In this document: piece by piece, positions 1 to 64,000 of the stretch
How positions within the stretch are numbered: position 1 is the first letter of the stretch
Layout: each line of letters starts with the position of its first letter
Source: Lutibacter sp. B2
GTDB taxonomy: Bacteria; Bacillota; Clostridia; Peptostreptococcales; Thermotaleaceae
Reading direction: 5' to 3'
NCBI GenBank assembly: GCA_015686845.1
Contig: JADPRS010000009.1
Location: 1 to 64,000 of the forward strand
DNA length: 64,000 bases
Notes under the pieces: generated by a model
Database searches by the model: none
Seen by the model: only the letters and a program-made list of their open reading frames with translations
What the model was told of the DNA's origin: nothing
Position numbers and translations under genes: made by a program

Positions 1-1212
1 ATGCATATCCTCTACTTCTCTTTCAGTAGGAATTCGCTCTGTAACAACCATATATTTATCTTTATCAAATAATTCATTATTTATATCTTGAACCAATATT
101 CCACCATCTACTTTTTTAATATCTATGGCTTTTTCAGTTTTAATATCTATATCTTTTAATCTAAGGATTCTTATATTTTTCTTTGATTGAAGGATTTCTA
201 ATGCATCTTCATCAAAATCTTTAGCGATAACAATCTCTATAAAAATCTTATTGATCTCTTCTGCTGTTCTTTTGTCAATCCTTCTATTGGCTGCAATAAT
301 CCCTCCAAAGATGGATGTTGGATCACTTTCATATGCTTTTATATAAGCATCATAAATATCATATCCAGTTCCTACACCACAAGCATTCGTATGCTTTAGT
401 CCTACTATAGCGGCCTTATCAAATTCTTTTACTAAGCTGATCGCTGCATTGGCATCATTAATATTGTTAAAGGAAAGCTCTTTTCCATGAATTTGTTCCG
501 CATTTGTAATGGAACCTTTATCAACATCTGCATCTTTATAAAATACAGCATTTTGATGGGGATTTTCTCCGTATCGTAAATCTTGAACTTTTTCAAAGGT
601 AGGTGTCCATACTTTGGGTAGTGGTGCATCTATTCTTTTTCTTAGATAGTCTGAAATAAGGGCATCATAATGTGCCGTATGTTCAAATACGGATAGGGCC
701 AATCTATATTTTAATTCTAAAGAAACATCTCCATCTTTAGATAGTTCTTCATAGATTGTTTCATAATCATCTGGATTAGATACCACAATTACATCTTTAT
801 AATTTTTAGCCGCTGATCGTAACATGGTAGGTCCACCAATATCTATATTTTCAATGGCATCTTCTAAAGTAACACTTGGCTTTTGGATTGTTTCTTTGAA
901 AGGATATAAGTTAATAACCACTAAATCAATGGGTGTAATCTCCAATTTCTTTAGTTGTTCCATATGTTCACTAGAATCTCTTCTTGCAAGGATGGCTCCA
1001 TGAACCTTTGGATGAAGGGTTTTTACTCTTCCATCTAAACATTCTTCAAATCCTGTAACCTCGGATACCCCAATTACATCAATATCATTTTCCTTTAATA
1101 TTTTTGCTGTTCCACCTGTAGAAATAATTTCTATTCCTAAATTTATTAGTTTCTTAGCAAACTCTACAATTCCGCTTTTATCTGAAACACTAATAAGCGC
1201 ACGTTTAATCAT
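1..1212 (-). CDS. purH: Bifunctional AICAR transformylase / IMP cyclohydrolase, N-terminal 404 codons (3' end outside window)
   Basis: PurH catalyses the last two steps of IMP synthesis: formylation of AICAR with 10-formyl-THF, then ring closure. I translated the open frame to the window edge. It opens [18 protein letters not shown], followed by STGGT, the pattern of the MGS-like IMP cyclohydrolase domain (about residues 1-145). The transformylase part follows, with [16 protein letters not shown] and SIFGGIIA all visible. The ATG shares one base with the purN stop (TAATG), so translation is probably coupled. The gene lacks roughly its last 100 codons because the window ends. It is the most distal pur gene seen here; a following purD would be usual but is out of view. 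Confidence 0.97.
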
Positions 1213-1838
1213 TATAACTCCTCCTTAACACATCTTCCTTCAACCTTTAATCTACCTTCTGAAAATAATTTCACAGCCTTTGGAAGTAATTCATGTTCAA
1301 CCTTTAAAACCCTTTTAGCCAAACTCTCTACTGTATCATCATCTTCTACAGAAACAGATTTTTGAAGTATGATCGGTCCTGTGTCCGTACCTTCATCTAC
1401 AAAATGTACCGTTGCACCTGTAATTTTCGCTCCATATGCTAATACTCCTTCATGGACTTTTTCTCCATAAAATCCTTTTCCACAAAAACTAGGAATTAAA
1501 GAAGGATGAATATTAATAATTCTATGTCTATATTCTTCGATAATCGCTTTGTCCAAAATACCCATGTATCCAGCAAGGACAATCAAATCTATTTTATAAT
1601 TTTCTAAAATTCCTAAAATCTTACAGGTTCTTTCATTACATTCTGGATAATTTTTCTTTCCAATGAAAATGCCTTCAATATTATGATTTCTTGCTCTTTC
1701 AAGGCCATAAGCATCTTCCTTACTAGATAATACACATTCAATACGCGCAGGCATTTCCCCCTCTTCAATATGATCAATAAGTGCTTGTAGGTTTGTGCCT
1801 CCGCCTGAAACAAATACGGCTATTTTTAGATGTTGCAT
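1212..1838 (-). CDS. purN: Phosphoribosylglycinamide formyltransferase (GAR transformylase)
   Basis: PurN transfers the formyl group of 10-formyl-THF to GAR, the third step of de novo purine synthesis. The 208-residue length is normal. Visible motifs are [13 protein letters not shown] near the N-terminus, LAGYMGIL, the catalytic [12 protein letters not shown] segment (Asn, His) and the later [12 protein letters not shown] segment with the catalytic Asp. The ATG at 1838 lies 13 bases inside the end of purM, and a GGGGTG ribosome site in purM precedes it. The stop overlaps the purH start. The gene is part of the leftward purECFMNH operon. Confidence 0.97.
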
Positions 1839-2866
1839 AATTTCACCCCATCATTAGAAGAAACTACACTTCCTATGATATATGCTCTTTCATTAGAATT
1901 ATTTAAATGTTTTACTATACTTTCTGCTTCTTTGCTAGATGCTATTAAAATCATTCCTATTCCCATATTGAATGTTTTAAACATCTCTTCCGTTGAAATA
2001 TTTCCTAACTTTTGCATAAGGTTGAATATTGCTGGTACATCCCATGCTTTTAAATTTATATCTACCCCTAAACCTTCAGGTAAAATCCTTGGAATATTTT
2101 CATGAAATCCTCCACCTGTCACATGGATCATACCTTTTACTTCATGTTGATCTATAACACCTAAACAAGGCTTTACATAAATTCTAGTAGGTTTAATTAG
2201 TGCTTCCCCTAAAGTTTCGCCTAATTCTTCTATATAGTCATTCACATTATAATTACATTTTTCAAAGAATAATTTACGAACCAAAGAATATCCATTGCTA
2301 TGAATTCCACTAGATGGAAGTCCAATAAGTACATCCCCGTCTTCAATCTTTGAACCATCTATTATTTTATCTTTATCTACAATTCCTACTGTAAAACCTG
2401 CTAAATCATACTCTCCATCCCCATAAAAACCTGGCATTTCAGCTGTTTCTCCTCCAACCAATGCACATCCAGCATCTACGCAACCATCTGCAATCCCCTT
2501 TACTACATTGGCAATTTTATCTGATGATAATTTTCCAGTAGCGACATAATCTAAGAAAAATAAAGGCTTTGCTCCTTGACATAAAATATCATTTACACAC
2601 ATTGCAACACAATCTATTCCAACTGTATCGTGTTTGTCCATCATAAAAGAAAGCTTTAACTTCGTTCCTACTCCATCCGTACCAGATACTAATACAGGTT
2701 TTTTATATCCTTCTAAATCCAATTCAAATAATCCACTAAATCCACCTAATCCACCAAGTACATTTGAATTTAACGTTCTATTTACATGTTCCTTCATCAT
2801 ATTAACCGCTTTTGCACCCTCTAAAACATCTACTCCAGCTTCTTTATAGGTAAGTGATTTATCCAT
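1826..2866 (-). CDS. purM: Phosphoribosylformylglycinamidine cyclo-ligase (AIR synthetase)
   Basis: PurM closes the imidazole ring of FGAM with ATP to give AIR. The protein has the AIRS fold: DGVGTK near residue 50, [31 protein letters not shown] and the C-terminal [16 protein letters not shown] segment. The frame is open upstream to 2905, but I place the start at the ATG at 2866. It gives the usual [14 protein letters not shown] opening and has AAGGAGGG seven bases upstream; the longer version would overlap purF. The product has 346 residues, normal for the family. The 3' end overlaps purN by 13 bases. Confidence 0.97.
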
Positions 2867-2883
2867 AGTAAGCCCTCCTTTAT

Positions 2884-4305
2884 TTATAATCTTATGTCCG
2901 TACATCCCTTATCAAATAAATATTTATTTGCATTCTTTGGTACATCCATTGGATAATTTCCATTAAAACAAGCTGTACACAAATTGGTATTAACCTCATC
3001 TGCTGATTTTATGAGTCCATCTATAGTAAGATAGCCCAAACTATCTGCACCGATCATCTTTCTTATTTCCTCTATAGAATTCTCTGAACCCACTAATTTT
3101 TTTGTTTCAGGTGTGTCTATTCCAAAGTAACAAGAATACTTAACAGGCGGAGAACTAACTCTCACATGAACTTCTTTTGCACCTGCATTTTTAAGAAGTG
3201 CTACAATCTTTCCACTGGTAGTTCCTCTAACGATTGAGTCATCCACCATGATAATTCTCTTACCTTCAACATTTTCTTTCAATACATTTAATTTTAATCG
3301 AACACTTCTCTCTCTCATCTTCTGATCTGGCTGTATAAAAGTTCTTCCTACATATCTATTTTTAATAAGACCTTCACCAAATGGAATTTTTGACTCTTCT
3401 GCATATCCTATGGCAGCTACCGTACCTGAATCTGGCACTGCAATAACCATATCTGCTTCTACTGGATGTTCTTTAGCTAAAAGCTTCCCTGCATTTTTTC
3501 TACTTATATATACACTTTGTTCATCTATGGTACTATCCGGTCTAGCAAAATATACAAATTCAAAAGAACATAATGCTTTCTTTGCATTTTCTTCATACAT
3601 AATACTTGTAATATTATTGTCTTCTATAATGACCATCTCACCTGGAAGTACATCTCTAACAAATGTAGCATCTAATACATTAAAGGCACAACTTTCTGAT
3701 GATAGAACATATCCCTTATCTGTTTTTCCAATACATAGTGGACGTAGGCCATGAGGGTCTCTAATCCCTACAAGCTTATTTTCACAAGTGATCACTAAGG
3801 CATATGCACCTTTAATTTCTTTTAATGCTTTTTTGATTGCTTCTTCAATTCCCAATTTCCCATATTTTGCAATCAATGTAGCAATGACTTCGCTATCTAT
3901 AGAAGTTTGAAATATGGTTCCATCGTCCTGCATTTTTTCTCTTATCTCTGAAGCATTTACTAAATTTCCATTATGAGCAAGAGCAATTGCTCCTCCTTTA
4001 TAATGTACAACTAGGGGTTGTGCATTGGTAACATAACTCTCCCCTGTAGTAGAATATCTTACATGTCCTATGGCAATATCTCCATTCAGTCTTTCAATAA
4101 CCGTGTCATTGAAAACTTCTTGTACTAATCCCATCTCTTTATAATACATAATATGTCCATCTGTATTTACTGCAATTCCAGCACTTTCTTGTCCTCTATG
4201 TTGAAGTGCATGCAATCCATAATAGGCAAGTCTAGATATCTTTTCTTCACCAGGAGCATAGATCCCAATTACACCACATTCTTCTCTTAATTTATCAAGA
4301 TTCAT
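2884..4305 (-). CDS. purF: Amidophosphoribosyltransferase (PRPP amidotransferase)
   Basis: PurF makes phosphoribosylamine from PRPP and glutamine, the committed step of purine synthesis. The N-terminus [16 protein letters not shown] shows a short propeptide before Cys10, which would become the Ntn nucleophile. The phosphoribosyl-binding motif appears as [13 protein letters not shown]. The cysteines in YSCYFGID and [11 protein letters not shown] match the positions of the 4Fe-4S ligands in the Bacillus-type oxygen-sensitive enzyme, which suits an anaerobe. The start has AAGGGGGAG upstream. PurF consumes PRPP, one of the two ligands predicted for the leader riboswitch of this operon. Confidence 0.97.
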
Positions 4306-4318
4306 TGAATACTCCCCC

Positions 4319-5023
4319 TTATTTATTAACTCTGTTTAACACTTCTTGATAGGTTTCTTCTACATCTCCTAAATCTCTTCTAAATCTATCTTTGTCCATT
4401 TTTTTATTCGTATTTACATCCCATAATCTGCAAGTGTCTGGTGAAATTTCATCTGCTAGAATAACTTCTTCATTATATACACCAAATTCTAATTTAAAAT
4501 CGATTAACTTTAATCCTCTTTCTAAGAAAAATTCACATAACATTTCATTGATTTTAAATGTATATTTTTTAATGGTCTCAACTTGTTCCTTTGTTGCAAG
4601 CTTCATTGCCTCAACATGATAGTCATTAATCATTGGATCTCCTAAATCATCATTTTTATAACAAAATTCAAATATTGTGCTTGGTAATTGAGTTCCTTCT
4701 TCAATTCCTAATCTCTTAGATAAAGACCCTGCTGCCACATTTCTTATAATCACTTCAAGTGGTAGAATCTTTACTGCCTTTACAAGGGTTTCACGATCAT
4801 TAAGTGTCTCTTCAAAATGGGTTGGAATTCCTTTTTCTTCTAACATCTTAAAAAGAAGATTTGACATTTTATTATTAACAATTCCTTTATCACTAATAGA
4901 ACCTTTCTTTTCTCCATTAAAAGCAGTTGCATCATCTTTATAAAATACAATATATTTATTTTCATCTTCTGTTTTATAAACTTTTTTAGCTTTTCCCTCG
5001 TATAACATCTCTAATTTTTCCAT
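4319..5023 (-). CDS. purC: SAICAR synthetase
   Basis: PurC joins CAIR and aspartate with ATP to give SAICAR. The 234-residue length is normal. Diagnostic segments are [14 protein letters not shown] at the N-terminus, the [12 protein letters not shown] nucleotide region, [13 protein letters not shown], and DFKLEFG...[13 protein letters not shown]. The ATG at 5023 overlaps the purE stop as TAATG. Its AAAGGGGGAA ribosome site lies inside the last codons of purE, so the two genes are probably translationally coupled. The next gene downstream is purF, 13 bases away. Confidence 0.97.
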
Positions 5024-5511
5024 TACATTTCCCCCTTTAAAAATCTTTCATCTTTTTCTATAACTTCCTCTTTCATTTCTTCTCTATATTGAATTAACTT
5101 TTCTCTCAATTCAGGATACTTGATAGCTAAAATTTGTATTCCTAACAATGCTGCATTTTCAGCTCCATTTATTGCTACTGTAGCAACGGGTATCCCTTTA
5201 GGCATTTGTACAATGGATAAAAGCGAATCTAATCCATCTAGCGTAGATGACTTAATTGGAAGTCCTATTACAGGTAATTGTGTATATGCAGCTATTACAC
5301 CCGGAAGATGTGCAGCTTTTCCTGCCGCTCCAATGATTACTTCAAAACCCTCTTTTTCTGCATTTTCCGCAACTTCCATTGCTCTATGTGGTGTTCTATG
5401 TGCTGAAATAACCCTAACTTGTACTTCTACCCCAAAATCTTTTAAAAGCTTTTCAGTCTTTTTTACTACTTCATAATCGGAATCGCTCCCCATAATAATC
5501 GCAATTTTCAT
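5023..5511 (-). CDS. purE: N5-carboxyaminoimidazole ribonucleotide mutase
   Basis: PurE converts N5-CAIR to 4-carboxy-AIR. The class I signature is clear: GSDSDYEVV, then [20 protein letters not shown] with the catalytic His, then [15 protein letters not shown] and GLPI. Two ATGs sit side by side at 5514 and 5511. The AAGGAGG site is only three bases from the first and six from the second, so I take the second. No purK is seen, so the substrate must come from an enzyme elsewhere or from direct carboxylation. PurE is the first pur gene after a terminator that follows the permease gene. Confidence 0.95.
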
Positions 5512-5563
5512 CATTTTCCTCCTTATATGACTTTATTTTTAATTTTCCAACATATCTATTTGT

Positions 5564-5601
5564 AAAAATAGCTCGAAATAGATTCCTATATCGAGCTATT
5601 T
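5564..5601 (-). terminator. Rho-independent terminator between permease gene and purE
   Basis: A perfect 11-bp inverted repeat (5566-5576 and 5591-5601) is followed on the minus strand by five T. It lies just past the permease stop and before purE, so it should reduce transcription of the pur genes relative to the permease. The leftover gap before purE (5515-5563) has no convincing promoter, so read-through is the likely supply of pur mRNA. Confidence 0.75.
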
Positions 5602-5610
5602 AATTAACCC

Positions 5611-6939
5611 TTAACCAGTTATATGCTTAACAATAAACATTATGGCTACTATATACATCATTGGGTGAATGTTTTTATGTTTCCCTCCAATAAGTTTTAA
5701 TATTACATAAGATATAATTCCGAATGCAATTCCTTCAGAAATACTATAAGCTAAAGGCATCATTATGATTGTTAAGAACGCTGGAATAGCATCTGTAAAA
5801 TCATCGAAATCTATTTTTAAAATAGGGCTCATCATGAAAAGTCCTACTAGTATAAGTACTACCGCCGTAGCTTGTGGTGGAACTGCTAAAAATATTGGTG
5901 AGAAAATCAATGCTACTATGAATAATACGCCAGTCGTTAAAGCAGTAAGCCCTGTTCTTCCACCCTCTGCAACCCCTGATGCACTCTCTACAAAAGTAGT
6001 AACTGTACTCGTTCCCATCATAGCTCCAACAGTAGTTCCTATTGCATCTGCAAATAAAGCTTGTTTTGCATTTGGAACTTTTCCATCTTTATCTAACATA
6101 TTTGCCTTTGCTGATACGCCCACCAAAGTTCCAATCGTATCAAATAAATCAACAAACAAGAATGTAAATACTACCGAAAACATATTCCATGACAAAATTT
6201 CATTTATTGATACAAATTTAAATGCGATTGGTGCGATAGACGGTGGTATACTAACAATACTTCCTGGTAATTGAGTTATTCCAACAAGTATGCCTAAAGC
6301 AGTAGTAACAACCATTCCAATTAATAACGCACCCTTTACTCTCTTAATTAATAATCCACCTGTAATAATAATTCCGATGATTGCTAGTAATACGCCAGGG
6401 TCTTTTACATTCCCTAAACTAACTAGTGTTGCTGGATTATCTACTATAATATGTGCATTTTGAAATCCTATAAAAGCAATAAATAGTCCAATTCCCACAC
6501 TTACTGCATTTTTTATAACAATGGGCATTCCATTTATAATAGCTTCACGTACATTTGTTAAAGTAAGAATGATAAAAATAATTCCTTCAATCAAGATCGC
6601 TGTTAATGCAAATTGCCAACTATATCCCATTACCTTTACTACTGTAAATGCAAAGAACGCATTTAATCCCATACCTGGTGCCAATGCAAAAGGTAAATTT
6701 GCTAAAAATGCCATTAAAATAGTTGCAAATGCTGCTGATAATGCTGTTGCTGTAAACAATGCTCCTTGATCCATCCCTGCCACACTTAAAATATTTGGAT
6801 TTACAATCAGTATATACGCCATAGTCATAAAAGTCGTAATACCTGCAATAATTTCTGTCTTAACATTTGTTCCATATTTAGAAAGTTTAAAGATCCTTTC
6901 TAACATTCCCCCACTTGATTTTTCTTTAGTAATTTCCAT
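5611..6939 (-). CDS. NCS2/AzgA-type hypoxanthine/guanine permease
   Basis: This is a polytopic membrane protein of 442 residues with roughly 12-14 hydrophobic segments. The N-terminal KYGTNVKTEIIAGITTFMTM, NPNILSVAGMD and FALAPGMGLNAFFA segments are characteristic of the PbuG/PbuO/AzgA branch of the nucleobase:cation symporters, which carry hypoxanthine, guanine or adenine. FVDLFDTIGTLVG and the FVESASGVAEGGRTGL segment are also typical. The start has a GGGGGC ribosome site. The gene sits directly behind a guanine + PRPP riboswitch leader and ahead of the pur operon, so purine uptake and synthesis are commanded together. Exact substrate is inferred; pbuG is the nearest named gene. Confidence 0.9.
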   Translation of the reverse strand: MEITKEKSSGGMLERIFKLSKYGTNVKTEIIAGITTFMTMAYILIVNPNILSVAGMDQGALFTATALSAAFATILMAFLANLPFALAPGMGLNAFFAFTVVKVMGYSWQFALTAILIEGIIFIILTLTNVREAIINGMPIVIKNAVSVGIGLFIAFIGFQNAHIIVDNPATLVSLGNVKDPGVLLAIIGIIITGGLLIKRVKGALLIGMVVTTALGILVGITQLPGSIVSIPPSIAPIAFKFVSINEILSWNMFSVVFTFLFVDLFDTIGTLVGVSAKANMLDKDGKVPNAKQALFADAIGTTVGAMMGTSTVTTFVESASGVAEGGRTGLTALTTGVLFIVALIFSPIFLAVPPQATAVVLILVGLFMMSPILKIDFDDFTDAIPAFLTIIMMPLAYSISEGIAFGIISYVILKLIGGKHKNIHPMMYIVAIMFIVKHITG

Positions 6940-6960
6940 TTTTACGCCCCCTATTTATAA

Positions 6961-7031
6961 TTTTAAAGACAACAAAAGCCCAGACGGGTAGATTTCAACT
7001 GTATCAGTGAAACCTACCCGTCCGGGCTTTT
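6961..7031 (-). terminator. Intrinsic terminator of the PRPP riboswitch expression platform
   Basis: A long near-perfect hairpin has arms at 7008-7031 and 6974-6997 (24 bp, few mismatches) and a T-rich tail at 6961-6977. Its 5' arm contains the conserved AAAAGCCCGG stretch that forms the 3' part of the PRPP aptamer. Folding of the aptamer and of the terminator are therefore mutually exclusive, so PRPP binding should prevent termination. Confidence 0.88.
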
Positions 7032-7105
7032 ATCCCCACGGTGTGACATTCAAAAGAATGCCTGTATCGCTCGGACCGAACAAATCGGAACCCTAGATAC
7101 ACTTT
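7013..7105 (-). promoter_or_regulatory. ykkC-family subtype 2 riboswitch, probably PRPP-sensing
   Basis: On the minus strand I see the ykkC-family core in order: CTAGGGTTCCG, then GGTCCGAGCG, then a helix closed by ACAC, then GGGGATAAAAGCCCGG. The known subtypes bind guanidine, ppGpp, PRPP or nucleotides. Here the aptamer directly follows a guanine aptamer and controls purine genes, which is the context described for PRPP riboswitches. The 3' end overlaps the 5' arm of the terminator, so ligand binding would switch expression on. The subtype call rests on context; the family call is firm. Confidence 0.85.
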
Positions 7106-7106
7106 C

Positions 7107-7175
7107 ACTCATAGTTAGGTAATTCTTGGTTACCTAGTAGAAACGCTCGTACCATATTAACAAGCATATATGAGT
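7107..7175 (-). promoter_or_regulatory. Guanine riboswitch aptamer (first aptamer of a tandem leader)
   Basis: The 69-nt element has P1 ACTCATA pairing with TATGAGT, the conserved ATATGG and GTTTCTAC junction segments, and a P3 hairpin with a seven-base loop beginning CC, which can pair with the GG of loop 2. The specificity base in the AACTAT segment is C, the guanine/hypoxanthine form (adenine aptamers have U). It stands 5' of the PRPP aptamer and has no terminator of its own, so both must act on one expression platform. Confidence 0.93.
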
Positions 7176-7223
7176 AATATTCAATTTTGCTTTTGCTTTT
7201 GTTTTTGTTTTCCCCACAACTTT

Positions 7224-7252
7224 ATAATAACAAAAGCTGTTTAATTCGTCAA
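7224..7252 (-). promoter_or_regulatory. Sigma-A promoter of the permease-pur leader
   Basis: -35 TTGACG (7247-7252), 17-base spacer, -10 TATTAT (7224-7229). Transcription would start near 7216, about 40 bases before the guanine aptamer, giving a leader of roughly 275 nt. Confidence 0.85.
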
Positions 7253-7455
7253 TCCTATTTTCGAATATTTTTTGTTTTTTTTAGTTATTAATATGTATAA
7301 ACACGAACATTATCAATCATTTATACGATCATTGTTTACATTTAGTCAGTTGTATTGAGAACCGCTCCTACCATTTTGAAATAAGCTACCTTATATAGGT
7401 TATTTTATCATGGTATGTTATACTTGTTATGAATATAAAGAAGGAGGAAGCTTAA

Positions 7456-8181
7456 GTGAAGATAAGTAAAGAGAAAAGTATATTAGCGATTATATTACTT
7501 GCGACATCATTCATTATTTATTCAATCCATTATGCACTATTTAAAGATATGCATCATATATTGGTTTTTTTAGTAGAAGATATCGCGTTTATACCTATTG
7601 AAGTATTAATTGTTACTTTGATTATTGATAAGCTTTTAGAAAAAAGAGAAAAACAAAAGTTGATGGAAAAACTAAATATGGTTATTGGTCTATTTTTTAG
7701 CGAAATGGGAAATACAATCCTTAAGACATTTGCCAATGCAGATTCTAATGTAGAAAATATCAGAGAAAAGTTAATTGTAAGCAAAGAATGGCAAGAAGAA
7801 AATTTTAAGATCTGTGAAAAATGTGTTCACACATATGAGCATACTGTACAAATTGAAAAAATAAATTTAGAAGAACTAGAATGTTTTTTGAAATCTAAAA
7901 GAGATTTTCTAATGAGGCTGTTACAAAACCCTTCATTATTAGAACATGACACTTTTACAGATCTTCTACAATCTGTATTTCATCTACAAGAAGAACTTTC
8001 TATGAGAAAACAATTAAATGAACTAACAGAAAAACATGATGCTCATATATCAATAGATGTTAAGAGAGCCTATGAGTTGTTGTCCTATGAATGGGTTGTC
8101 TATATGCAATACCTACAAAAGCATTATCCATACCTATTCTCTACTGCATTGATTCACAATCCATATAATAAACATTTATAA
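7456..8181 (+). CDS. Uncharacterised two-TM membrane protein
   Basis: I do not recognise this 241-residue protein. It starts at GTG with AAGGAGG eight bases upstream. Two N-terminal hydrophobic segments (about residues 9-28 and 35-60) are followed by a charged linker, EKREKQKLMEK, and a largely helical soluble domain with no catalytic motif I can identify. The end is YLFSTALIHNPYNKHL. It stands alone, divergent from the purine operon, and is closed by a strong terminator and two copies of a REP-like repeat. The topology suggests a membrane anchor with a cytoplasmic helical domain; function is unknown. Confidence 0.75.
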   Translation: MKISKEKSILAIILLATSFIIYSIHYALFKDMHHILVFLVEDIAFIPIEVLIVTLIIDKLLEKREKQKLMEKLNMVIGLFFSEMGNTILKTFANADSNVENIREKLIVSKEWQEENFKICEKCVHTYEHTVQIEKINLEELECFLKSKRDFLMRLLQNPSLLEHDTFTDLLQSVFHLQEELSMRKQLNELTEKHDAHISIDVKRAYELLSYEWVVYMQYLQKHYPYLFSTALIHNPYNKHL

Positions 8182-8184
8182 TTG

Positions 8185-8228
8185 TTGGGGGTTTAAGGGA
8201 CGGTTATTGGGGGTTTAAGGGACGGTTA
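8185..8228 (+). repeat. Two perfect 22-bp tandem copies carrying the REP-like core GGGACGGTT
   Basis: The unit TTGGGGGTTTAAGGGACGGT plus TA occurs twice without change (8185-8206 and 8207-8228). The core GGGACGGTT recurs at 50320 and, as GGGACAGTTC, four times beside the RAYT transposase gene at 50490-51395. It sits between the stop of the upstream gene and its terminator, a usual place for REP elements. Confidence 0.75.
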
Positions 8229-8241
8229 ACACAAATTTTAA

Positions 8242-8281
8242 AATAGCAGATTGAAGAAATTCAATCTGCTATTATTTTTTT
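8242..8281 (+). terminator. Rho-independent terminator, convergent genes
   Basis: A perfect 14-bp stem (8242-8255 / 8260-8273) with GAAA loop is followed by a T-run on the plus strand. It also lies at the end of the leftward DUF975 gene, and its minus-strand tail is moderately T-rich, so it may serve both. Confidence 0.88.
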
Positions 8282-8287
8282 CCATCC

Positions 8288-8926
8288 TTATTGGGTTACT
8301 GTTGATTTTAGTACTTTGTACATCTCTGCTTTTGTAGCATACACATATGGATTGATAAATGTCATACCTACGATTAAGCATATGGACCCAAGTATATACC
8401 AACCTATGAATGATAATTCTAATATAAAAATATCAAACTTACGCTCATCTGTCATCTGACTGCTTAACGCTAGTACTTCTTGACTATCCATCTGTGGGTT
8501 TTCTGCTAATATGTATGGTACTAGATAGTATTCATATGACTTTATTATTCCCGGTATCAACAATAATAGTGACCATAAAAATATCTTAAGTTTACAAATG
8601 AACATAGTCTTTACAGTGTTAGTATAATTGCCATCTCTGAAGTTACATAGTAAATCTGATAATTCTGTTGTACCATTCGTAGTTAATTCAATGAAATATT
8701 TCATACCCCCTACAATCAGTGGATAACCTATAAACACTTTGTATAACAATACTACAATTAATGTACATATTATTACCGTTAGTGAGGACTCTCTTACCCA
8801 ATCAATTACCTTGGTTACCCCTTCTTCTTCCCCTAACAAAAGTATTAGACCTGCAATGTAAGATATCCAGTATCTCCCCTTTAAACTATTCCAACCACGA
8901 TTTTTCATTTTTTCTATAGACCACAT
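8288..8926 (-). CDS. DUF975 family integral membrane protein
   Basis: This 212-residue protein has about five hydrophobic segments. The middle and C-terminal part shows the DUF975 pattern: LLIPGIIKSYEYYLVPYILA, then a motif around SQMTDERKFDIF, then LSFIGWYILGSICLIVGMTF and PYVYATKAEMY. The biochemical role of DUF975 is not known to me. GGAGGG lies six bases before the ATG. It appears to be a single-gene unit; the region upstream holds no promoter I would assert. Confidence 0.85.
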   Translation of the reverse strand: MWSIEKMKNRGWNSLKGRYWISYIAGLILLLGEEEGVTKVIDWVRESSLTVIICTLIVVLLYKVFIGYPLIVGGMKYFIELTTNGTTELSDLLCNFRDGNYTNTVKTMFICKLKIFLWSLLLLIPGIIKSYEYYLVPYILAENPQMDSQEVLALSSQMTDERKFDIFILELSFIGWYILGSICLIVGMTFINPYVYATKAEMYKVLKSTVTQ

Positions 8927-9355
8927 TTTTTACCCTCCCGTCTCTCATATGTTTTATTAGGTGAGTTATATAACATTCTAATAAACATGAAAAAGTAAAT
9001 TATCACTTAGAATACATTTCTCATTATTGCATTATGTAATATAATTGTTTAATAACCACAATATTACAATACATTTCTATTATATACCAATTGATTAAAT
9101 TCATGAATACTTTCCATAAATAATACAACCCCATCCTCAATATTTTGTATTATTATAGATTCAAAACTTATTATCTATTTTTTACATTAGAGAGAATTCT
9201 GTAAAAATGAATTTAATAAATTTTTTTTCGCTAATCTAGAGAAACAAAAATATAAAAAAGAACTTTCATCATGTGAAAGTTCTCTTTCATTATTTAATTA
9301 AATATTTTCTAAGTTCTAAAATTCAAAGGCTAAAATTATAATATTATTTTATAAA
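8927..9355. other. Non-coding stretch between DUF975 gene and yczE terminator
   Basis: About 430 bases that are very AT-rich and have no credible ORF. I see an 8-bp inverted repeat (9035-9042 / 9061-9068), an 11-bp direct repeat AATACATTTCT (9011-9021, 9068-9078), and the yczE terminator near 9259-9283. The promoter of the DUF975 gene must lie in the first part but I cannot fix it. Confidence 0.5.
9245..9283 (-). terminator. Terminator after yczE
   Basis: A perfect 10-bp inverted repeat (9259-9268 / 9274-9283, 5-base loop) is followed on the minus strand by a run of T and further T-rich sequence. It lies about 75 bases beyond the yczE stop. Confidence 0.75.
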
Positions 9356-10015
9356 TTAATATAAGCTACATAGTTTATTTAATTGTCTTGTCCAAAATTT
9401 CAATGAAGTTTGCATAACAGGTCCAATTAAAGGTACTGAAATAAATGTACCAATGGCAACAGGACCACCAATTAACCATCCAGTTGTTAATGCTGTTATC
9501 TCAAGTAAAGTTCTAGATAGTCTAACAGAAATGGAAAATCTTTTAGCTATAAATAAAGTCATGCCATCTCTAGGGCCAGCTCCTACTTTAGATGCCACAT
9601 ACATTCCCGATCCAATGCCCATAAGTACAATACCTACTATTAACACTATAATTTGTGATGTTACTCCTTTAAAAGATGGTATTAGATTTAAATCTAAAAT
9701 CCTATTGAGAAAAAATCCAACTAACAGTATATTTAATACACTCCCAATAGCCGGCCTCTCTTTTTCAAAAATACATGTCATTAAAACCATAACAATCCCT
9801 ACTATTTGAACCCATCTACCTACCGATAAATTAGTCAAATTAGCTAATCCAATATGCAAAACATCCCATGTTGCTACTCCTAGTCTTCCTGTAATAACAG
9901 TTGCAGCTCCTAAAGCCAAAACAAATATTCCTAATACAAATACTATCACTCTAATCATATAAATAACGTTCATGCCTACTGGATTATCTATTATTTCATA
10001 ATTCTTTTCTACCAT
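9356..10015 (-). CDS. YczE/YyaS family integral membrane protein
   Basis: The protein is a five- to six-pass membrane protein of the YczE type (COG2364). The diagnostic stretch is GAGPRDGMTLFIAKRFSIS followed by RTLLEITALTTGWLIGGP and a C-terminal GPVMQ motif. The family's transport or regulatory role is not established. An ATG at 10024 overlaps the marR stop as ATGA, but the AAGAGG site touches it. The ATG at 10015 has nine bases of spacing and I prefer it; it gives 219 residues. Coupling to the upstream marR gene suggests that the MarR protein controls this membrane protein. Confidence 0.85.
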   Translation of the reverse strand: MVEKNYEIIDNPVGMNVIYMIRVIVFVLGIFVLALGAATVITGRLGVATWDVLHIGLANLTNLSVGRWVQIVGIVMVLMTCIFEKERPAIGSVLNILLVGFFLNRILDLNLIPSFKGVTSQIIVLIVGIVLMGIGSGMYVASKVGAGPRDGMTLFIAKRFSISVRLSRTLLEITALTTGWLIGGPVAIGTFISVPLIGPVMQTSLKFWTRQLNKLCSLY

Positions 10016-10020
10016 ACACA

Positions 10021-10440
10021 TCATCCTCTTTCTAAGTTTTTCATCATCTTCTCTAAAACTTTATTAAAAATATCTAACTCTTCTTTATTAATATCTTTTA
10101 GCGCATCTGCCTGTACATTACTAGAAGCTTCACACAACGTTGGAAACATCTCATAAGCTTTTTCAGTTAGTTTTATATGTCTTTCACGTTTGTCCTTTCC
10201 TTCTTGACGGGTTATCCATCCCATTTTTTCCATCCTAGTTAATGTCCTAGTAATTGTTGGCGCCTCTACACAAAGGTATTCACTTAATTCAACTTGTGTA
10301 CACTGCTTTTTTTCATTTAAATATATTATAATTCCCCATTGTGAAGTATATAAGCCAAGGGGAGAAATTTTTTCGTTTACCTTTTTACTGAAAGATCGAG
10401 CTAGTTGGTTTACTTTATGACCATATAAATTCATTTTCAT
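10021..10440 (-). CDS. MarR family transcriptional regulator
   Basis: A winged-helix regulator of about 139 residues. The centre reads LYTSQWGIIIYLNEKK, then TQVELSEYLCVEAPTITRTL as the recognition helix-turn-helix, then RMEKMGWITRQEGKDKRERHIKLTEKA as the wing. The frame extends to a TTG at 10452, but that codon lies inside the GGAGGG ribosome site; the ATG at 10440 (or 10434) is the likely start. Two 12-bp palindromes lie between its promoter and its start, so it probably represses itself and the coupled yczE. Confidence 0.92.
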   Translation of the reverse strand: MKMNLYGHKVNQLARSFSKKVNEKISPLGLYTSQWGIIIYLNEKKQCTQVELSEYLCVEAPTITRTLTRMEKMGWITRQEGKDKRERHIKLTEKAYEMFPTLCEASSNVQADALKDINKEELDIFNKVLEKMMKNLERG

Positions 10441-10456
10441 TTTACCCTCCAATTAA

Positions 10457-10483
10457 TTACCCAAGTAATAGTTACCCAGGTAA
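10457..10483 (-). promoter_or_regulatory. Two putative MarR operator palindromes
   Basis: TTACCCAAGTAA (10457-10468) and TTACCCAGGTAA (10472-10483) are near-palindromes spaced 15 bp centre to centre. They run from the edge of the -10 box to just before the ribosome site of the marR gene, an ideal place for autorepression. Binding is inferred. Confidence 0.65.
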
Positions 10484-10511
10484 TCATATCATAAAAATTA
10501 ATGATTATCAA
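10483..10511 (-). promoter_or_regulatory. Promoter of marR-yczE
   Basis: -35 TTGATA (10506-10511), 17-base spacer, -10 TATGAT (10483-10488). The -10 touches the first operator palindrome. Confidence 0.8.
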
Positions 10512-10660
10512 TCTTTAGCCAATAAATCAAGATCGTTTCTATTCCCGCTATCTTCTTATGCTAAGAAACTAATTCAAATGCATAATACATAGTATGATAT
10601 AATAATTGAGAATTATATAATAGAGGACAAAAGAAAATTGAAATTCGAAAGGTTGATCAA

Positions 10661-11410
10661 ATGAATAATTATAAAATGATCGTTGCCTATGATGGTAGAC
10701 GATACAATGGTTGGAAACGTGAAAAGGGAGATAGTGCCGATAAATCAATTCAAGGTAAACTAGAAGGAATTTTATCAAGACTGTATAAGACAGATATAGA
10801 AGTTATAGGCGCTGTAAATACAGATCCTGGTGTTCATGCATTAGGTCAAATTGCAAATTTCAAAGCACCGAATATTGAACTAAGTGAAAAAGAAATACAT
10901 CAATATATTGAAGAATACCTTACAGATGATATTGTTGTAAAATCTCTTGAAAAAGTTGATGAAAGATTTCATAGTAGGTTAAAAATCAAAGAAATGACTT
11001 ATCAGTATAGACTTTGGAAAAAGAACTCTAAGGATGTTTTATTATTTGAGAGATATCAAACTTATAAATTAAAAGAAATATTGAATATAAAGGATATGCA
11101 AATTGGCGCAGAAAAATTAGTTGGAGAACATGATTTTGTGGCATTTACGAATAAAGGTAAAAACAAAAATACGATTAAAAAGTTACTTGCCGTTAAGGTT
11201 GACGAAACGGATAATGAAATACGCATTAATATTACTGGAAATAGCTTTTTAGTAAACATGGAAAGATTTATCGTTGGAACTTTAATGCAAATTGGCTCAG
11301 GTGAAAGAGATGCAAAATCAATTGATGATGCATTTGTCACTTTAGACAGAGCATATGTTGGACATAAGGCAATGGCCCATTCTCTATGTTTAATGGAAGT
11401 TTTATACTAA
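10661..11410 (+). CDS. TruA-family tRNA pseudouridine synthase, divergent paralog
   Basis: The 249-residue protein has the TruA fold: MIVAYDGRRYNGWKR at the N-terminus, SIQGKLEGILSRL, TDPGVHALGQIANF around the catalytic Asp (residue 55), a TYQYRLW strand and GNSFLVNMERFIVGTLMQIG near the C-terminus. TruA makes pseudouridine at tRNA positions 38-40. The usual GR(T/S)D motif is altered here: Arg is replaced by Asn53, giving VNTD. The Arg aids base flipping in the E. coli enzyme, so activity or substrate may differ. The gene is monocistronic rather than in the ribosomal-protein cluster where the standard truA usually lies, which also suggests a second copy. Confidence 0.85.
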   Translation: MNNYKMIVAYDGRRYNGWKREKGDSADKSIQGKLEGILSRLYKTDIEVIGAVNTDPGVHALGQIANFKAPNIELSEKEIHQYIEEYLTDDIVVKSLEKVDERFHSRLKIKEMTYQYRLWKKNSKDVLLFERYQTYKLKEILNIKDMQIGAEKLVGEHDFVAFTNKGKNKNTIKKLLAVKVDETDNEIRINITGNSFLVNMERFIVGTLMQIGSGERDAKSIDDAFVTLDRAYVGHKAMAHSLCLMEVLY

Positions 11411-11424
11411 TAGGAATGCTAGAC

Positions 11425-11456
11425 AGAGGTATTTTTAAAAATACCTCTATTTTTAA
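11425..11456 (+). terminator. Terminator after truA paralog
   Basis: An 11-bp stem (11425-11435 / 11438-11448) is followed by ATTTTTAAT on the plus strand. Confidence 0.82.
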
Positions 11457-11513
11457 TACTACTCCATATCCCTGCGTGCTCTGCATGCCTGCGTACTCAT
11501 CCTTATAAAAAGA

Positions 11514-11542
11514 TTGAAATAACGACTTACATACTATAAACT
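11514..11542 (+). promoter_or_regulatory. Possible promoter of trkA-trkH
   Basis: -35 TTGAAA (11514-11519), 17-base spacer, -10 TAAACT (11537-11542). The -10 is imperfect; an alternative TATAAA at 11535 would leave a 15-base spacer. Confidence 0.4.
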
Positions 11543-11580
11543 ATTAAAGAAAGCATGAAATCTTACAAGAAGGCTGGTGT

Positions 11581-12939
11581 ATGATGAAAGTAATGATTAT
11601 TGGAGCAGGAAAGCTTGGTACAAAACTGGCAACCGCAATGCTCAACGGTGAAATTCAAGTTACCATAATAGACAACAACCCGATTATCCTTAATCGACTG
11701 AAGGATCATTTAGATGTGTTAACAATAAATGCCAACGGTGCAAGAAAAGAAGTTCTTGAAGAACTAAATATCACTTCTTACGATTTAACCATCGCTGTTA
11801 CAAGTAATGATGAAACCAATATACTGATAAGCTCCATGGCAAAGAAACTTGGATGCAAAAGCAGTATCGCCCGCATTAGAAATCCAGAATATGCTGATCA
11901 ACTTGATTTTATGAAAAATGCATATAATATCGATCATGTAATCAATCCAGAACTGGCAACTGCAAATGAAATTTCAAGGTATTTAATGGAAAGCTACACC
12001 TTCTACTTTGGCGATTATGCCTTAGGAAAGGTTTCTTTGGTAAACTTTAATATTAAAAATCTATCTGATTTTGTCAATAAAAGCATCAACGAGTTACACT
12101 GTATTGATGACTTATTAATCGTTGCTATCTCAAGAAATGGTAATATTATCATCCCTCACGGTGGAACTATTTTAAAAGAAAATGATATTATCTACGTCAT
12201 GGGACAGAGAGCTAAAATTGAAATCATTGCTAAAATTCTAAAAACATCCGTTGACAAAAAAACAGTCAAAAAAGTCATGATCCTTGGCGGTGGAAAAATT
12301 GGCTACTACTTAGCTGACAATCTCTCTCGAAAAGGCATAAATGTTAAAATTATCGAATCTGATATAAATCGTTGCAAAGTGTTAGCAGATCAACTTCATG
12401 ATAACGCGTTAGTTATTCACGGGGATGGCACGGACATAAATCTTCTTGAAGAAGAAGATTTATCTGAAATGGATGCCTTCATCGGTGTAACAGGATATGA
12501 TGAAGAAAATCTTTTTATGTCCTTACGAGCAAAACAATTAAACATTGGTAAAGTCATTGCTAAAATATCAAGACAAAGTTATGTTCATATTATTGAGAAT
12601 TTAGGAATTGACTTGGCCATTAACCCTGTAAATATTACAGCCAGCGAAATATTGAAGTACATTAGAGGTGGTAGAGTTGTTTCAGTGTCCTTACTTCTTG
12701 ATGGACAAGCTGAAGTTACAGAGATTATTGCCTCTGATAATTTACAGGTTTTAGATAAACCTATTAAAGATCTCAATCTGCCTAAAGGAATCATCATCGG
12801 CGCCATTGTTCATAAAGGTAAAGTAATTATTCCGAAAGGTAATTCGAAAATACAAGTTGGAGATCGAATCGTTGTCTTTTCACTTTTATCAGAAGTGCCA
12901 GCTTTAGAAACTTTCTTTCACTTAAAGGACGGATGTTAA
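11581..12939 (+). CDS. trkA: Trk potassium uptake regulator TrkA
   Basis: TrkA is the cytoplasmic gating subunit of the Trk/Ktr-type K+ uptake system and binds nucleotides. The protein has two RCK units in 452 residues. Each has a Rossmann glycine motif (MIIGAGKLGTKLA at the N-terminus, MILGGGKIGYYLA near residue 235) followed by an acidic strand end and by an RCK_C domain, the second ending near IQVGDRIVVFSL. Start is ATG with AGAAGG upstream; a second ATG follows at once. The stop abuts the trkH ATG, so the two are co-translated and their products should form one complex. Confidence 0.95.
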   Translation: MMKVMIIGAGKLGTKLATAMLNGEIQVTIIDNNPIILNRLKDHLDVLTINANGARKEVLEELNITSYDLTIAVTSNDETNILISSMAKKLGCKSSIARIRNPEYADQLDFMKNAYNIDHVINPELATANEISRYLMESYTFYFGDYALGKVSLVNFNIKNLSDFVNKSINELHCIDDLLIVAISRNGNIIIPHGGTILKENDIIYVMGQRAKIEIIAKILKTSVDKKTVKKVMILGGGKIGYYLADNLSRKGINVKIIESDINRCKVLADQLHDNALVIHGDGTDINLLEEEDLSEMDAFIGVTGYDEENLFMSLRAKQLNIGKVIAKISRQSYVHIIENLGIDLAINPVNITASEILKYIRGGRVVSVSLLLDGQAEVTEIIASDNLQVLDKPIKDLNLPKGIIIGAIVHKGKVIIPKGNSKIQVGDRIVVFSLLSEVPALETFFHLKDGC

Positions 12940-14388
12940 ATGAATTATAAAATGATTTTTAAAGTACTCGGATATATATTGCTCATTATAGCACTTGGAA
13001 TGATTCCGCCCTTACTCATATCCGCTATCAACAAACAAACTGATATGATTTCTTTTGCCATCAGTATTCTCTTAACTGTTTTAACTGGTTTTGTTTTTGC
13101 AAAAATACCGATTACTAAAAAGAAAATAAAAGCAAAGGAAGGGCTTGCCATCGTAACTCTCGGATGGATTTTTGCATCCCTCTACGGCGCCCTTCCCTTT
13201 TACTTGTCAGGGAGCATACCAAGCTATGTAGATGCTTTCTTTGAAAGTGTATCTGGTTTTACAACCACGGGTGCAACCATCATTAATGATATTGAAGTAC
13301 TTCCAATGGGCATATTATTTTGGCGTTCCTTTACCCACTGGATCGGTGGAATGGGCATTTTGGTTGTTGCTGTTGCTATACTACCAATGATGGGAACAGG
13401 AGGCTTTCATGTCTTTAAGGCAGAAAGTCCAGGTCCTATTACGGATAAAATTGCACCAAGGATTAAAGATACTGCTAAAATTTTATATGGTTCTTACATC
13501 ATTATAACCATAGCAGAATTTATTTTATTACTCTTCGGTGGCATGTCTCCCTTTGAATCTGCGATTCATACCTTTGGAACCTTAGGTACGGGTGGTTTTT
13601 CTACAAGAAATGCTAGTGTTGGTGCTTTTAATAATTCTTATATAACCATTGTCATATCAATTTTTATGATTATGTCAGGGACTAATTTTTCTCTTTACTA
13701 TGATATTTATAAAGGAAAGTGGAAAGAAGTTATCAAGAACAGTGAATTAAAACTCTATCTTGGTATAATAGGCATAAGTGTTTTAGCTATTACTATAAAT
13801 ACAAACATGAGTCTATATCATAACTGGTTTGAATCTTTTAAACACTCTCTATTTCAAGTCAGTTCAATAATCACAACAACCGGTTATACGACCTTTGACT
13901 ACGAACAATGGTCTACTTTTTCAAAAGGCATCCTATTTATGCTCATGTTTGTAGGTGGAAGTGCGGGTTCAACAGGTGGTTCAATAAAAGTAATACGAAT
14001 TCTCGCTTTGATCAAACTGATCAAAAGAGAATTAACTAAAATTCTTCATCCTAGAGCAATCGTATCTGTAAAATTTGGTGATCAACCTGTTTCTGAAGAT
14101 ACTTTACTTAACATTTCAAGCTTCTTTATGTTATATATGGTAATATTCATCTTTGGTTCTATCATCATATCATTAGAAGGAATAGGATTTATGGGTGCCA
14201 CGAGTGCAGTTGCTGCCACCCTTGGAAATATTGGACCTGGTTTTGAATTTGTAGGGCCAACCCATACCTACTCTGATTTTTCAATTTTTAGTAAGCTGTT
14301 ATTATCTTTCTTTATGCTCTTAGGAAGACTTGAGCTTTTTACTGTAATTGCATTGTTAACACCAAAATTTTGGCGAAATGGATTATAA
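12940..14388 (+). CDS. trkH: Trk potassium uptake membrane subunit TrkH
   Basis: TrkH forms the K+ pathway, with four repeated membrane-pore-membrane units. The pore signatures are visible: SVSGFTTTGATI, THTFGTLGTGGFSTRNA, SSIITTTGYTTFDYE and the last one near ATLGNIGPGFEFVGP. WRSFTHWIGGMGILV and GGSAGSTGGSIKVIR are also typical. The 482-residue length is normal. The gene starts immediately after the trkA stop, with AAAGGACGG inside trkA as ribosome site, and ends the two-gene operon at a bidirectional terminator. Confidence 0.96.
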   Translation: MNYKMIFKVLGYILLIIALGMIPPLLISAINKQTDMISFAISILLTVLTGFVFAKIPITKKKIKAKEGLAIVTLGWIFASLYGALPFYLSGSIPSYVDAFFESVSGFTTTGATIINDIEVLPMGILFWRSFTHWIGGMGILVVAVAILPMMGTGGFHVFKAESPGPITDKIAPRIKDTAKILYGSYIIITIAEFILLLFGGMSPFESAIHTFGTLGTGGFSTRNASVGAFNNSYITIVISIFMIMSGTNFSLYYDIYKGKWKEVIKNSELKLYLGIIGISVLAITINTNMSLYHNWFESFKHSLFQVSSIITTTGYTTFDYEQWSTFSKGILFMLMFVGGSAGSTGGSIKVIRILALIKLIKRELTKILHPRAIVSVKFGDQPVSEDTLLNISSFFMLYMVIFIFGSIIISLEGIGFMGATSAVAATLGNIGPGFEFVGPTHTYSDFSIFSKLLLSFFMLLGRLELFTVIALLTPKFWRNGL

Positions 14389-14414
14389 AAATTTCAAGTT
14401 TATTACAAATTTAA

Positions 14415-14448
14415 AATGGATTAAGAAGTCAAAACTTCTTAATCCATT
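14415..14448. terminator. Bidirectional terminator between trkH and the BTAD regulator gene
   Basis: A perfect 15-bp stem (14415-14429 / 14434-14448) with CAAA loop, flanked by AATTTTAT on the right and TTTTAAATTT read on the minus strand. The two genes converge here. Confidence 0.82.
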
Positions 14449-14452
14449 AATT

Positions 14453-17400
14453 TTATAATTTTTCACCATTTTTATCCAACGCTTTTAGAATTTGAATTTC
14501 ATAAGGATTATTTAACTGCTTTAAATATTTTATTCCTTCCTCACAATAATATCCAACTTCCTTTGGTAAATATTTTCCAAAGACCTCTTTTATTTTAGGA
14601 TTTTGCTCTATCCTTACTTTAATCTCTGCTTTTACTCTATACAATAATCCTAATTCATAGGGACTTTTTAATTTTTCTGCACATTCTTTTGCATCTAAAT
14701 AATACAGTAAACCCTTTTTATACTTCCCATCCATTATATATAGCAACGACATATATCCTTGTCCTGTAGACCTTCCCCAAAGTATATTTAATTTATCATA
14801 TACTTCAAATGCTTTTTTAAAATATACTTTAGCGCCATCATAATCTCCCATATCAAAGGCCGCTTGACCTGCATTGGTATAGAAAATGGTAACCCCATGG
14901 GTAATATTTTTTTCATTGCATATTTTTACAGCACGATCATAATAATTTAAAGACCTCATAAAGCTCATCTTGTGTCTTCTAATCTCGCCAAGATAATTAT
15001 ATCCTGCAGCCCTATTTAGGGTATATTTATCTTCAAATTCATTTTCTAACTCAAATACCTTAATAGACCTTATGATCAAGTCTTCTGCATCCTTGTAATT
15101 TCCCTCCATTATTTTCTGAATCCCTTTAAGCCTCCATAAAATACCTACATCCTTTTGATAATTACATGCTGTAGCTAAATCAAGTGCAAACTCTATATTT
15201 TCATCCATAAGGGTTGTATTATAAATTTGAATGCCATAATAAATCATTTGTAAGTATCCTTTAATTGCATAATCCAGGTCTTTAATCTGCATGGATATCT
15301 TTATCATATTTTGAACATCTTTAATTCCTCTTTCATATTCACCTTCTCTGATTAAGTATCTTCCCCTCATATGCAAAAATTTAACTTGTAGTTTTTTAAC
15401 TTCCATTGAAATAGGATCATTTTTTATACTCTCTATTAAATCTTTTTCTATATCTTCTAAAAAATTCACTTCTTCTTCTTGACTTAAATATCTATTATAC
15501 TCATCTTCAATATTTCCATCTTTTAATACTGGAAATAATTCATGGGCAAAATTCAAATACACATCTAAATTTTTCATTCTATATTTCAGTGCAAAGAAAT
15601 GATTTCCTGCATTTTCAAAATGATAAATCAATTTAGGGTATATTAATCGATCCCTTTTATCATGATGTAATTTTTTCTCAAGCATAAATCCTATTTGATT
15701 ATGCAATATTTTACGCCTTGCATTAGATTGCTGTGTATATATATATTCTCTTAACTTCTGATGGGTAAACGCAAAGTAAATTTTATCATGGTCACTAACT
15801 TCCCTTAATATTCCCTTTGTTTGAATTTCATCAACAATATCCATTAATTCTAATACATCGTGTTGACTCAAATCCTTAATCATATCTAAACTGATCTTAT
15901 CAAAAAACATGGAAGCAATGTTTAAAATCTTTTTTCCTTCCTTAGAAATTTCTAAAAATCTATTTTTTAATATATCTTGCATTTTAGCAGTCATTTGACT
16001 TATATCCCCATTTTGCTTTATGGTGTTAATTACTTCTGTTATAAAAAAGGCATTTCCGCCCGTTTCTTCATAAATTCTTTCATATAATTCATCCTGTAAA
16101 TTATTTTCAGGAAGTGCCATATGCATAAATTCCTTCATTTCTTCTTGATCAAATGAATTTAGACATATTTTTTCAATTTTATTGTATCTTACAGCAGAAT
16201 TAATTATTTGTTCTATTTTTCCTGTATATCCATTTCTACAAGTTCCCATTAAAAATATATTTTTATTTTTCTGATGTAATAATATATTTCTAATTAAAGA
16301 ACTACTAGCATCGTCCATCCACTGTATATCCTCAAAGCTCAATACAATTTTTCTTTTTTGAGAGACTTGATTAAGAACGGAAATCATCGCTTCTTCAATT
16401 ACTTGCCTTTGTAATAGATCTATTTTTTCTGATGTATTATAATTCATATCTATATTGTATTTTGCAAAATCAGGAAATACATTACTAATAATACTCAGCC
16501 ATAAACTTGGTATTTTTATATCTTCCTCTTTTATAATATCTAGTAATGTTACAAATACGTCATTCCAAGGCTTTAATATATACTCTTGTTCTGCTTGATA
16601 ACAATTAGATTTGATTACTACCATATCCTGTTGCTTTATACTATCTAAAAAACATTCATTTAATCCGCTCTTTCCAATCCCAGGTTCACCCATAATGACG
16701 ATGGATTTTGTTTCTTCATTTTTATCAAAAAGTTGATAATATTTTTTTAATACCTTAAGTTCATCAATTCTCCCATAAAATAAACTATCTTCTTGTCTTT
16801 CTTTCATTTCTTTTACACTTCGCCTTAATAAACTCTCGTCAAATAGTTTTTTTGTTTCTATATTAGGCTCTATTCCAAGTTCTTCTTTTAAAATTTTACA
16901 CAATTTATTATATAGATCTGTTACTTTGTGAAATACACCCTTGTCTAAATAAACTTTCATTAAAACTCGATAAGCATGTTCATCAAAATCATCTAAATCT
17001 ATTAGTTTTTTTGCACAATTAAGAACCCTTTGTTCATCATTTTTCTTAAGCGCATTTTCTATTTGCTCATTCAACTTTTGTGTATATAAATCTTTCATAT
17101 GTTCCCTATGTTGAAGCATCCATCCTTCAAATTCCTCTGCTTCTTTTACATAAAATCCTTCTAAAAATTCTCCTTTATATACATCAATACAATCTTCACT
17201 ATTACTCAAAAAATCATATAGGTCCACTTCAATATGAATCTCTGGATTTAGTATTACAGTAGATTTTTTAGGAGATATAACAATATCCATATCAAATGCT
17301 TTTCGAATTTTATACATTGCTTGTCTTAGATTTTTCTTTGCTGTCTTCTCTTCTGTTTCTCCCCATAAAATATTTACTAATGTGTCTCGGCTCGCTTGCT

Positions 17401-17515
17401 TATATACTAACAAGTAATAAAATAAAGCCTCAGCTTTTTTAAACGGAAAAGAAATCAGTTCATCATCTTTTAAAACTGTTGGATTTCCAAATAAATTTAC
17501 ATTTATAATACTCAT
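14453..17515 (-). CDS. Large BTAD/SARP-type regulator with AAA ATPase and TPR repeats
   Basis: About 1020 residues. An N-terminal OmpR-like winged helix (about 1-95: VNLFGNPTVLK, KAEALFYYLLVY, NLRQAMYKIRKAF) is followed by a bacterial transcriptional activation domain (about 98-235, with YKGEFLEGFYV and IEPNIETKKLFDESL). An AAA ATPase comes next, with Walker A GEPGIGKS at about 276-283 and Walker B around LSFEDIQWMDD. The C-terminal half is TPR-like. This layout is known from SARP/MalT-like ATP-dependent activators. I place the start at 17515, where AAAGGGTGAG precedes ATG; the open frame upstream to 17602 lacks a site. It follows the mocA-yqeC-NTPase genes by 87 bases. Its inducer is unknown. 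Confidence 0.85.
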   Translation of the reverse strand: MSIINVNLFGNPTVLKDDELISFPFKKAEALFYYLLVYKQASRDTLVNILWGETEEKTAKKNLRQAMYKIRKAFDMDIVISPKKSTVILNPEIHIEVDLYDFLSNSEDCIDVYKGEFLEGFYVKEAEEFEGWMLQHREHMKDLYTQKLNEQIENALKKNDEQRVLNCAKKLIDLDDFDEHAYRVLMKVYLDKGVFHKVTDLYNKLCKILKEELGIEPNIETKKLFDESLLRRSVKEMKERQEDSLFYGRIDELKVLKKYYQLFDKNEETKSIVIMGEPGIGKSGLNECFLDSIKQQDMVVIKSNCYQAEQEYILKPWNDVFVTLLDIIKEEDIKIPSLWLSIISNVFPDFAKYNIDMNYNTSEKIDLLQRQVIEEAMISVLNQVSQKRKIVLSFEDIQWMDDASSSLIRNILLHQKNKNIFLMGTCRNGYTGKIEQIINSAVRYNKIEKICLNSFDQEEMKEFMHMALPENNLQDELYERIYEETGGNAFFITEVINTIKQNGDISQMTAKMQDILKNRFLEISKEGKKILNIASMFFDKISLDMIKDLSQHDVLELMDIVDEIQTKGILREVSDHDKIYFAFTHQKLREYIYTQQSNARRKILHNQIGFMLEKKLHHDKRDRLIYPKLIYHFENAGNHFFALKYRMKNLDVYLNFAHELFPVLKDGNIEDEYNRYLSQEEEVNFLEDIEKDLIESIKNDPISMEVKKLQVKFLHMRGRYLIREGEYERGIKDVQNMIKISMQIKDLDYAIKGYLQMIYYGIQIYNTTLMDENIEFALDLATACNYQKDVGILWRLKGIQKIMEGNYKDAEDLIIRSIKVFELENEFEDKYTLNRAAGYNYLGEIRRHKMSFMRSLNYYDRAVKICNEKNITHGVTIFYTNAGQAAFDMGDYDGAKVYFKKAFEVYDKLNILWGRSTGQGYMSLLYIMDGKYKKGLLYYLDAKECAEKLKSPYELGLLYRVKAEIKVRIEQNPKIKEVFGKYLPKEVGYYCEEGIKYLKQLNNPYEIQILKALDKNGEKL

Positions 17516-17602
17516 TTTCTCACCCTTTATTATATATAATCTTAATAGTTTCATTATATATAATTTCAACAATAATTTGCAAATATTAAATTTTTCAATC
17601 AA

Positions 17603-18205
17603 TTATTTTGACACTTTTTTCTCTACTTTTATTGCATCTCTGTAATCTTCTTTTGTATCAATATCTAAATTATAAAATTTATTATCAAAATCAATATAAC
17701 TAACTTCATCATTGTTCTTTATAAATATGGAACGTGCCCCTTGATCTCCTATCAAACTCAATAAATCATTTTTCCATTTTAAGTGAAACAAAACTGGATT
17801 TCCTCTCTTTCTTTCATAACGTGGAACAATTATAGATGCTCTATCCGTTCTATGAAACTTATCAATAATTTCATTTATAATATTACTTTTAATAAAGGGT
17901 TGATCTCCAAGTAAAAATAAAACACCATCTGTACTTCGAGAAATTCTTTCCATCCCGGCTTTTACAGAAGTACTCTGTCCTTTTTTATAATTTGAATTAT
18001 AAATCGGTACAACCCCTTTAGTGTTTGCTATACGTCTCCACCGATCTACGTCATCTCCATGTACGATATAAATTTCATCTACTTTAGATGATTTTGCGTT
18101 ATCTATTACTTCTTCTATTATTGTATGTTTTTTAAAGGGTAAAAACAGTTTAGCTTCTTTCATTCTTTGTGACATTCCAGCAGCCAAAATAACCGCACTT
18201 ATCAT
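17603..18205 (-). CDS. MocA/YgfJ-type molybdenum cofactor nucleotidyltransferase
   Basis: A 200-residue GT-A-fold nucleotidyltransferase. ISAVILAAGMSQRMKEAKLF is the nucleotide-binding signature, and LFLLGDQPFI carries the metal-binding Asp. This family transfers CMP or AMP to molybdopterin, or acts in the selenium-dependent molybdenum hydroxylase accessory set (YgfJ). I use the ATG at 18205, with GAAGGA nine bases upstream; an ATG at 18232 lies inside yqeC and would add nine unlikely residues. The pairing with yqeC supports the molybdenum-hydroxylase accessory role. No hydroxylase structural gene is in the window. Confidence 0.85.
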   Translation of the reverse strand: MISAVILAAGMSQRMKEAKLFLPFKKHTIIEEVIDNAKSSKVDEIYIVHGDDVDRWRRIANTKGVVPIYNSNYKKGQSTSVKAGMERISRSTDGVLFLLGDQPFIKSNIINEIIDKFHRTDRASIIVPRYERKRGNPVLFHLKWKNDLLSLIGDQGARSIFIKNNDEVSYIDFDNKFYNLDIDTKEDYRDAIKVEKKVSK

Positions 18206-18218
18206 TTTTTCACATCCT

Positions 18219-18980
18219 TCACATAATTCCAACGACCTGTTCCTTTTGCATATTGCACAACAATATTTTTTCTATTTTAGATGTATCTTTTTCTCTAACC
18301 TTAATACCAATTTCTCTAGCCATAGTATAACGTTCTTTTGTATCTACTTTATTAATTAATAAAAATACCTTTGCATTTTCAGGTATCCCTTTTAACAATC
18401 CCTTATCAGAAATAACTATATTTGTAATAATATCAGGCGTAATAATTTCCTCATATTTTATTCCTGTAATTTCTGCTATTTGCTCTGGCCTATGGACAAT
18501 ATTAGAACTAAATTTTTCACCACATGCATCCATTCCAACAACAATAATTACAATCGTGCTCTTTTTTGGAATTACAGGTTCATGCGTATCTGGCGCTTTA
18601 AGTGACTTATGTTTTGCTCCATCTGCCTCTACAAGAATAATATCAAAATATCTTTTTTCATAAATTTCATCCATTTCTTTAGGTGAAATTCCTTTTAGTT
18701 TATTCTCTTTTGTAATAGATCTCCCTAGTCCAACTATTTTACTTTTTTCTGCACTTTCTCTGAGTCTTTTATCTACATTTTTTTCAGTTTCACTTATAAT
18801 CATATGTTGAACCTGTTCTCTTTCTGGAAGATAAATAGCAGTTGTAGTCGATACTAGTACTTTCTTATTTAAAAGCTTCAAATCCTTCGCTAAAGCATAC
18901 ATGGTAGTAGTCTTTCCCCCACCCCCAACAAGAGAAATCATCTCTTCTTTCTTAAACTCTAATACTTCCCATAATTTCAT
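18219..18980 (-). CDS. yqeC: YqeC-type selenium-dependent hydroxylase accessory protein
   Basis: A 253-residue P-loop protein. LVGGGGKTTTMYALA (Walker A near 18-25) is followed by VLVSTTTAIYLP, and DIILVEADGAKHKSLKAPD is the Walker B-like segment. HEPVIPKKSTIVIIVVGMDA and HRPEQIAEITG complete the YqeC pattern. The family is associated with maturation of selenium-dependent molybdenum hydroxylases such as purine or xanthine hydroxylases; the precise reaction is unknown. It lies 13 bases upstream of the mocA-like gene. Confidence 0.85.
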   Translation of the reverse strand: MKLWEVLEFKKEEMISLVGGGGKTTTMYALAKDLKLLNKKVLVSTTTAIYLPEREQVQHMIISETEKNVDKRLRESAEKSKIVGLGRSITKENKLKGISPKEMDEIYEKRYFDIILVEADGAKHKSLKAPDTHEPVIPKKSTIVIIVVGMDACGEKFSSNIVHRPEQIAEITGIKYEEIITPDIITNIVISDKGLLKGIPENAKVFLLINKVDTKERYTMAREIGIKVREKDTSKIEKILLCNMQKEQVVGIM

Positions 18981-18994
18981 ACCATCTTCTCCTA

Positions 18995-19600
18995 CTATTT
19001 CATAATTGCTCTAACAAATTCTTCTACTTGATTTTTTACCTGCATATAATTTTCTTTATCTATATTTAATATTTTTATGTCAGAATGTTCTTCTATGCGT
19101 TTGTAAGATGGATGCATCTCCTTAACTTTTTCTGCTGAGTTTTCGATTCTAGTATTCATATTATTCATGCTTTTCGGTGCTTTTAATACGCCTAAGATCG
19201 GAATATCTCCATCTACCACATCAAACAATACTTTCATAAAATCAGGCCAGTTTAACTCAACACCGCCTATTTCATCTAATACGATTAATTTTTTACCTTT
19301 AGTTCCTTTTTTCAACGCATAAAAAACATTGTCTTTAAATACTTCCTTATCTATTTTTAATTTTCCTTCACTGGTTTTCGAAAGAAACATATGCTCTATC
19401 TTTTCTATATCCTCTACAACTCTATTTACATCATATATTTCTTTTAAAGGGTTTATAGAAAACCCCATATGTCTTTGTCCAACAAATATCCTTTGAACAA
19501 AAAAACCTCCTACATTTTGAATATATGGAGATATTGCATTTTTAATCAATGTAGATTTTCCAATTTGTATATTCCCTTGTAGTAGTAAATGTTTTTTCAT
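18995..19600 (-). CDS. THEP1-like nucleoside-triphosphatase
   Basis: A 201-residue P-loop NTPase. The Walker A is QGNIQIGKSTLI (about 8-19), GGFFVQRIF follows, and LIVLDEIGGVELNWPDF is the Walker B segment typical of the THEP1/NTPase_1 family. Known members hydrolyse NTPs, but their cell role is unclear. The Walker A differs slightly from the usual G-x-P-G-x-GKTT form. Here the gene heads the yqeC-mocA unit, 14 bases before yqeC. AAAAAGGGGA precedes the ATG. Confidence 0.8.
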   Translation of the reverse strand: MKKHLLLQGNIQIGKSTLIKNAISPYIQNVGGFFVQRIFVGQRHMGFSINPLKEIYDVNRVVEDIEKIEHMFLSKTSEGKLKIDKEVFKDNVFYALKKGTKGKKLIVLDEIGGVELNWPDFMKVLFDVVDGDIPILGVLKAPKSMNNMNTRIENSAEKVKEMHPSYKRIEEHSDIKILNIDKENYMQVKNQVEEFVRAIMK

Positions 19601-19631
19601 CTTTCTATCCCCTTTTTAAACAACATACCCT

Positions 19632-19659
19632 ATAATATAAAAAAACATAGCAGATTCAA
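19632..19659 (-). promoter_or_regulatory. Possible promoter of the NTPase-yqeC-mocA unit
   Basis: -35 TTGAAT (19654-19659), 16-base spacer, -10 TATTAT (19632-19637). It is embedded in the terminator of the upstream fchA gene, so the call is tentative. Confidence 0.4.
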
Positions 19660-19669
19660 TTTGCTATGT
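19638..19669 (-). terminator. Terminator of the hut/folate gene group
   Basis: An 8-bp perfect stem (19645-19652 / 19662-19669), extendable to 11 bp with a G-U pair, is followed on the minus strand by seven T. It closes the leftward group ending with fchA. Confidence 0.82.
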
Positions 19670-19683
19670 CTTTTACTATTATA

Positions 19684-20301
19684 TTAAAGAACTACTTTAG
19701 ATAGAATATTCTTTTCTACTTCTCCGACCTTTGATTCAAGCTCTTGTACCTCTTTTGTAAGCTTTGCAACAAACGCTTCATCTTTTATAGAACCCAAATT
19801 AATTTTTACATTGTATAGAGCTGATAACACTGCGGTTCTTGCCATCATAGCAGCTACTGCTCCATCTGTAACCGCATTTTGATTTCCTTTTACAACTACT
19901 TTTTCAATGATTTCCATGATTTTAAATGCATCTTTAGCAACATCAAGTGGAACCAATGAAGCTTTTTTTGTACCTTCTTGAATGGCTTCTTTTCTCTTTT
20001 CTTTTTCTTCATCTGTTTCTTTTGGTAATTTGAATGCTGCCATTACTTCATTAAATGCATCTGAATCTCGATCTATATCATCTACAAATTTATTTCTAAA
20101 TTCAAGTGCTGCTTTTTGAACTTCTTTCATTTCTTCTTCTACTTCAACATATTTTTTCTTTCCGATTGTTAATCCTGCAACCATTTCAGTAAGTGCTCCT
20201 GCAACTGCTGCACTTAATGCTGCTACACTTCCACCACCTGGTACTGGATCACTTGAAGCTGTTTTATCTAAAAAATCTTTTATATTCATATTTGCTAACA
20301 T
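19684..20301 (-). CDS. fchA: Formimidoyl-THF cyclodeaminase
   Basis: This enzyme converts 5-formimino-THF to 5,10-methenyl-THF and ammonia. The 205-residue protein corresponds to the cyclodeaminase half of mammalian FTCD. The N-terminal FLDKTASSDPVPGGGSVAALSAAVAGALTEM region is cited here by its core, PVPGGGSVAALSAA. NAVTDGAVAAMMARTAV is a second family marker. GGGAGGG precedes the ATG by six bases. The gene follows hutI by 12 bases and works with the separate transferase gene at 21691 in moving the histidine C2 carbon to folate. Confidence 0.94.
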   Translation of the reverse strand: MLANMNIKDFLDKTASSDPVPGGGSVAALSAAVAGALTEMVAGLTIGKKKYVEVEEEMKEVQKAALEFRNKFVDDIDRDSDAFNEVMAAFKLPKETDEEKEKRKEAIQEGTKKASLVPLDVAKDAFKIMEIIEKVVVKGNQNAVTDGAVAAMMARTAVLSALYNVKINLGSIKDEAFVAKLTKEVQELESKVGEVEKNILSKVVL

Positions 20302-20313
20302 GGTATTCCCTCC

Positions 20314-21585
20314 CTAATATAATAATCCACTATTTTCGTTATTTACAACTAATTTACCACCTTTAATAACTCTTTCCACAGTATTAACCGCAATATGATA
20401 TGGAATAAATTTGTATGAAGGGAACTCAAGAATTACTAAATCTCCCTTTTTACCTTCATCAATACTTCCTATTTCATGTGCTCTATCTATTGCCGCTGCG
20501 CCATTGATAGTAAGTGCCGTAATGGCTTCTTCCGTAGTCATTTTCATGTTTAGTGTTGCTAAAGCAAATAAAAGTGGAATGGATTCTGTATGACAACTTC
20601 CTGGATTAAAATCCGTAGCTAATGCAACGGCACAATTATTGTCGATCATAAATCTACCACGAGCATATTCTTCTTTTAAACTAAAAGCTGTACAAGGTAG
20701 TAATGTAGATACAACTCCTGCTTCAGCCATTCTCTTAATGCCTTCATCCGATGCTTGAAGTAAATGATCTGCAGATACTGCACCTACTTCAGCCGCTAAT
20801 TCTGATCCTCCTAATTGAACGATCTCATCCGCGTGAAGTTTTAACTTCATACCCATTTCTTTTGCTTTATTTAGTAATTTTCTTGATTCTTCTATAGAGA
20901 ATACATTTTCTTCACAGAAGATATCACAGAACTCTGCCAAGTCATTTTCAACTACATATGGCAATACTTTCTCTATGATGAAGTCAATGAATTCTCCTCC
21001 ACGACCCTTATACTCCGTAGGTACTGCGTGAGCACCTAGAAAAGTCTTTGCTATATCCATTGGATGAATCTTCTCTAATTCTTTCATAACTTCTAATTGT
21101 TTAATTTCTGTATCAAAGTCAAGACCATAACCACTCTTACCTTCTACAGTGGTCACTCCAAACTTCAACATAGAGTCTAACCTTTTTTTACCAAGAGTCA
21201 TCAGTTCTTCCTTAGAAGCCTTTAATGTTCCTGTTGTGGAGTTTGCAATTCCTCCTCCACATTTCATAATTTCCATGTATGAATAACCTTTAAGTCTCAT
21301 ATCAAATTCTTCTTCTCTATATCCACCAAATACAAAATGCGTATGAGAATCTACAAATCCAGGCAATACAGTTTTACCCGTTGCATCAATTACATTATAT
21401 TTTGACTCATCCATTCCTTTTAAAATGTCTTCTGTAGATCCAACGGCTTTAATAATTCCATCTTCAATTATTATGGCTCCATTTTCAATTACATGTAAAT
21501 CAGACATTTCCTTTCCATGCTTTGCTTTAAATCCACTACAAGTAACTACTTGAGATGCATTTTTTATAATCATATTATTTTTCAT
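20314..21585 (-). CDS. hutI: Imidazolonepropionase
   Basis: HutI hydrolyses imidazolonepropionate to formiminoglutamate. The amidohydrolase metal motif is LPGFVDSHTHFVFGGYR (near residue 80). KSGYGLD, GAHAVPTEYKGR, KLHADEIVQLGG, SADHLLQAS and ALATDFNPGSCHTES follow in family order. The start is placed at the ATG at 21585: GGAG lies eight bases upstream, whereas the ATG at 21591 is only two bases from it. Product length is about 423, close to the usual. A long hairpin separates it from the upstream ftcD gene. Confidence 0.96.
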   Translation of the reverse strand: MKNNMIIKNASQVVTCSGFKAKHGKEMSDLHVIENGAIIIEDGIIKAVGSTEDILKGMDESKYNVIDATGKTVLPGFVDSHTHFVFGGYREEEFDMRLKGYSYMEIMKCGGGIANSTTGTLKASKEELMTLGKKRLDSMLKFGVTTVEGKSGYGLDFDTEIKQLEVMKELEKIHPMDIAKTFLGAHAVPTEYKGRGGEFIDFIIEKVLPYVVENDLAEFCDIFCEENVFSIEESRKLLNKAKEMGMKLKLHADEIVQLGGSELAAEVGAVSADHLLQASDEGIKRMAEAGVVSTLLPCTAFSLKEEYARGRFMIDNNCAVALATDFNPGSCHTESIPLLFALATLNMKMTTEEAITALTINGAAAIDRAHEIGSIDEGKKGDLVILEFPSYKFIPYHIAVNTVERVIKGGKLVVNNENSGLLY

Positions 21586-21618
21586 AGTCATTACTCCATT
21601 CTATTTCTTAAAGTATAA

Positions 21619-21667
21619 GAGGTTGTGATTATATAATAATAAGCAACATTTATATAATCACAACCTC
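21619..21667. other. Intercistronic hairpin between ftcD and hutI
   Basis: A perfect 18-bp inverted repeat (21619-21636 / 21650-21667) with a 13-base loop. Neither side has a T-run, so it looks like an mRNA-stabilising or processing hairpin rather than a terminator. Confidence 0.7.
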
Positions 21668-21690
21668 CTGCTTACCCTTATAAAACGATT

Positions 21691-22596
21691 TTACTCCATT
21701 AAACTAGTTTCGATTACTTTATCCATTGAGAATCCGTATAACCCTAAATAGTATTCAGCACTATTGATTAATGCTTCCATAGGTACAAGTCCTATTATTT
21801 CACTTCCTAAAACATTTACGCCATATCTTCTAGCTTCCATTTTTACAGTTTCAAATACTCTGTAAACTGAAGTTTTTGTGTAGTCTGTTATATTCATGGT
21901 TACTTGGGTAATTCCTCTTTCTTTAATCTCAACGCCACCCGCTTTTATATATTTAAATCCACCACCAGAGTGTCTGATTGCTTTTGCAATTTTATTTGCA
22001 ATTTCAATATTTTGTGTATCTAAATCAATATTAAAAGCTACTAATGGCATTCTTGCACCTACAGCAATAACACCTGCTGTTGGATGAATTTCTGCTTTTC
22101 CAAAGTCTGGTTTCCACTCAGGATCTTTTAATTTTTCAGGCATTCCTTCAAATTGTCCTTTTCTTACTTTTGCAAGATTTTCTCTTTCCGGCTTACTAGC
22201 AGCTTTTTCATATAAGAATACTGGAATATTATGCGCTTCATTTATAGCTTTAGCCGTTTCTTTCGCTAACTCTATTGCTTCCGTCATAGTCATATTTTTA
22301 ATTGGTATGAAAGGTACAACATCTGTTGCGCCCATTCTTAAATGCTCTCCTTGATGCTTATTCAAATCTATAAGTTCAGTTGCGATCCCTACTGATTCAA
22401 CGATTGCATTTTTAACTGCTTCTGGTTCACCCATGATCGTAACAACAACTCTGTTATAATCCTTATCTGCTTCATAGTTTAAAAGTCTAACCCCTTCTTT
22501 TCCTCTATATGGTTCAACTATTTTTTCTATTTTGTCTAAATCTCTACCTTCACTATAATTAACTACACTTTCAACAATTTTTTTAATATCAGCCAT
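21691..22596 (-). CDS. ftcD: Glutamate formimidoyltransferase
   Basis: This enzyme transfers the formimino group of N-formiminoglutamate to THF and releases glutamate. It matches the N-terminal half of bifunctional FTCD. SVVNYSEGRDLDKIEKIVE, HQGEHLRMGATDVVPFIP and HPTAGVIAVGARMPLVAFNI are recognisable. The 301-residue length fits the stand-alone bacterial form. The cyclodeaminase is a separate gene (fchA). It lies between hutU and hutI. Confidence 0.96.
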   Translation of the reverse strand: MADIKKIVESVVNYSEGRDLDKIEKIVEPYRGKEGVRLLNYEADKDYNRVVVTIMGEPEAVKNAIVESVGIATELIDLNKHQGEHLRMGATDVVPFIPIKNMTMTEAIELAKETAKAINEAHNIPVFLYEKAASKPERENLAKVRKGQFEGMPEKLKDPEWKPDFGKAEIHPTAGVIAVGARMPLVAFNIDLDTQNIEIANKIAKAIRHSGGGFKYIKAGGVEIKERGITQVTMNITDYTKTSVYRVFETVKMEARRYGVNVLGSEIIGLVPMEALINSAEYYLGLYGFSMDKVIETSLME

Positions 22597-22622
22597 CGTA
22601 TACTCCTCCTAGTTTTTAAATG

Positions 22623-24659
22623 TTATTTCTCCATCTTGTCCCAAGCTTTGTCAACTAAATCCTTCACTAGCTCTTCTTTAGGAACATATGGTAATGTTAT
22701 ATGATCTTGTCCTTCCATAACATCATTGTACTCAGCACAAGTACTCATAGCATTTTCATTTCTTGCCCAAGCACGTCTTGCAACTCCGCCCATTACATCC
22801 CAAGGCATTGCAGATCTTAATATATCATCCACTCTCTTACTTCCATCAAGAACCATACCAAATCCACCATTGATAGATTTACCAATTCCTACTCCACCAC
22901 CATTGTGAAGTGCGATTAAACTCATGCCACGAGCAGCATTTCCTGCAAAAATGTGCGTAGCTTGTTCAGCCATAATATTACTTCCATCTTTAATGTTTGA
23001 AGTTTCTCTAAATGGTGAATCTGTTCCACCTGTATCATGGTGGTCTCTACCTAACATTACAGGTCCAATGTCTCCATTTCTAACCATTTCATTAAATCTA
23101 AGGGCTATATTCATTCTTCCAAAAGCATCTTGATATAAAATTCTTGCTTGGGTTCCTACAACTAATTTATTTTTATCTGCATCTCTAATCCAGATCCAGT
23201 TATCTCTATCTTGGTATCTTCTATTAGGATCTATACAATCCATAGCAGCATGATCTGTTTTTAATAAATCTTCATGTTTACCGCTTAAGCATACCCATCT
23301 GAATGGTCCATATCCATAGTCAAATAATTGTGGTCCTAAAATATCTTCAACATATGATGGCCAAATGAATCCATCTTTATCATTGATTCCATTTTTAGAA
23401 ATTTCGTTTATTCCTGAATCATAAATAGATTTCATAAATGCATTTCCATAATCAAAGAAGTAAGTTCCTCTTGCAGTTAATTCTTTGATAACTTCATAGT
23501 GCGCTTTCAAAGTCTCATCTACTAATCCATGGAATTTAGCCTTATTATTTCCTAGTAATTCTGTTCTTTCTTCAAAAGTAATTCCCTGTGGACAATATCC
23601 TCCAGTATATACTTCGTGACAAGAAGTTTGATCAGATAATAAGTCTATATGAATTTCATGTTTAACTGCATACTCAAGTAAATCTACTATATTTCCATGG
23701 AATGCAATTGCGCAAGGTTCTTCTTTTTCCATACATTCTTTTGCCATGCTAAATGCTTCTTCACAAGTTCTAGCAACTTTACTTACCCATCCTTGAGAAT
23801 GTCTACTTTCAATTCTTGAGTAATCAACCTCTGCTATAATACCTACGCCATTAGCAATTTCTACAGCTTTCCCTTGTGCTCCACTCATACCACCAAGTCC
23901 TGATGTTATGAATAATCTACCACTTAAATCTCCATCATTAGGAATTCCTAATTTTAATCTTCCTGCATTTAATAGTGTACTATAAGTTCCATGAACGATT
24001 CCTTGAGGTCCTATATACATCCAACCACCAGCAGTCATTTGTCCATAATTTGCTACCCCTAGTGCCGCTGCTCTATTAAAGTTATCTGGATCATCAAACA
24101 TACCAACCATAAGACCATTTGTAAGAATAACTCTTGGTGCCTCTGGTTTAGAATGGAATAATCCTACTGGATGTCCTGAATGGATTACCAATGTTTGATC
24201 TTGTGTTAATGCTTTTAAGTATTTTTGAAGCAATTGATATTGCATCCAGTTTTGACATACCATTCCTGTTTCTCCATACGTAACTAACTCATATGGATAT
24301 AAGCAAATATCAAAATCCAAGTTATTATTAATCATTAATTGAAAAGCTTTTCCTTCTACACATTTTCCTTCATATTCATCAATTGGATTCGCTTTAATTT
24401 CACCTTGAGGACGGAAACGATATCCATAAATTCTTCCTTTTGTTAAAAGTTCTTCTAAAAATTCTGGCGCTAATTCTTCATGAAACTCTTCCGGTATATA
24501 TCTTAGTGCATTTGTAAGTGCTAATTTAGTTTCTTCTTGTGTTAGTGTAAATTCTCTCTTAGGTGCACGTCTATATTGTGGATCAAACTCAGGATATTCA
24601 GGTAATACTGAGTCTAATTTTATTTTCATAGCCTTTGAAACATCTAAATTTGATAACAT
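22623..24659 (-). CDS. hutU: Urocanate hydratase, long form
   Basis: HutU hydrates urocanate to imidazolonepropionate using NAD+ as electrophile. NAD-binding and catalytic segments are clear: GQMTAGGWMYIGPQGIVHGT, TSGLGGMSGAQGKA, and the late HNGGGVGIGKSINGGFG and YQDAFGRMNIALRFNE segments. The 678-residue length exceeds the roughly 550 of proteobacterial enzymes and matches the longer version of anaerobic Firmicutes. AGGAGG lies seven bases before the ATG. The two neighbours continue the histidine pathway. Confidence 0.96.
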   Translation of the reverse strand: MLSNLDVSKAMKIKLDSVLPEYPEFDPQYRRAPKREFTLTQEETKLALTNALRYIPEEFHEELAPEFLEELLTKGRIYGYRFRPQGEIKANPIDEYEGKCVEGKAFQLMINNNLDFDICLYPYELVTYGETGMVCQNWMQYQLLQKYLKALTQDQTLVIHSGHPVGLFHSKPEAPRVILTNGLMVGMFDDPDNFNRAAALGVANYGQMTAGGWMYIGPQGIVHGTYSTLLNAGRLKLGIPNDGDLSGRLFITSGLGGMSGAQGKAVEIANGVGIIAEVDYSRIESRHSQGWVSKVARTCEEAFSMAKECMEKEEPCAIAFHGNIVDLLEYAVKHEIHIDLLSDQTSCHEVYTGGYCPQGITFEERTELLGNNKAKFHGLVDETLKAHYEVIKELTARGTYFFDYGNAFMKSIYDSGINEISKNGINDKDGFIWPSYVEDILGPQLFDYGYGPFRWVCLSGKHEDLLKTDHAAMDCIDPNRRYQDRDNWIWIRDADKNKLVVGTQARILYQDAFGRMNIALRFNEMVRNGDIGPVMLGRDHHDTGGTDSPFRETSNIKDGSNIMAEQATHIFAGNAARGMSLIALHNGGGVGIGKSINGGFGMVLDGSKRVDDILRSAMPWDVMGGVARRAWARNENAMSTCAEYNDVMEGQDHITLPYVPKEELVKDLVDKAWDKMEK

Positions 24660-24771
24660 AAAACTTCCTCCTTTTAAAATCTTTCATATTTTATAATCCA
24701 TATATTATTTTATAGTGTGTTACAGATCACAGGTATTATCCTCAACCTGTAACCTGCAACCTATGATTTTT

Positions 24772-26454
24772 TTAGAATAATCCTACAATATTTCCGTCTT
24801 CATCAATATCCATTTTATTTGCAGATGGCACTTTTGGAAGTCCTGGAAGTACCATTATGTCTCCTGTTAAGCACACAATGAATCCTGCTCCTGCTGATAC
24901 TCTTACTTCTTTTACTGTAATTTCAAAATCTTTTGGTGCTCCAAGTAAATTCTTATCATCTGATAAAGAGTATTGTGTTTTTGCCATACAAATAGGAAGT
25001 TTATCAAGTCCTAATTCTTCTAATTTTTTAATTTGATTTTTAGCTGGACCTGTAAATACAACCCCTTTACCTCCATAGATTTCTGTAACAATTTTATTTA
25101 CTTTCGCTGGAATAGATTCTTCAACTTCATAAAGGTATTTGAATTTTGGCTTTTCATTTTCAATCAATTCTACAAGCTTTTCAGCCATGTCTCTTCCGCC
25201 TTCTCCACCTTTTTCCCATACTTCATTTAATGATACTTCAACGCCTGCTTCTTCACATTTTTTCATTAGCATTTCAACTTCAGCATCTGTATCATTTGCA
25301 AATTTATTTACTGCTACCATTACTGGTAAACCGAATTTTTTAATATTTTCAACTTGTTTTTCTAAGTTAACAAATCCTGCATCTAATGCAGCTACATTTT
25401 CAATTCCTAAATCTGCTTTCTTAACGCCACCATGCATTTTTAATGCTCTTATTGTAGCTACGATTACTACTGCATCTGGTGTAAGTTCACCATATCTACA
25501 TTTGATATCTAAGAATTTCTCAGCTCCTAAGTCAGCTCCAAATCCTGCTTCTGTAATTACGTACTCTCCAAGTTTTAATCCTAATTTTGTAGCCATGATA
25601 CTGTTACAACCATGTGCAATATTTGCAAAAGGTCCACCATGAATAAGTGCTGGTGTATTTTCTAACGTTTGAACGATATTAGGCTTAATTGCATCTTTAA
25701 ATAACATTGCCATTGCACCCTGTACCCCTAATTCTCTTGCATATACAGGTTCTCCATCCATGTTATAAGCAACTAGCATTTTACCAAAACGTTCTTTTAA
25801 ATCCGTTAACCCACTTGATAAACATAATACAGCCATTACCTCAGAAGCAACTGTAATCATGAATCCATCTTGTCTAACAAATCCATTTGCTTTCTTACCA
25901 ATACCTACTACTATATCTCTAAGATTACGATCATTCATATCTAATACACGTTTCCAAATAATTTGTCTAGCATCAATGTTTAATGCATTTCCTTGGTGAA
26001 TATGATTATCTATTACTGCTGATAATAAGTTGTTTGCAGTAGTGATTGCATGCATATCTCCTGTAAAGTGAAGATTAATATCTTCCATAGGAACTACTTG
26101 TGCATATCCGCCACCTGCTGCTCCACCTTTTATTCCAAATACAGGTCCTAATGAAGGTTCTCTTAATGCAATCACTGTTTTCTTACCAATTTTATTCATT
26201 GCTTGACCTAAACCAACTACTGTAGTAGATTTCCCTTCTCCTGCTGGCGTTGGTGTAATCGCTGTTACTAAGACTAATTTTCCATCTTTTTTATCTTTTA
26301 ATCTTTTAACTGTATCTAAAGAAATTTTCGCTTTATATTTTCCGTATAATTCTAATTCATCCTCTAAAATATTCCATTCTTTTGCAATGTCTGCGATTGG
26401 TAACATATTCGCTTTTTGTGCTATTTCTATATCACTAGGTACTTTAACTGTCAT
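24772..26454 (-). CDS. fhs: Formate-tetrahydrofolate ligase
   Basis: Fhs interconverts formate + ATP + THF and 10-formyl-THF. Histidine fermentation can run it toward formate and ATP, giving substrate-level energy. The P-loop is [35 protein letters not shown] and the C-terminal [20 protein letters not shown] are family signatures. I use the ATG at 26454 (GGGAG eight bases upstream); the upstream GTG at 26463 overlaps that site. Length 560, normal. It lies inside the hut cluster but after a strong terminator, so it may start a second transcript; a TATAAT box is visible near 26500, without a good -35. Confidence 0.96.
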
Positions 26455-26533
26455 ATTCAACACTCCCTTTTCGAATTTGTTTTTCTTAATTTTTATTATA
26501 GATGTCTTTCGTCAAAAAAACGTCTCCAATGTC

Positions 26534-26564
26534 AAAAAAAATAAAACAATTTATAAATTGTTTT
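26534..26564 (-). terminator. Terminator after the racemase gene
   Basis: A 22-base perfect palindrome (26543-26564) is followed on the minus strand by about eight T. It separates hutH-permease-racemase from fhs-hutU-ftcD-hutI-fchA. Confidence 0.8.
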
Positions 26565-26628
26565 ATTTCAGATTATTGACAGTTAATCTACTTTTTTATT
26601 CATAAATAATAAAATTAGTTCTTTTAAC

Positions 26629-27462
26629 CTATAGATGTACAATTCCTTCTGCTACAATATGTACGATTCCACTTAGATGAATCTTAACAACTTGATCATC
26701 CATCCATTTCGTTATTACTTGTAACTCTCCACCAGGTTGGTTAATGATTACATCTACCCCTTTTTTATATTTATAAGAAAGAGCTATTGCTACTGCTGAA
26801 CTTCCAGAACCACAACCTCTTTCCCAAATAAGACTATCCGTTTCCTTCACATATACTAACGGCTCTATATACGATTCCTCTTCTTTATAAAACATGATCC
26901 CCAGAGCATCATATTCTGAAATATTCATATGATTCTTTACCGCCTGAAAAAACATTTTCTTTGAATCTACATCTTTACTATCTATTACTAAGTGTGCAAT
27001 ACCAGGAAATTCAACAAGTATTCCACCATATACTTTTCCATTATACGCTATAGAAAAATCTTTAATCCCTTTATGTAAAGGCATACTAGCAGTTGATCTA
27101 AAGCTTCTATTATTAATAGGTTCTACTTCACAACATATAATATTATCCGCCCCTGAAACTTCTAACGGTACAATTACCTTTTTCCCATCATTTTCAACTT
27201 CACAATACTCTTTATATACCAACGTGGCAGCTAAGGCTCTTGTTGCATTGCCACAAAATTCTCCACCCATCATCTGAAGTCTAGCGCAAGCCTCACTATT
27301 TTCATCCATCGGTTTTTCTATAAATCCCACTTGTTCTGCATAAATGCTATTATAATTCATTATTTTCTGTGCTACCTTTATATGCTTTGATCTAGGAATT
27401 TGATCTGCAACAAATACAGTCATATTCTCAGTTGGATTGGTTTTAATAAAGTTTAATTTCAT
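26629..27462 (-). CDS. CntK/DapF-fold amino acid racemase, probably histidine racemase
   Basis: A 277-residue cofactor-independent racemase of the diaminopimelate epimerase fold. The two catalytic cysteines are at residue 70 (GGEFCGNATRAL) and 217 (WERGCGSGSSAVA). The surrounding residues resemble staphylococcal CntK, a histidine racemase, more than DapF: NPTENMTVFV, EQVGFIE, SLIWERGCGSG and NQPGGEL all have close counterparts there, while DapF has MCGNGxRC and ACGTG. The gene stands between a histidine-type permease and fhs in the hut cluster, which supports D-/L-histidine interconversion. AAGGGGG precedes the ATG. Other substrates are possible; DapF itself is unlikely. Confidence 0.82.
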   Translation of the reverse strand: MKLNFIKTNPTENMTVFVADQIPRSKHIKVAQKIMNYNSIYAEQVGFIEKPMDENSEACARLQMMGGEFCGNATRALAATLVYKEYCEVENDGKKVIVPLEVSGADNIICCEVEPINNRSFRSTASMPLHKGIKDFSIAYNGKVYGGILVEFPGIAHLVIDSKDVDSKKMFFQAVKNHMNISEYDALGIMFYKEEESYIEPLVYVKETDSLIWERGCGSGSSAVAIALSYKYKKGVDVIINQPGGELQVITKWMDDQVVKIHLSGIVHIVAEGIVHL

Positions 27463-27518
27463 TGGTTGTTTCCCCCTTTTTTCAAAAATAATAACTATTC
27501 TGACAATGGTTTATAAAG

Positions 27519-27566
27519 AGAAAAGCAATCATCTATTCTGAACAAACAGAGGATGATTACTTTTCT
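27519..27566 (-). terminator. Hairpin after permease gene, weak terminator or attenuator
   Basis: A 15-bp stem (27519-27533 / 27552-27566) with one mismatch and an 18-base loop. On the minus strand it is followed by CTCTTTATAAAC, a poor T-tract, so termination is likely partial. Confidence 0.5.
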
Positions 27567-27593
27567 AATAGTTACGCTATCTTTAACAACAAA

Positions 27594-28901
27594 TTATAAT
27601 ATAAGTGATGCAACTACACCAAATAATACTAGTGGAATATTGAAGTGTAAGAAAGTTGGAACACAAGTATCCCAAATGTGATCATGTTGTCCATCTACAC
27701 TAAGTCCTGATGTTGGTCCTAATGTACTATCTGAAGCTGGAGAACCTGCATCCCCTAGTGCTGCTGCAGTACCAATCAATACAGCCGTACCTAAAGGACT
27801 AAATCCTAATTCCATGCAAAGTGGTACATAAATAATTGCGATGATCGGAATAGTTCCAAATGAAGTACCGATACCCATAGTAATGAATAATCCTATTAAA
27901 ATCATTACTACTGCTCCTAATAATTTACTTCCACCAATCATTGCTGCTGCAGAAGTTACCAATGAATCAACGCCACCTGTTTCTCTAATAACACTACCAA
28001 ATCCTGCTGCTACCAACATAACAAATGCAATAAATCCCATTATGCCAATACCACCACTCATCATTTCATCCATTTCATTCCATTTAATAGCACCAAATAA
28101 AATCATTATTAATAATCCAACCATAGCGCCTAACGGTAATGATTCCCATTTAACTTGGATAACTAATGCTGCCAATGCTCCTGCCAAAGCTACCATGTGT
28201 TTAGAGTTAAATTTAATTTCTTCTTCGTTTGCTGCTGATAATTCATCTGCTGCATCTGTCAGATTATACTCTCTCGCTTTTCTATACGTGATAAATATTG
28301 CAACTAACATACCTACTACCATTCCAAGACCAGGTATCCACATACCTTTCCATATATCAAATTTTCCAATTGCCATTCCATTTGCAGTCATCTCGTTTGC
28401 AATAATTCCATGGAATATAAGTCCAAATCCTACAGGTAATGCTACGTATGGAGTCTTAAGTCCAAACGTTAGAGCACAAGCTGCTGCTCTTCTATCGATT
28501 TTTAATTTATTCATAATTCCTAATAGCGGAGGGATTAAAATAGGAATAAAAGCAATGTGAACAGGAATTAAATTTTGTGAAAAACAACTTATAATAGCTA
28601 TAATAACTAATAGCATTCTTCCTCTGCCTTTAATTACAGAAGCTATTTTTCTAGATAAAATTGTTGCTAATCCTGTTTTATTGATCGCTACTGCTAATGC
28701 TCCAAGTAAAATATAACTTAGTGCAGTTTCTGCATTTCCACCCATACCACCAATTAACGTTCCCATAACATCTCCTATTGACATACCTGCTAAAACGCCA
28801 CCTAAAATACCAGAAATAATTAATGATAAAATTACATTCATTTTACAAAGACATAATACCGTCATTACAAATACTGATATAACAACTGGATTTGTTAACA
28901 T
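27594..28901 (-). CDS. YuiF-type permease of the NhaC-like family, putative histidine transporter
   Basis: A 435-residue membrane protein with about 12 hydrophobic segments. It belongs to COG2056 (B. subtilis YuiF), distantly related to NhaC antiporters. Markers include LIPVHIAFIPILIPPLL, ALTFGLKTPYVALPVGFGL and GDAGSPASDSTLGPTSGL plus DGQHDHIWDTCVPTFLHFN near the C-terminus. Members are often found beside hut genes and predicted to import histidine. Its place directly after hutH agrees. Substrate is inferred from context, not from sequence. A GGAGG-type site precedes the ATG. Confidence 0.85.
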   Translation of the reverse strand: MLTNPVVISVFVMTVLCLCKMNVILSLIISGILGGVLAGMSIGDVMGTLIGGMGGNAETALSYILLGALAVAINKTGLATILSRKIASVIKGRGRMLLVIIAIISCFSQNLIPVHIAFIPILIPPLLGIMNKLKIDRRAAACALTFGLKTPYVALPVGFGLIFHGIIANEMTANGMAIGKFDIWKGMWIPGLGMVVGMLVAIFITYRKAREYNLTDAADELSAANEEEIKFNSKHMVALAGALAALVIQVKWESLPLGAMVGLLIMILFGAIKWNEMDEMMSGGIGIMGFIAFVMLVAAGFGSVIRETGGVDSLVTSAAAMIGGSKLLGAVVMILIGLFITMGIGTSFGTIPIIAIIYVPLCMELGFSPLGTAVLIGTAAALGDAGSPASDSTLGPTSGLSVDGQHDHIWDTCVPTFLHFNIPLVLFGVVASLIL

Positions 28902-28927
28902 AATATTCCTCCTTCGTTTTTATTGTA

Positions 28928-28957
28928 AGATGGCAGGTTACAATTTACCTGCCATCT
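28928..28957. other. Intercistronic hairpin between hutH and the permease gene
   Basis: A perfect 11-bp inverted repeat (28928-28938 / 28947-28957). The T-run follows on the plus strand only, while the operon is read on the minus strand, so it probably does not terminate hut mRNA. Confidence 0.6.
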
Positions 28958-28984
28958 TTTTAAACATTCATTTTTAAAGATTTC

Positions 28985-30517
28985 TTAAAGTACCAATTCT
29001 CCTATAACTGCTTCCACAGCTTCAACAATAGAATTATCCTCTACCAATTTAGCCGATTTATTTATATCTTTATACATAACTCTATCATCAATCCATCTAT
29101 CAACCACTGCACGCACTTTATCGTATGCAATTTTTGTTCCTTTTCCTAATTTCTTATCTGGATTTCCAAAATCAATAGCTTGTACTGCTGTTATTAATTC
29201 TATTGCTACTACTCTACTTGCATTATAGTAAATATCTCTTGCTGTTCTAGCGGCAATGGTTCCCATACTTACATGATCTTCTTGATTTGCAGAAGATGGG
29301 ATTGAATCTACACTTGCTGGATGTGCTAAAACTTTATTTTCTGATACAAGTGCTGCTGCTGCATATTGTGCAATCATAAATCCTGAATGAAGTCCTCCTT
29401 TTGGTGTTAAGAATGCTGGAAGTCCGCTTAATTGAGGATTTACTAATCTTTCAATTCTTCTTTCACAAACATTTGCTAATTCTGCTGTAGCCATACCTAA
29501 GAAGTCAAAAGTCATAGCCATTGGCTGTCCATGGAAGTTTCCTCCAGAAACTGCATACTCATCATCAGCAAAAATCAATGGATTATCTGTTGCTGCATTT
29601 ATTTCAATATCAACTCTATCTAATACATAATTGATTGCATCTTTACTTGCACCATGAATCTGTGGTAAGCATCTTAGAGTATATGCATCTTGTACTCTGA
29701 TTTCTCCTTGACGTGTGGTTCTTTCACTATCTTCAAGTATTCTTAATAAGTTCTTTCCAGTATCAATTTGTCCTTTGTGTGGACGAACTTGATGTACTCT
29801 TGCATCATATGCATCTGTAATTCCATTTAATGCTTCAGAAGTTAATGAAGCAGAAATATCACATAATTTAGATAGATTCATTGCATCATATGCAGTCAAT
29901 GCGCCTACTGCTGTAAGTACTTGTGTACCGTTAATAAGTGCCAATCCTTCTTTAGATGTTAATTCTACTGGTGTTAGTCCAGCTTTCTCCATTGCTTCTT
30001 TTCCATCCATTAATTCGCCTTTATAATAAGCTTCCCCATCTCCAATAAGAGGTAATACCATATGTGCTAAAGGTGCTAAATCTCCACTTGCACCCAATGA
30101 TCCTTTTTCTGGAATAGCAGGAATTACTCCTTTATTAATCATTTCAATCAATGTATTTAAAGTTTCAGGTCTAATTCCTGAAAATCCTTTTGCTAATGCA
30201 TTTGCTCTTAACAACATAATTGCACGAACAATATCCTCTTGAAAATGTTTTCCTACCCCACATGCATGACTCATAATTAAGTTTTTTTGTAAATCTTTTG
30301 CTTCATCTTTTGAAATATGAACATCACTAAACTTTCCAAATCCAGTCGTAATACCATATACAACTCTTTCTTCATCTACAAGCTTGTCTACAAATGCTCT
30401 TGCTTTTTTAACTTTTACTAATGCATCCTCACAAAGTTCTACTACAAATCCTTTTCTCGCTACATTTACCACATCTTTCAAAGTTAAACTGTTTCCATCA
30501 ATAACTATTCTTCCCAT
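28985..30517 (-). CDS. hutH: Histidine ammonia-lyase
   Basis: HutH deaminates L-histidine to urocanate. The electrophilic MIO cofactor forms from Ala143-Ser144-Gly145, seen in EKGSLGASGDLAPLAHM. YGITTGFGKFSDV, RANALAKGFSGI, QDAYTLRCLPQIHGA, DNPLIFADD and SGGNFHGQPMA all match. The 510-residue length is normal. It is the first gene after a consensus promoter at 30653-30681, with a leader of about 130 bases. AAGGGAAG precedes the ATG. Confidence 0.97.
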   Translation of the reverse strand: MGRIVIDGNSLTLKDVVNVARKGFVVELCEDALVKVKKARAFVDKLVDEERVVYGITTGFGKFSDVHISKDEAKDLQKNLIMSHACGVGKHFQEDIVRAIMLLRANALAKGFSGIRPETLNTLIEMINKGVIPAIPEKGSLGASGDLAPLAHMVLPLIGDGEAYYKGELMDGKEAMEKAGLTPVELTSKEGLALINGTQVLTAVGALTAYDAMNLSKLCDISASLTSEALNGITDAYDARVHQVRPHKGQIDTGKNLLRILEDSERTTRQGEIRVQDAYTLRCLPQIHGASKDAINYVLDRVDIEINAATDNPLIFADDEYAVSGGNFHGQPMAMTFDFLGMATAELANVCERRIERLVNPQLSGLPAFLTPKGGLHSGFMIAQYAAAALVSENKVLAHPASVDSIPSSANQEDHVSMGTIAARTARDIYYNASRVVAIELITAVQAIDFGNPDKKLGKGTKIAYDKVRAVVDRWIDDRVMYKDINKSAKLVEDNSIVEAVEAVIGELVL

Positions 30518-30652
30518 AAAGCACTACTTCCCTTCTATATTATGATTTTTGATTATGATTATTATGAAATGATTGAAATGTTACAATTACCAAATAAATG
30601 ATTTCTCAAACATTTAATTATTTAGTTTTTAAAGTTTTCTGACTACAAGTTA

Positions 30653-30681
30653 ATAATATATTTTTCAGCCTATTTTGTCAA
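30653..30681 (-). promoter_or_regulatory. hut operon promoter
   Basis: -35 TTGACA (30676-30681), 17-base spacer, -10 TATTAT (30653-30658), close to consensus. A strong core promoter usually implies a repressor or terminator control; the leader (30518-30646) shows no hairpin with a T-run that I could find. Confidence 0.85.
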
Positions 30682-30717
30682 TTAATTTCATAATAATCCA
30701 AACAACTTCCAGTAGTA

Positions 30718-30751
30718 ACACTTTATCTCTATAAAGTGTATCAAAGATACA
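30718..30751. promoter_or_regulatory. Two adjacent palindromes upstream of hutH, candidate operators
   Basis: One perfect 9-bp inverted repeat (30718-30726 / 30731-30739, half-site ACACTTTAT) is joined to a 6-bp repeat TGTATC-AAA-GATACA (30737-30751). A further TGACATGTCA palindrome lies near 30790. They fill the divergent region between hutH and the MATE gene, about 40-110 bases upstream of the hut -35. Binding protein unknown. Confidence 0.5.
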
Positions 30752-30880
30752 ATCATTCTACAACTTTTTTCTTGTAACGTGATAAAGTGACATGTCATTT
30801 CACTCTAGCTTCTTACAAAGTTTTCCTGTACACTTATACAGTACCCGTAAACCTTATAATCTTACAAGGAGGACGCTCTA

Positions 30881-32248
30881 ATGAAAGCTACAAAATCAAA
30901 CATATTAGGAACAGAACCAATTTTACCTTTATTATTTAAGCTATCTATACCTTCTATTCTATCTATGTTCATTCAAGCTCTATATAATGTAGTAGATAGC
31001 ATTTTTGTTGCAAAAATAAGCGAGAATGCCCTTGCAGCACTTTCAATTGCATTTCCAATACAACTAATACTCATCGCTATTGGCGTTGGTACTGGCATTG
31101 GTACAAGTTCATTAATTTCTAGACTACTAGGACAAGACAATGCAAAGAAAGCATCAAATGTAGCAAAACATGTTTTAATCATAGCTATTATTTATGGAAT
31201 CCTCACAGCTCTTATTGGTATCTTTTTTTCGAAATCAATCATCAAATTATTTACTCATAACCCAGCCTTAATTAAATATGGTGCAGAGTACATACAAGTT
31301 ATACTTATAGGTTCTATAGCAGTTTTCATTCCTACGATTGCAAACAATATACTTCGTGGAGAGGGGAATACATTCATCCCTATGATTACTATGCTAATTG
31401 GGTCAATCTTAAATACTATTTTAGACCCACTTTTCATTTTCGGATATGGATTTTTTCCAGAATTAGGCGTACAGGGAGCTGCTCTCGCTACTATTTTGGC
31501 TAGAATCATTAGTGGAAGCTTTATTCTCTGGATGTTGTTTACAGGAAACCATCAAGTGAAGTTGAATTTCGAAAAATTCAAGATAGATAAGTCAATCATA
31601 AAAGGGATTTATTCAGTGGCACTTCCATCGATCATAATGCAATGTTTAGGCTCTTTTATGATATCAGGTTTCAACCTGTTATTAAGCCCTTATAGCGCCA
31701 CTGCCATTGCAGCTATGGGTATATACTTCAGGCTTCAATCTTTTGTATTCATGCCTGTATTTGGCCTTAATCAAGGCTACATTCCTATTATGGGTTACAA
31801 CTATGGACATAAAAATCCAGATAGAATGAAACAAACCATGAAATATAGTTTGCTCATTTCATTTACTTTTACAACCATTGGCTGTATCATCTTTCAACTA
31901 TTTCCTGAAAATCTAATAAGGCTATTTGGAAACAGTACGGACTTGTTGACCATTGGAAAAGATGCACTCAAAACAATTAGTATAGCCTTTCCCATCATTG
32001 GTCCAGCAATTATTGGTTCTACTACATTTCAAGCGATCGGAAAGGGGATTCCAAGCTTAATTATATCTTTTCTAAGACAAATGATTTTATTACTTCCAAT
32101 AGGATACCTATTGCTTAGTTGGAAAGGACTTCATGCTGTATGGTACGCATTCCCTATTTCAGAATTTATTTCTATAATTTTTCTTATTGTATGGCTTAAG
32201 AAGACTTTGCATAAAGTATATTATGATATGAAAAAAGCAGCTCAATAG
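30881..32248 (+). CDS. MATE family multidrug/cation efflux transporter
   Basis: A 455-residue protein with 12 predicted membrane segments in two halves. PLLFKLSIPSILSMFIQALYNVVDSIFV (seen as its core PSILSMFIQALYNVVD) is the classic MATE N-terminus, and GVGTGIGTSSLISRLLG, NILRGEGNT, LDPLFIFGYG and PVFGLNQGYIPIMGYNYG follow. Members exchange drugs or organic cations for Na+ or H+. AAGGAGG lies eight bases before the ATG. It is divergent from hutH and ends at a hairpin that overlaps its stop codon. No regulator gene adjoins it. Confidence 0.92.
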   Translation: MKATKSNILGTEPILPLLFKLSIPSILSMFIQALYNVVDSIFVAKISENALAALSIAFPIQLILIAIGVGTGIGTSSLISRLLGQDNAKKASNVAKHVLIIAIIYGILTALIGIFFSKSIIKLFTHNPALIKYGAEYIQVILIGSIAVFIPTIANNILRGEGNTFIPMITMLIGSILNTILDPLFIFGYGFFPELGVQGAALATILARIISGSFILWMLFTGNHQVKLNFEKFKIDKSIIKGIYSVALPSIIMQCLGSFMISGFNLLLSPYSATAIAAMGIYFRLQSFVFMPVFGLNQGYIPIMGYNYGHKNPDRMKQTMKYSLLISFTFTTIGCIIFQLFPENLIRLFGNSTDLLTIGKDALKTISIAFPIIGPAIIGSTTFQAIGKGIPSLIISFLRQMILLLPIGYLLLSWKGLHAVWYAFPISEFISIIFLIVWLKKTLHKVYYDMKKAAQ

Positions 32249-32258
32249 CTGCTCTTTT
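32235..32258. terminator. Bidirectional terminator, MATE gene and CAP-SLH gene
   Basis: A 7-8 bp stem (32235-32242 / 32247-32253) with CAAT loop; CTTTT follows on the plus strand and six T on the minus strand. The MATE stop codon lies inside it. Confidence 0.75.
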
Positions 32259-32262
32259 CATA

Positions 32263-34002
32263 TTATAACTTTGCAAGCAAGTTTTTAATCATAATAACTG
32301 CTTCTGCTCTTGTAGTTTTCCCTTGAGGATCAAAGCTTTCATCACCTCTTCCTCTTATAATCTGAAGCTTATAAGCGCCCTTTACATACCCTAATGCCCA
32401 ATCGCTTATTTTCTTTCTATCCGTAAAATAGAGAAGCACATCATTGATTTTTATTTTTTCTTTCTTATTTTTCTCATAAACATTTGTAATAATCGTAGAT
32501 ATTTCCTCTCTCGTAATGCCTCTATCCGGTTCAAACTTACTATTTCCTACGCCGTGTATAATCCCTGCATCATAGGCTTTTTCAATATATAATGAATATT
32601 TACTATCCTTTTTTACGTCATTAAAAATTCCTTTGTAATTCTGCAGTTTCATATCCAAAGCATTAATCATAAACTCAGTAAATTGAGCTCTAGTAATTGC
32701 ATCATCTGGTTTAAACAATCTTCCTGTCTTTGCTGAAACAATCTTTTTCTCTGCTAAATCATCTATAGCATTTTGTGCCCAATGATTACTCGTATCATCA
32801 AATACACTTTTTTTATTTTCCTGTTTCTGTTCTTTTTCCGTTTTAAATTTCCACGTCTTACTGATTGCCTTCACACTCTTATCTTCAAGTTCAACTTTTG
32901 CTTTAATAGAAACCGTATATGAAGTATTACTTTTTAGTGGCTTTATAGGCATGACTATAATACTATTTGTAAGGTGTTCATCTTTCGAAGGTGTATTAAT
33001 ATACGTATTAACGATATTCCCACTATTATCTGTCAATGTAACCTTTTCGATCATCCATTTTCCAATCGTTTCATTCGTAAAATAAGATATAGTAATTGGA
33101 TATCCTACATTTTTTTTCTCTTCATAAAACCGCAAAGGATTTGGGATCTCTTCTCCATCCCAGTTCGTCTTAACATCTATTTGATTTTCCAAAGGATATA
33201 CAATCAATTGATCTTTGGTCTGTCTATTTCCACCAAAATCAAAAGTACTATATCCATCCTTAAATCCATACCCAAAATCTTGAACAAATGGATTGAGCCA
33301 AGCCAAACGATGATAGGGTGCATCAATCAATTCATCAACTGCATTCTTATAATCTTTATAATTTTCACTCGCATTTTCTATTACATTTCCATATATATAT
33401 CCAAATGCTTCTGCACGATTATATGGACTTACTCCAGTAAAACCCTTTTCATTAGAAAATTCATCATGGGTAAGTTTTTTATTAAAACTCATATAATTAG
33501 AATGAGACATAGCCGCACTATTTAATGCAGAATTTAATTTCAATGGCTCTAATTTAAATTTCTTTCTATACTCATTTGCATAGCTTAGCACTTTTTTTTG
33601 CTGATCTGTTGATAACGGTAATGAATTTATAGCATTTTCACTAATAGAAAACTGCCATGATTGAACAAGGGGTTTAAAACCAGTTATTTCTACATTTAAA
33701 TCTACTTTATATGTACCCGGCTTTAGAGGCATAGTAGGCGTATAGAAAACACCATTATTCTTCTGGTCATACTTTGCATTGACCTCATTGCCATTTAACT
33801 TCATATAAACATTTTCAACTTTATTTCCATTTAAAATCAGCTTCATTCCTATATGTGGTTTTACAATCCAAACAACTGTATCTTTGGGTTGTGGAGGAAA
33901 ATATCCTGGAGTAGTAGTTCCTTCTCCATATACATTAGTAAAGATCCCCAGCGACATGATTATTGTGATTGTTAGAATTATATATTTAAGCATTCGTTTC
34001 AT
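32263..34002 (-). CDS. Secreted CAP/SCP-domain protein with three SLH repeats
   Basis: A 579-residue cell-surface protein. An N-terminal signal peptide (KRMLKYIILTITIIMSLGIF, cleavage near VYG-EG) is followed by an Ig-like region (about 30-125) and a CAP/PF00188-like domain (about 135-290: LSYANEYRKKFKLEPLKLN, AMSHSNYMSFNKKLTHDE). A second beta-rich Ig-like part (about 300-395) precedes three S-layer homology repeats (about 400-579), each with the ITRAQF or TRAEA type motif. The SLH part should anchor it to pyruvylated wall polymer. The function of such CAP proteins is unknown. AAGGAGGGG precedes the ATG. Confidence 0.88.
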   Translation of the reverse strand: MKRMLKYIILTITIIMSLGIFTNVYGEGTTTPGYFPPQPKDTVVWIVKPHIGMKLILNGNKVENVYMKLNGNEVNAKYDQKNNGVFYTPTMPLKPGTYKVDLNVEITGFKPLVQSWQFSISENAINSLPLSTDQQKKVLSYANEYRKKFKLEPLKLNSALNSAAMSHSNYMSFNKKLTHDEFSNEKGFTGVSPYNRAEAFGYIYGNVIENASENYKDYKNAVDELIDAPYHRLAWLNPFVQDFGYGFKDGYSTFDFGGNRQTKDQLIVYPLENQIDVKTNWDGEEIPNPLRFYEEKKNVGYPITISYFTNETIGKWMIEKVTLTDNSGNIVNTYINTPSKDEHLTNSIIVMPIKPLKSNTSYTVSIKAKVELEDKSVKAISKTWKFKTEKEQKQENKKSVFDDTSNHWAQNAIDDLAEKKIVSAKTGRLFKPDDAITRAQFTEFMINALDMKLQNYKGIFNDVKKDSKYSLYIEKAYDAGIIHGVGNSKFEPDRGITREEISTIITNVYEKNKKEKIKINDVLLYFTDRKKISDWALGYVKGAYKLQIIRGRGDESFDPQGKTTRAEAVIMIKNLLAKL

Positions 34003-34091
34003 TTATATCCCCTCCTTCCTCTATTTTAATATATTTCTGACTAAATTATCCTATTTGTCTTTAAACTGTAATATTACATTTTAAATTTAAT

Positions 34092-34127
34092 AAAAAAAAG
34101 AATCCTGAAACAGGATTCTCATTTTTT
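34092..34127. terminator. Terminator after gdhA
   Basis: A perfect 9-bp stem (34099-34107 / 34111-34119) with AAA loop, followed on the minus strand by eight T. A six-T run on the other side could also stop rightward transcripts. Confidence 0.85.
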
Positions 34128-34139
34128 ATATCTATATTC

Positions 34140-35507
34140 TTAGTAATTTCCTTGTGCGTACATTGCTTCAGCAACTTTAACAAATCCAGCAATGTTTGCT
34201 CCAGCAACTAGGTTATATCCAAAACCGAAATCATTCGCAGCTTTCATAGCATTGTCATGAATATTGATCATGATTTGGTGAAGTTTTTGGTCAACTTCTT
34301 CTGCAGTCCAAGCATATCTCATGCTATTTTGGCTCATTTCAAGAGCTGAAGTAGCAACTCCACCTGCATTAGCAGCTTTAGCTGGTCCAACAATTAATCC
34401 TTTTTCTAAGAAATATTCAACTGCTTCATTTGTACAAGGCATGTTTGCACCTTCAGAAATAAACTTAACACCATTTGCAACGATTTGCTTTGCATGCTCT
34501 ATATGAATATCATTTTGAGTAGCACATGGCATTACGATATCAACTTTAACATTCCATGGTTTTTCTCCAGGGAAGAATTCTACACCAAATTTATCAGCAT
34601 AGTCCTGAACTTTATCTCTTCCAGATGCTCTCATTTCTACTAAGTAGTTAATTTTTTCTTCTGTTACGATACCTTCTGCATCATATATGTATCCATCTGG
34701 ACCTGAAAGCGTAACTACTTTTCCACCTAATTCAGCAACTTTTCTACATGCTCCCCATGAAACATTACCAAATCCAGATACAGCAACAGTTTTACCTGCA
34801 AAATCTGTGCCTTCATGTTTAAGCATTTCGTGACAGAAGTAAACTACACCAAAACCTGTAGCTTCTGGTCTAATTAAACTTCCACCATAAGATAAACCTT
34901 TTCCTGTAAGTACTCCGTTTTCAAATGCACCTTTAATTCTTCTGTAGTGTCCGTATAGGTATCCGATTTCTCTTGCTCCAACGCCAATATCTCCAGCAGG
35001 AACGTCTACATCTGGTCCAATGTGTCTATATAATTCTGTCATGAAGCTTTGGCAGAATCTCATAATTTCAGCATCAGATTTTCCTCTAGGATCGAAATCA
35101 GAACCACCTTTACCTCCACCAATTGGAAGACCTGTTAAAGAGTTCTTTAAAACTTGCTCGAATCCTAAGAATTTAATAATTCCTAAGTATACAGATGGGT
35201 GGAATCTAAGACCACCTTTGTAGGGTCCGATTACGCCATTAAATTGTACTCTGAATCCTCTGTTTACTTGTATTTTACCAAGATCATCTGCCCATGGTAC
35301 TCTGAAGATGATTTGTCTTTCTGGCTCACAGAATCTTTCTAAGATGTTTGCGTCTATATATTCTGGATGCGCTTCTAATACTTGCTCTAAAGAAGGTAAT
35401 ACTTCTTCAACCGCTTGTATAAATTCAGGTTGATCACCATTTGCCTTCGTAACGTTTTCTATTACTTGCTCAATATACTTTTTAGCATCTACACTTTGGT
35501 TTGACAT
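34140..35507 (-). CDS. gdhA: Glutamate dehydrogenase
   Basis: Hexameric-type GDH of 455 residues that interconverts glutamate and 2-oxoglutarate + ammonia. The catalytic Lys lies in PIGGGKGGSDFDPRGKS. FRVPWADDLGKIQVNRGFRVQ, PYKGGLRFHPSV and VAVSGFGNVSWGA (Rossmann motif) are clear. It resembles the NADP-type enzymes of enteric bacteria and clostridia, but cofactor cannot be fixed from sequence alone. It has its own consensus promoter with a 16-bp palindrome in the leader. GGAGG precedes the ATG. Its product could feed glutamate from histidine into fermentation. Confidence 0.96.
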   Translation of the reverse strand: MSNQSVDAKKYIEQVIENVTKANGDQPEFIQAVEEVLPSLEQVLEAHPEYIDANILERFCEPERQIIFRVPWADDLGKIQVNRGFRVQFNGVIGPYKGGLRFHPSVYLGIIKFLGFEQVLKNSLTGLPIGGGKGGSDFDPRGKSDAEIMRFCQSFMTELYRHIGPDVDVPAGDIGVGAREIGYLYGHYRRIKGAFENGVLTGKGLSYGGSLIRPEATGFGVVYFCHEMLKHEGTDFAGKTVAVSGFGNVSWGACRKVAELGGKVVTLSGPDGYIYDAEGIVTEEKINYLVEMRASGRDKVQDYADKFGVEFFPGEKPWNVKVDIVMPCATQNDIHIEHAKQIVANGVKFISEGANMPCTNEAVEYFLEKGLIVGPAKAANAGGVATSALEMSQNSMRYAWTAEEVDQKLHQIMINIHDNAMKAANDFGFGYNLVAGANIAGFVKVAEAMYAQGNY

Positions 35508-35541
35508 TTAAAAAAACCTCCTACAGTAAATAAATGTTTAC

Positions 35542-35562
35542 ACATGTATATACATGTATACA
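35542..35562. promoter_or_regulatory. Palindrome in the gdhA leader, candidate operator
   Basis: A perfect 16-bp palindrome, ACATGT-ATAT-ACATGT (35542-35557), continues into ACATGTATACA. The 11-mer TGTATACATGT read on the other strand recurs exactly at 40736-40746 upstream of the acyl-CoA dehydrogenase operon. It lies about 30 bases downstream of the gdhA -10. Confidence 0.55.
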
Positions 35563-35585
35563 ATATATATCCTTAATTCAAGGAA

Positions 35586-35614
35586 ATTATAACACCGCTA
35601 TTTTAAGTTGTAAA
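35586..35614 (-). promoter_or_regulatory. gdhA promoter
   Basis: -35 TTTACA (35609-35614), 17-base spacer, -10 TATAAT (35586-35591). Leader about 70 nt. Confidence 0.85.
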
Positions 35615-35676
35615 CATAAATATTTCCCTGTTTTTGAATGAGCGTATGAATTTTAAAACAAATGAATTTCAATCTT

Positions 35677-36489
35677 TTATTTCTTGAATGATATATTTTT
35701 CACCAATATATTAATAGACTCAATATTAAGGGCAGTAATATATTCAACTTCCTTTCGCACTTGTTTCTGAACCTCTTTAACTAACTTTTGTATGGGTTCT
35801 CCATAAAAAACAGATATTTCTACAATAATACTAATGCCAGTTTCATGATTTTTTATAACAGTTTTTAGAATTTTGTTAATATTAGAACTTTTTTGTGCTA
35901 TATAGGCAACTAAATCAATAATAACTTTATTAGATATCGTATATTTACCCATATAACTAAAAGTAGGCCTTACTATAGACTTTTCTGATACTTCTAATGT
36001 GTCATTTTTCTTTTTTAGAATTCTCAATTTATCAATAAAATATCCTGAAAAATCTTTTTTTATTTCAAATGTAGGTACAGGAATTACATGTTTTCCAAAT
36101 TTTATTCTTTGATTCTGTGCCATAATCCGTTCTTCTTCTGTAGAAATTTCATCGATAGATATATATTCGTCTACTACACCAATCCCTAAGTGAGATGCAA
36201 TTTTTTCTACCATTCTATTTGAAGTACCTAATAGCAATATACTTTCAGGCTTGATCTTTTCTATTTCTTTCTTTACTTCCTCTTTATGGTCTTCATGTAT
36301 AAAAAGTGCAATTTTTACAGCTCCAACACTTGTTGATTGTCTTTTTGCTGATTTACCGGCCAAAATTTTGTTTCCTTTAATTAATAATCCATCATCTACA
36401 ATGCATTCAATTTCTTTTTCATATGCCAAGCTCATTGCACGATAACTCTTCCCAGTTCCGCTTTTTCCTACAAGCGCAAAAACTTTCAT
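35677..36489 (-). CDS. P-loop NTPase fused to an Asp23/Gls24 (DUF322) domain
   Basis: A 270-residue two-domain protein. The N-terminal half starts MKVFALVGKSGTGKS (Walker A at about 8-15) and has LLLGTSNRMVEKIASHLGI, without a clear known subfamily. The C-terminal half (about 165-270) reads SYMGKYTISNKVIIDLVAYI ... ISIIVEISVFYGEPIQKLV, the Asp23/Gls24 pattern. Asp23-type proteins are linked to envelope stress. The fusion suggests a nucleotide-controlled version. It lies 187 bases after gdhA's start in a separate unit, with a Fur-like box upstream shared with the divergent ferredoxin gene. Confidence 0.8.
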   Translation of the reverse strand: MKVFALVGKSGTGKSYRAMSLAYEKEIECIVDDGLLIKGNKILAGKSAKRQSTSVGAVKIALFIHEDHKEEVKKEIEKIKPESILLLGTSNRMVEKIASHLGIGVVDEYISIDEISTEEERIMAQNQRIKFGKHVIPVPTFEIKKDFSGYFIDKLRILKKKNDTLEVSEKSIVRPTFSYMGKYTISNKVIIDLVAYIAQKSSNINKILKTVIKNHETGISIIVEISVFYGEPIQKLVKEVQKQVRKEVEYITALNIESINILVKNISFKK

Positions 36490-36577
36490 AACACACTTCC
36501 TCTCCTATAATAGACAAGTATTTATGTTGTTATTTTATCCATTATTATAATAGCACATTTCACCTAAAAATATATAC

Positions 36578-36590
36578 AATGATAATCATT
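36578..36590. promoter_or_regulatory. Fur-box-like sequence between divergent genes
   Basis: AATGATAATCATT matches the palindromic core of the Fur consensus GATAATGATAATCATTATC, here flanked by TAC on the left and ATAT on the right. It lies about 88 bases before the P-loop/Asp23 start and about 40 bases before the ferredoxin -35. Iron control is inferred. Confidence 0.5.
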
Positions 36591-36629
36591 ATATATTCAT
36601 CTTTTTTTTCATATTTGCGACTTTTTATG

Positions 36630-36658
36630 TTGTAGCATTATATCTATTTTGGTACACT
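36630..36658 (+). promoter_or_regulatory. Promoter of the ferredoxin gene
   Basis: -35 TTGTAG (36630-36635), 17-base spacer, -10 TACACT (36653-36658). Confidence 0.6.
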
Positions 36659-36706
36659 AAAAACATGTTAAAAAATAATTTATAGATATTTGAGGAGGAC
36701 TTTATT

Positions 36707-36877
36707 ATGGCTTATGTAATCAATGATTCTTGTATGAGTTGTGGAGCTTGCGAACCAGAATGTCCAGTTAGCTGTATTACTGCTGGAGACGACCAATATG
36801 AAATCGACGCATCTGCATGTATCGACTGTGGTGCTTGTGCAAATGTTTGCCCTGTAGACGCAGCAGTTATGGAGTAA
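36707..36877 (+). CDS. 2[4Fe-4S] clostridial-type ferredoxin
   Basis: A 56-residue electron carrier. Two CxxCxxCxxxCP clusters are complete: Cys9-12-15-19 followed by Pro20, and Cys38-41-44-48 followed by Pro49. The short spacer between them is standard for clostridial ferredoxin. GAGGAGG stands nine bases before the ATG, and a terminator follows. It would serve as low-potential donor or acceptor for hydrogenase, oxidoreductases or bifurcating Etf/acyl-CoA dehydrogenase complexes, whose likely genes lie about 2 kb away. Confidence 0.96.
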   Translation: MAYVINDSCMSCGACEPECPVSCITAGDDQYEIDASACIDCGACANVCPVDAAVME

Positions 36878-36898
36878 TCACAACCATATGTACGTATA

Positions 36899-36930
36899 AA
36901 AAAAGATACTCTTTATTGGGTATCTTTTTT
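36899..36930. terminator. Terminator shared by ferredoxin and the convergent marR gene
   Basis: An 11-bp stem (36899-36909 / 36920-36930) made of an A-run plus GATAC and its complement; T-runs occur on both sides. The marR stop codon overlaps the right arm. Confidence 0.82.
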
Positions 36931-37366
36931 ATTTTAAAGTCGTTTGATTAATTTTACTCAAAAACTTTAAAATAGCCTTTTCCTCATTCAGTGTTATATC
37001 TGACAATATAAACTCCAGAAAATTCTCTTGTATTTCTAACGTTTTATTATACATATCCATTCCCTTTTCAGTCAAACTTAATATATATGCTCTCTTATCA
37101 TCTTCACTTCGTTCTTTTCTTACATATGCATATAGAACCAATTTCTTAATGATAGAAGCAACCATTCCACGATCCATTTCTACTTCTTCTAATAATTCAT
37201 AGATTTTTTTTTCTTTTTCTTCTCCAATAGCCTTTAATACATACACATCTAATAGTGATAGTTCTTTACTCTTCGTTCCTATTTTAAAACCCTTTCTATC
37301 ATAAACTAAAATCTTATGCATTAATTTTTCAACCATTATATTGATCTCATTGTAATAATTACCCAT
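36929..37366 (-). CDS. MarR family transcriptional regulator
   Basis: A winged-helix protein of 145 residues. SLLDVYVLKAIGEEKEKKI is followed by the recognition segment EEVEMDRGMVASIIKKLV and by VRKERSEDDKRAYILSLTEKG, the MarR wing. The ATG at 37366 has AGGTGG five bases upstream; the GTG at 37375 overlaps that site. It has its own near-consensus promoter. It lies between ferredoxin and the acyl-CoA dehydrogenase/Etf operon, so those are possible targets; I see no direct evidence of which. Confidence 0.9.
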   Translation of the reverse strand: MGNYYNEINIMVEKLMHKILVYDRKGFKIGTKSKELSLLDVYVLKAIGEEKEKKIYELLEEVEMDRGMVASIIKKLVLYAYVRKERSEDDKRAYILSLTEKGMDMYNKTLEIQENFLEFILSDITLNEEKAILKFLSKINQTTLK

Positions 37367-37400
37367 TGTAACCACCTAATATTTATTCTTATTTTTTATC

Positions 37401-37429
37401 ATTATAACATAATTGATAACTCATTTCAA
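37401..37429 (-). promoter_or_regulatory. Promoter of the marR gene
   Basis: -35 TTGAAA (37424-37429), 17-base spacer, -10 TATAAT (37401-37406). TTATCA and TGATAA half-sites flank the -10 and could form an operator. Confidence 0.82.
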
Positions 37430-37456
37430 TTTCACATAATTCCATGCTGAAATATA

Positions 37457-37492
37457 AAACGAGCAATTGTTTAAATAAACAATTGCTCGTTT
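37457..37492 (-). terminator. Terminator of the acd-etfB-etfA operon
   Basis: A perfect 17-bp inverted repeat (37457-37473 / 37476-37492) with a two-base loop; TTTTATATTT follows on the minus strand. It sits 9 bases beyond the etfA stop. Confidence 0.82.
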
Positions 37493-37501
37493 TGTTTCAC
37501 C

Positions 37502-38536
37502 TTATTTTAATGCTGCTACAAGTTCTTCAGCATTACCAATTGCTTCAATTAATTTAGGAACTACATCATATAAGTCTCCAACGATTCCATAATCAGCAAC
37601 GTCAAAGATTGGTGCGTTCGCATTTTTATTGATTGCAATAATAAGATCTGAAGATTGCATTCCAGCTAAATGTTGGATTGCTCCTGAGATACCGCAAGCA
37701 ATATAAATTTGTGGCTTAACAGTAGTACCTGTTTGTCCTACTTGGTGAGAATGTTCGATCCATCCTGCATCAACGCAAGCACGAGATGATCCTACTACTC
37801 CACCTAATTTATCAGCTAATTTTTTGATTAATTCAAATCCTTCTTGGTTTCCAATTCCACGTCCACCAGATACAATGAAGTCAGCATCTGTAAGAGATAC
37901 TATTTCTTTCATAGCTTTTACTATTTCTACTACATCTGTTCTGATATCTTTTTTCTCTAATCTAACATCAAGTTTGATAATTTCTCCAGTTCTAGAATCA
38001 TCTTTATGCGCTTTATCCATAACTCCAGTTCTTACTGTAGACATTTGTGGTCTATGCTTTTCACAAATGATTGTAGCCATGATGTTTCCACCAAATGCTG
38101 GACGAGTTTGAAGAATCTTCTTGTCTTCTGGATCTATTTCAAGTTGTGTACAGTCAGCTGTAAGTCCAGTATCTACTCTAGCAGCAACTCTAGGTGCTAA
38201 ATCTCTTCCTATGTGAGTTGCTCCCATTAAAACGATTTCTGGTTTAATTTCAGTGATTGCTTCAGCAATTACATTTGTATATCCATCAGTAGTGAATTTT
38301 TCTAACAATTCATCTTGTCCTAGGTATACTTTGTCAGCACCATATGAAATTAATTCTTTTGCTAAACCGTCTACATTGTGTCCTAATAAAATAGCACAAA
38401 CTTGTGTACCGATTTCATTTGCTAATTTTTTACCTTCTCCAAGAAGTTCTATTACTACAGGCATAAGTTTGCCTTGTCTTTGTTCTGCAAATACCCATAC
38501 ATTTTTGTACGCAGAAGTATCTTGTACGATTGGCAT
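37502..38536 (-). CDS. etfA: Electron transfer flavoprotein alpha subunit
   Basis: EtfA carries FAD and pairs with EtfB to pass electrons to or from acyl-CoA dehydrogenase. The C-terminal FAD domain is clear: [39 protein letters not shown], and [20 protein letters not shown] with the final [20 protein letters not shown]. Length 344, with no ferredoxin-domain insertion. It is last in the acd-etfB-etfA operon, the order of clostridial butyryl-CoA dehydrogenase/Etf sets, some of which bifurcate electrons from NADH to ferredoxin and crotonyl-CoA. Confidence 0.96.
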
Positions 38537-38581
38537 AATGTTCCCTCCTACTTTTCATTTTTCTATATTAAATAACGTTAT

Positions 38582-39373
38582 TTATATAAGATGCTTTTGC
38601 TTAAGTGAAATTGCTACTTTTTCAGCCATTTCTTTAGCAGTACCTTCAAGCATAACACCTTTTCCTTTTGGTGTTGGTACAAAAGAACGTCTAACTCTAG
38701 TTGGAGATGCTTTTAATCCAACTTCGTCTTGTTCAATTCCTAAGTCAGCAAACGAGCAAACCTTTACTTCTTTTTCTTTATATGCATCATAGATTCCTTT
38801 AACATACATATATCTTGGCGTATTTGTTTCTTTAATAGCTGTAAGAAGGATCGGTGTTTGAGCTTTGATTACTTCGTATCCATCTTCTAATTGTCTTTCA
38901 ATAGTAAGTTCGTTACCATTTACATCCACTTTTTGAACATACGTAACTTGAGCAATTCCTAATCTTTCTGCGATTTGAGGTCCTACTTGCGCAGTATCTC
39001 CATCGATTGCTTGTCTTCCAGCAAATATTATGTCATATTCTCCTACTACTTTGTCAATAGCTGCAGCAATTGCGTTAGAAGTTGCCCAAGTATCTCCACC
39101 TGCGAACTCTCTACCACTTAAATGGATTGCATCATCTGCACCCATAGCTAAACATTCTCTTAACATTTCATCAGCTTGAGGAGGCCCCATTGTTAAAACA
39201 GTTACATGAACATCATCATACTTATCCTTTAAGATTAATGCTTCTTCCAATGCATTTGCATCATCTGGATTCAATATACTTGGAACTCCTTCACGAATAA
39301 GAGTTCCTTTTATAGGGTCTATTCTAACTTCGTTTGTATCTGGAACTTGTTTTACACAAACAATTATTTTCAT
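38582..39373 (-). CDS. etfB: Electron transfer flavoprotein beta subunit
   Basis: EtfB binds AMP or, in bifurcating types, a second FAD. The sequence begins MKIIVCVKQVPDTNEVRIDP and shows VLTMGPPQADEMLRECLAMG, IIFAGRQAIDGDTAQVGPQI and the C-terminal adenine-binding region. The 263-residue length is normal. GQxAxDGDTxQVGP-type residues fit the family, but I cannot tell bifurcating from ordinary EtfB by eye. GGAGG precedes the ATG. It sits between acd and etfA. Confidence 0.96.
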   Translation of the reverse strand: MKIIVCVKQVPDTNEVRIDPIKGTLIREGVPSILNPDDANALEEALILKDKYDDVHVTVLTMGPPQADEMLRECLAMGADDAIHLSGREFAGGDTWATSNAIAAAIDKVVGEYDIIFAGRQAIDGDTAQVGPQIAERLGIAQVTYVQKVDVNGNELTIERQLEDGYEVIKAQTPILLTAIKETNTPRYMYVKGIYDAYKEKEVKVCSFADLGIEQDEVGLKASPTRVRRSFVPTPKGKGVMLEGTAKEMAEKVAISLKQKHLI

Positions 39374-39428
39374 ATTTCTTCCTCCTTTTATATTTCATAT
39401 TATCGAACATATATAAATGAATTCATAA

Positions 39429-40568
39429 TTATTTCAAGATATGTGCAGCAATAACCATTTTTTGTACTTCTGAAGTACCTTCGTAGATTTCAGTGATTTT
39501 AGCGTCTCTCATCATTCTTTCTACTGGATAATCTCTAGTATATCCATATCCACCATGTAATTGAACAGCTTTAGTAGTTACATGCATAGCAGTTTCAGCT
39601 GCAAATAATTTAGCCATAGCAGCTTCTTTAGAATAAGATAATCCTTGAGATTTTCTCCATGCAGCATTATAAATTAAATGTCTTGATGCTTGGATTCTAG
39701 TTTCCATATCAGCCATTTCGAATTGTAATGCTTGGAATTTAGCAAGAGGTCTACCAAATTGTTGTCTTTCTTTTGTATATTTAATACTTTCATCTAAAGC
39801 ACCTTGAGCAATTCCTAATGCTTGAGAAGCGATACCAATTCTACCACCATCAAGAGTAGTCATAGCAACTGTGAAACCTTTTCCTATTTTTCCTAATAAG
39901 TTTTCTTTAGGAATTCTGCAGTTTTCAAAGATTAACTCTGTAGTAGCAGAAGCTCTGATCCCTAGTTTGTCTTCTTTTTTACCAATGCTAAATCCTGGCG
40001 TATCTTTCTCCATGATGAACGCACTGATTCCTTTTGTTCCTTTTGATGCATCCGTCATTGCCATTACAACATAAGTGTCTGCAACTCCACCATTTGTGAT
40101 GAATATTTTAGAACCATTGATAATCCACTCATCGCCATCTAATTCAGCAGTCGTTTGTTGTCCTGCTGCATCCGTTCCTGCATTAGGCTCAGTTAATCCA
40201 AATGCGCCAAGTTTTTCACCTTTTGCTAATGGAATTAAGTATTTTTGTTTTTGTTCTTCAGTACCATATTTCATGATTGGCCACATACATAATGAACTGT
40301 GTGCTGAACAGATAACACCAGTTGTTCCGCAAACTCTAGAAAGTTCTTCTACAGTAATTGCATACGTAACTTCGTCTGCTCCTGCGCCACCATATTCTTT
40401 AGGTACGAAAGTTCCTAACATGTTGTATCTTGCCATTTGTTTTACTGTTTCCCATGGAAATCTTTCTGTATCGTCAATTTCTGCTGCGATTGGTTGTACT
40501 TCATTTAGTGCGAAGCTTCTAACCATTTTTCTAACCATTTCTTGTTCGTTGGTTAATTTGAATTGCAT
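39429..40568 (-). CDS. Acyl-CoA dehydrogenase, probably butyryl-CoA dehydrogenase
   Basis: A 379-residue flavoenzyme oxidising or reducing short-chain acyl-CoA. GAFGLTEPNAGTDAAGQQT and FITNGGVADTYVVMA are FAD-binding motifs; QLHGGYGYTRDYPVERMMRD and the catalytic Glu in ITEIYEGTSEVQ place it with short-chain enzymes such as Bcd. The start is the ATG at 40568, with GAGGAGGG upstream; the frame extends to 40613 without a site. With etfBA it forms the electron sink of amino-acid or butyrate fermentation. The exact acyl chain is inferred. Confidence 0.93.
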   Translation of the reverse strand: MQFKLTNEQEMVRKMVRSFALNEVQPIAAEIDDTERFPWETVKQMARYNMLGTFVPKEYGGAGADEVTYAITVEELSRVCGTTGVICSAHSSLCMWPIMKYGTEEQKQKYLIPLAKGEKLGAFGLTEPNAGTDAAGQQTTAELDGDEWIINGSKIFITNGGVADTYVVMAMTDASKGTKGISAFIMEKDTPGFSIGKKEDKLGIRASATTELIFENCRIPKENLLGKIGKGFTVAMTTLDGGRIGIASQALGIAQGALDESIKYTKERQQFGRPLAKFQALQFEMADMETRIQASRHLIYNAAWRKSQGLSYSKEAAMAKLFAAETAMHVTTKAVQLHGGYGYTRDYPVERMMRDAKITEIYEGTSEVQKMVIAAHILK

Positions 40569-40625
40569 GTTAATTCCCTCCTCTATATTTTTAAAAATTG
40601 ATATTTTTTTCACATTACGATTTTA

Positions 40626-40653
40626 ATTATAGCATAGATTGTCTTAATTTCAA
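40626..40653 (-). promoter_or_regulatory. Promoter of the acd-etfBA operon
   Basis: -35 TTGAAA (40648-40653), 16-base spacer, -10 TATAAT (40626-40631). Confidence 0.78.
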
Positions 40654-40735
40654 ATTTAAAATGTGAAAAATTATAAAAAATATGAATAAATTTTGTTTTA
40701 TATATAATTCTTATTTAAACATGACTTTATGCACT

Positions 40736-40749
40736 TGTATACATGTACA
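40736..40749. promoter_or_regulatory. TGTATACATGT motif upstream of acd, shared with gdhA leader
   Basis: TGTATACATGTACA is nearly palindromic; its first 11 bases repeat exactly (on the other strand) at 35552-35562. It is about 85 bases upstream of the acd -35, within the 338-bp gap between rex and acd. The rest of that gap is AT-rich with no ORF. Confidence 0.4.
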
Positions 40750-40906
40750 TTTTTTACACACTTATATAAGATTTTATTCCACAAGATTAATATTCATATA
40801 GTTTTTATCCCTTGTTTAGCATTTGAACCTTTTAAATAAATTTACATTTTGTCTGAAATTTTGCACACTGTATCATTAATCAAACAATATTTAAAATATA
40901 TTACTA

Positions 40907-41542
40907 TTATTCATGATGTTTCAGTAGGAACGATATGGTATATAAACTTTCACTTAAATGGACCGTTTCTACAACCACGTCTGATGGTGCTTGTATATCC
41001 GTTGGTGCAAAGTTCCAGATTCCCTTTATACCATTTGTTGCCATTACTTCAGCTACAGATTGGGCTTTTTCTTTGGATGTACAAATAATACCAATATCCA
41101 CTTTATTTTGCTTAATAAAATCACCCATTAAATCCGCATCCATAATCTCTATATCTCTAATTTTAAGACCAATAAGCTTTGGATTAATATCAAACATACC
41201 AATTGGAATAAAACCAGCTTTATCAAAGTTCGTGTAGTTAGCAATAGCTTGTCCTAAATTTCCAGCACCAACAATAATAGTATTATAAGAATGATCTAAC
41301 CCTAAGATCTTTCCTATCGCCTTATATAATTCTTCTACCTTATAACCATATCCTTGTTGTCCAAAGCCTCCGAAGTTATTTAAATCTTGTCTAATTTGTG
41401 AAGCTGTAAACCCAATAAGTTCACTTAACTCCTTAGACGAAATTCTTTCTCTTCCTTTTTCTAACAATTCAGATAAATATCTCCTGTACTTTGGTAATCT
41501 TCGAATAACTGCCATAGATATTTTTGCATTTTCTTTGATCAT
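40907..41542 (-). CDS. rex: Redox-sensing transcriptional repressor Rex
   Basis: Rex senses the NADH/NAD+ ratio and represses fermentative genes. The N-terminal winged helix (ISMAVIRRLPKYRRYLSELL, SSKELSELIGFTASQIRQDL, NNFGGFGQQGYGY) and the Rossmann domain (IIVGAGNLGQAIANY) are plain. Product 211 residues from the ATG at 41542, nine bases after AGAGG; the in-frame TTG at 41551 falls in the spacer. It has a consensus promoter. In clostridia Rex often controls bcd-etf operons, and such an operon is the next unit here. I found no clear TTGTTAAnnnnTTAACAA site in the acd promoter. Confidence 0.96.
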   Translation of the reverse strand: MIKENAKISMAVIRRLPKYRRYLSELLEKGRERISSKELSELIGFTASQIRQDLNNFGGFGQQGYGYKVEELYKAIGKILGLDHSYNTIIVGAGNLGQAIANYTNFDKAGFIPIGMFDINPKLIGLKIRDIEIMDADLMGDFIKQNKVDIGIICTSKEKAQSVAEVMATNGIKGIWNFAPTDIQAPSDVVVETVHLSESLYTISFLLKHHE

Positions 41543-41574
41543 AATTACCAACCTCTATATACGATTTTTTTCAA

Positions 41575-41603
41575 ATTATATCACTGGTCAAAGCATCTGT
41601 CAA
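41575..41603 (-). promoter_or_regulatory. rex promoter
   Basis: -35 TTGACA (41598-41603), 17-base spacer, -10 TATAAT (41575-41580): a perfect sigma-A consensus. Confidence 0.9.
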
Positions 41604-41658
41604 TCCATTCCAATTTCTTACTTTCCCCTTATTTATTGATTCTATCATATTTTTCAAA

Positions 41659-41709
41659 TTATTGTATCTTGCTTTTATTTTTATTTTTCTTGTTTTTTTG
41701 ATACAATAA
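41659..41709. repeat. Long-range inverted repeat before the ABC-F gene
   Basis: TTATTGTATC (41659-41668) pairs perfectly with GATACAATAA (41700-41709) across 31 T-rich bases. It lies in the probable promoter region of the ABC-F gene, whose leader (41710-41791) is otherwise plain. It may be an operator or a transcript structure. Confidence 0.45.
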
Positions 41710-41791
41710 AGATTGAGCCATATTAACCTTAAACATTTACTTTAAACATTAATTTTAAACTTCTTTATTAATATTAGCAAGGAGGATATTT

Positions 41792-43708
41792 ATGATTATT
41801 TTATCATGCAATCATATTAGCAAAGCTTTTGGGATTGACACCATATTAAACAATATTTCTTTTTCCATTAACAAAGGGGAAAAAATAGGATTGGTCGGAA
41901 CCAATGGTGCAGGAAAATCCACTTTATTTAAAATTATTACTGGCAAACATTCCTATGACAGTGGTGAACTTTATTTATCCAAAAATATCTCTATCGGATA
42001 TTTAGAACAACATACTGATTTATCAAATCAAAATAGCATTTTTGATGAAATACTTCAAGTTTTCGAAGATCTTATAAAACTTGAAGCCGAACTTAGAAAT
42101 TTAGAACAAGATATTTCTGCCACTTCATCTGATTCTAAACTACAAATTTTAATGGACACTTATGCATTAAAATCTGAAGAATTTCAGAAAAAAAACGGGT
42201 ATGGATATAGTAGTGAAATCAAAGGAGTTTTAAGAGGATTAGGTTTTAATGAAGATGAATTTCATAAGCCTATTTATCAATTAAGCGGAGGTCAAAAAAC
42301 ACGGGTACGCTTAGGCAAGCTTCTACTGAGAAAACCAGATATTCTATTATTAGATGAACCAACAAACCATTTAGATATGGATGCAACAGAATGGCTAGAG
42401 TCCTTTTTAAAATCATATAATGGTACGATTCTTCTTATTTCTCATGATCGATACTTTTTAGATCAAGTGGTTGAAAAGATGTATGAAATTGAAAATAAAG
42501 AGCTTATCACATACAACGGAAACTATACTTATTATACGCAGAAAAAAGAAGTGCTCTTTCATCAGCGACAAAAGGAATATCTTGCCCAACAAAAAGAAGT
42601 AGAAAAACAAGAAGAAATAATTCGTAGATTTAAACAACATGGAACAGAAAAATTAGCGAAACGAGCAAGAAGTAGAGAAAAAAAAGTAGACAGCATAGAA
42701 CGCATAGAAAAACCCTTACAATTTCAGAAAAATACCAAGATTCGTTTTGAAACACAAATAAAAAGTGGCAACGATATTTTAAAAGCAAACAATTTATCCA
42801 AAAGTTTTGATATCCACTTGTTATTCAAAAACGTAAATTTTGAAATCTACAAAGGAGAAAAAATAGGTCTTATTGGCCCAAATGGTATTGGTAAATCTAC
42901 TTTACTCAAAATGATTCTTGAAAATATTTCATATGACACAGGCTCTATTGTCTTAGGTCATAATGTAGAAGTGGGTTATTTTGATCAAGAACAATCAGAG
43001 CTTAACTTAAAAAACACCGTCATTGATGAAATATGGCACGAGCATATTCATTTTACTCAAACACAAGTACGTACGCTTCTTGGTTCATTCTTATTTATTG
43101 ATGAAGAAGTATTCAAGGAAATATCAGCCCTTAGTGGTGGAGAAAAAAGTAAGCTCTCACTACTTAAGCTTATGCTTTCTAAATCAAATTTTTTATTAAT
43201 GGATGAGCCAACAAACCATTTAGATATCGTATCTAAAGAAGTTTTAGAAGAAGCCCTAACAAATTACGACGGTACGATTCTTGTAATTTCCCATGACCGT
43301 TATTTTCTAAATAAAGTTACAAACAAGACATTTGATCTTAGCCCTGATGGGTTAGAAACTTATTTAGGGAATTATGCATATTATCAAGAAAAGAAGAATA
43401 TGTTTGAAGAAACAAAACCTCTACCAATAGAATCTACACAAACGAAAACACAAGTTAAAGATGCTAGACGCAAAGAAAAAGAAAAACAACTTCAAGAAAG
43501 AAAGTCAAAAAAACAACTTCAAGAACTCGAACAAAAAATTGCTTCTTTAGAAGAACAAATGAATGATCTTCAAGATTTAATGTGCAAAGAAGAAATATAT
43601 TCAAATCCAGAAAAAAGCAAAGAAATAAACACACAAAGTGCCACATTAAAACAAGATTTAGACATTCTATATGAACAATGGGAAAACTTTTCAGACGATT
43701 CCTTATGA
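41792..43708 (+). CDS. ABC-F family ATP-binding protein (YdiF-like)
   Basis: Two ABC ATPase domains in 638 residues and no membrane part, hence ABC-F. Domain 1 has GLVGTNGAGKSTLF, LSGGQKTRVRLGKLLL and LLLDEPTNHLD; domain 2 has GLIGPNGIGKSTLL, LSGGEKSKLSLLKLML and LLMDEPTNHLD. The inter-domain linker is charged and helical, and the C-terminus is a long coiled coil rich in Lys, Glu and Gln. Such proteins act on the ribosome's E site; some give antibiotic resistance. The layout looks like housekeeping YdiF-type rather than resistance type, but this is not certain. AAGGAGG precedes the ATG. Confidence 0.92.
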   Translation: MIILSCNHISKAFGIDTILNNISFSINKGEKIGLVGTNGAGKSTLFKIITGKHSYDSGELYLSKNISIGYLEQHTDLSNQNSIFDEILQVFEDLIKLEAELRNLEQDISATSSDSKLQILMDTYALKSEEFQKKNGYGYSSEIKGVLRGLGFNEDEFHKPIYQLSGGQKTRVRLGKLLLRKPDILLLDEPTNHLDMDATEWLESFLKSYNGTILLISHDRYFLDQVVEKMYEIENKELITYNGNYTYYTQKKEVLFHQRQKEYLAQQKEVEKQEEIIRRFKQHGTEKLAKRARSREKKVDSIERIEKPLQFQKNTKIRFETQIKSGNDILKANNLSKSFDIHLLFKNVNFEIYKGEKIGLIGPNGIGKSTLLKMILENISYDTGSIVLGHNVEVGYFDQEQSELNLKNTVIDEIWHEHIHFTQTQVRTLLGSFLFIDEEVFKEISALSGGEKSKLSLLKLMLSKSNFLLMDEPTNHLDIVSKEVLEEALTNYDGTILVISHDRYFLNKVTNKTFDLSPDGLETYLGNYAYYQEKKNMFEETKPLPIESTQTKTQVKDARRKEKEKQLQERKSKKQLQELEQKIASLEEQMNDLQDLMCKEEIYSNPEKSKEINTQSATLKQDLDILYEQWENFSDDSL

Positions 43709-43736
43709 TGAGTTATTCATATGGAATCTGTAAATG

Positions 43737-43788
43737 CTATAAAAATAAAAATATATTATAATTAAATATTTTTATAGTATTTTTATTT
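43737..43788 (+). terminator. Terminator after the ABC-F gene
   Basis: An 11-bp stem, CTATAAAAATA (43737-43747) with 43767-43777, is followed by TATTTTTATTT. Confidence 0.75.
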
Positions 43789-43859
43789 AAGATATGGTAA
43801 AATAACGTCAAAAGATGATCATATCAATTAAATTCATTTAAATTTAGGAGGTAATATTT

Positions 43860-44090
43860 ATGTTATTAGAAAAAATAAAAGAAATTATTATTGAACAATT
43901 AGGATTAGACAATGACACAACGATTACATTAGATTCTTCTTTAATAGGTGATTTAGAAGCAGATTCATTAGATGCTGTTGAAATCATCATGGCTATTGAA
44001 GATGAATTCGATATTGAAGTTCCAGATGAAGATGCTGAAGGCTTCAAAACAGTTGGTAATATTGTAGATTACGTAACAGAAAGAAAGTAG
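43860..44090 (+). CDS. acpP: Acyl carrier protein
   Basis: A 76-residue acidic ACP. The phosphopantetheine site is Ser in [19 protein letters not shown], exactly the family motif; the helix pattern [14 protein letters not shown] at the N-terminus and IVDYVTERK at the end fit. AGGAGG lies seven bases before the ATG. It is monocistronic here, away from any fatty-acid gene; a second ACP in a fab cluster elsewhere is possible, so this could be an auxiliary copy. Confidence 0.95.
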
Positions 44091-44119
44091 TTTGATTTTC
44101 AAACTACTTTCTTTTTTTT
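44083..44119 (+). terminator. Terminator after acpP
   Basis: A perfect 13-bp stem (44083-44095 / 44099-44111) overlapping the stop codon, followed by eight T. Confidence 0.9.
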
Positions 44120-44261
44120 ATAGACCAACAACTTAGCTATTAACTATATAGCAAGGGTGTAACTATATAAACGTCGTTCCGGCAAGTATGAAGATTGCAA
44201 GTCACTCCTTATTATATAATTACAGCCTTTTAAAATTAAAGGATGAAGTTGTTTGTCTATA
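44119..44261. repeat. 143-bp palindromic element, MITE-like or structured RNA, unidentified
   Basis: The ends are inverted repeats of 16 bp with one mismatch (44119-44134 and 44246-44261, core AACAACTT), bounded by TA as a TA target duplication would be. Inside lies a second, 18-bp inverted repeat matching at 16 positions (AAGGGTGTAACTATATAA near 44153 against the complement of 44211-44228), plus a small GCTAT/ATAGC hairpin. There is no ORF and no promoter I trust. The arrangement could be a mobile miniature element or a branched RNA; I do not recognise it as a known RNA class. Confidence 0.55.
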
Positions 44262-44342
44262 ATAAAATATAAATTTTTATGCATAGTTTTCATACTTTAA
44301 TCATATAATTGAATAAGGCACGTTATAATATGTATTCACATT

Positions 44343-44434
44343 TTTTCCACAGAATTATCAATGTTATGCACAATTCCATCTTCGCTTTTAGCCATTTATA
44401 CATCTTATCCACATTACCCACAATGTTCTCCACA
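44343..44434 (+). other. Cluster of five DnaA-box-like 9-mers
   Basis: In the same orientation: TTTTCCACA (44343), TTATGCACA (44364), TTATCCACA (44405), TTACCCACA (44414, directly abutting) and TTCTCCACA (44426). Two match TTATNCACA fully and three have one mismatch. They fill the 3' side of the non-coding gap between acpP and tsaD. A 15-bp stretch, TCCACAGAATTTTCT (44429), recurs at 59326 in a second cluster. Confidence 0.65.
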
Positions 44435-44454
44435 GAATTTTCTGAATAACTTTT

Positions 44455-45507
44455 CTATCTATTTTTTTCTCCTAACTTTAAATTCGGTATAGCATTTAAG
44501 TACAGATCTTTTTTGTATCCATCAATATAGTCATAAAAAGTGGCACATCCAATCATGGCTGCATTATCTGTACATAACTTAATATCTGGATATAAAACAT
44601 GCATCCCTTCTTTTTCTGCTTCCTTTTTCAAGTGTTCTCGTAAACCACTATTGGCAGCTACACCTCCAGCTAATACAATCTGATCTGTATGCTTTTCTTT
44701 TGCTGCTTTTATCGCTTTTGTCACTAAAACCTCAATGACAGCTACTTGAAAAGATGCTGCTACATCTGCCTCTATAATTTCCATTTCTTTTTGCTTTTGA
44801 GAATTTAAATAATTAAGCACAGCTGATTTTATACCACTAAAACTAAAATCATAGCTATCTGCTTCAAGATAAGATCTTGGGAATTTAATAGCTTTAGAAT
44901 CTCCTATCTTTGACAACTGATCGATCAAAGGTCCTCCAGGATAGCCTAATCCCATAGCTCTTGCAACTTTATCAAAGGCTTCCCCTACTGCATCATCTCT
45001 TGTTCTTCCTAGAATTTCATAAACACCATAATCTTTTACATAAGCTAAGTGCGTATGCCCTCCTGATACAATCAAACATAAAAAGGGTGGTTTTAATTCA
45101 GGATGCTGAATGTAATTTGCACAAATATGTCCCTCTATATGATTGACTCCAACCAAAGGAATATCTAATGCATAAGCCATAGCCTTAGCAGTAGATACAC
45201 CAACTAATAAAGCCCCTACAAGCCCGGGACCATAGGTTACACCAATATGATCTATATCCTCTAAGGACACTTTTGCTTCATCTATAGCTTGTTGGATGAC
45301 CATATCAATATTTTCAACATGTTTTCTCGAAGCAACCTCAGGTACAACGCCTCCAAATTTTTTATGCACATCGATCTGAGAAGATATTATATTTGATAGC
45401 ACTTCTCTTCCATCTTTCAAAACTGCTGCAGCTGTTTCATCACAACTACTTTCTATAGCAAGGGTTAAATAATATTTACCATTCTTAGGTGGCAATATCT
45501 TATTCAT
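44455..45507 (-). CDS. tsaD: tRNA N6-threonylcarbamoyladenosine synthase TsaD
   Basis: TsaD transfers threonylcarbamoyl to A37 of ANN-decoding tRNAs, with TsaB and TsaE. The ASKHA fold shows [31 protein letters not shown] with metal His, [28 protein letters not shown] (metal His pair), and [25 protein letters not shown] and DNAAMIG end it. I use the ATG at 45507, eight bases after GAGG; the GTG at 45516 overlaps the site. The gene stands alone with its own promoter, 1.6 kb from the tsaE-tsaB-rimI operon. Confidence 0.96.
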
Positions 45508-45540
45508 ACTATACACCTCATTTCTCTTTTGTTCTTTAAT

Positions 45541-45569
45541 ATTATATCCAACTAACTACAAAATAGCAA
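45541..45569 (-). promoter_or_regulatory. tsaD promoter
   Basis: -35 TTGCTA (45564-45569), 17-base spacer, -10 TATAAT (45541-45546). It touches the 3' end of the preceding gene. Confidence 0.72.
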
Positions 45570-45574
45570 AACCT

Positions 45575-45997
45575 CTAATATAAGTCTTGTCGATCTTCTT
45601 GTATTTCCTTTTGTTGCTGTATTTGTTCCCGTACAACAAGTTCTTCCTTGATCCTTTTAAACTTTTTATCTTTCGTCAAATTCATAATCTTATAATTCCC
45701 CATAGATACGGCTGCAACAAATATACTATTAATAAAAATCAAAAACAACATTTCTATAAGTGAATTATGAAACGCAATAGAATTTTTACTCCACAAGCTG
45801 TAATGATGCATACTTACTACAAGACTAGATGCAAATAATGTAATTAATTTAGGAATTTTTTTGTTCTCATTTTCTGCTAAAAATATTTCTTTAATTACTT
45901 GAGTAATTAAATTCACAGCCAAAACCATCGCTGTGACAGAGGAAAAAAAATCCATGTTAAATAAATTTACCGTTTGTGTTGGATCTAAATAATTCAT
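45575..45997 (-). CDS. Small uncharacterised membrane protein
   Basis: I do not recognise this 140-residue protein. Three hydrophobic segments are visible (about residues 14-35, 50-65, 80-98), followed by a basic, glutamine-rich tail of about 35 residues (KKFKRIKEELVVREQIQQQK). A membrane protein with a charged cytoplasmic tail, holin-like in size, but nothing phage-like surrounds it. GAGAGGAGG precedes the ATG by six bases, a strong translation signal. It precedes tsaD on the same strand. Confidence 0.7.
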   Translation of the reverse strand: MNYLDPTQTVNLFNMDFFSSVTAMVLAVNLITQVIKEIFLAENENKKIPKLITLFASSLVVSMHHYSLWSKNSIAFHNSLIEMLFLIFINSIFVAAVSMGNYKIMNLTKDKKFKRIKEELVVREQIQQQKEIQEDRQDLY

Positions 45998-46138
45998 TTA
46001 AATCCTCCTCTCAAAAACATTTACATACTTCAATATATGCAAAATTATTATCTTGTGTTACTTGTTCCCGATAAATAATTTTTATTGTTTGTGAGATAAT
46101 AATCATAGGTTGAAAATTATAAGTGAAAGGAAGATTCT

Positions 46139-46306
46139 ATGAAGAAAAAACAATCATTTTTTAATAAACTACGTAACGATAACATTCTATCAGATGGAAT
46201 GCTCTCACAAATTGATGAAACAGATTTGGTAAATATGATCATGACAGAACAATCATCTTTAAGCTCTTTTATTCCCCCTGACCCTCATCAAGATTTAGCA
46301 CCATAA
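46139..46306 (+). CDS. Small hypothetical protein, 55 residues
   Basis: A short ORF opening MKKKQSFFNKLRNDN and ending PPDPHQDLAP, mostly polar with an acidic middle. AAAGGAAG lies five bases before the ATG, and the stop runs into a 15-bp perfect hairpin, so it looks expressed. No family is recognised and there is no membrane or signal segment. It is divergent from the membrane protein at 45575 and convergent with crcB. Confidence 0.55.
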   Translation: MKKKQSFFNKLRNDNILSDGMLSQIDETDLVNMIMTEQSSLSSFIPPDPHQDLAP

Positions 46307-46339
46307 GTTAAACCCTTGAGTAACTCAAGGGTTTAACTT
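46305..46339. terminator. Hairpin between the small ORF and crcB, probable bidirectional terminator
   Basis: A 16-bp inverted repeat (46305-46320 / 46324-46339) with TAA loop. It is the only stop signal for both convergent units, but a T-run is lacking on both sides, which lowers confidence. Confidence 0.5.
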
Positions 46340-46689
46340 ATATTCATTCCTACCCAAGCACCAAAAATACCCAATGTTATAGATAATAGGACATATACCC
46401 CTCCTTGAATATATAATTTTTTTTCAATGAATCCAATGGTTTCATAACCGAATGTAGAAAAAGTAGTATATGCTCCTAAAAACCCTACGCCTAGTAGCAT
46501 CCAAATTGTAGTTGAAATATCTTTACTCCTATAAAGGTTCATCAAAATTCCAAGCAGGATACATCCTGATATATTAATCAAAAAGGTAGCATATGAAAAA
46601 TCACTAGCAGTTCTTGATGCAATGAATTTTCCAATATAAAATCGCATAATTGCACCAAACATACCACCAATACCAACAAGAATCTCCAT
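46333..46689 (-). CDS. crcB: Fluoride channel CrcB/FluC, copy 1
   Basis: Fluc proteins expel fluoride through dual-topology dimers. This 118-residue, four-helix protein has GGMFGAIMRFYIG, TFLINISGCILLGIL and GFLGAYTTFSTFGYE, which contain the conserved Arg, Asn and pore Phe/Thr residues. It lies 11 bases after a second crcB, and paired copies in Firmicutes can form heterodimers. It is last in the tsaE-tsaB-rimI-crcB-crcB operon. No fluoride riboswitch is seen. Confidence 0.93.
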   Translation of the reverse strand: MEILVGIGGMFGAIMRFYIGKFIASRTASDFSYATFLINISGCILLGILMNLYRSKDISTTIWMLLGVGFLGAYTTFSTFGYETIGFIEKKLYIQGGVYVLLSITLGIFGAWVGMNIS

Positions 46690-46700
46690 ACTAAACCTCC

Positions 46701-47066
46701 CTAATTTTCTCTTGCTATCCTAATTCCAACCCAACACATGGCAATTCCCATAATTATGCTACTTCCTATGTATAACAAAAACATTCCAATTTGTTGTTGT
46801 TCAATTAATTTAACACTTTCCACACAAAATGTAGAAAAAGTAGTAAACCCTCCTGCAACTCCTGTAGAAATCCCTAAACGAACTTCATTAGAAAGTTTCC
46901 ATCTTTTAGCTGTCACCGTCAAAAACCATCCTAAAAAAAAGCATCCTAATAAATTAATAATACAAGTTCCTAATGGAAATCCTTTTAGAGGAGGGATTAA
47001 TTGTCCTATGAAATACCTTCCTAATGCCCCAAAAAAACCTCCAATCCCCACCGAAATCCCATTCAA
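46701..47066 (-). CDS. crcB: Fluoride channel CrcB/FluC, copy 2
   Basis: A 121-residue paralog of the following gene, with GGFFGALGRYFIGQ, TCIINLLGCFFLGWF and GVAGGFTTFSTFCVE. Charged residues are arranged differently from copy 1 (for example TAKRWKLSNEVR in the central loop), consistent with opposite membrane orientation in a heterodimer. It starts 16 bases after the rimI stop, so it depends on the tsaE promoter. Confidence 0.93.
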   Translation of the reverse strand: MNGISVGIGGFFGALGRYFIGQLIPPLKGFPLGTCIINLLGCFFLGWFLTVTAKRWKLSNEVRLGISTGVAGGFTTFSTFCVESVKLIEQQQIGMFLLYIGSSIIMGIAMCWVGIRIAREN

Positions 47067-47082
47067 ATTTTTAATCCCCTTT

Positions 47083-47526
47083 CTATCTCTTCCACATAAT
47101 CACTGCATCTTCCCCATTATCTTCATAATACTTAGGTCTGATCCCACAATTCTCAAATCCATATTTTTCATAAAGATCCTGTGCATCTACATTGGATTTT
47201 CTAACTTCAAGGGTCATATTATAAACATCTTCTTTACAAGCTAAATCAATAAGCCCCTTTACAATTTCTTTTGCGTATCCTCTTCTCCTTTTATCTGGAT
47301 AAACAGCAATATTCGTAATATGGCCCTCATCTACTATAATCCACACGCCTCCATATCCTACAATTTCCCCCTCTTCCTCAACAACTACATATCTTGCTAA
47401 AGGATTGTTATTCATCTCATTTTTAAAAGATTCTTTACTCCAAGGATCTTTAAAACATTTTTTTTCAACTTCTACTACAGCATCAATATCTTCATTTCCC
47501 ATTCTACGTAAATTAAATTTCACCAT
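47083..47526 (-). CDS. rimI: Ribosomal protein bS18 alanine N-acetyltransferase RimI
   Basis: A GNAT acetyltransferase of about 147 residues. LRRMGNEDIDAVVEVEKKCF is the RimI opening, WSKESFKNEM follows, TNIAVYPDKRRRGYAKEIV is the acetyl-CoA-binding motif A, and LEVRKSNVDAQDLYEKYGF is motif B. The gene overlaps the end of tsaB. Several starts are possible (GTG 47535, ATG 47529, ATG 47526) and no ribosome site decides; I use 47526. The tsaE-tsaB-rimI order is conserved in Firmicutes. Confidence 0.92.
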   Translation of the reverse strand: MVKFNLRRMGNEDIDAVVEVEKKCFKDPWSKESFKNEMNNNPLARYVVVEEEGEIVGYGGVWIIVDEGHITNIAVYPDKRRRGYAKEIVKGLIDLACKEDVYNMTLEVRKSNVDAQDLYEKYGFENCGIRPKYYEDNGEDAVIMWKR

Positions 47527-48238
47527 CATCTTCACATCTTTTCATTTTTGCTTCATATTGTCTTTCTGCTTCAGATTTTCGTAAGTATTCTGGAACTAAC
47601 GAATAGAAACTTTGCGTGTCGCCTTCCTTTGCTTTCTTAAGTGCAAGCTGTGCAACAGAAGAAGCCCTTGGCATCCTAATGGTATTTGGACCTATTTCTA
47701 CACGATCTTTTAAATTTTCTACTAGCTTATCCTTATTTTTTATAGCTCCATCTCCAACAAATACAATACTTTCAGGTCTAGGTACTAATTTTTCTATTAA
47801 CTCATCAATAGAAATTGCCATGGGCTTTTCTATTACCTCAAGCATTCCATGATCCCACTTATAAACTGCAGTATATACCTGATCTCTTCTTGCATCTAAT
47901 AACGGACATACCAATCCATTTGAAAAAGGTACATTCATAGCCAATGCATCTAAAGTAGAAACCCCTACGATTGGAATATTCATAGTGTGTGCTAGCCCCT
48001 TTGCAGTAGCAACGCCAATTCTAAGCCCTGTGAAAGAACCTGGCCCTTCAGCCACTGCAATCAACTCTATATCTTTTATAGAAACTTCACAGCTTTTTAA
48101 AAGCATATCAATTGCAGGCATCAACTTTTGAGAATGGGTCATTTTATGATTAATAATTTGTTCCCCTATTAATTGATCATCATTCATTATCGCAACGGTA
48201 CAAACGATTGATGACGTATCTAATGCTAAAATCATCAT
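47513..48238 (-). CDS. tsaB: tRNA threonylcarbamoyladenosine complex subunit TsaB
   Basis: TsaB is the pseudo-kinase partner of TsaD. It has ILALDTSSIVCTVAIM, HSQKLMPAIDMLL, VAEGPGSFTGLRIGVATAKG and PLLDARRDQVYTAVY in family order, and lacks TsaD's metal histidines. The 241-residue length is normal. It overlaps tsaE by four bases (ATGA) and rimI at the other end, so the three are co-translated. Confidence 0.96.
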   Translation of the reverse strand: MMILALDTSSIVCTVAIMNDDQLIGEQIINHKMTHSQKLMPAIDMLLKSCEVSIKDIELIAVAEGPGSFTGLRIGVATAKGLAHTMNIPIVGVSTLDALAMNVPFSNGLVCPLLDARRDQVYTAVYKWDHGMLEVIEKPMAISIDELIEKLVPRPESIVFVGDGAIKNKDKLVENLKDRVEIGPNTIRMPRASSVAQLALKKAKEGDTQSFYSLVPEYLRKSEAERQYEAKMKRCEDDGEI

Positions 48239-48696
48239 ATTTTTTTCAACTCCTCAATTATGTTTTTAAAATGTTCTGTGGTAGCTTTCATTTCAATTTT
48301 CCTTATATTCTCATGATCATCTCTTTTAATATCAATCCAAAGATGTTCTTTAGGAATGATCTCTTCAATGATGGATGCCCACTCTATAATACATACTCCA
48401 TCTCCATAAAAGTATTCTTCATATCCTAAGTCTTCCATTTCTTCTACAGAACCTATCCTATATACGTCAAAATGATACAAAGGAAGCCTTCCCATATATT
48501 CTTGAATGATAGAAAATGTAGGACTTGTAACATGTTCATCCACTTCAAGTCCCTTCGCAATGGCTTTACTCATTGCCGTTTTTCCTGCCCCCAAATCACC
48601 CGTAAGGCAAATGATATCTCCTTTTTTAAGCAAAGTTCCTAGTTTGTATCCTAAATCATATGTTTTTTGTTCATTATTACTTATCATTGTATTCAA
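48235..48696 (-). CDS. tsaE: tRNA threonylcarbamoyladenosine ATPase TsaE
   Basis: TsaE is the small ATPase of the t6A complex. CLTGDLGAGKTAMSKAIAKG is the Walker A region, SPTFSIIQEYMG is the switch, and LYHFDVYRIGSVEEMEDLGYEEYF and IIEWASI follow. The start is unclear: GAGG precedes TTG codons at 48699 and 48696 by 5 and 8 bases, while an ATG at 48687 is 17 bases away. I use the TTG at 48696. A near-consensus promoter lies about 50 bases upstream. Confidence 0.94.
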   Translation of the reverse strand: MNTMISNNEQKTYDLGYKLGTLLKKGDIICLTGDLGAGKTAMSKAIAKGLEVDEHVTSPTFSIIQEYMGRLPLYHFDVYRIGSVEEMEDLGYEEYFYGDGVCIIEWASIIEEIIPKEHLWIDIKRDDHENIRKIEMKATTEHFKNIIEELKKI

Positions 48697-48752
48697 CAAC
48701 TGCACCTCAATTCAAATCTATTTGTAGTTATTTTGTCCAAAATCATACAATC

Positions 48753-48781
48753 ATTATATACTTTATAAAAAAATGCTTCAA
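48753..48781 (-). promoter_or_regulatory. Promoter of tsaE-tsaB-rimI-crcB-crcB
   Basis: -35 TTGAAG (48776-48781), 17-base spacer, -10 TATAAT (48753-48758). It abuts the ribU terminator. Confidence 0.8.
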
Positions 48782-48782
48782 T

Positions 48783-48827
48783 AAAAAAACACATTGTAGG
48801 CAAGAAGCATTTCCCGCACAATGTGTT
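48783..48827 (-). terminator. Terminator after ribU
   Basis: A 10-bp stem (48788-48797 / 48818-48827) with a 20-base loop, followed on the minus strand by seven T. A second pairing, AATGCTTC with GAAGCATT, could compete with it. Confidence 0.75.
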
Positions 48828-48838
48828 CTTTATTCATT

Positions 48839-49468
48839 CTATTTACTTTTTAACACGGGCGATAACTTTTTATAAAGAAGGAATGTAAAGATAGAAACAA
48901 TAATCCCCTTTAAAATATTAAATGGAATAATACCATAATATACTAAAGTTTTTAGGTCAACAATCGCAGAATTCGCTGCAGAACTCCATGCAATAATTTG
49001 CTCAAGAGGCATTATTTTAGCGTAAAAAGGAAGTAATATGAAATAATTAAAAATACCACCTACGATGGTCATCATAATCGTTCCAATAAGCATCCCTACC
49101 ACAGCAGACTTTTTACTTCTATGTTTGTTATACATAATACTCGTTGGAATAACCAGTGCTATTCCGATAAGAAAATTCGCAAGTTCTCCTACCCCACCTG
49201 TAGTGGTTTTTGTAATTAAATGTAATACATTTTTTATAAGCTCAATCATAATTCCTGCTACAGGGCCTAATGCTAATCCACCAATTAATGCAGGTATGTC
49301 ACTAATATCCAATTTTAAAAAACCTGGAAAGAAGAATAGCGGCATTTCAATAAACATGATTACATATGCAAAAACTGACAATATAGCAATTTTCGTAAGT
49401 GCTTGGGTACTCCCTACTGATTTAAAACCAAATTTTCCTTTTTCAATTGTTGAAGTTCTATTCATCAT
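48839..49468 (-). CDS. ribU: Riboflavin ECF transporter S component RibU
   Basis: RibU is the substrate-binding membrane subunit of the energy-coupling-factor riboflavin importer. The 209-residue protein has about six membrane segments. FPGFLKLDISDIPALIGGLA, GPVAGIMIELIKNVLHL and GELANFLIG are the family's markers. AAGGAGG lies seven bases before the first of two ATGs. An FMN riboswitch with terminator precedes it, which independently confirms a riboflavin role. The energising EcfAAT proteins must be encoded elsewhere. Confidence 0.95.
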   Translation of the reverse strand: MMNRTSTIEKGKFGFKSVGSTQALTKIAILSVFAYVIMFIEMPLFFFPGFLKLDISDIPALIGGLALGPVAGIMIELIKNVLHLITKTTTGGVGELANFLIGIALVIPTSIMYNKHRSKKSAVVGMLIGTIMMTIVGGIFNYFILLPFYAKIMPLEQIIAWSSAANSAIVDLKTLVYYGIIPFNILKGIIVSIFTFLLYKKLSPVLKSK

Positions 49469-49520
49469 AGTAATTCCTCCTTTTCAGCAATCCCCATGGC
49501 GTCAGCTTATATTGCAATGC

Positions 49521-49550
49521 AAAAACGCCCGAAAGTAAACCTTCGGGCGT
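49521..49550 (-). terminator. Expression-platform terminator of the FMN riboswitch
   Basis: A perfect 9-bp GC-rich stem, ACGCCCGAA (49525-49533) with 49542-49550, and five T on the minus strand. It lies between the aptamer and ribU. Confidence 0.85.
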
Positions 49551-49576
49551 AAAATATCAAGCATAAAAAATCCTGC

Positions 49577-49690
49577 CATCTTCTCTCATCCAGACTATAC
49601 TGTCGGTACTGGAATTTCACCAGTTCAGCAACCATTGTCGCTCGCGGACTTTACCGCCGGTAGGGAATTACACCCTGCCCCGAAGACTAC
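49577..49690 (-). promoter_or_regulatory. FMN riboswitch (RFN element)
   Basis: On the minus strand the RFN core is complete: TCTTCGGGGCAGGGTG, then ATTCCCTACCGGCGGT, then AGTCCGCGAGCG, then CAGTATAGTCTGGATGAGAG and the closing GAAGATG that pairs with the 5' end. FMN should promote termination at 49521-49550 and shut off riboflavin uptake. Confidence 0.96.
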
Positions 49691-49721
49691 CTACTCTATT
49701 TTATTTTTTTATTACATATTA

Positions 49722-49750
49722 AGTATAACTTAATTAATAATCTTTTTCAA
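49722..49750 (-). promoter_or_regulatory. Promoter of the FMN riboswitch-ribU transcript
   Basis: -35 TTGAAA (49745-49750), 17-base spacer, -10 TATACT (49722-49727). The -35 lies in the last codons of the upstream membrane-protein gene. Confidence 0.72.
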
Positions 49751-50228
49751 GTATAGGTTCTCTAACAATTTTCCTCAAAAGTACAGACTCTTCTAACAAA
49801 GAATATTTGTGCTTCTTACACACATAAACAATCCCCGCAAGTACGAAATTATGAGGTAAAAACAATAAAACCCTTTCCCAGTCCATATAAAAAACATGCG
49901 TAACATTTACATGCATAAGAATCGTCACAGTGCCTTCTACCAAAAATACGATAACAAATGAAATTAATACAGAAATAACTGCTACTCTATATCTAACTTT
50001 AATAATAAAATATGTATAATTAATAAGAGTAATAATATGAATTATAGAATGTACTCCAAAAGGACTATATCTTCTAATAAAATACGAAGTTATTCCTTGT
50101 AAAACACCTACCCCTATCACCTGTTTCGTTGAAACATCTTCTTCTACCAAGCAAAGTCCTGCCCACAACATAAAAATTGCTTCAGGAATAGAACCAAGTA
50201 TGACTACCTTTATTGGCATATTATCCAT
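49734..50228 (-). CDS. Uncharacterised integral membrane protein
   Basis: A 164-residue protein with about five hydrophobic segments covering residues 8-135 and a short basic tail. SPFGVHSIIHIITLINYTYF and EGTVTILMH are among the more polar parts. It resembles the membrane input regions found before some sensor kinases, but no kinase domain follows, so the resemblance may be superficial. AAAGGGG lies eight bases before the ATG. I cannot name a family. Confidence 0.7.
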   Translation of the reverse strand: MDNMPIKVVILGSIPEAIFMLWAGLCLVEEDVSTKQVIGVGVLQGITSYFIRRYSPFGVHSIIHIITLINYTYFIIKVRYRVAVISVLISFVIVFLVEGTVTILMHVNVTHVFYMDWERVLLFLPHNFVLAGIVYVCKKHKYSLLEESVLLRKIVREPILEKDY

Positions 50229-50319
50229 TCATAGATCCCCTTTAGCCTTCATTTTCTCCTTACTATATATTTATATTCAACATAGTAAACGTAATTCCTT
50301 CTATCTCAGAAAAACAATA

Positions 50320-50329
50320 GGGACGGTTC
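50320..50329 (+). repeat. Single REP-like core GGGACGGTTC
   Basis: The same core as in the tandem copies at 8185-8228. It lies 160 bases downstream of the RAYT gene. Confidence 0.55.
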
Positions 50330-50489
50330 ATTAAAATTCAACAACAAAAATATTCCTTTAGATCATAAAATCTCACTTATTCCTTTGATTTCATACATAA
50401 ATTTATCCTACTACTAAATTTTTAAGCACAACAATTAATCTGCGTCTAAACATAAACCCAGATTATTTACTTATGCTATTCAGTTTTTC

Positions 50490-51395
50490 CTACATCACCA
50501 AAAATTCTTCTAGCATTTTATTATATTTGTCTTCACTAAAAATCAGTTCAAAACCTCTAAAACATAGACTAGCAATCCTTCCTTGTGTTATATTTCCTAT
50601 TGTTTTACATATTTCCTTGTGTGAAAAATCACAAAATCTTCTCATCAAGAATGCACACAAAGCCTTACTATTTGTTGCTTCTCTATTGTATTTTATAAAG
50701 ATCTTTCTCTTATCTATTTTTGTGTATCGGCTAACAAAGTCAACTATATTCTCAGGGGTAGCATCCCTTTTTAATATTACTCTTTCACTTCTATATTCTG
50801 TATTCTTTTCTATAAACTCTACATCCTTTTCCGTTACTACATCTTTATATTTATTTATAAATTCTTTATATGATTTTTTAGCTTTTTCAATTTTGGGGCT
50901 AAACATCTGTAGTATATATTTTGAATCTACTATATTGTATCTATCTTTTTTTAGTTGAAGATATATTCCTAGCGTGGAGTATTCGTATTTTTCTACACAA
51001 TGATTGTATTCTTCTATGTCTTTTGGATTGTTATGTATGTATGCTGATAATGCTAATAAATACTTATCATCATTGATGATTTTACTTTTAAATCTATCCT
51101 GAAACACATGTCCATGTCTTTTATATTTTCTGTTAAAATATTGCGCATAGCACTGGTTTATACTATGCATTATTCTTGATACATCTGCTCCATTTGCATC
51201 TATTAATAAGTGTCCATGGTTATCCATAAGACAATATGAATATATTTTAAATCCAAATTTGTATTGATATTTTTGAATTAAATAAAGGTACTTTTCTTTA
51301 TCACTATTTTCTTTGTATAGTTTTAGTTCACTTATACTACGTATCATTATATGATACATTGAATCTTCACTTTTTATTCTAGCTGTTCTTGGCAT
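50490..51395 (-). CDS. REP-associated tyrosine transposase (RAYT), Y1_Tnp family
   Basis: A 301-residue protein with an N-terminal Y1 HUH domain: PRTARIKSEDSMYHIMIRS, the metal-binding His60-Gly-His62 in LMDNHGHLLID, and the helix with the candidate nucleophile tyrosine in INQCYAQYFNRKYKRHGHVF. RAYTs are single-copy domesticated relatives of IS200/IS605 transposases that mobilise REP palindromes. The C-terminal half (about 215-290) has ALCAFLMRRFCDFSHKEICK and IGNITQGRIASLC, weakly like DnaA domain IV. GGGACAGTT repeats lie just upstream and a GGGACGGTT copy downstream. The gene appears intact. Confidence 0.9.
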   Translation of the reverse strand: MPRTARIKSEDSMYHIMIRSISELKLYKENSDKEKYLYLIQKYQYKFGFKIYSYCLMDNHGHLLIDANGADVSRIMHSINQCYAQYFNRKYKRHGHVFQDRFKSKIINDDKYLLALSAYIHNNPKDIEEYNHCVEKYEYSTLGIYLQLKKDRYNIVDSKYILQMFSPKIEKAKKSYKEFINKYKDVVTEKDVEFIEKNTEYRSERVILKRDATPENIVDFVSRYTKIDKRKIFIKYNREATNSKALCAFLMRRFCDFSHKEICKTIGNITQGRIASLCFRGFELIFSEDKYNKMLEEFLVM

Positions 51396-51463
51396 ACTTT
51401 CACCTCTCTCTATGTTAGTATGCTAAGAAATTCATTTTATATTCATATTGTTACATTATTTAT

Positions 51464-51550
51464 GAACTGTCCCTTTCTTCTGAACTGTCCCTTTCTTCTT
51501 ATTTATGAACTGTCCCTTTCTTCCATTATTTATGAACTGTCCCTTTCTTC
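51464..51550 (+). repeat. Four copies of the 17-bp REP-like unit GAACTGTCCCTTTCTTC
   Basis: Identical copies start at 51464, 51482, 51507 and 51534. Copies 1, 3 and 4 are preceded by TTATTTAT. On the other strand the unit reads GAAGAAAGGGACAGTTC and carries GGGACAGTT, one base from the GGGACGGTT repeats at 8185-8228 and 50320. They directly precede the RAYT gene. Confidence 0.85.
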
Positions 51551-51600
51551 TTCTTTCTTCTTCTTTCTTCTTTCTTCTTTCTTCTTTCTTCTTTCTTTCA
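51551..51600 (+). repeat. TTTCTTC pyrimidine microsatellite
   Basis: A 50-base run of TTTCTTC/TTCTTC units that extends the tail of the last REP-like copy. It is low-complexity and prone to slippage. Apparent plus-strand ORFs across it are artefacts. Confidence 0.8.
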
Positions 51601-51612
51601 CTTTTTTTCAAA

Positions 51613-51641
51613 AAAAAAGGATGGCTATGCCATCCTTTTTT
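51613..51641 (-). terminator. Terminator overlapping the tex stop codon
   Basis: A perfect 13-bp stem (51613-51625 / 51629-51641) with a three-base loop; the minus-strand arm ends in six T and more follow. The last tex codons form part of the stem. Confidence 0.85.
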
Positions 51642-53916
51642 CTTCTACATCCTTCATAGTAAGTCCGACTCTTCCTCTTTCCATATCTAAATCAATAATC
51701 TTAACCTTTACTGTATCACCAACAGAAACTGCTTCCATGGCATTTTTAATAAATTTATTGCTCAGCTGTGATATATGAACCAATCCATCTTGTTTAACGC
51801 CAATATCTACAAAAGCACCAAAATCAACTACATTTCTTACGGTACCCGTCATAACCATATCCAACCGTAAATCTTCCATCTTTAATACATCACTTCTAAA
51901 GATTGGTTTTGGCATTTCCTCTCGAATATCTCTACCAGGCTTTTTAATCTCCTCTACAATATCCTTAAGCGTAAGTAAACCGATCTCTAATTCATCTGCC
52001 AATTTAGATAAATATTTTTCTTTATTTTTACTTGGATGCTCTTTTTTATCATTAAGTTGTAGTCTAGCAAGATCTTTGAAACTAGTTAATCTACCCGTAT
52101 TAGATATAGTTACTTCTTCTTCATAATGATCATTGCCATATTCAAGTATTTTCTTTTCAATTTCCTGTAACTTTCCTTCTTTTATATCATCCTTTGTAAA
52201 TCCTAACTTTTCTATTAATTTTATAGCTGCTTCATAAGATTCTGGATGAACAGAAGTATTGTCTAACGGATTATCCCCATCAGAAATTCTTAAAAATCCT
52301 GCACATTGTTCAAAAGCCTTATCTCCTAGTCGTTTTACTTTCTTTAATTGTAGTCTATCTCCAAACTTTCCATTTTCTTCTCTAAAAGCAACAATGTTTT
52401 TAGCTATACTAGCACTAATTCCAGATATGTATTGTAAAAGTGCTGGCGTTGCTATATTTAAATCCACTCCAACAGAGTTTACACAATCTTCTACAACATT
52501 CTTTAGTGACTCCCCTAATTTAGATTGATTTAGGTCATGCTGATATTGCCCCACCCCTATACTTTTAGGATCAATTTTTACTAATTCTGCAAGAGGATCT
52601 TGTAATCTTCTTCCTATAGAAATAGCACCACGAATAGATACATCTATATCTGGATATTCCTCTGTAGCGAGCTTGGATGCAGAATATACAGATGCTCCTG
52701 CTTCACTTACGATTGTATAATAAACTTGCTTATCTATCTCTTTAAGTAAATCAGCTACTATGCTTTCTGTTTCTCTAGATGCGGTTCCATTTCCAATAGG
52801 AATGATATCTATATCATATTTTTCTATTAATTCCTTTAAAGTCTTTTTAGACGCTTCTACTTTATTTTGAGGCTCATTTGGATAGATAGTCGTATAATCT
52901 AAAAGCTTTCCCGTTTCATCTAAAACAGTGATTTTACATCCAGTACGAAAACTTGGATCTATGGCAAGAACTTTTGCATCCTTTACAGGTGCAATTAATA
53001 AAAGGGGACTTGTATTTTTTGCAAATACTTTAATTGCCTCTTCTTCAGCTCTTTCTGTTAATAGATTTCTTATTTCTCTTTCAACAGAAGAAGAAATAAG
53101 TCTTTTATAACTGTCTACAATGGCTGCCGTTAGAACAGGCGTCGTAACTTCATTTGATTTAGTAATAACCGATTTATTTAAGTATTGTAGTATTTCTTCA
53201 TCAGGGCTTACTAGTTTTACTTTTAATTGTTTTTCCTTTTCCCCTCTATTAATGGCAAGTACTCTATGATTAGCAATACTTTTTACGCCTTCTTTATATT
53301 CATAATACATTTCATATACAGTTTTTTCTTCTGGATTTACGGCTGATGAAATAATAACACCCTTGTCCATATTTAATTTTCTTATTTTATCTCTATATTC
53401 TGCATGATCAGATACAATTTCTGCAATAATATCCTTTGCTCCATTGATCGCATCCATTACAGTTAAAACTTCCTTTTCCTCATTGATGAAACCCTCTGCT
53501 ATTTTTTCAATACTTTCATCTATTTCTTGTGCTAGAATCATTTCAGCAAATGGTTCTAAGCCCTTTTCCTTTGCCTTTGTAGCACGGGTTCTTCTTTTTT
53601 GTTGATAGGGTCTATATAAATCTTCTACTCTTCGAAGTATTGTCGCCTTTAATATTTTACTTTTAAGTTCTTCCGTTAATTTCCCTTGTTCTTCAATGAT
53701 ATGTATTACTTCTTCTTTTCTTTTTTCTAAGTTTCTTAAATATGTAAGACGTTCATCTAATTCACGTAATACAACATCATCAAGCCCACCTGTCATTTCT
53801 TTTCTATATCTCGCTATAAATGGTATTGTATTCCCTTCATCAATCAAATTTAAAGTACTTTCTACTTGTTTTACCTTTATATTGAGTTCATTCGCTAATA
53901 CTTGAACTATATTCAT
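51625..53916 (-). CDS. tex: Tex family RNA-binding protein
   Basis: A 763-residue nucleic-acid-binding protein of the Tex/YdcI type. The N-terminal helical region has NTIPFIARYRKEMTGGLDD. The YqgF-like domain has VLAIDPSFRTGCKITVLD, IPIGNGTASRETE and VSEAGASVYSASKLA. The HhH part carries LLQYISGISASIAKNIVA, and the C-terminal S1 domain (about 640-710) has GTVRNVVDFGAFVDIGVKQD. I use the ATG at 53916 (GGAGGG seven bases upstream), not the upstream ATG at 53958. Tex acts in transcription or RNA quality control, but its exact role is unsettled. Confidence 0.94.
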   Translation of the reverse strand: MNIVQVLANELNIKVKQVESTLNLIDEGNTIPFIARYRKEMTGGLDDVVLRELDERLTYLRNLEKRKEEVIHIIEEQGKLTEELKSKILKATILRRVEDLYRPYQQKRRTRATKAKEKGLEPFAEMILAQEIDESIEKIAEGFINEEKEVLTVMDAINGAKDIIAEIVSDHAEYRDKIRKLNMDKGVIISSAVNPEEKTVYEMYYEYKEGVKSIANHRVLAINRGEKEKQLKVKLVSPDEEILQYLNKSVITKSNEVTTPVLTAAIVDSYKRLISSSVEREIRNLLTERAEEEAIKVFAKNTSPLLLIAPVKDAKVLAIDPSFRTGCKITVLDETGKLLDYTTIYPNEPQNKVEASKKTLKELIEKYDIDIIPIGNGTASRETESIVADLLKEIDKQVYYTIVSEAGASVYSASKLATEEYPDIDVSIRGAISIGRRLQDPLAELVKIDPKSIGVGQYQHDLNQSKLGESLKNVVEDCVNSVGVDLNIATPALLQYISGISASIAKNIVAFREENGKFGDRLQLKKVKRLGDKAFEQCAGFLRISDGDNPLDNTSVHPESYEAAIKLIEKLGFTKDDIKEGKLQEIEKKILEYGNDHYEEEVTISNTGRLTSFKDLARLQLNDKKEHPSKNKEKYLSKLADELEIGLLTLKDIVEEIKKPGRDIREEMPKPIFRSDVLKMEDLRLDMVMTGTVRNVVDFGAFVDIGVKQDGLVHISQLSNKFIKNAMEAVSVGDTVKVKIIDLDMERGRVGLTMKDVEEKRMA

Positions 53917-53956
53917 CCTTATTCCCTCCATTTTTTGTAAATACGTCTTTTTTCGC

Positions 53957-53994
53957 AAAAATTAAGCCGAGAATATATATATCCCGGCTTAATT
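53957..53994 (-). terminator. Terminator at the end of secA-prfB
   Basis: A 13-bp stem (53960-53972 / 53982-53994, one G-U pair) contains the prfB stop and is followed by AATTTTTG on the minus strand. Confidence 0.78.
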
Positions 53995-55087
53995 TATCTT
54001 CAGATAGTCATTAATAAATATGTCTATTTCACCGTTCATTACCGATTGAACATTTCCTACTTCCGTATTCGTTCTATGATCTTTAACCATATTATATGGA
54101 TGAAATACATAAGAACGAATCTGACTTCCCCACGCTATCTGGCTATAGTCACCTTTTAAATCCTCAATTTTATCCTTATGTTCCTTTTCCTTTAACTCAA
54201 CAAACTTTGCTTGTAGCATCTTCATAGCCGTATCTTTATTACTATGTTGAGAACGCTCATTTTGACATTGTACTACCAGTCCCGTTGGAATATGTGTAAT
54301 CCGAATAGCAGACTCTGTCTTATTGATATGTTGTCCTCCTGCGCCACTTGCTCTATACGTATCAATTCTTAAATCCGTAGGATTAATATCTGCCTCTATA
54401 TTTTCATCTAATACGGGCATAATATCTATAGAAACAAAAGAAGTATGTCTTTTACCAGATGGATCAAAAGGAGAAATCCGTACAACTCGGTGTACACCTT
54501 TCTCACTTTTTAAATATCCATAAGCATTTTCACCTTCTACAAGCAGTGTCACATTTTTAATTCCTGCTTCTGTATCCGGTAAAATATCTAACGTTTTTAC
54601 TCTATATCCTTTTTTATCACACCATCTAGTATACATTCTTAGAAGCATCTCAGCCCAATCCTGGGCATCCAATCCTCCTGCGCCAGAATGAATGGATAAA
54701 ATGGCATCATTTTTATCGTATTTTCCAGATAAAAGTGTCTCTATACGCAAAGCCTCTAATTCAGCCTTGATCTCTTGAAAGTTATTTTGTATTTCTTTTT
54801 CAACAGAATCATCATTTTCTTCTATGGCCATCTCTAATAAAATATTAATTTCTTCCTGTTTTTCATGAAGATTTTCAATTCTACTTATTTTGTCCTTGAT
54901 TCCCTTTGTTTCCTGTAAAATCTTTTGTGCCTGTTGAGGATCATCCCAAAATCCTGCATCTAAGGTTTTTGCATCTAGTTCCTCTACTTTCTGCTTTAAT
55001 AGATCACAGTCAAAGAGAAGCACTCAAATCTTTTATACTATCCTCTAGATTGCTTATCTGAAATTTAAGTTGTTCTAGCTGAATCAT
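53989..55087 (-). CDS. prfB: Peptide chain release factor 2, with programmed +1 frameshift
   Basis: RF2 ends translation at UGA and UAA. The gene is split: ATG at 55087 (GAGGG nine bases upstream) opens 25 codons ending ...SASL, then an in-frame TGA (55010-55012) inside the slippery CTTTGAC. A +1 shift continues as DCDLLKQKVEELD to the stop at 53989, giving 365 residues. The SPF-type recognition region and the GGQ loop (ASGAGGQHINKTESA) are intact. The usual AGGGGG stimulator is weak here; only GAGTG lies upstream of the shift site. It follows secA by 17 bases, the order found in B. subtilis. Confidence 0.96.
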
Positions 55088-55104
55088 AGGATCACACCCT
55101 CATC

Positions 55105-57789
55105 TTATTTTCCACAACACTTTTTATGTTTTTTCCCGCTTCCACAAGGGCAAAGATCATTTCTGCCTACCTTATCTTCATTTGTAACGGTTTTATTAAT
55201 GATAGATTCTCCACCACCACTTGTACCTGTTACTCTGATGGTTTGCTTTCTTTCTGTATTTGTTTCTATGGATACATTAAACAAATACTTTAATGTGTCT
55301 TCTTGAATGCTTGCAATCATTTCTTCAAACATATCAAAGCCCTCTGTTTGATATGCTCTTACTGGATCTTCTTGTCCATACGCTCTAAGTCCAATCCCTT
55401 GTCTGAATTGATCCATTGCATCTATATGATCCATCCATTTTGAATCTACCGTTCTAAGCATTACCATACGTTCTAATTCACGCATTCTTTCTGATCCTAC
55501 TTCTTCTTCTTTCGCATCATATAAATCTTTCGCTATTTTCATTACTCTTTCTTTTAATAGCTCTGTTGTTAAATCTTCTACATCATCAAACTCTAAACTG
55601 CCCTTTGGAAGGAATATTGTATGAAGGTAATCCTCCATTCCTTTTAAATTCCACTCTTCAGGATATTTCGTTCCTGCTGTATACGTTGCAATATTACCAT
55701 CCACTAAAGACTCTAACATACTTAATATATGTTCTCTTAAATCTTCCCCTTCTAATACGCGTCTACGCTCATTGTACATTACTTCTCTTTGCTTATTCAT
55801 AACATCATCATATTGAAGTACATGCTTACGAATAGAGAAGTTTCTTCCTTCTACTCTCTTTTGAGCACCTTCTATTGACTTTGAAAGAATTTTAGCTTCT
55901 AGAGGCTGATCTTCTTCCATACCCAATTTTTCAACTACACTTTGAATTCTGTCACTTCCAAATAATCTCATCAAATCATCTTCTAATGAAATATAGAATT
56001 GGGAAGAACCTTTGTCTCCTTGACGTCCAGAACGTCCTCTTAACTGATTATCTATCCTTCTAGACTCATGTCTTTCTGTCCCTATTATGTGCAGTCCACC
56101 AGCCTCTACAACGCGCTCATACTCTGCATCTGTTTCCTTCTTTATTTCATTATAAATTTCTTTATATTCTTCTCTAGCTTTTATAATTTCTTCATCTTCT
56201 GTATGTGCAAAGCTCGTTACCATAGAAAGTATATACTCTGAATATCCTTTTTTCTTTAATTCTTTTTTAGCCGTATATTCTGCATTTCCACCAAGGCTTA
56301 TATCAGTACCACGACCAGCCATATTCGTAGCAATGGTTATAGACCCTAATTTACCTGCTTGTGCAACAATTTCAGCTTCTCTCTCATGATGTTTTGCATT
56401 AAGAACTTCGTGCTTGATCCCACGTTTCTTTAACATGTTACTAATCATTTCTGAATCCTCGATAGAAATCGTACCTACTAAAATTGGTTGTCCTTTTTCA
56501 TGTCTCTCTTTAATAGCTTCTATAACTGCATTTGCTTTTCCTGCTTCATTCTTATATATTACATCTGCCATATCCATACGTTGGATGGGCTTATTTGTAG
56601 GAATAACCACAACATCCATATTATAAATATGTCTAAATTCATCTTCTTCTGTTTTAGCTGTACCTGTCATTCCGGATAACTTATTATACATTCTAAAATA
56701 GTTTTGTAGTGTTACCGTTGCTAATGTCTTTGACTCTCTTTGTACTTCTAAGCCTTCCTTTGCTTCAATGGCTTGATGAAGTCCGTCACTATATCTTCTA
56801 CCATTCATAATACGTCCAGTAAACTCATCTACGATTAAGATTTCTCCATCCTTCACAACGTATTCCTTATCTTTTTTCATAAGATTACGTGCTCTTAATG
56901 CTTGATTGATATGGTGAGAAATTTCCATATTTTCAGGATCAGCTAAGTTTTCTATTTGGAAGAACTTCTCTGACTTTTCTACTCCGCCACCATCTTCATC
57001 CGTTAATACGATCGTACTCGCCTTTTCATCAACAACAAAATCCACATCTTGTTTTAACGTTTTTACAAATTGATCGACTATAAAATATAGCTTTGTAGAT
57101 TTTTCTCCAGCACCTGAAATAATAAGTGGCGTTCTAGCTTCATCTACTAATATACTATCTACCTCATCTACGATGGCATAGTGAAGAGGTCTTTGTACCA
57201 TTTCGGTGTTATAAGTAACCATATTATCTTTTAGATAATCAAATCCAAATTCATTATTTGTACCATAAGTAATATCTGCATTATAAGCCTTCTGTTTCTC
57301 TACTTGACTCATTCCATGAACGATACAACCAACGGTTAATCCTAAGAAATTATAAACCTTGCTCATCCACTCCATGTCACGCTTAGCCAAATAATCATTC
57401 ACCGTTATTACATGTGCGCCTTTTCCTTCTAGTGCATTTAAATATACGGCTGCAGTTGCAACTAACGTTTTACCTTCTCCTGTCTTCATCTCAGCAATAC
57501 GTCCTTGATGTAGTACAATTGCACCTAAGAGCTGTACGCGGAAATGACGCATTCCTAAAGCTCTCCATGCGCCTTCTCTTACTACTGCAAAAGCCTCTGG
57601 AAGTAGATCATCCAAAGTCTTTCCATTTTTTAACGCTTCTCTGAATTCATTTGTTTTATTTTGAAGTTCTTCATCTGTCAACTTTTTCATATCTTCTTCG
57701 AATGAGTCAATCATATCTACTGTTTTAAACAGTTTTTTTACTTCTTTATCATTCAAATTACCAAATATTTTTTCCAATAAACTTATCAT
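55105..57789 (-). CDS. secA: Protein translocase ATPase SecA
   Basis: SecA drives preproteins through Sec[23 protein letters not shown] is Walker [22 protein letters not shown] the DEAD-type Walker B, and [14 protein letters not shown] and GRSGRQGD lie in the second nucleotide-binding fold. The C-terminus ends with the zinc motif [16 protein letters not shown], which binds SecB or ribosomes in other species. Four ATGs in a row (57798, 57795, 57792, 57789) follow AGAGAGG directly; the last two have the best spacing, so I use 57789. It is the first gene of secA-prfB. Confidence 0.97.
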
Positions 57790-57832
57790 CATCATCATCC
57801 TCTCTCGAGACGTACATATTATCCTAAATTAT

Positions 57833-57861
57833 ATTTTAACATATAGGGACGTAATTGTAAA
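57833..57861 (-). promoter_or_regulatory. secA promoter
   Basis: -35 TTTACA (57856-57861), 17-base spacer, -10 TAAAAT (57833-57838). It overlaps the tail of the preceding terminator. Confidence 0.62.
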
Positions 57862-57862
57862 A

Positions 57863-57892
57863 AAAATAAAGAAGAATAGTTCTTCCTTATTT
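57863..57892 (-). terminator. Terminator after the DUF5317 gene
   Basis: An imperfect stem (57864-57876 / 57880-57892, one mismatch) is followed on the minus strand by an eight-T run. Confidence 0.75.
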
Positions 57893-58462
57893 ATTCCCAT
57901 TATAGCGAAATCTTATCATTTTACTTCTTTTTGTGAATACTTTTCTTCCTACAAACTTATTTTTTAACATGATTCCTTGAATCAACCAAAACATTCCTAT
58001 ACTTGATAAAAGATCCCCTATACTTATTATTCCTGGTAAAAAATATAATTTTGGAATAACCATCCATCTTCCAAAAAACTTTGTCCATGTTTTAAGATCT
58101 TCAAATGGAACATATTGTATTATGGAATTTACATGAAATCCTCCTGCCACAATTGGCATTTTATTTTTATACAAAATCATCACTAATAAATTTATAAATG
58201 TTCCTACAAATAAAATCCAAAACACTTTTTTGTCTACGTTCAAAATAAAAAAAAGAATTAAAATCAATAGGGATGCAATATAGGTGTATGGTAATCCGGC
58301 TTGTACCCATTGAATATCTTCTAAAAGCAAAGGCGAAAATTGTACCAATAATGCTAATACCATTAGCATCCACCCTTTAATAGAACCCACTTTAAAATTT
58401 CCAATTTCTCCACCTCTAAGTTTTCCAAAAACCAATCCTATAATCATTGCTTCCATAAACAT
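57887..58462 (-). CDS. DUF5317 family membrane protein
   Basis: A 191-residue protein with about six membrane segments. IIGLVFGKLRGGEIGNFKVG, IKGWMLMVLALLVQFSPLLL, AGGFHVNSIIQY and IPKLYFLPGIISIGDLLSSIG fit the DUF5317 pattern I know from clostridial genomes. Function unknown. The ATG at 58462 has GGGGGGAG five bases upstream; the frame extends to 58501 without a site. It lies between hpf and secA, each with separate signals. Confidence 0.75.
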   Translation of the reverse strand: MFMEAMIIGLVFGKLRGGEIGNFKVGSIKGWMLMVLALLVQFSPLLLEDIQWVQAGLPYTYIASLLILILFFILNVDKKVFWILFVGTFINLLVMILYKNKMPIVAGGFHVNSIIQYVPFEDLKTWTKFFGRWMVIPKLYFLPGIISIGDLLSSIGMFWLIQGIMLKNKFVGRKVFTKRSKMIRFRYNGNK

Positions 58463-58557
58463 CTTTACTCCCCCCTTAGAAGACGCTTTAAAACTTCTCA
58501 TTATATAATAACATATTTTTCTACACTTGGAATTATTTTTAACGTTTTCTACGAACT

Positions 58558-58585
58558 AAAAAAGTAGCCAAATTGGCTACTTTTT
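58558..58585. terminator. Terminator after hpf
   Basis: An 11-bp stem, AAAAAGTAGCC (58559-58569) with 58575-58585, and T-runs on both sides. It abuts the hpf stop. Confidence 0.85.
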
Positions 58586-58586
58586 C

Positions 58587-59114
58587 TTAAAATGTAGGTT
58601 CAATCAAACCATAATCTCCATCTTTTCTTCTATAGATTACATTCACATCATCTGTTTCACCATTTGTAAATACAAAGAAATTATGTCCTAACAATTCCAT
58701 TTGTAAAATAGCTTCCTCTTCACTCATAGGTTTTACTGCAAATCTTTTCGTTTTTACAATTTTGTGTTCTTCATACGCTTCTTCGTATCTTGGGATCTGC
58801 TCAAATTTCATCATATTTTGACCTTTATATTTTTTTTCTAGCTTTGTTTTATGTTTTCTAACTTGTCTATTTAATTTGTCTACCGCACTATCTATAGAAG
58901 CGTACATATCCTCCGTAGCTTCTTCTACTCTCAATATAGTCCCATTAATAGGAATCGTAATCTCAATAATTTGTCTATTTTTTTGTACGCTTAATGTAGC
59001 TTGAGCCTCTGTATCCTCCTTGAAGTATTTACCAAATTTATCTAACTTTGATTCTATTGTGTTTTTTAATACAGGTGTCACCTCTAAATTTTTTCCACTC
59101 ACTTTAACTATCAT
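58587..59114 (-). CDS. hpf: Long-form hibernation promoting factor
   Basis: Long HPF dimerises 70S ribosomes into 100S particles in stationary phase. The N-terminal S30AE domain (about 1-100) has IVKVSGKNLEVTPVLKNTIE and DMYASIDSAVDKLNRQVRKHKTKL, and the C-terminal dimerisation domain has KRFAVKPMSEEEAILQMELL, GHNFFVFTNGETDDVNVIYRR and DGDYGLIEP. The ATG at 59114 has AAGGAG nine bases upstream; the ATG at 59156 lacks a site. Product 175 residues. A raiA-type structured RNA lies upstream on the same strand. Confidence 0.96.
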   Translation of the reverse strand: MIVKVSGKNLEVTPVLKNTIESKLDKFGKYFKEDTEAQATLSVQKNRQIIEITIPINGTILRVEEATEDMYASIDSAVDKLNRQVRKHKTKLEKKYKGQNMMKFEQIPRYEEAYEEHKIVKTKRFAVKPMSEEEAILQMELLGHNFFVFTNGETDDVNVIYRRKDGDYGLIEPTF

Positions 59115-59322
59115 ATACTTCAGCTCCTTCCAATCTATATAACAAATCTTTTGCACTTACTTATTAATATTCCTGATAAACGTAGGTTATTAAAAATTTT
59201 TATAATTCAATACCCTAATTTATTAGGACAAGTTTCTCTATTATATAATTACCCACTTTTTTTATTTCAAAACAAAAAAATAAAATTTATTTTCAAATAT
59301 TTTTTCAACACAATTCACAGTT

Positions 59323-59520
59323 TTATCCACAGAATTTTCTTTCAATTTGTTTTACAATTCGTCCTTCCTTTCAGAGAAATATCTCTTTAACATGTATTTT
59401 ATCACTTTTTACCTTTCAAATAACTTGTCCACAATCCATGCATATGTTTATTTTTCCACTGTGGATAATGTGGGTAACTCTGTTGATAACCCATTTTTAC
59501 TATTTTTCATGTGTGGAAAA
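59323..59520. other. Second cluster of DnaA-box-like 9-mers with adjoining AT-rich stretch
   Basis: Forward boxes: TTATCCACA (59323) and TTGTCCACA (59425). Reverse boxes: TGTGGATAA (59460), TGTGGGTAA (59469, abutting), TGTTGATAA (59481) and TGTGGAAAA (59512). Two are exact, four have one mismatch. Forward boxes lie left and reverse boxes right, and the 160 bases to the left are extremely AT-rich. There is no convincing ORF from 59115 to 59620; the hpf promoter must be in this stretch but is not clear. Confidence 0.65.
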
Positions 59521-59619
59521 CTTGTGTATTTCTCGGGGATAAGTTGTTTTTTTTGTCATATATCCCTTCTTTTCGTCATTCAACTTTTTATGACCATTTA
59601 TTTTTACATATTTTTCATC

Positions 59620-59653
59620 AAAAAAAACCTCGACAAAAAGTCGAAGTTTTTTT
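59620..59653 (-). terminator. Terminator of the raiA-type RNA
   Basis: A 9-bp core stem (59626-59634 / 59640-59648, one G-U pair) lengthened by an A-run and T-run, with eight T on the minus strand. It begins two bases after the RNA's closing helix. Confidence 0.9.
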
Positions 59654-59654
59654 A

Positions 59655-59868
59655 ATGCATATATAGCTGACCTGGTCTTTGACCCCACACTCGCCTGCTG
59701 GAGGGTTTGCTCTGGGTTCGCCATCACTACTACCCCTCTCAGATATTTCTGGCAGGACTTACATCTAAACCGCACCATGCTCCGCAGTCCCATTTTTAAG
59801 ACTACCTTACGTGGATCCCTTCGCCTGCGACTGGCTTGGACTTTCAACCACAGACCTATTACATGCAT
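59655..59868 (-). ncRNA. raiA-motif structured RNA
   Basis: A 214-nt GC-rich island in AT-rich sequence, with its own promoter and terminator. The ends pair: ATGCAT (59863-59868) with ATGCAT (59655-59660), continued by ATAG/CTAT and by GGTCTGTGGT with ACCAGGTC. Inside are GTTGAAAGTCC, TAAGTCCTGCCAG and GATGGCGAACCC, which look like structured-RNA junctions. A large RNA of this size lying upstream of raiA/hpf is the description of the raiA motif of Clostridia. I identify it by position, size and architecture; a covariance-model match was not run. A 123-codon ORF on the same strand is explained by this RNA. Confidence 0.82.
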
Positions 59869-59873
59869 CAACT

Positions 59874-59902
59874 ATTATATCCTTTTTTTATGAATAATGC
59901 AA
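59874..59902 (-). promoter_or_regulatory. Promoter of the raiA-type RNA
   Basis: -35 TTGCAT (59897-59902), 17-base spacer, -10 TATAAT (59874-59879). The predicted start, about 59867, coincides with the first base of the RNA's closing helix. Confidence 0.78.
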
Positions 59903-59924
59903 GTGACAAAAATATAGTTATTTT

Positions 59925-60404
59925 TTACTTATGATCAATAAATACGCCTCCAATAGATGGGTACTTATTCGTATAGCTAGCTGCAATTTTTTTACTTTGA
60001 TTTTGTGCTTTACTTTTCCTAAGGTTTTCTTTTACTTTATCAAATCTTTTGTTCATCTCTACAGTATTTTTTTTATCCAGTTCATCTATTCTTCTTAAAA
60101 GCATCATCACATTAGAAATTTTTTCTTTTAAAATCTTTATTCTTGGAAAAGCATTTACATCGATATCTCCCATAGATGCAATTCCTAAATCACTTTTTAA
60201 TTTTTCAAGTTGTGTTAAAAAATTTATATCCATCTTGTTAATCTGATCCATAATACTTTGCTTTTGTTCGTTTATTTTATCAAGTTCTTCCATATCCTCT
60301 TTCTCTATAGCATCTTGCTGTGTGAAAGCAATCTTTACTATTTTTTTTAATTCATTTTCTTTTTCACAACAAAGATCAATTAAAGGTTCAATATTATTTT
60401 TCAT
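59925..60404 (-). CDS. FliT/FlgN-like flagellar chaperone
   Basis: A 159-residue, almost entirely helical protein (heptad-rich from about 10 to 130) ending SIGGVFIDHK. FlgN- and FliT-type export chaperones have this size, helical content and position directly after fliS. Sequence alone does not decide between the FlgN (hook-associated protein chaperone) and FliT (FliD chaperone) role; proximity to fliD-fliS favours FliT. The ATG is 3 bases from the fliS stop. Confidence 0.75.
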   Translation of the reverse strand: MKNNIEPLIDLCCEKENELKKIVKIAFTQQDAIEKEDMEELDKINEQKQSIMDQINKMDINFLTQLEKLKSDLGIASMGDIDVNAFPRIKILKEKISNVMMLLRRIDELDKKNTVEMNKRFDKVKENLRKSKAQNQSKKIAASYTNKYPSIGGVFIDHK

Positions 60405-60407
60405 TTT

Positions 60408-60812
60408 TTATCTTCCCTTTTTATTTTTTGAAGCTATTTCCATAGCCTGCTTCCAAGTATCTCTTAACTCTGTAACCATCTCTAATACTTCTTTTAATAT
60501 ATCTGCATTCTTCTCAATATTTGCAGCTACTAATCTATCCGAGAAGTAATCATATAATCTTCTGTATCCCTTAGAAACATCATATGCCATATCTAATGTA
60601 GCATTTAATTCATTGATTATAGCATTTGCACGCATAATTGCATTGTGTGATTTTTGAATGTTCTTTTGTTCAATAAATATCATACCTTGATTAATAAACT
60701 TGATCGCTCCATTATAAAGCATCAATGTAAGTTCTTGTGGTGATGCCTGCATTACATCATTTTGTTTATATTGATTTAATCCTGCATAAGGATTTCTTAT
60801 TGCCATATTCAT
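60408..60812 (-). CDS. fliS: Flagellar export chaperone FliS
   Basis: FliS binds the flagellin C-terminus and keeps it unfolded for export. IRNPYAGLNQYKQNDVMQAS, PQELTLMLYNGAIKFINQG, NAIMRANAIINELNATLDM and YDYFSDRLVAANIEKN match the family. I place the start at the ATG at 60812, five bases after AAAGGG; ATG 60806 is an alternative. The longer frame to 60854 would run into fliD. The gene follows fliD by 11 bases. Confidence 0.94.
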   Translation of the reverse strand: MNMAIRNPYAGLNQYKQNDVMQASPQELTLMLYNGAIKFINQGMIFIEQKNIQKSHNAIMRANAIINELNATLDMAYDVSKGYRRLYDYFSDRLVAANIEKNADILKEVLEMVTELRDTWKQAMEIASKNKKGR

Positions 60813-60823
60813 CTCCACCCTTT

Positions 60824-62479
60824 CTACATAGCACCTAATTGGCCTGCTAACCATGAACTTTGTGAATTCATTTTACTTAATGCTTGTTCCATAGCAGAAA
60901 ATTTTTTCCAATATCTTCCTTCAACACTAGAAAGTCTTGATTCTTCTCTTGATACACTTTTATCAAACTTTAAAATTGCTTCATCTAGTAAACTAATTGA
61001 ACCTGGTCTTCCTTTTCCTCCTGTAACGAAGTCAATTAACATACTACTCTTTACCTTTCTATATATATCTGAATTGTCTCCTGTTCCAGATTTGTTGATC
61101 ATTTCTTTCATTCCATCAACCATATCATCATACATACGATTTACAATACCTGATTTTGAAGAATCATTAGCATCTGATGGAGCAAATAATAAATCTAGAA
61201 CTGCTTTTGGATCTTCCTTTATTTTTGCCTTTAGTCCTGTATCTGGATCCTCACTAATTACTAATTTCCCTTTATCTTTCCAACTCCCTGTTGTGATACC
61301 TATCTCAAAGAGTTGATCAAAAGCACCATCACCTTCATTTGATGGAGCATACAATCCACTTCTTGCCGTTTGCATTAATTTATCAATATATTCGTCATTT
61401 CTAAGAAGTCCACTCTTTGCTTTTCCTTCCCAAAGCTTTATGTCGTCTTCCTTCATCGCTTCTTTCTCTTCTGCTGTAAGTGGCTTGAAGTCTCTATATC
61501 TCTTTTCTGATGTTTTTTTATTTAGATTTTCTATTAATTCATTATATTTATTTACAAAGCCTTTTATTTTATCATATACGCCGTCTACATCTGTATCTAC
61601 TTTTATTGTAATTTCATCTGCTGATATTGAATTCAAATTAAAATTTATTCCATTTACACTAATATTATTTGATGGATACTCTAGATTTTTTGCTCCATCA
61701 AAATCTATTTTAGCATTGGTTCCTTTTACTTCTGTTAATGTATCTACAAAAATAGGTGTTAAACCATCATCCTTAAGTACTTTAAACTTATTTGTTGCTC
61801 CAACAAATAAGTTTTCTGAATCATTTGTAATTAAAATTTTGGCATTTTCACCAGTTTCCTTGGTAGATAAAAACAATCTCCCATTTACATCATCAAAGTT
61901 GGCTTGAAGCCCTAACGATTCTCCATCTTCAGAAGCATTGTTAATAGCAGCTACTAATTTACCTACTGTATTTATGTCATCAGGGTTACTACTTGGATCT
62001 GTCGGATCTGTAGCTTTAAAATCAATCGTTTTTGTTTTATCTCCAACTTTGAAAGTTATAGATCCATCAGCAATACCTAATTCACTTAACTTTGTACTAC
62101 TAGTAGCTCCTACCTTAACAGGCGATTGACTAGCTACCTTAACCCCTTCAGCAAGCTGTGTCACTTTAATGTTATGTGTTCCTTCTGTCGCTTTGGCACT
62201 AGCTGTTGCAGTAAAAACACTTTCATCGGAAGATGTAGCCTTCTTAACCCAAGTCAGTGAATCCACTGTTTTACTATAGCTATAAGTACCAAATAATTCT
62301 GTTTTCGTATCTAAAATAAATTGTGCAATAGATTTATTAGTTTCATTGTACTGTTCTTGTTTCCATACTGAAAGCTGTTTACTCTGGTTAATTTTATCTA
62401 ACTTTACACGCTCAGCCTTCATAATGTCCTTGACCATAGTCTCTGTATCCATCCCAGATGCAATTCCAGAAATACGCAT
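60824..62479 (-). CDS. fliD: Flagellar filament capping protein FliD
   Basis: FliD caps the filament and guides flagellin assembly. The N-terminal D0 helix reads MRISGIASGMDTETMVKDIM, followed by KLDKINQSKQLSVWKQEQYN; the C-terminal part returns to helices with QQ-like FSAMEQALSKMNSQSSWLAGQL. The 551-residue middle region is variable beta-rich domains D2/D3, as expected. It lies between flaG and fliS in the usual flaG-fliD-fliS order. Confidence 0.95.
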   Translation of the reverse strand: MRISGIASGMDTETMVKDIMKAERVKLDKINQSKQLSVWKQEQYNETNKSIAQFILDTKTELFGTYSYSKTVDSLTWVKKATSSDESVFTATASAKATEGTHNIKVTQLAEGVKVASQSPVKVGATSSTKLSELGIADGSITFKVGDKTKTIDFKATDPTDPSSNPDDINTVGKLVAAINNASEDGESLGLQANFDDVNGRLFLSTKETGENAKILITNDSENLFVGATNKFKVLKDDGLTPIFVDTLTEVKGTNAKIDFDGAKNLEYPSNNISVNGINFNLNSISADEITIKVDTDVDGVYDKIKGFVNKYNELIENLNKKTSEKRYRDFKPLTAEEKEAMKEDDIKLWEGKAKSGLLRNDEYIDKLMQTARSGLYAPSNEGDGAFDQLFEIGITTGSWKDKGKLVISEDPDTGLKAKIKEDPKAVLDLLFAPSDANDSSKSGIVNRMYDDMVDGMKEMINKSGTGDNSDIYRKVKSSMLIDFVTGGKGRPGSISLLDEAILKFDKSVSREESRLSSVEGRYWKKFSAMEQALSKMNSQSSWLAGQLGAM

Positions 62480-62494
62480 ATTGATACCCCCTTT

Positions 62495-62848
62495 CTATGC
62501 CTTTTTATCTACAAACAATCCTGCTTTCTCCATCATGTCAGCTACCATATCAAGGATCTTTTTTGATGGAATTTCTCTAATTACTTCTTTAGTAGTATCA
62601 TCAATAACTTTCACCATAATTTGTTTTGTCTTTTCATGAATAGAAAATTTAAGATCTATATTCGTTATTTTCAAATCTTTATTCTCTTTCTCAATGCTTT
62701 TAATCAACTGCTTTTCTCCTGGAAAACTACCTTTTTTTTCTTCAGATATATTTTCTTTTTGTTGCACTTGTTCAATATTTACAGTTCTTTGATTATTTTG
62801 CGATCGATATTGCATTTGAGTATTCATGCTATTTCCTTCAATTTCCAT
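62495..62848 (-). CDS. flaG: FlaG family flagellar protein
   Basis: A 117-residue protein: a polar N-terminal half and a conserved C-terminal FlaG domain with LKFSIHEKTKQIMVKVIDD, EVIREIPSKKILDMVADM and GLFVDKKA. FlaG affects filament length in some bacteria. AAAGGAGGTG lies seven bases before the ATG at 62848; the frame upstream to 62887 overlaps the next gene's end and lacks a site. It stands between a fliS-like gene and fliD. Confidence 0.93.
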   Translation of the reverse strand: MEIEGNSMNTQMQYRSQNNQRTVNIEQVQQKENISEEKKGSFPGEKQLIKSIEKENKDLKITNIDLKFSIHEKTKQIMVKVIDDTTKEVIREIPSKKILDMVADMMEKAGLFVDKKA

Positions 62849-62871
62849 ATCTATACACCTCCTTTTATATT

Positions 62872-63342
62872 TTATCTCCGCCCCCATTTATCTCTATTGT
62901 CATTTATATAATCATTTAATTGATTTCTACCATAAGTAGCTCCTGCTATGATTTCTGTCTTATTTGTGTTTTCTGAAAGGTTTTTTTCAAATTCTTTTTT
63001 TTCTAACTCCTGCCATGCTTCATAAAGTGGCCTTAGAATCTTAATACATTCTTCAAATAAACCTTTATCTTTTTCTAGTATTCCTTTTGTAATTTGATTA
63101 TTTATGTATATAAATAAACTTCTAAGATTATTTGCTATATCATTATGGCCCTTTGCAGTCGCTATAAACTCAGCTAATATATTCTTAGCCTTATCTACAT
63201 TTTCTTCAAAGCTTGTATTATCTTTTTCTTCTATATTCAATAGACACGCTTTTAGTGTATCTATTAATCCTTCATACAAAATCACTACTAATCCTGCTTC
63301 ATTGGCAGTAGCAATTCTGCTGGCTAAATGTTTTTTATTCAT
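62872..63342 (-). CDS. Second FliS-like flagellar chaperone
   Basis: A 156-residue helical protein of FliS type. SRIATANEAGLVVILYEGLI resembles the FliS LTLMLYNGAI segment, KAKNILAEFIATAKGHNDI the second helix, and LEECIKILRPLYEAWQELEK the last. It diverges from the fliS gene 2 kb downstream and has an extra tail of about 30 residues. It lies 16 bases after the flagellin stop, suggesting it serves that flagellin. GAGGG precedes the ATG. Confidence 0.8.
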   Translation of the reverse strand: MNKKHLASRIATANEAGLVVILYEGLIDTLKACLLNIEEKDNTSFEENVDKAKNILAEFIATAKGHNDIANNLRSLFIYINNQITKGILEKDKGLFEECIKILRPLYEAWQELEKKEFEKNLSENTNKTEIIAGATYGRNQLNDYINDNRDKWGRR

Positions 63343-63358
63343 TATCTATCCCTCACTC

Positions 63359-64000
63359 TTATTGCAATAATTGTAGGATTGACTGTGGACGTTGATTTGC
63401 TTGAGCCATCATTGCCGTTCCTGCTTGCTGAAGAATATTTAGTTTTGTGAATTCTGACATTTCTAGTGCCATATCTGCATCTTCAATTCTAGACAATGCT
63501 GCGGTCAAATTTTCTGCTGCATTATCAATATTTGCAATGGTATGATCCAAACGATTTTGATATGCTCCTAGTGTTGCACGAGAATTTGAAATTATTTCTA
63601 TCGCTTTATCAATCTTGTTTAAGCAAAAATCTATATTCTCCTGTTTTGTAACATCTAATGCAACCTCAGTTAGTTCCTCACTACTTCCATCATTTATATT
63701 AGCAGCTTTACTATATCCTTCTTCTCCCGATTTTCCTGTGATTCCTAATTCTAATGCACGCATATCTCCAATTGCAATCGTAAACCCTTGACCTTCATTA
63801 GCTCCAATTTGTAATCTCGTGTTATGATCTTTATCAAATCCATCTTCGATTGCAATATCATTACCTTCTAGACCACCAATATTTGCATTTACTATTATTT
63901 TAGTATTTTTCAACGTAAGATTTGCAAGATCCTTACCTGTTGCTTGTCCAGGTTTTTCTTCTAATTTTAGAGTATCCGTTCCCTGCTTTGATGCAGTAAA
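63359..64000 (-). CDS. Flagellin, C-terminal 213 residues (5' end outside window)
   Basis: The frame is open from the right window edge to the stop at 63359, so the true start is out of view. The C-terminal D1/D0 region is standard: [60 protein letters not shown] and [20 protein letters not shown]. The part nearest the edge is the variable region. No terminator separates it from the fliS-like gene 16 bases on, so flagellin mRNA may extend into fliS2-flaG-fliD-fliS-fliT. Confidence 0.96.

Follow-up and report, generated by a model that had tools for sequence, protein, structure and literature searches.

The gene at positions 26629 to 27462 of the window, the 64,000-nucleotide stretch of Lutibacter sp. 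B2 DNA that we analyzed, probably encodes a HisR/CntK-family histidine racemase that works with two cysteines and without PLP and serves histidine fermentation. The racemase falls in a hut-linked clade, and in our judgment the chances are about even that this clade represents a D-histidine (D-His) catabolic module of amino-acid-fermenting anaerobes, made up of a YuiF-type permease, the racemase and the Hut pathway, which stands apart from opine metallophores and from an ABC-linked clade and supplies the missing role of the fusobacterial HisR. The enzyme's family and fold, its catalytic and pocket residues, its gene context and its co-distribution with HutH were each demonstrated by computation, as described below.

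The open reading frame (ORF) lies on the minus strand and specifies 277 aa, and the plus strand over the same interval is riddled with stops. The first-pass annotation had given exactly these coordinates and had named no strand. Comparison with the nearest relative found (L022, 66% identity) yielded NG86 dN and dS values of 0.213 and 1.012, indicating purifying selection and thus a gene that is maintained. When the racemase was searched against the PDB with phmmer, HisR of Fusobacterium nucleatum came first (E 9e-30), followed by CntK (E 7e-29) and then by a DapF (E 0.01). Pairwise identity was 36.1% to HisR and 28.0% to CntK, ruling out CntK as the nearest relative by sequence. The NCBIfam models gave 176.6 bits for HisR (NF052224, cut-off 400) and 172 bits for CntK (NF033599, cut-off 300); since both scores are below the cut-off, the racemase is related to both enzymes and formally in neither equivalog. 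A DapF identity was ruled out, as the DapF model TIGR00652, whose cut-off is 114.65, gave 32 bits and the true DapF of the genome (291.6 bits) is encoded on another contig. The earlier description of the product as CntK-like rather than DapF was therefore right about DapF, but HisR-like is the better term by sequence. The fusobacterial histidine racemase that the annotation mentioned does exist: it is HisR, or FN1732, of F. nucleatum (PDB 9CR1, 9CR6; PMC11602996).

The AlphaFold2 model of the racemase (pLDDT 94.2) has a two-domain DapF-type fold with one cysteine in each half. A structure-based alignment with CntK, the fusobacterial enzyme and DapF had been suggested at the outset. The model matched HisR with a Z score of 33.7 (rmsd 2.1, 254 aligned), CntK with 32.9 (rmsd 2.3, 259 aligned) and DapF (5m47) with 26.9 (rmsd 2.9, 251 aligned); O-ureidoserine racemase gave 28.0 (rmsd 2.4, 250 aligned). 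HisR and CntK also ranked top in Foldseek, and judged by the predicted fold the two are tied as nearest to the window racemase.

The catalytic cysteines are C70, in the motif GGEFCGNA, and C217, in ERGCGSGS, aligned to C67 and C209 of HisR. Asn18, Glu65 and Glu206 of HisR have been proposed to bind histidine, together with Glu46 of CntK, which equals Glu49 of HisR (PMC11602996). N13, E68, E214 and E43 of the window racemase align with these residues and form its proposed pocket. Across the 39 rows of the window clade, E43, Q44, E68, C70, N72, H157, E214 and C217 were kept in 39/39, and N13 in 36/39 with 3 gaps. By alignment, the racemase clades cannot be told apart by their pocket residues, and E68 is non-discriminating, as the genome's own DapF carries E there too. 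The E43-Q44 pair is kept as in HisR and CntK, and is replaced by D-G in three far rows (L044, L045, L047). Sequence, predicted structure and the kept histidine-pocket residues all side with the original call of a histidine racemase rather than DapF, and histidine specificity is strongly indicated. We consider it very unlikely that the enzyme really acts on a different amino acid, be it lanthionine, diaminopimelate, proline or other. Homologues with other substrates have the same fold, the window racemase scores below both NCBIfam racemase cut-offs, and HisR, tried on 35 compounds, acted on histidine and, about 10,000 times more slowly, on lanthionine (PMC11602996); set against this are the separate DapF, the E43-Q44 pair and the hut linkage.

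As first annotated, the racemase gene (rac) lies between a YuiF-type permease and hut genes. All genes of the cluster are on the minus strand, in the order hutH, yuiF, rac, fhs, hutU, ftcD, hutI, fchA. Upstream of rac and in the same direction are HutH, a histidine ammonia-lyase (28985-30517; TIGR01225, 703.6 bits, cut-off 539.15), and the permease (27594-28901; Pfam Na_H_antiporter 237.8 bits, Na_H_antiport_2 93.1 bits, no NCBIfam match). The permease is a probable histidine transporter, its cargo being taken from published homologues: regulon data led to YuiF being named a histidine permease (PMC9413887), and in Staphylococcus aureus a YuiF-type protein was reported to be a main transporter of histidine (PMC10817146). 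On the other side of rac are the formate-tetrahydrofolate ligase Fhs (24772-26463; NF010030, 943.7 bits, cut-off 652), the urocanate hydratase HutU (22623-24659; TIGR01228, 431.4 bits, cut-off 375), the glutamate formimidoyltransferase FtcD (21691-22596; TIGR02024, 405.4 bits, cut-off 221.25), the imidazolonepropionase HutI (20314-21591; TIGR01224, 469.4 bits, cut-off 298.15) and an FchA-like cyclohydrolase/cyclodeaminase (19684-20301; Pfam FTCD_C 237 bits, above cut-off; NCBIfam FchA 203 bits, below the cut-off of 275). HutH, HutU, HutI and FtcD thus occur together, each above its curated cut-off, marking a hut degradation cluster. Farther out, the window encodes glutamate dehydrogenase (34140-35507) and, at 37502-39373, two ETF subunits, as would befit amino-acid fermentation.

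Other genes near the cluster deserve mention. A large BTAD/AAA/TPR protein (14453-17602, minus strand) is a candidate regulator of histidine use, and at many hut-linked loci (L030, L031, L033, L034, L051-L054) a homologue directly adjoins rac or hutH. After the hut cluster, the interval 17603-19600 (minus strand) encodes MobA-like nucleotidyltransferase, YqeC and NTPase proteins by Pfam, a set that we take to suggest molybdenum-hydroxylase maturation.

We propose the following mechanism for this module. The YuiF-type permease would import histidine, perhaps both enantiomers, with D-His as a presumed cargo. C70 and C217 would serve as two acid/base thiols that remove and return the alpha proton, and the racemase would equilibrate D-His with L-His. 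HutH, using L-His, would drain it as urocanate, which HutU, HutI, FtcD, FchA and Fhs would convert to glutamate and one-carbon/THF products. Because racemization is reversible and HutH acts as a drain, net flux would run from D to L, making D-His fermentable. A D-to-L role in vivo is moderately supported, and consumption of D-His appears to be better supported as a direction than its production. D-His is a competitive inhibitor of histidase, and the linkage of the racemase to HutH would also suit an enzyme that mainly clears D-His hindering HutH or other enzymes; such clearance is hard to tell from catabolism, but nothing singles it out, and we give it only a very slim chance.

The intergenic regions contain several hairpins. 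In the yuiF-rac gap (27463-27593, minus strand), a T-rich stretch follows a stable hairpin (fold -33.8 kcal/mol, z -4.31), an arrangement that may leave rac partly uncoupled from yuiF. A hairpin and T run 3' of rac (26520-26628, minus strand; -18.6 kcal/mol, z -2.50) look terminator-like by eye and are absent from the consensus terminators. The 12-pair hairpin of the hutH-yuiF gap (28902-28984, minus strand) is strong (z -5.08) and lacks an obvious T run. Given the hairpins on either side of rac and in the hutH-yuiF gap, rac may be transcribed separately. Promoter and terminator scans were no richer than shuffles (54 versus 55.8 and 4 versus 3.7, respectively), and no RNA regulator was found at gathering score between 14000 and 36000.

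To place the gene among its relatives, we surveyed genomes at three levels. Racemase matches were found in 26 of 59 related genomes (E 1e-3), in 56 of 296 genomes of the order (E 1e-25) and in 6 of 393 genomes of the class (E 1e-40), the window's own among them; at this last threshold the gene is uncommon in the class. Of 482 loci in a scan of named genomes, the best 80 were kept. BLAST against window and sample proteins served to type the ORFs of 127 loci, a procedure by which distant homologues of the neighbours may be missed. Before the counts we left out 16 near-duplicates (at least 88% identity over 200 aa) and two fragments (L094, L148). L046 yielded no racemase row and L149 is without a racemase, and neither is in the counts; L153-L156 postdate the trees and are outside the counts, including L154 (41% identity), without a hut gene in its 13.7 kb, the ABC-linked L153, and L155 and L156, whose contigs equal those of L051 and L056 in length.

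A quick tree of 109 rows and a careful tree of 69 rows were built. In the quick tree the window clade comprised 39 rows (SH-aLRT 82); in the careful tree, which included fewer rows, it comprised 29 (93/86). The neighbour survey in relatives that the first-pass annotation had suggested revealed a recurrent link: among the 39 non-redundant loci of the window clade, whose named-genome part is drawn from the best 80 of 482, HutH/HutU lay within 10 kb at 22 loci, YuiF within 3 kb at 25, one or both at 27, and CntL/CntM at none. The remaining 12/39 have neither hut nor yuiF nearby; among them is L049, scored in this way despite a permease of the Na_H_antiporter family directly upstream. Less than 5 kb of flank was available on one side at 5/39 loci. 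A second clade, the opine clade, had CntL/CntM adjoining the racemase at 30/30 loci and hut or YuiF at 0/30, its named-genome part again being the best 80 of 482. In the third clade, the racemase comes last in an amino-acid ABC transporter operon in 14 of 19 rows (the order being substrate-binding protein, permease, ATPase, racemase), and hut or YuiF was seen in 1/19, namely L071. The hut/yuiF link therefore occurs at 27/39 loci of the window clade versus 1/49 in the opine and ABC clades combined. The ABC-linked rows (L072, L074, L075, L078, L086-L088, L092, L100, L116, L118, L124, L137, L138) are mainly from Anaerotignum and other Clostridia.

S. aureus CntK fell inside the opine clade in the careful tree (100/97), a good control of the tree. 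HisR stood on the window-clade side of a 100/99 branch. Forcing it to the CntK side gave an AU p of 0.057, with both reference branches long, so that the window-side place of HisR is likely, not proven. By row, 23 of 24 HUT-labelled racemases were nearer to HisR than to CntK, as were 4 of 30 opine and 10 of 15 ABC rows.

The racemase-hut link is not one inherited block, as at least five gene orders occur in the window clade. The order HutH-YuiF-rac-Fhs-HutU-FtcD-HutI-FchA is common to the window, L022, L025 and L026, and HutH-YuiF-rac-HutU to L030 and L068. In Clostridium (L051-L053, L056, L057, L059, L061), HutU and HutI are followed by the BTAD regulator and rac-YuiF-HutH. The order is rac-FtcD-HutU-HutI-FchA-HutH in L054 and L062, with an amino-acid permease ahead of rac in L054; HutU-HutI-YuiF-rac-HutH in L027; and rac-YuiF-HutH in L028. 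At L060, L063 and L066, rac is on the opposite strand to HutH/YuiF. Two far racemase lineages also adjoin hut, L071 (HutH, YuiF, rac) and L147 (YuiF, FchA, FtcD, antiporter-family permease, rac, HutU, HutI, HutH). We also noticed that the YuiF homologue of L071 (8477-9836; Deltaproteobacteria bacterium Smac51) is broken into two neighbouring ORFs, 141 and 309 aa long, that UPF0597-like and carrier-like proteins adjoin rac or hutH in several Clostridia (L029, L051, L053, L056), and that L034 carries, downstream of its racemase (14460-20000), another HutH-like lyase, a distant one (32%), as well as another homologue of the BTAD regulator.

Co-distribution with HutH, called with TIGR01225 at E 1e-100, was consistent with the linkage. 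HutH is encoded in 39/40 window-clade genomes, including all 12 whose racemase lacks hut/YuiF neighbours. In the sole exception, G065, rac lies between YuiF and HutU-HutI on a 4,960-base contig. HutH was found in 0/14 genomes with an ABC-linked racemase and in 9/21 with an opine-clade racemase (Fisher p 5e-12 and 2e-6 versus the window clade, by a test that ignores shared ancestry). The opine comparison used 21 genomes for 30 rows, with L081 and L126 outside it. L077, which has the ABC label and is placed elsewhere in the tree, is outside the HutH counts; of three further ABC-clade rows, HutH was absent for L104 and present for L125 and L071. Within the order, 21/22 genomes with the window clade encode HutH versus 156/274 others (p 1.7e-4, with shared ancestry again ignored). 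G101, the genome of fragment L148, was kept out of the 22 and has HutH.

We then considered metallophore synthesis. No match to nicotianamine synthase (cntL, PF03059) or opine dehydrogenase (CntM, PF10100) was found in the genome, the latter search being positive in 3/3 known-CntM control genomes. A staphylopine-type metallophore racemase is thereby ruled out for this genome, and the window racemase is without the adjoining cntL and cntM of a CntK in the strict sense. The first-pass annotation had noticed no nicotianamine-synthase-like gene nearby, which now extends to the whole genome, and had favoured catabolism over metallophore synthesis; this preference is upheld by the hut cluster, the missing cntL/cntM matches and, above all, the recurrent hut/yuiF link and HutH co-distribution in relatives. 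It is unlikely, in our view, that the racemase turns L-His into D-His to feed some other product (cell envelope, a non-staphylopine metallophore, a signal), with the hut/yuiF link reflecting no more than a shared histidine supply. CntK does make D-His for staphylopine, and according to PMC11602996 the F. nucleatum hisR mutant clumps and depletion of metals shifts wild-type growth towards that of the mutant, an effect that does not fit D-His catabolism. The lag in the mutant's growth is small, which likewise counts against the catabolic reading. However, added D-His did not rescue the mutant in that report, which argues against a D-His-supplying role; the linkage in the window clade is with a degradative lyase; and CntM occurs in just 2/40 clade genomes. 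One of these, G056, has two racemase homologues, a window-type one adjoining YuiF and an opine-clade one adjoining cntL/cntM (L024 and L036).

The window's genome also carries a second hut cluster (L149, G000:C76:4001-24000) with YuiF and without a racemase, whose proteins are 63% (YuiF), 65% (HutH), 47% (FtcD), 37% (HutI), 35% (FchA) and 31% (HutU) identical to those of the window. A third HutH-like gene, on contig C52, scored 505 bits, below the cut-off. No hisD match was found in this genome, and together with the racemase-less second cluster this would allow a histidine auxotroph to salvage D-His mainly for making protein rather than as a source of energy. Salvage would suit the ABC-linked clade as well, in genomes without HutH. 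Yet hisD is present in 24/40 window-clade and 12/14 ABC-linked genomes, HutH accompanies nearly every window-clade racemase, and rac is located among hut genes, so we regard salvage as distinctly improbable.

Taken together, the clade-wide racemase-HutH link would give the relatives of fusobacterial HisR a direct role, with D-His as a fermentation substrate. Counting against this reading are the 12/39 window-clade loci with neither neighbour, the pocket residues common to the clades, the hairpins around rac and the second hut cluster without a racemase. If the reading is right, D-His, whatever its source, becomes food for protein-fermenting Clostridia and perhaps for Fusobacteria. The gene context also warns against annotating such genes as dapF or taking them as signs of metallophore synthesis. 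The purpose of HisR is called unclear in the Discussion of PMC11602996, which reports that F. nucleatum depletes both D- and L-His and whose main text is without the terms clostrid-, catabol-, histidine ammonia and degradation. Histidine breakdown is reported to be altered in an F. nucleatum rnfC mutant (PMC10790702). Our literature search, with most subscription journals outside it, found no paper linking a histidine racemase to hut.

Compared with known systems, the window racemase has the fold, the two catalytic cysteines and the proposed pocket residues in common with HisR, and the F. nucleatum genome, said to encode hutH/hutU (PMC13320830), resembles the window's genome in having these genes and in lacking cntL/cntM. 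Unlike rac, hisR is described in an orphan operon by V-ATPase and pab-type genes, with no hut-type neighbours reported. CntK (PDB 6JIS, 6JIW, 6L4L) likewise has the same fold, cysteine pair and pocket residues, but belongs beside cntL/cntM in the opine clade, which matches the zincophore clusters with racemases already reported (PMC7438024). DapF shares the fold and cysteine pair, and is present here as a separate gene. The Hut pathway described for histidine-fermenting anaerobes (PMC13320830) converts histidine to glutamate with hutH, hutU and hutI, as the window cluster would, but the words racemase and D-histidine are absent from that paper's main text. As far as our searches reach, the kind of enzyme is already known and its physiological setting is new.
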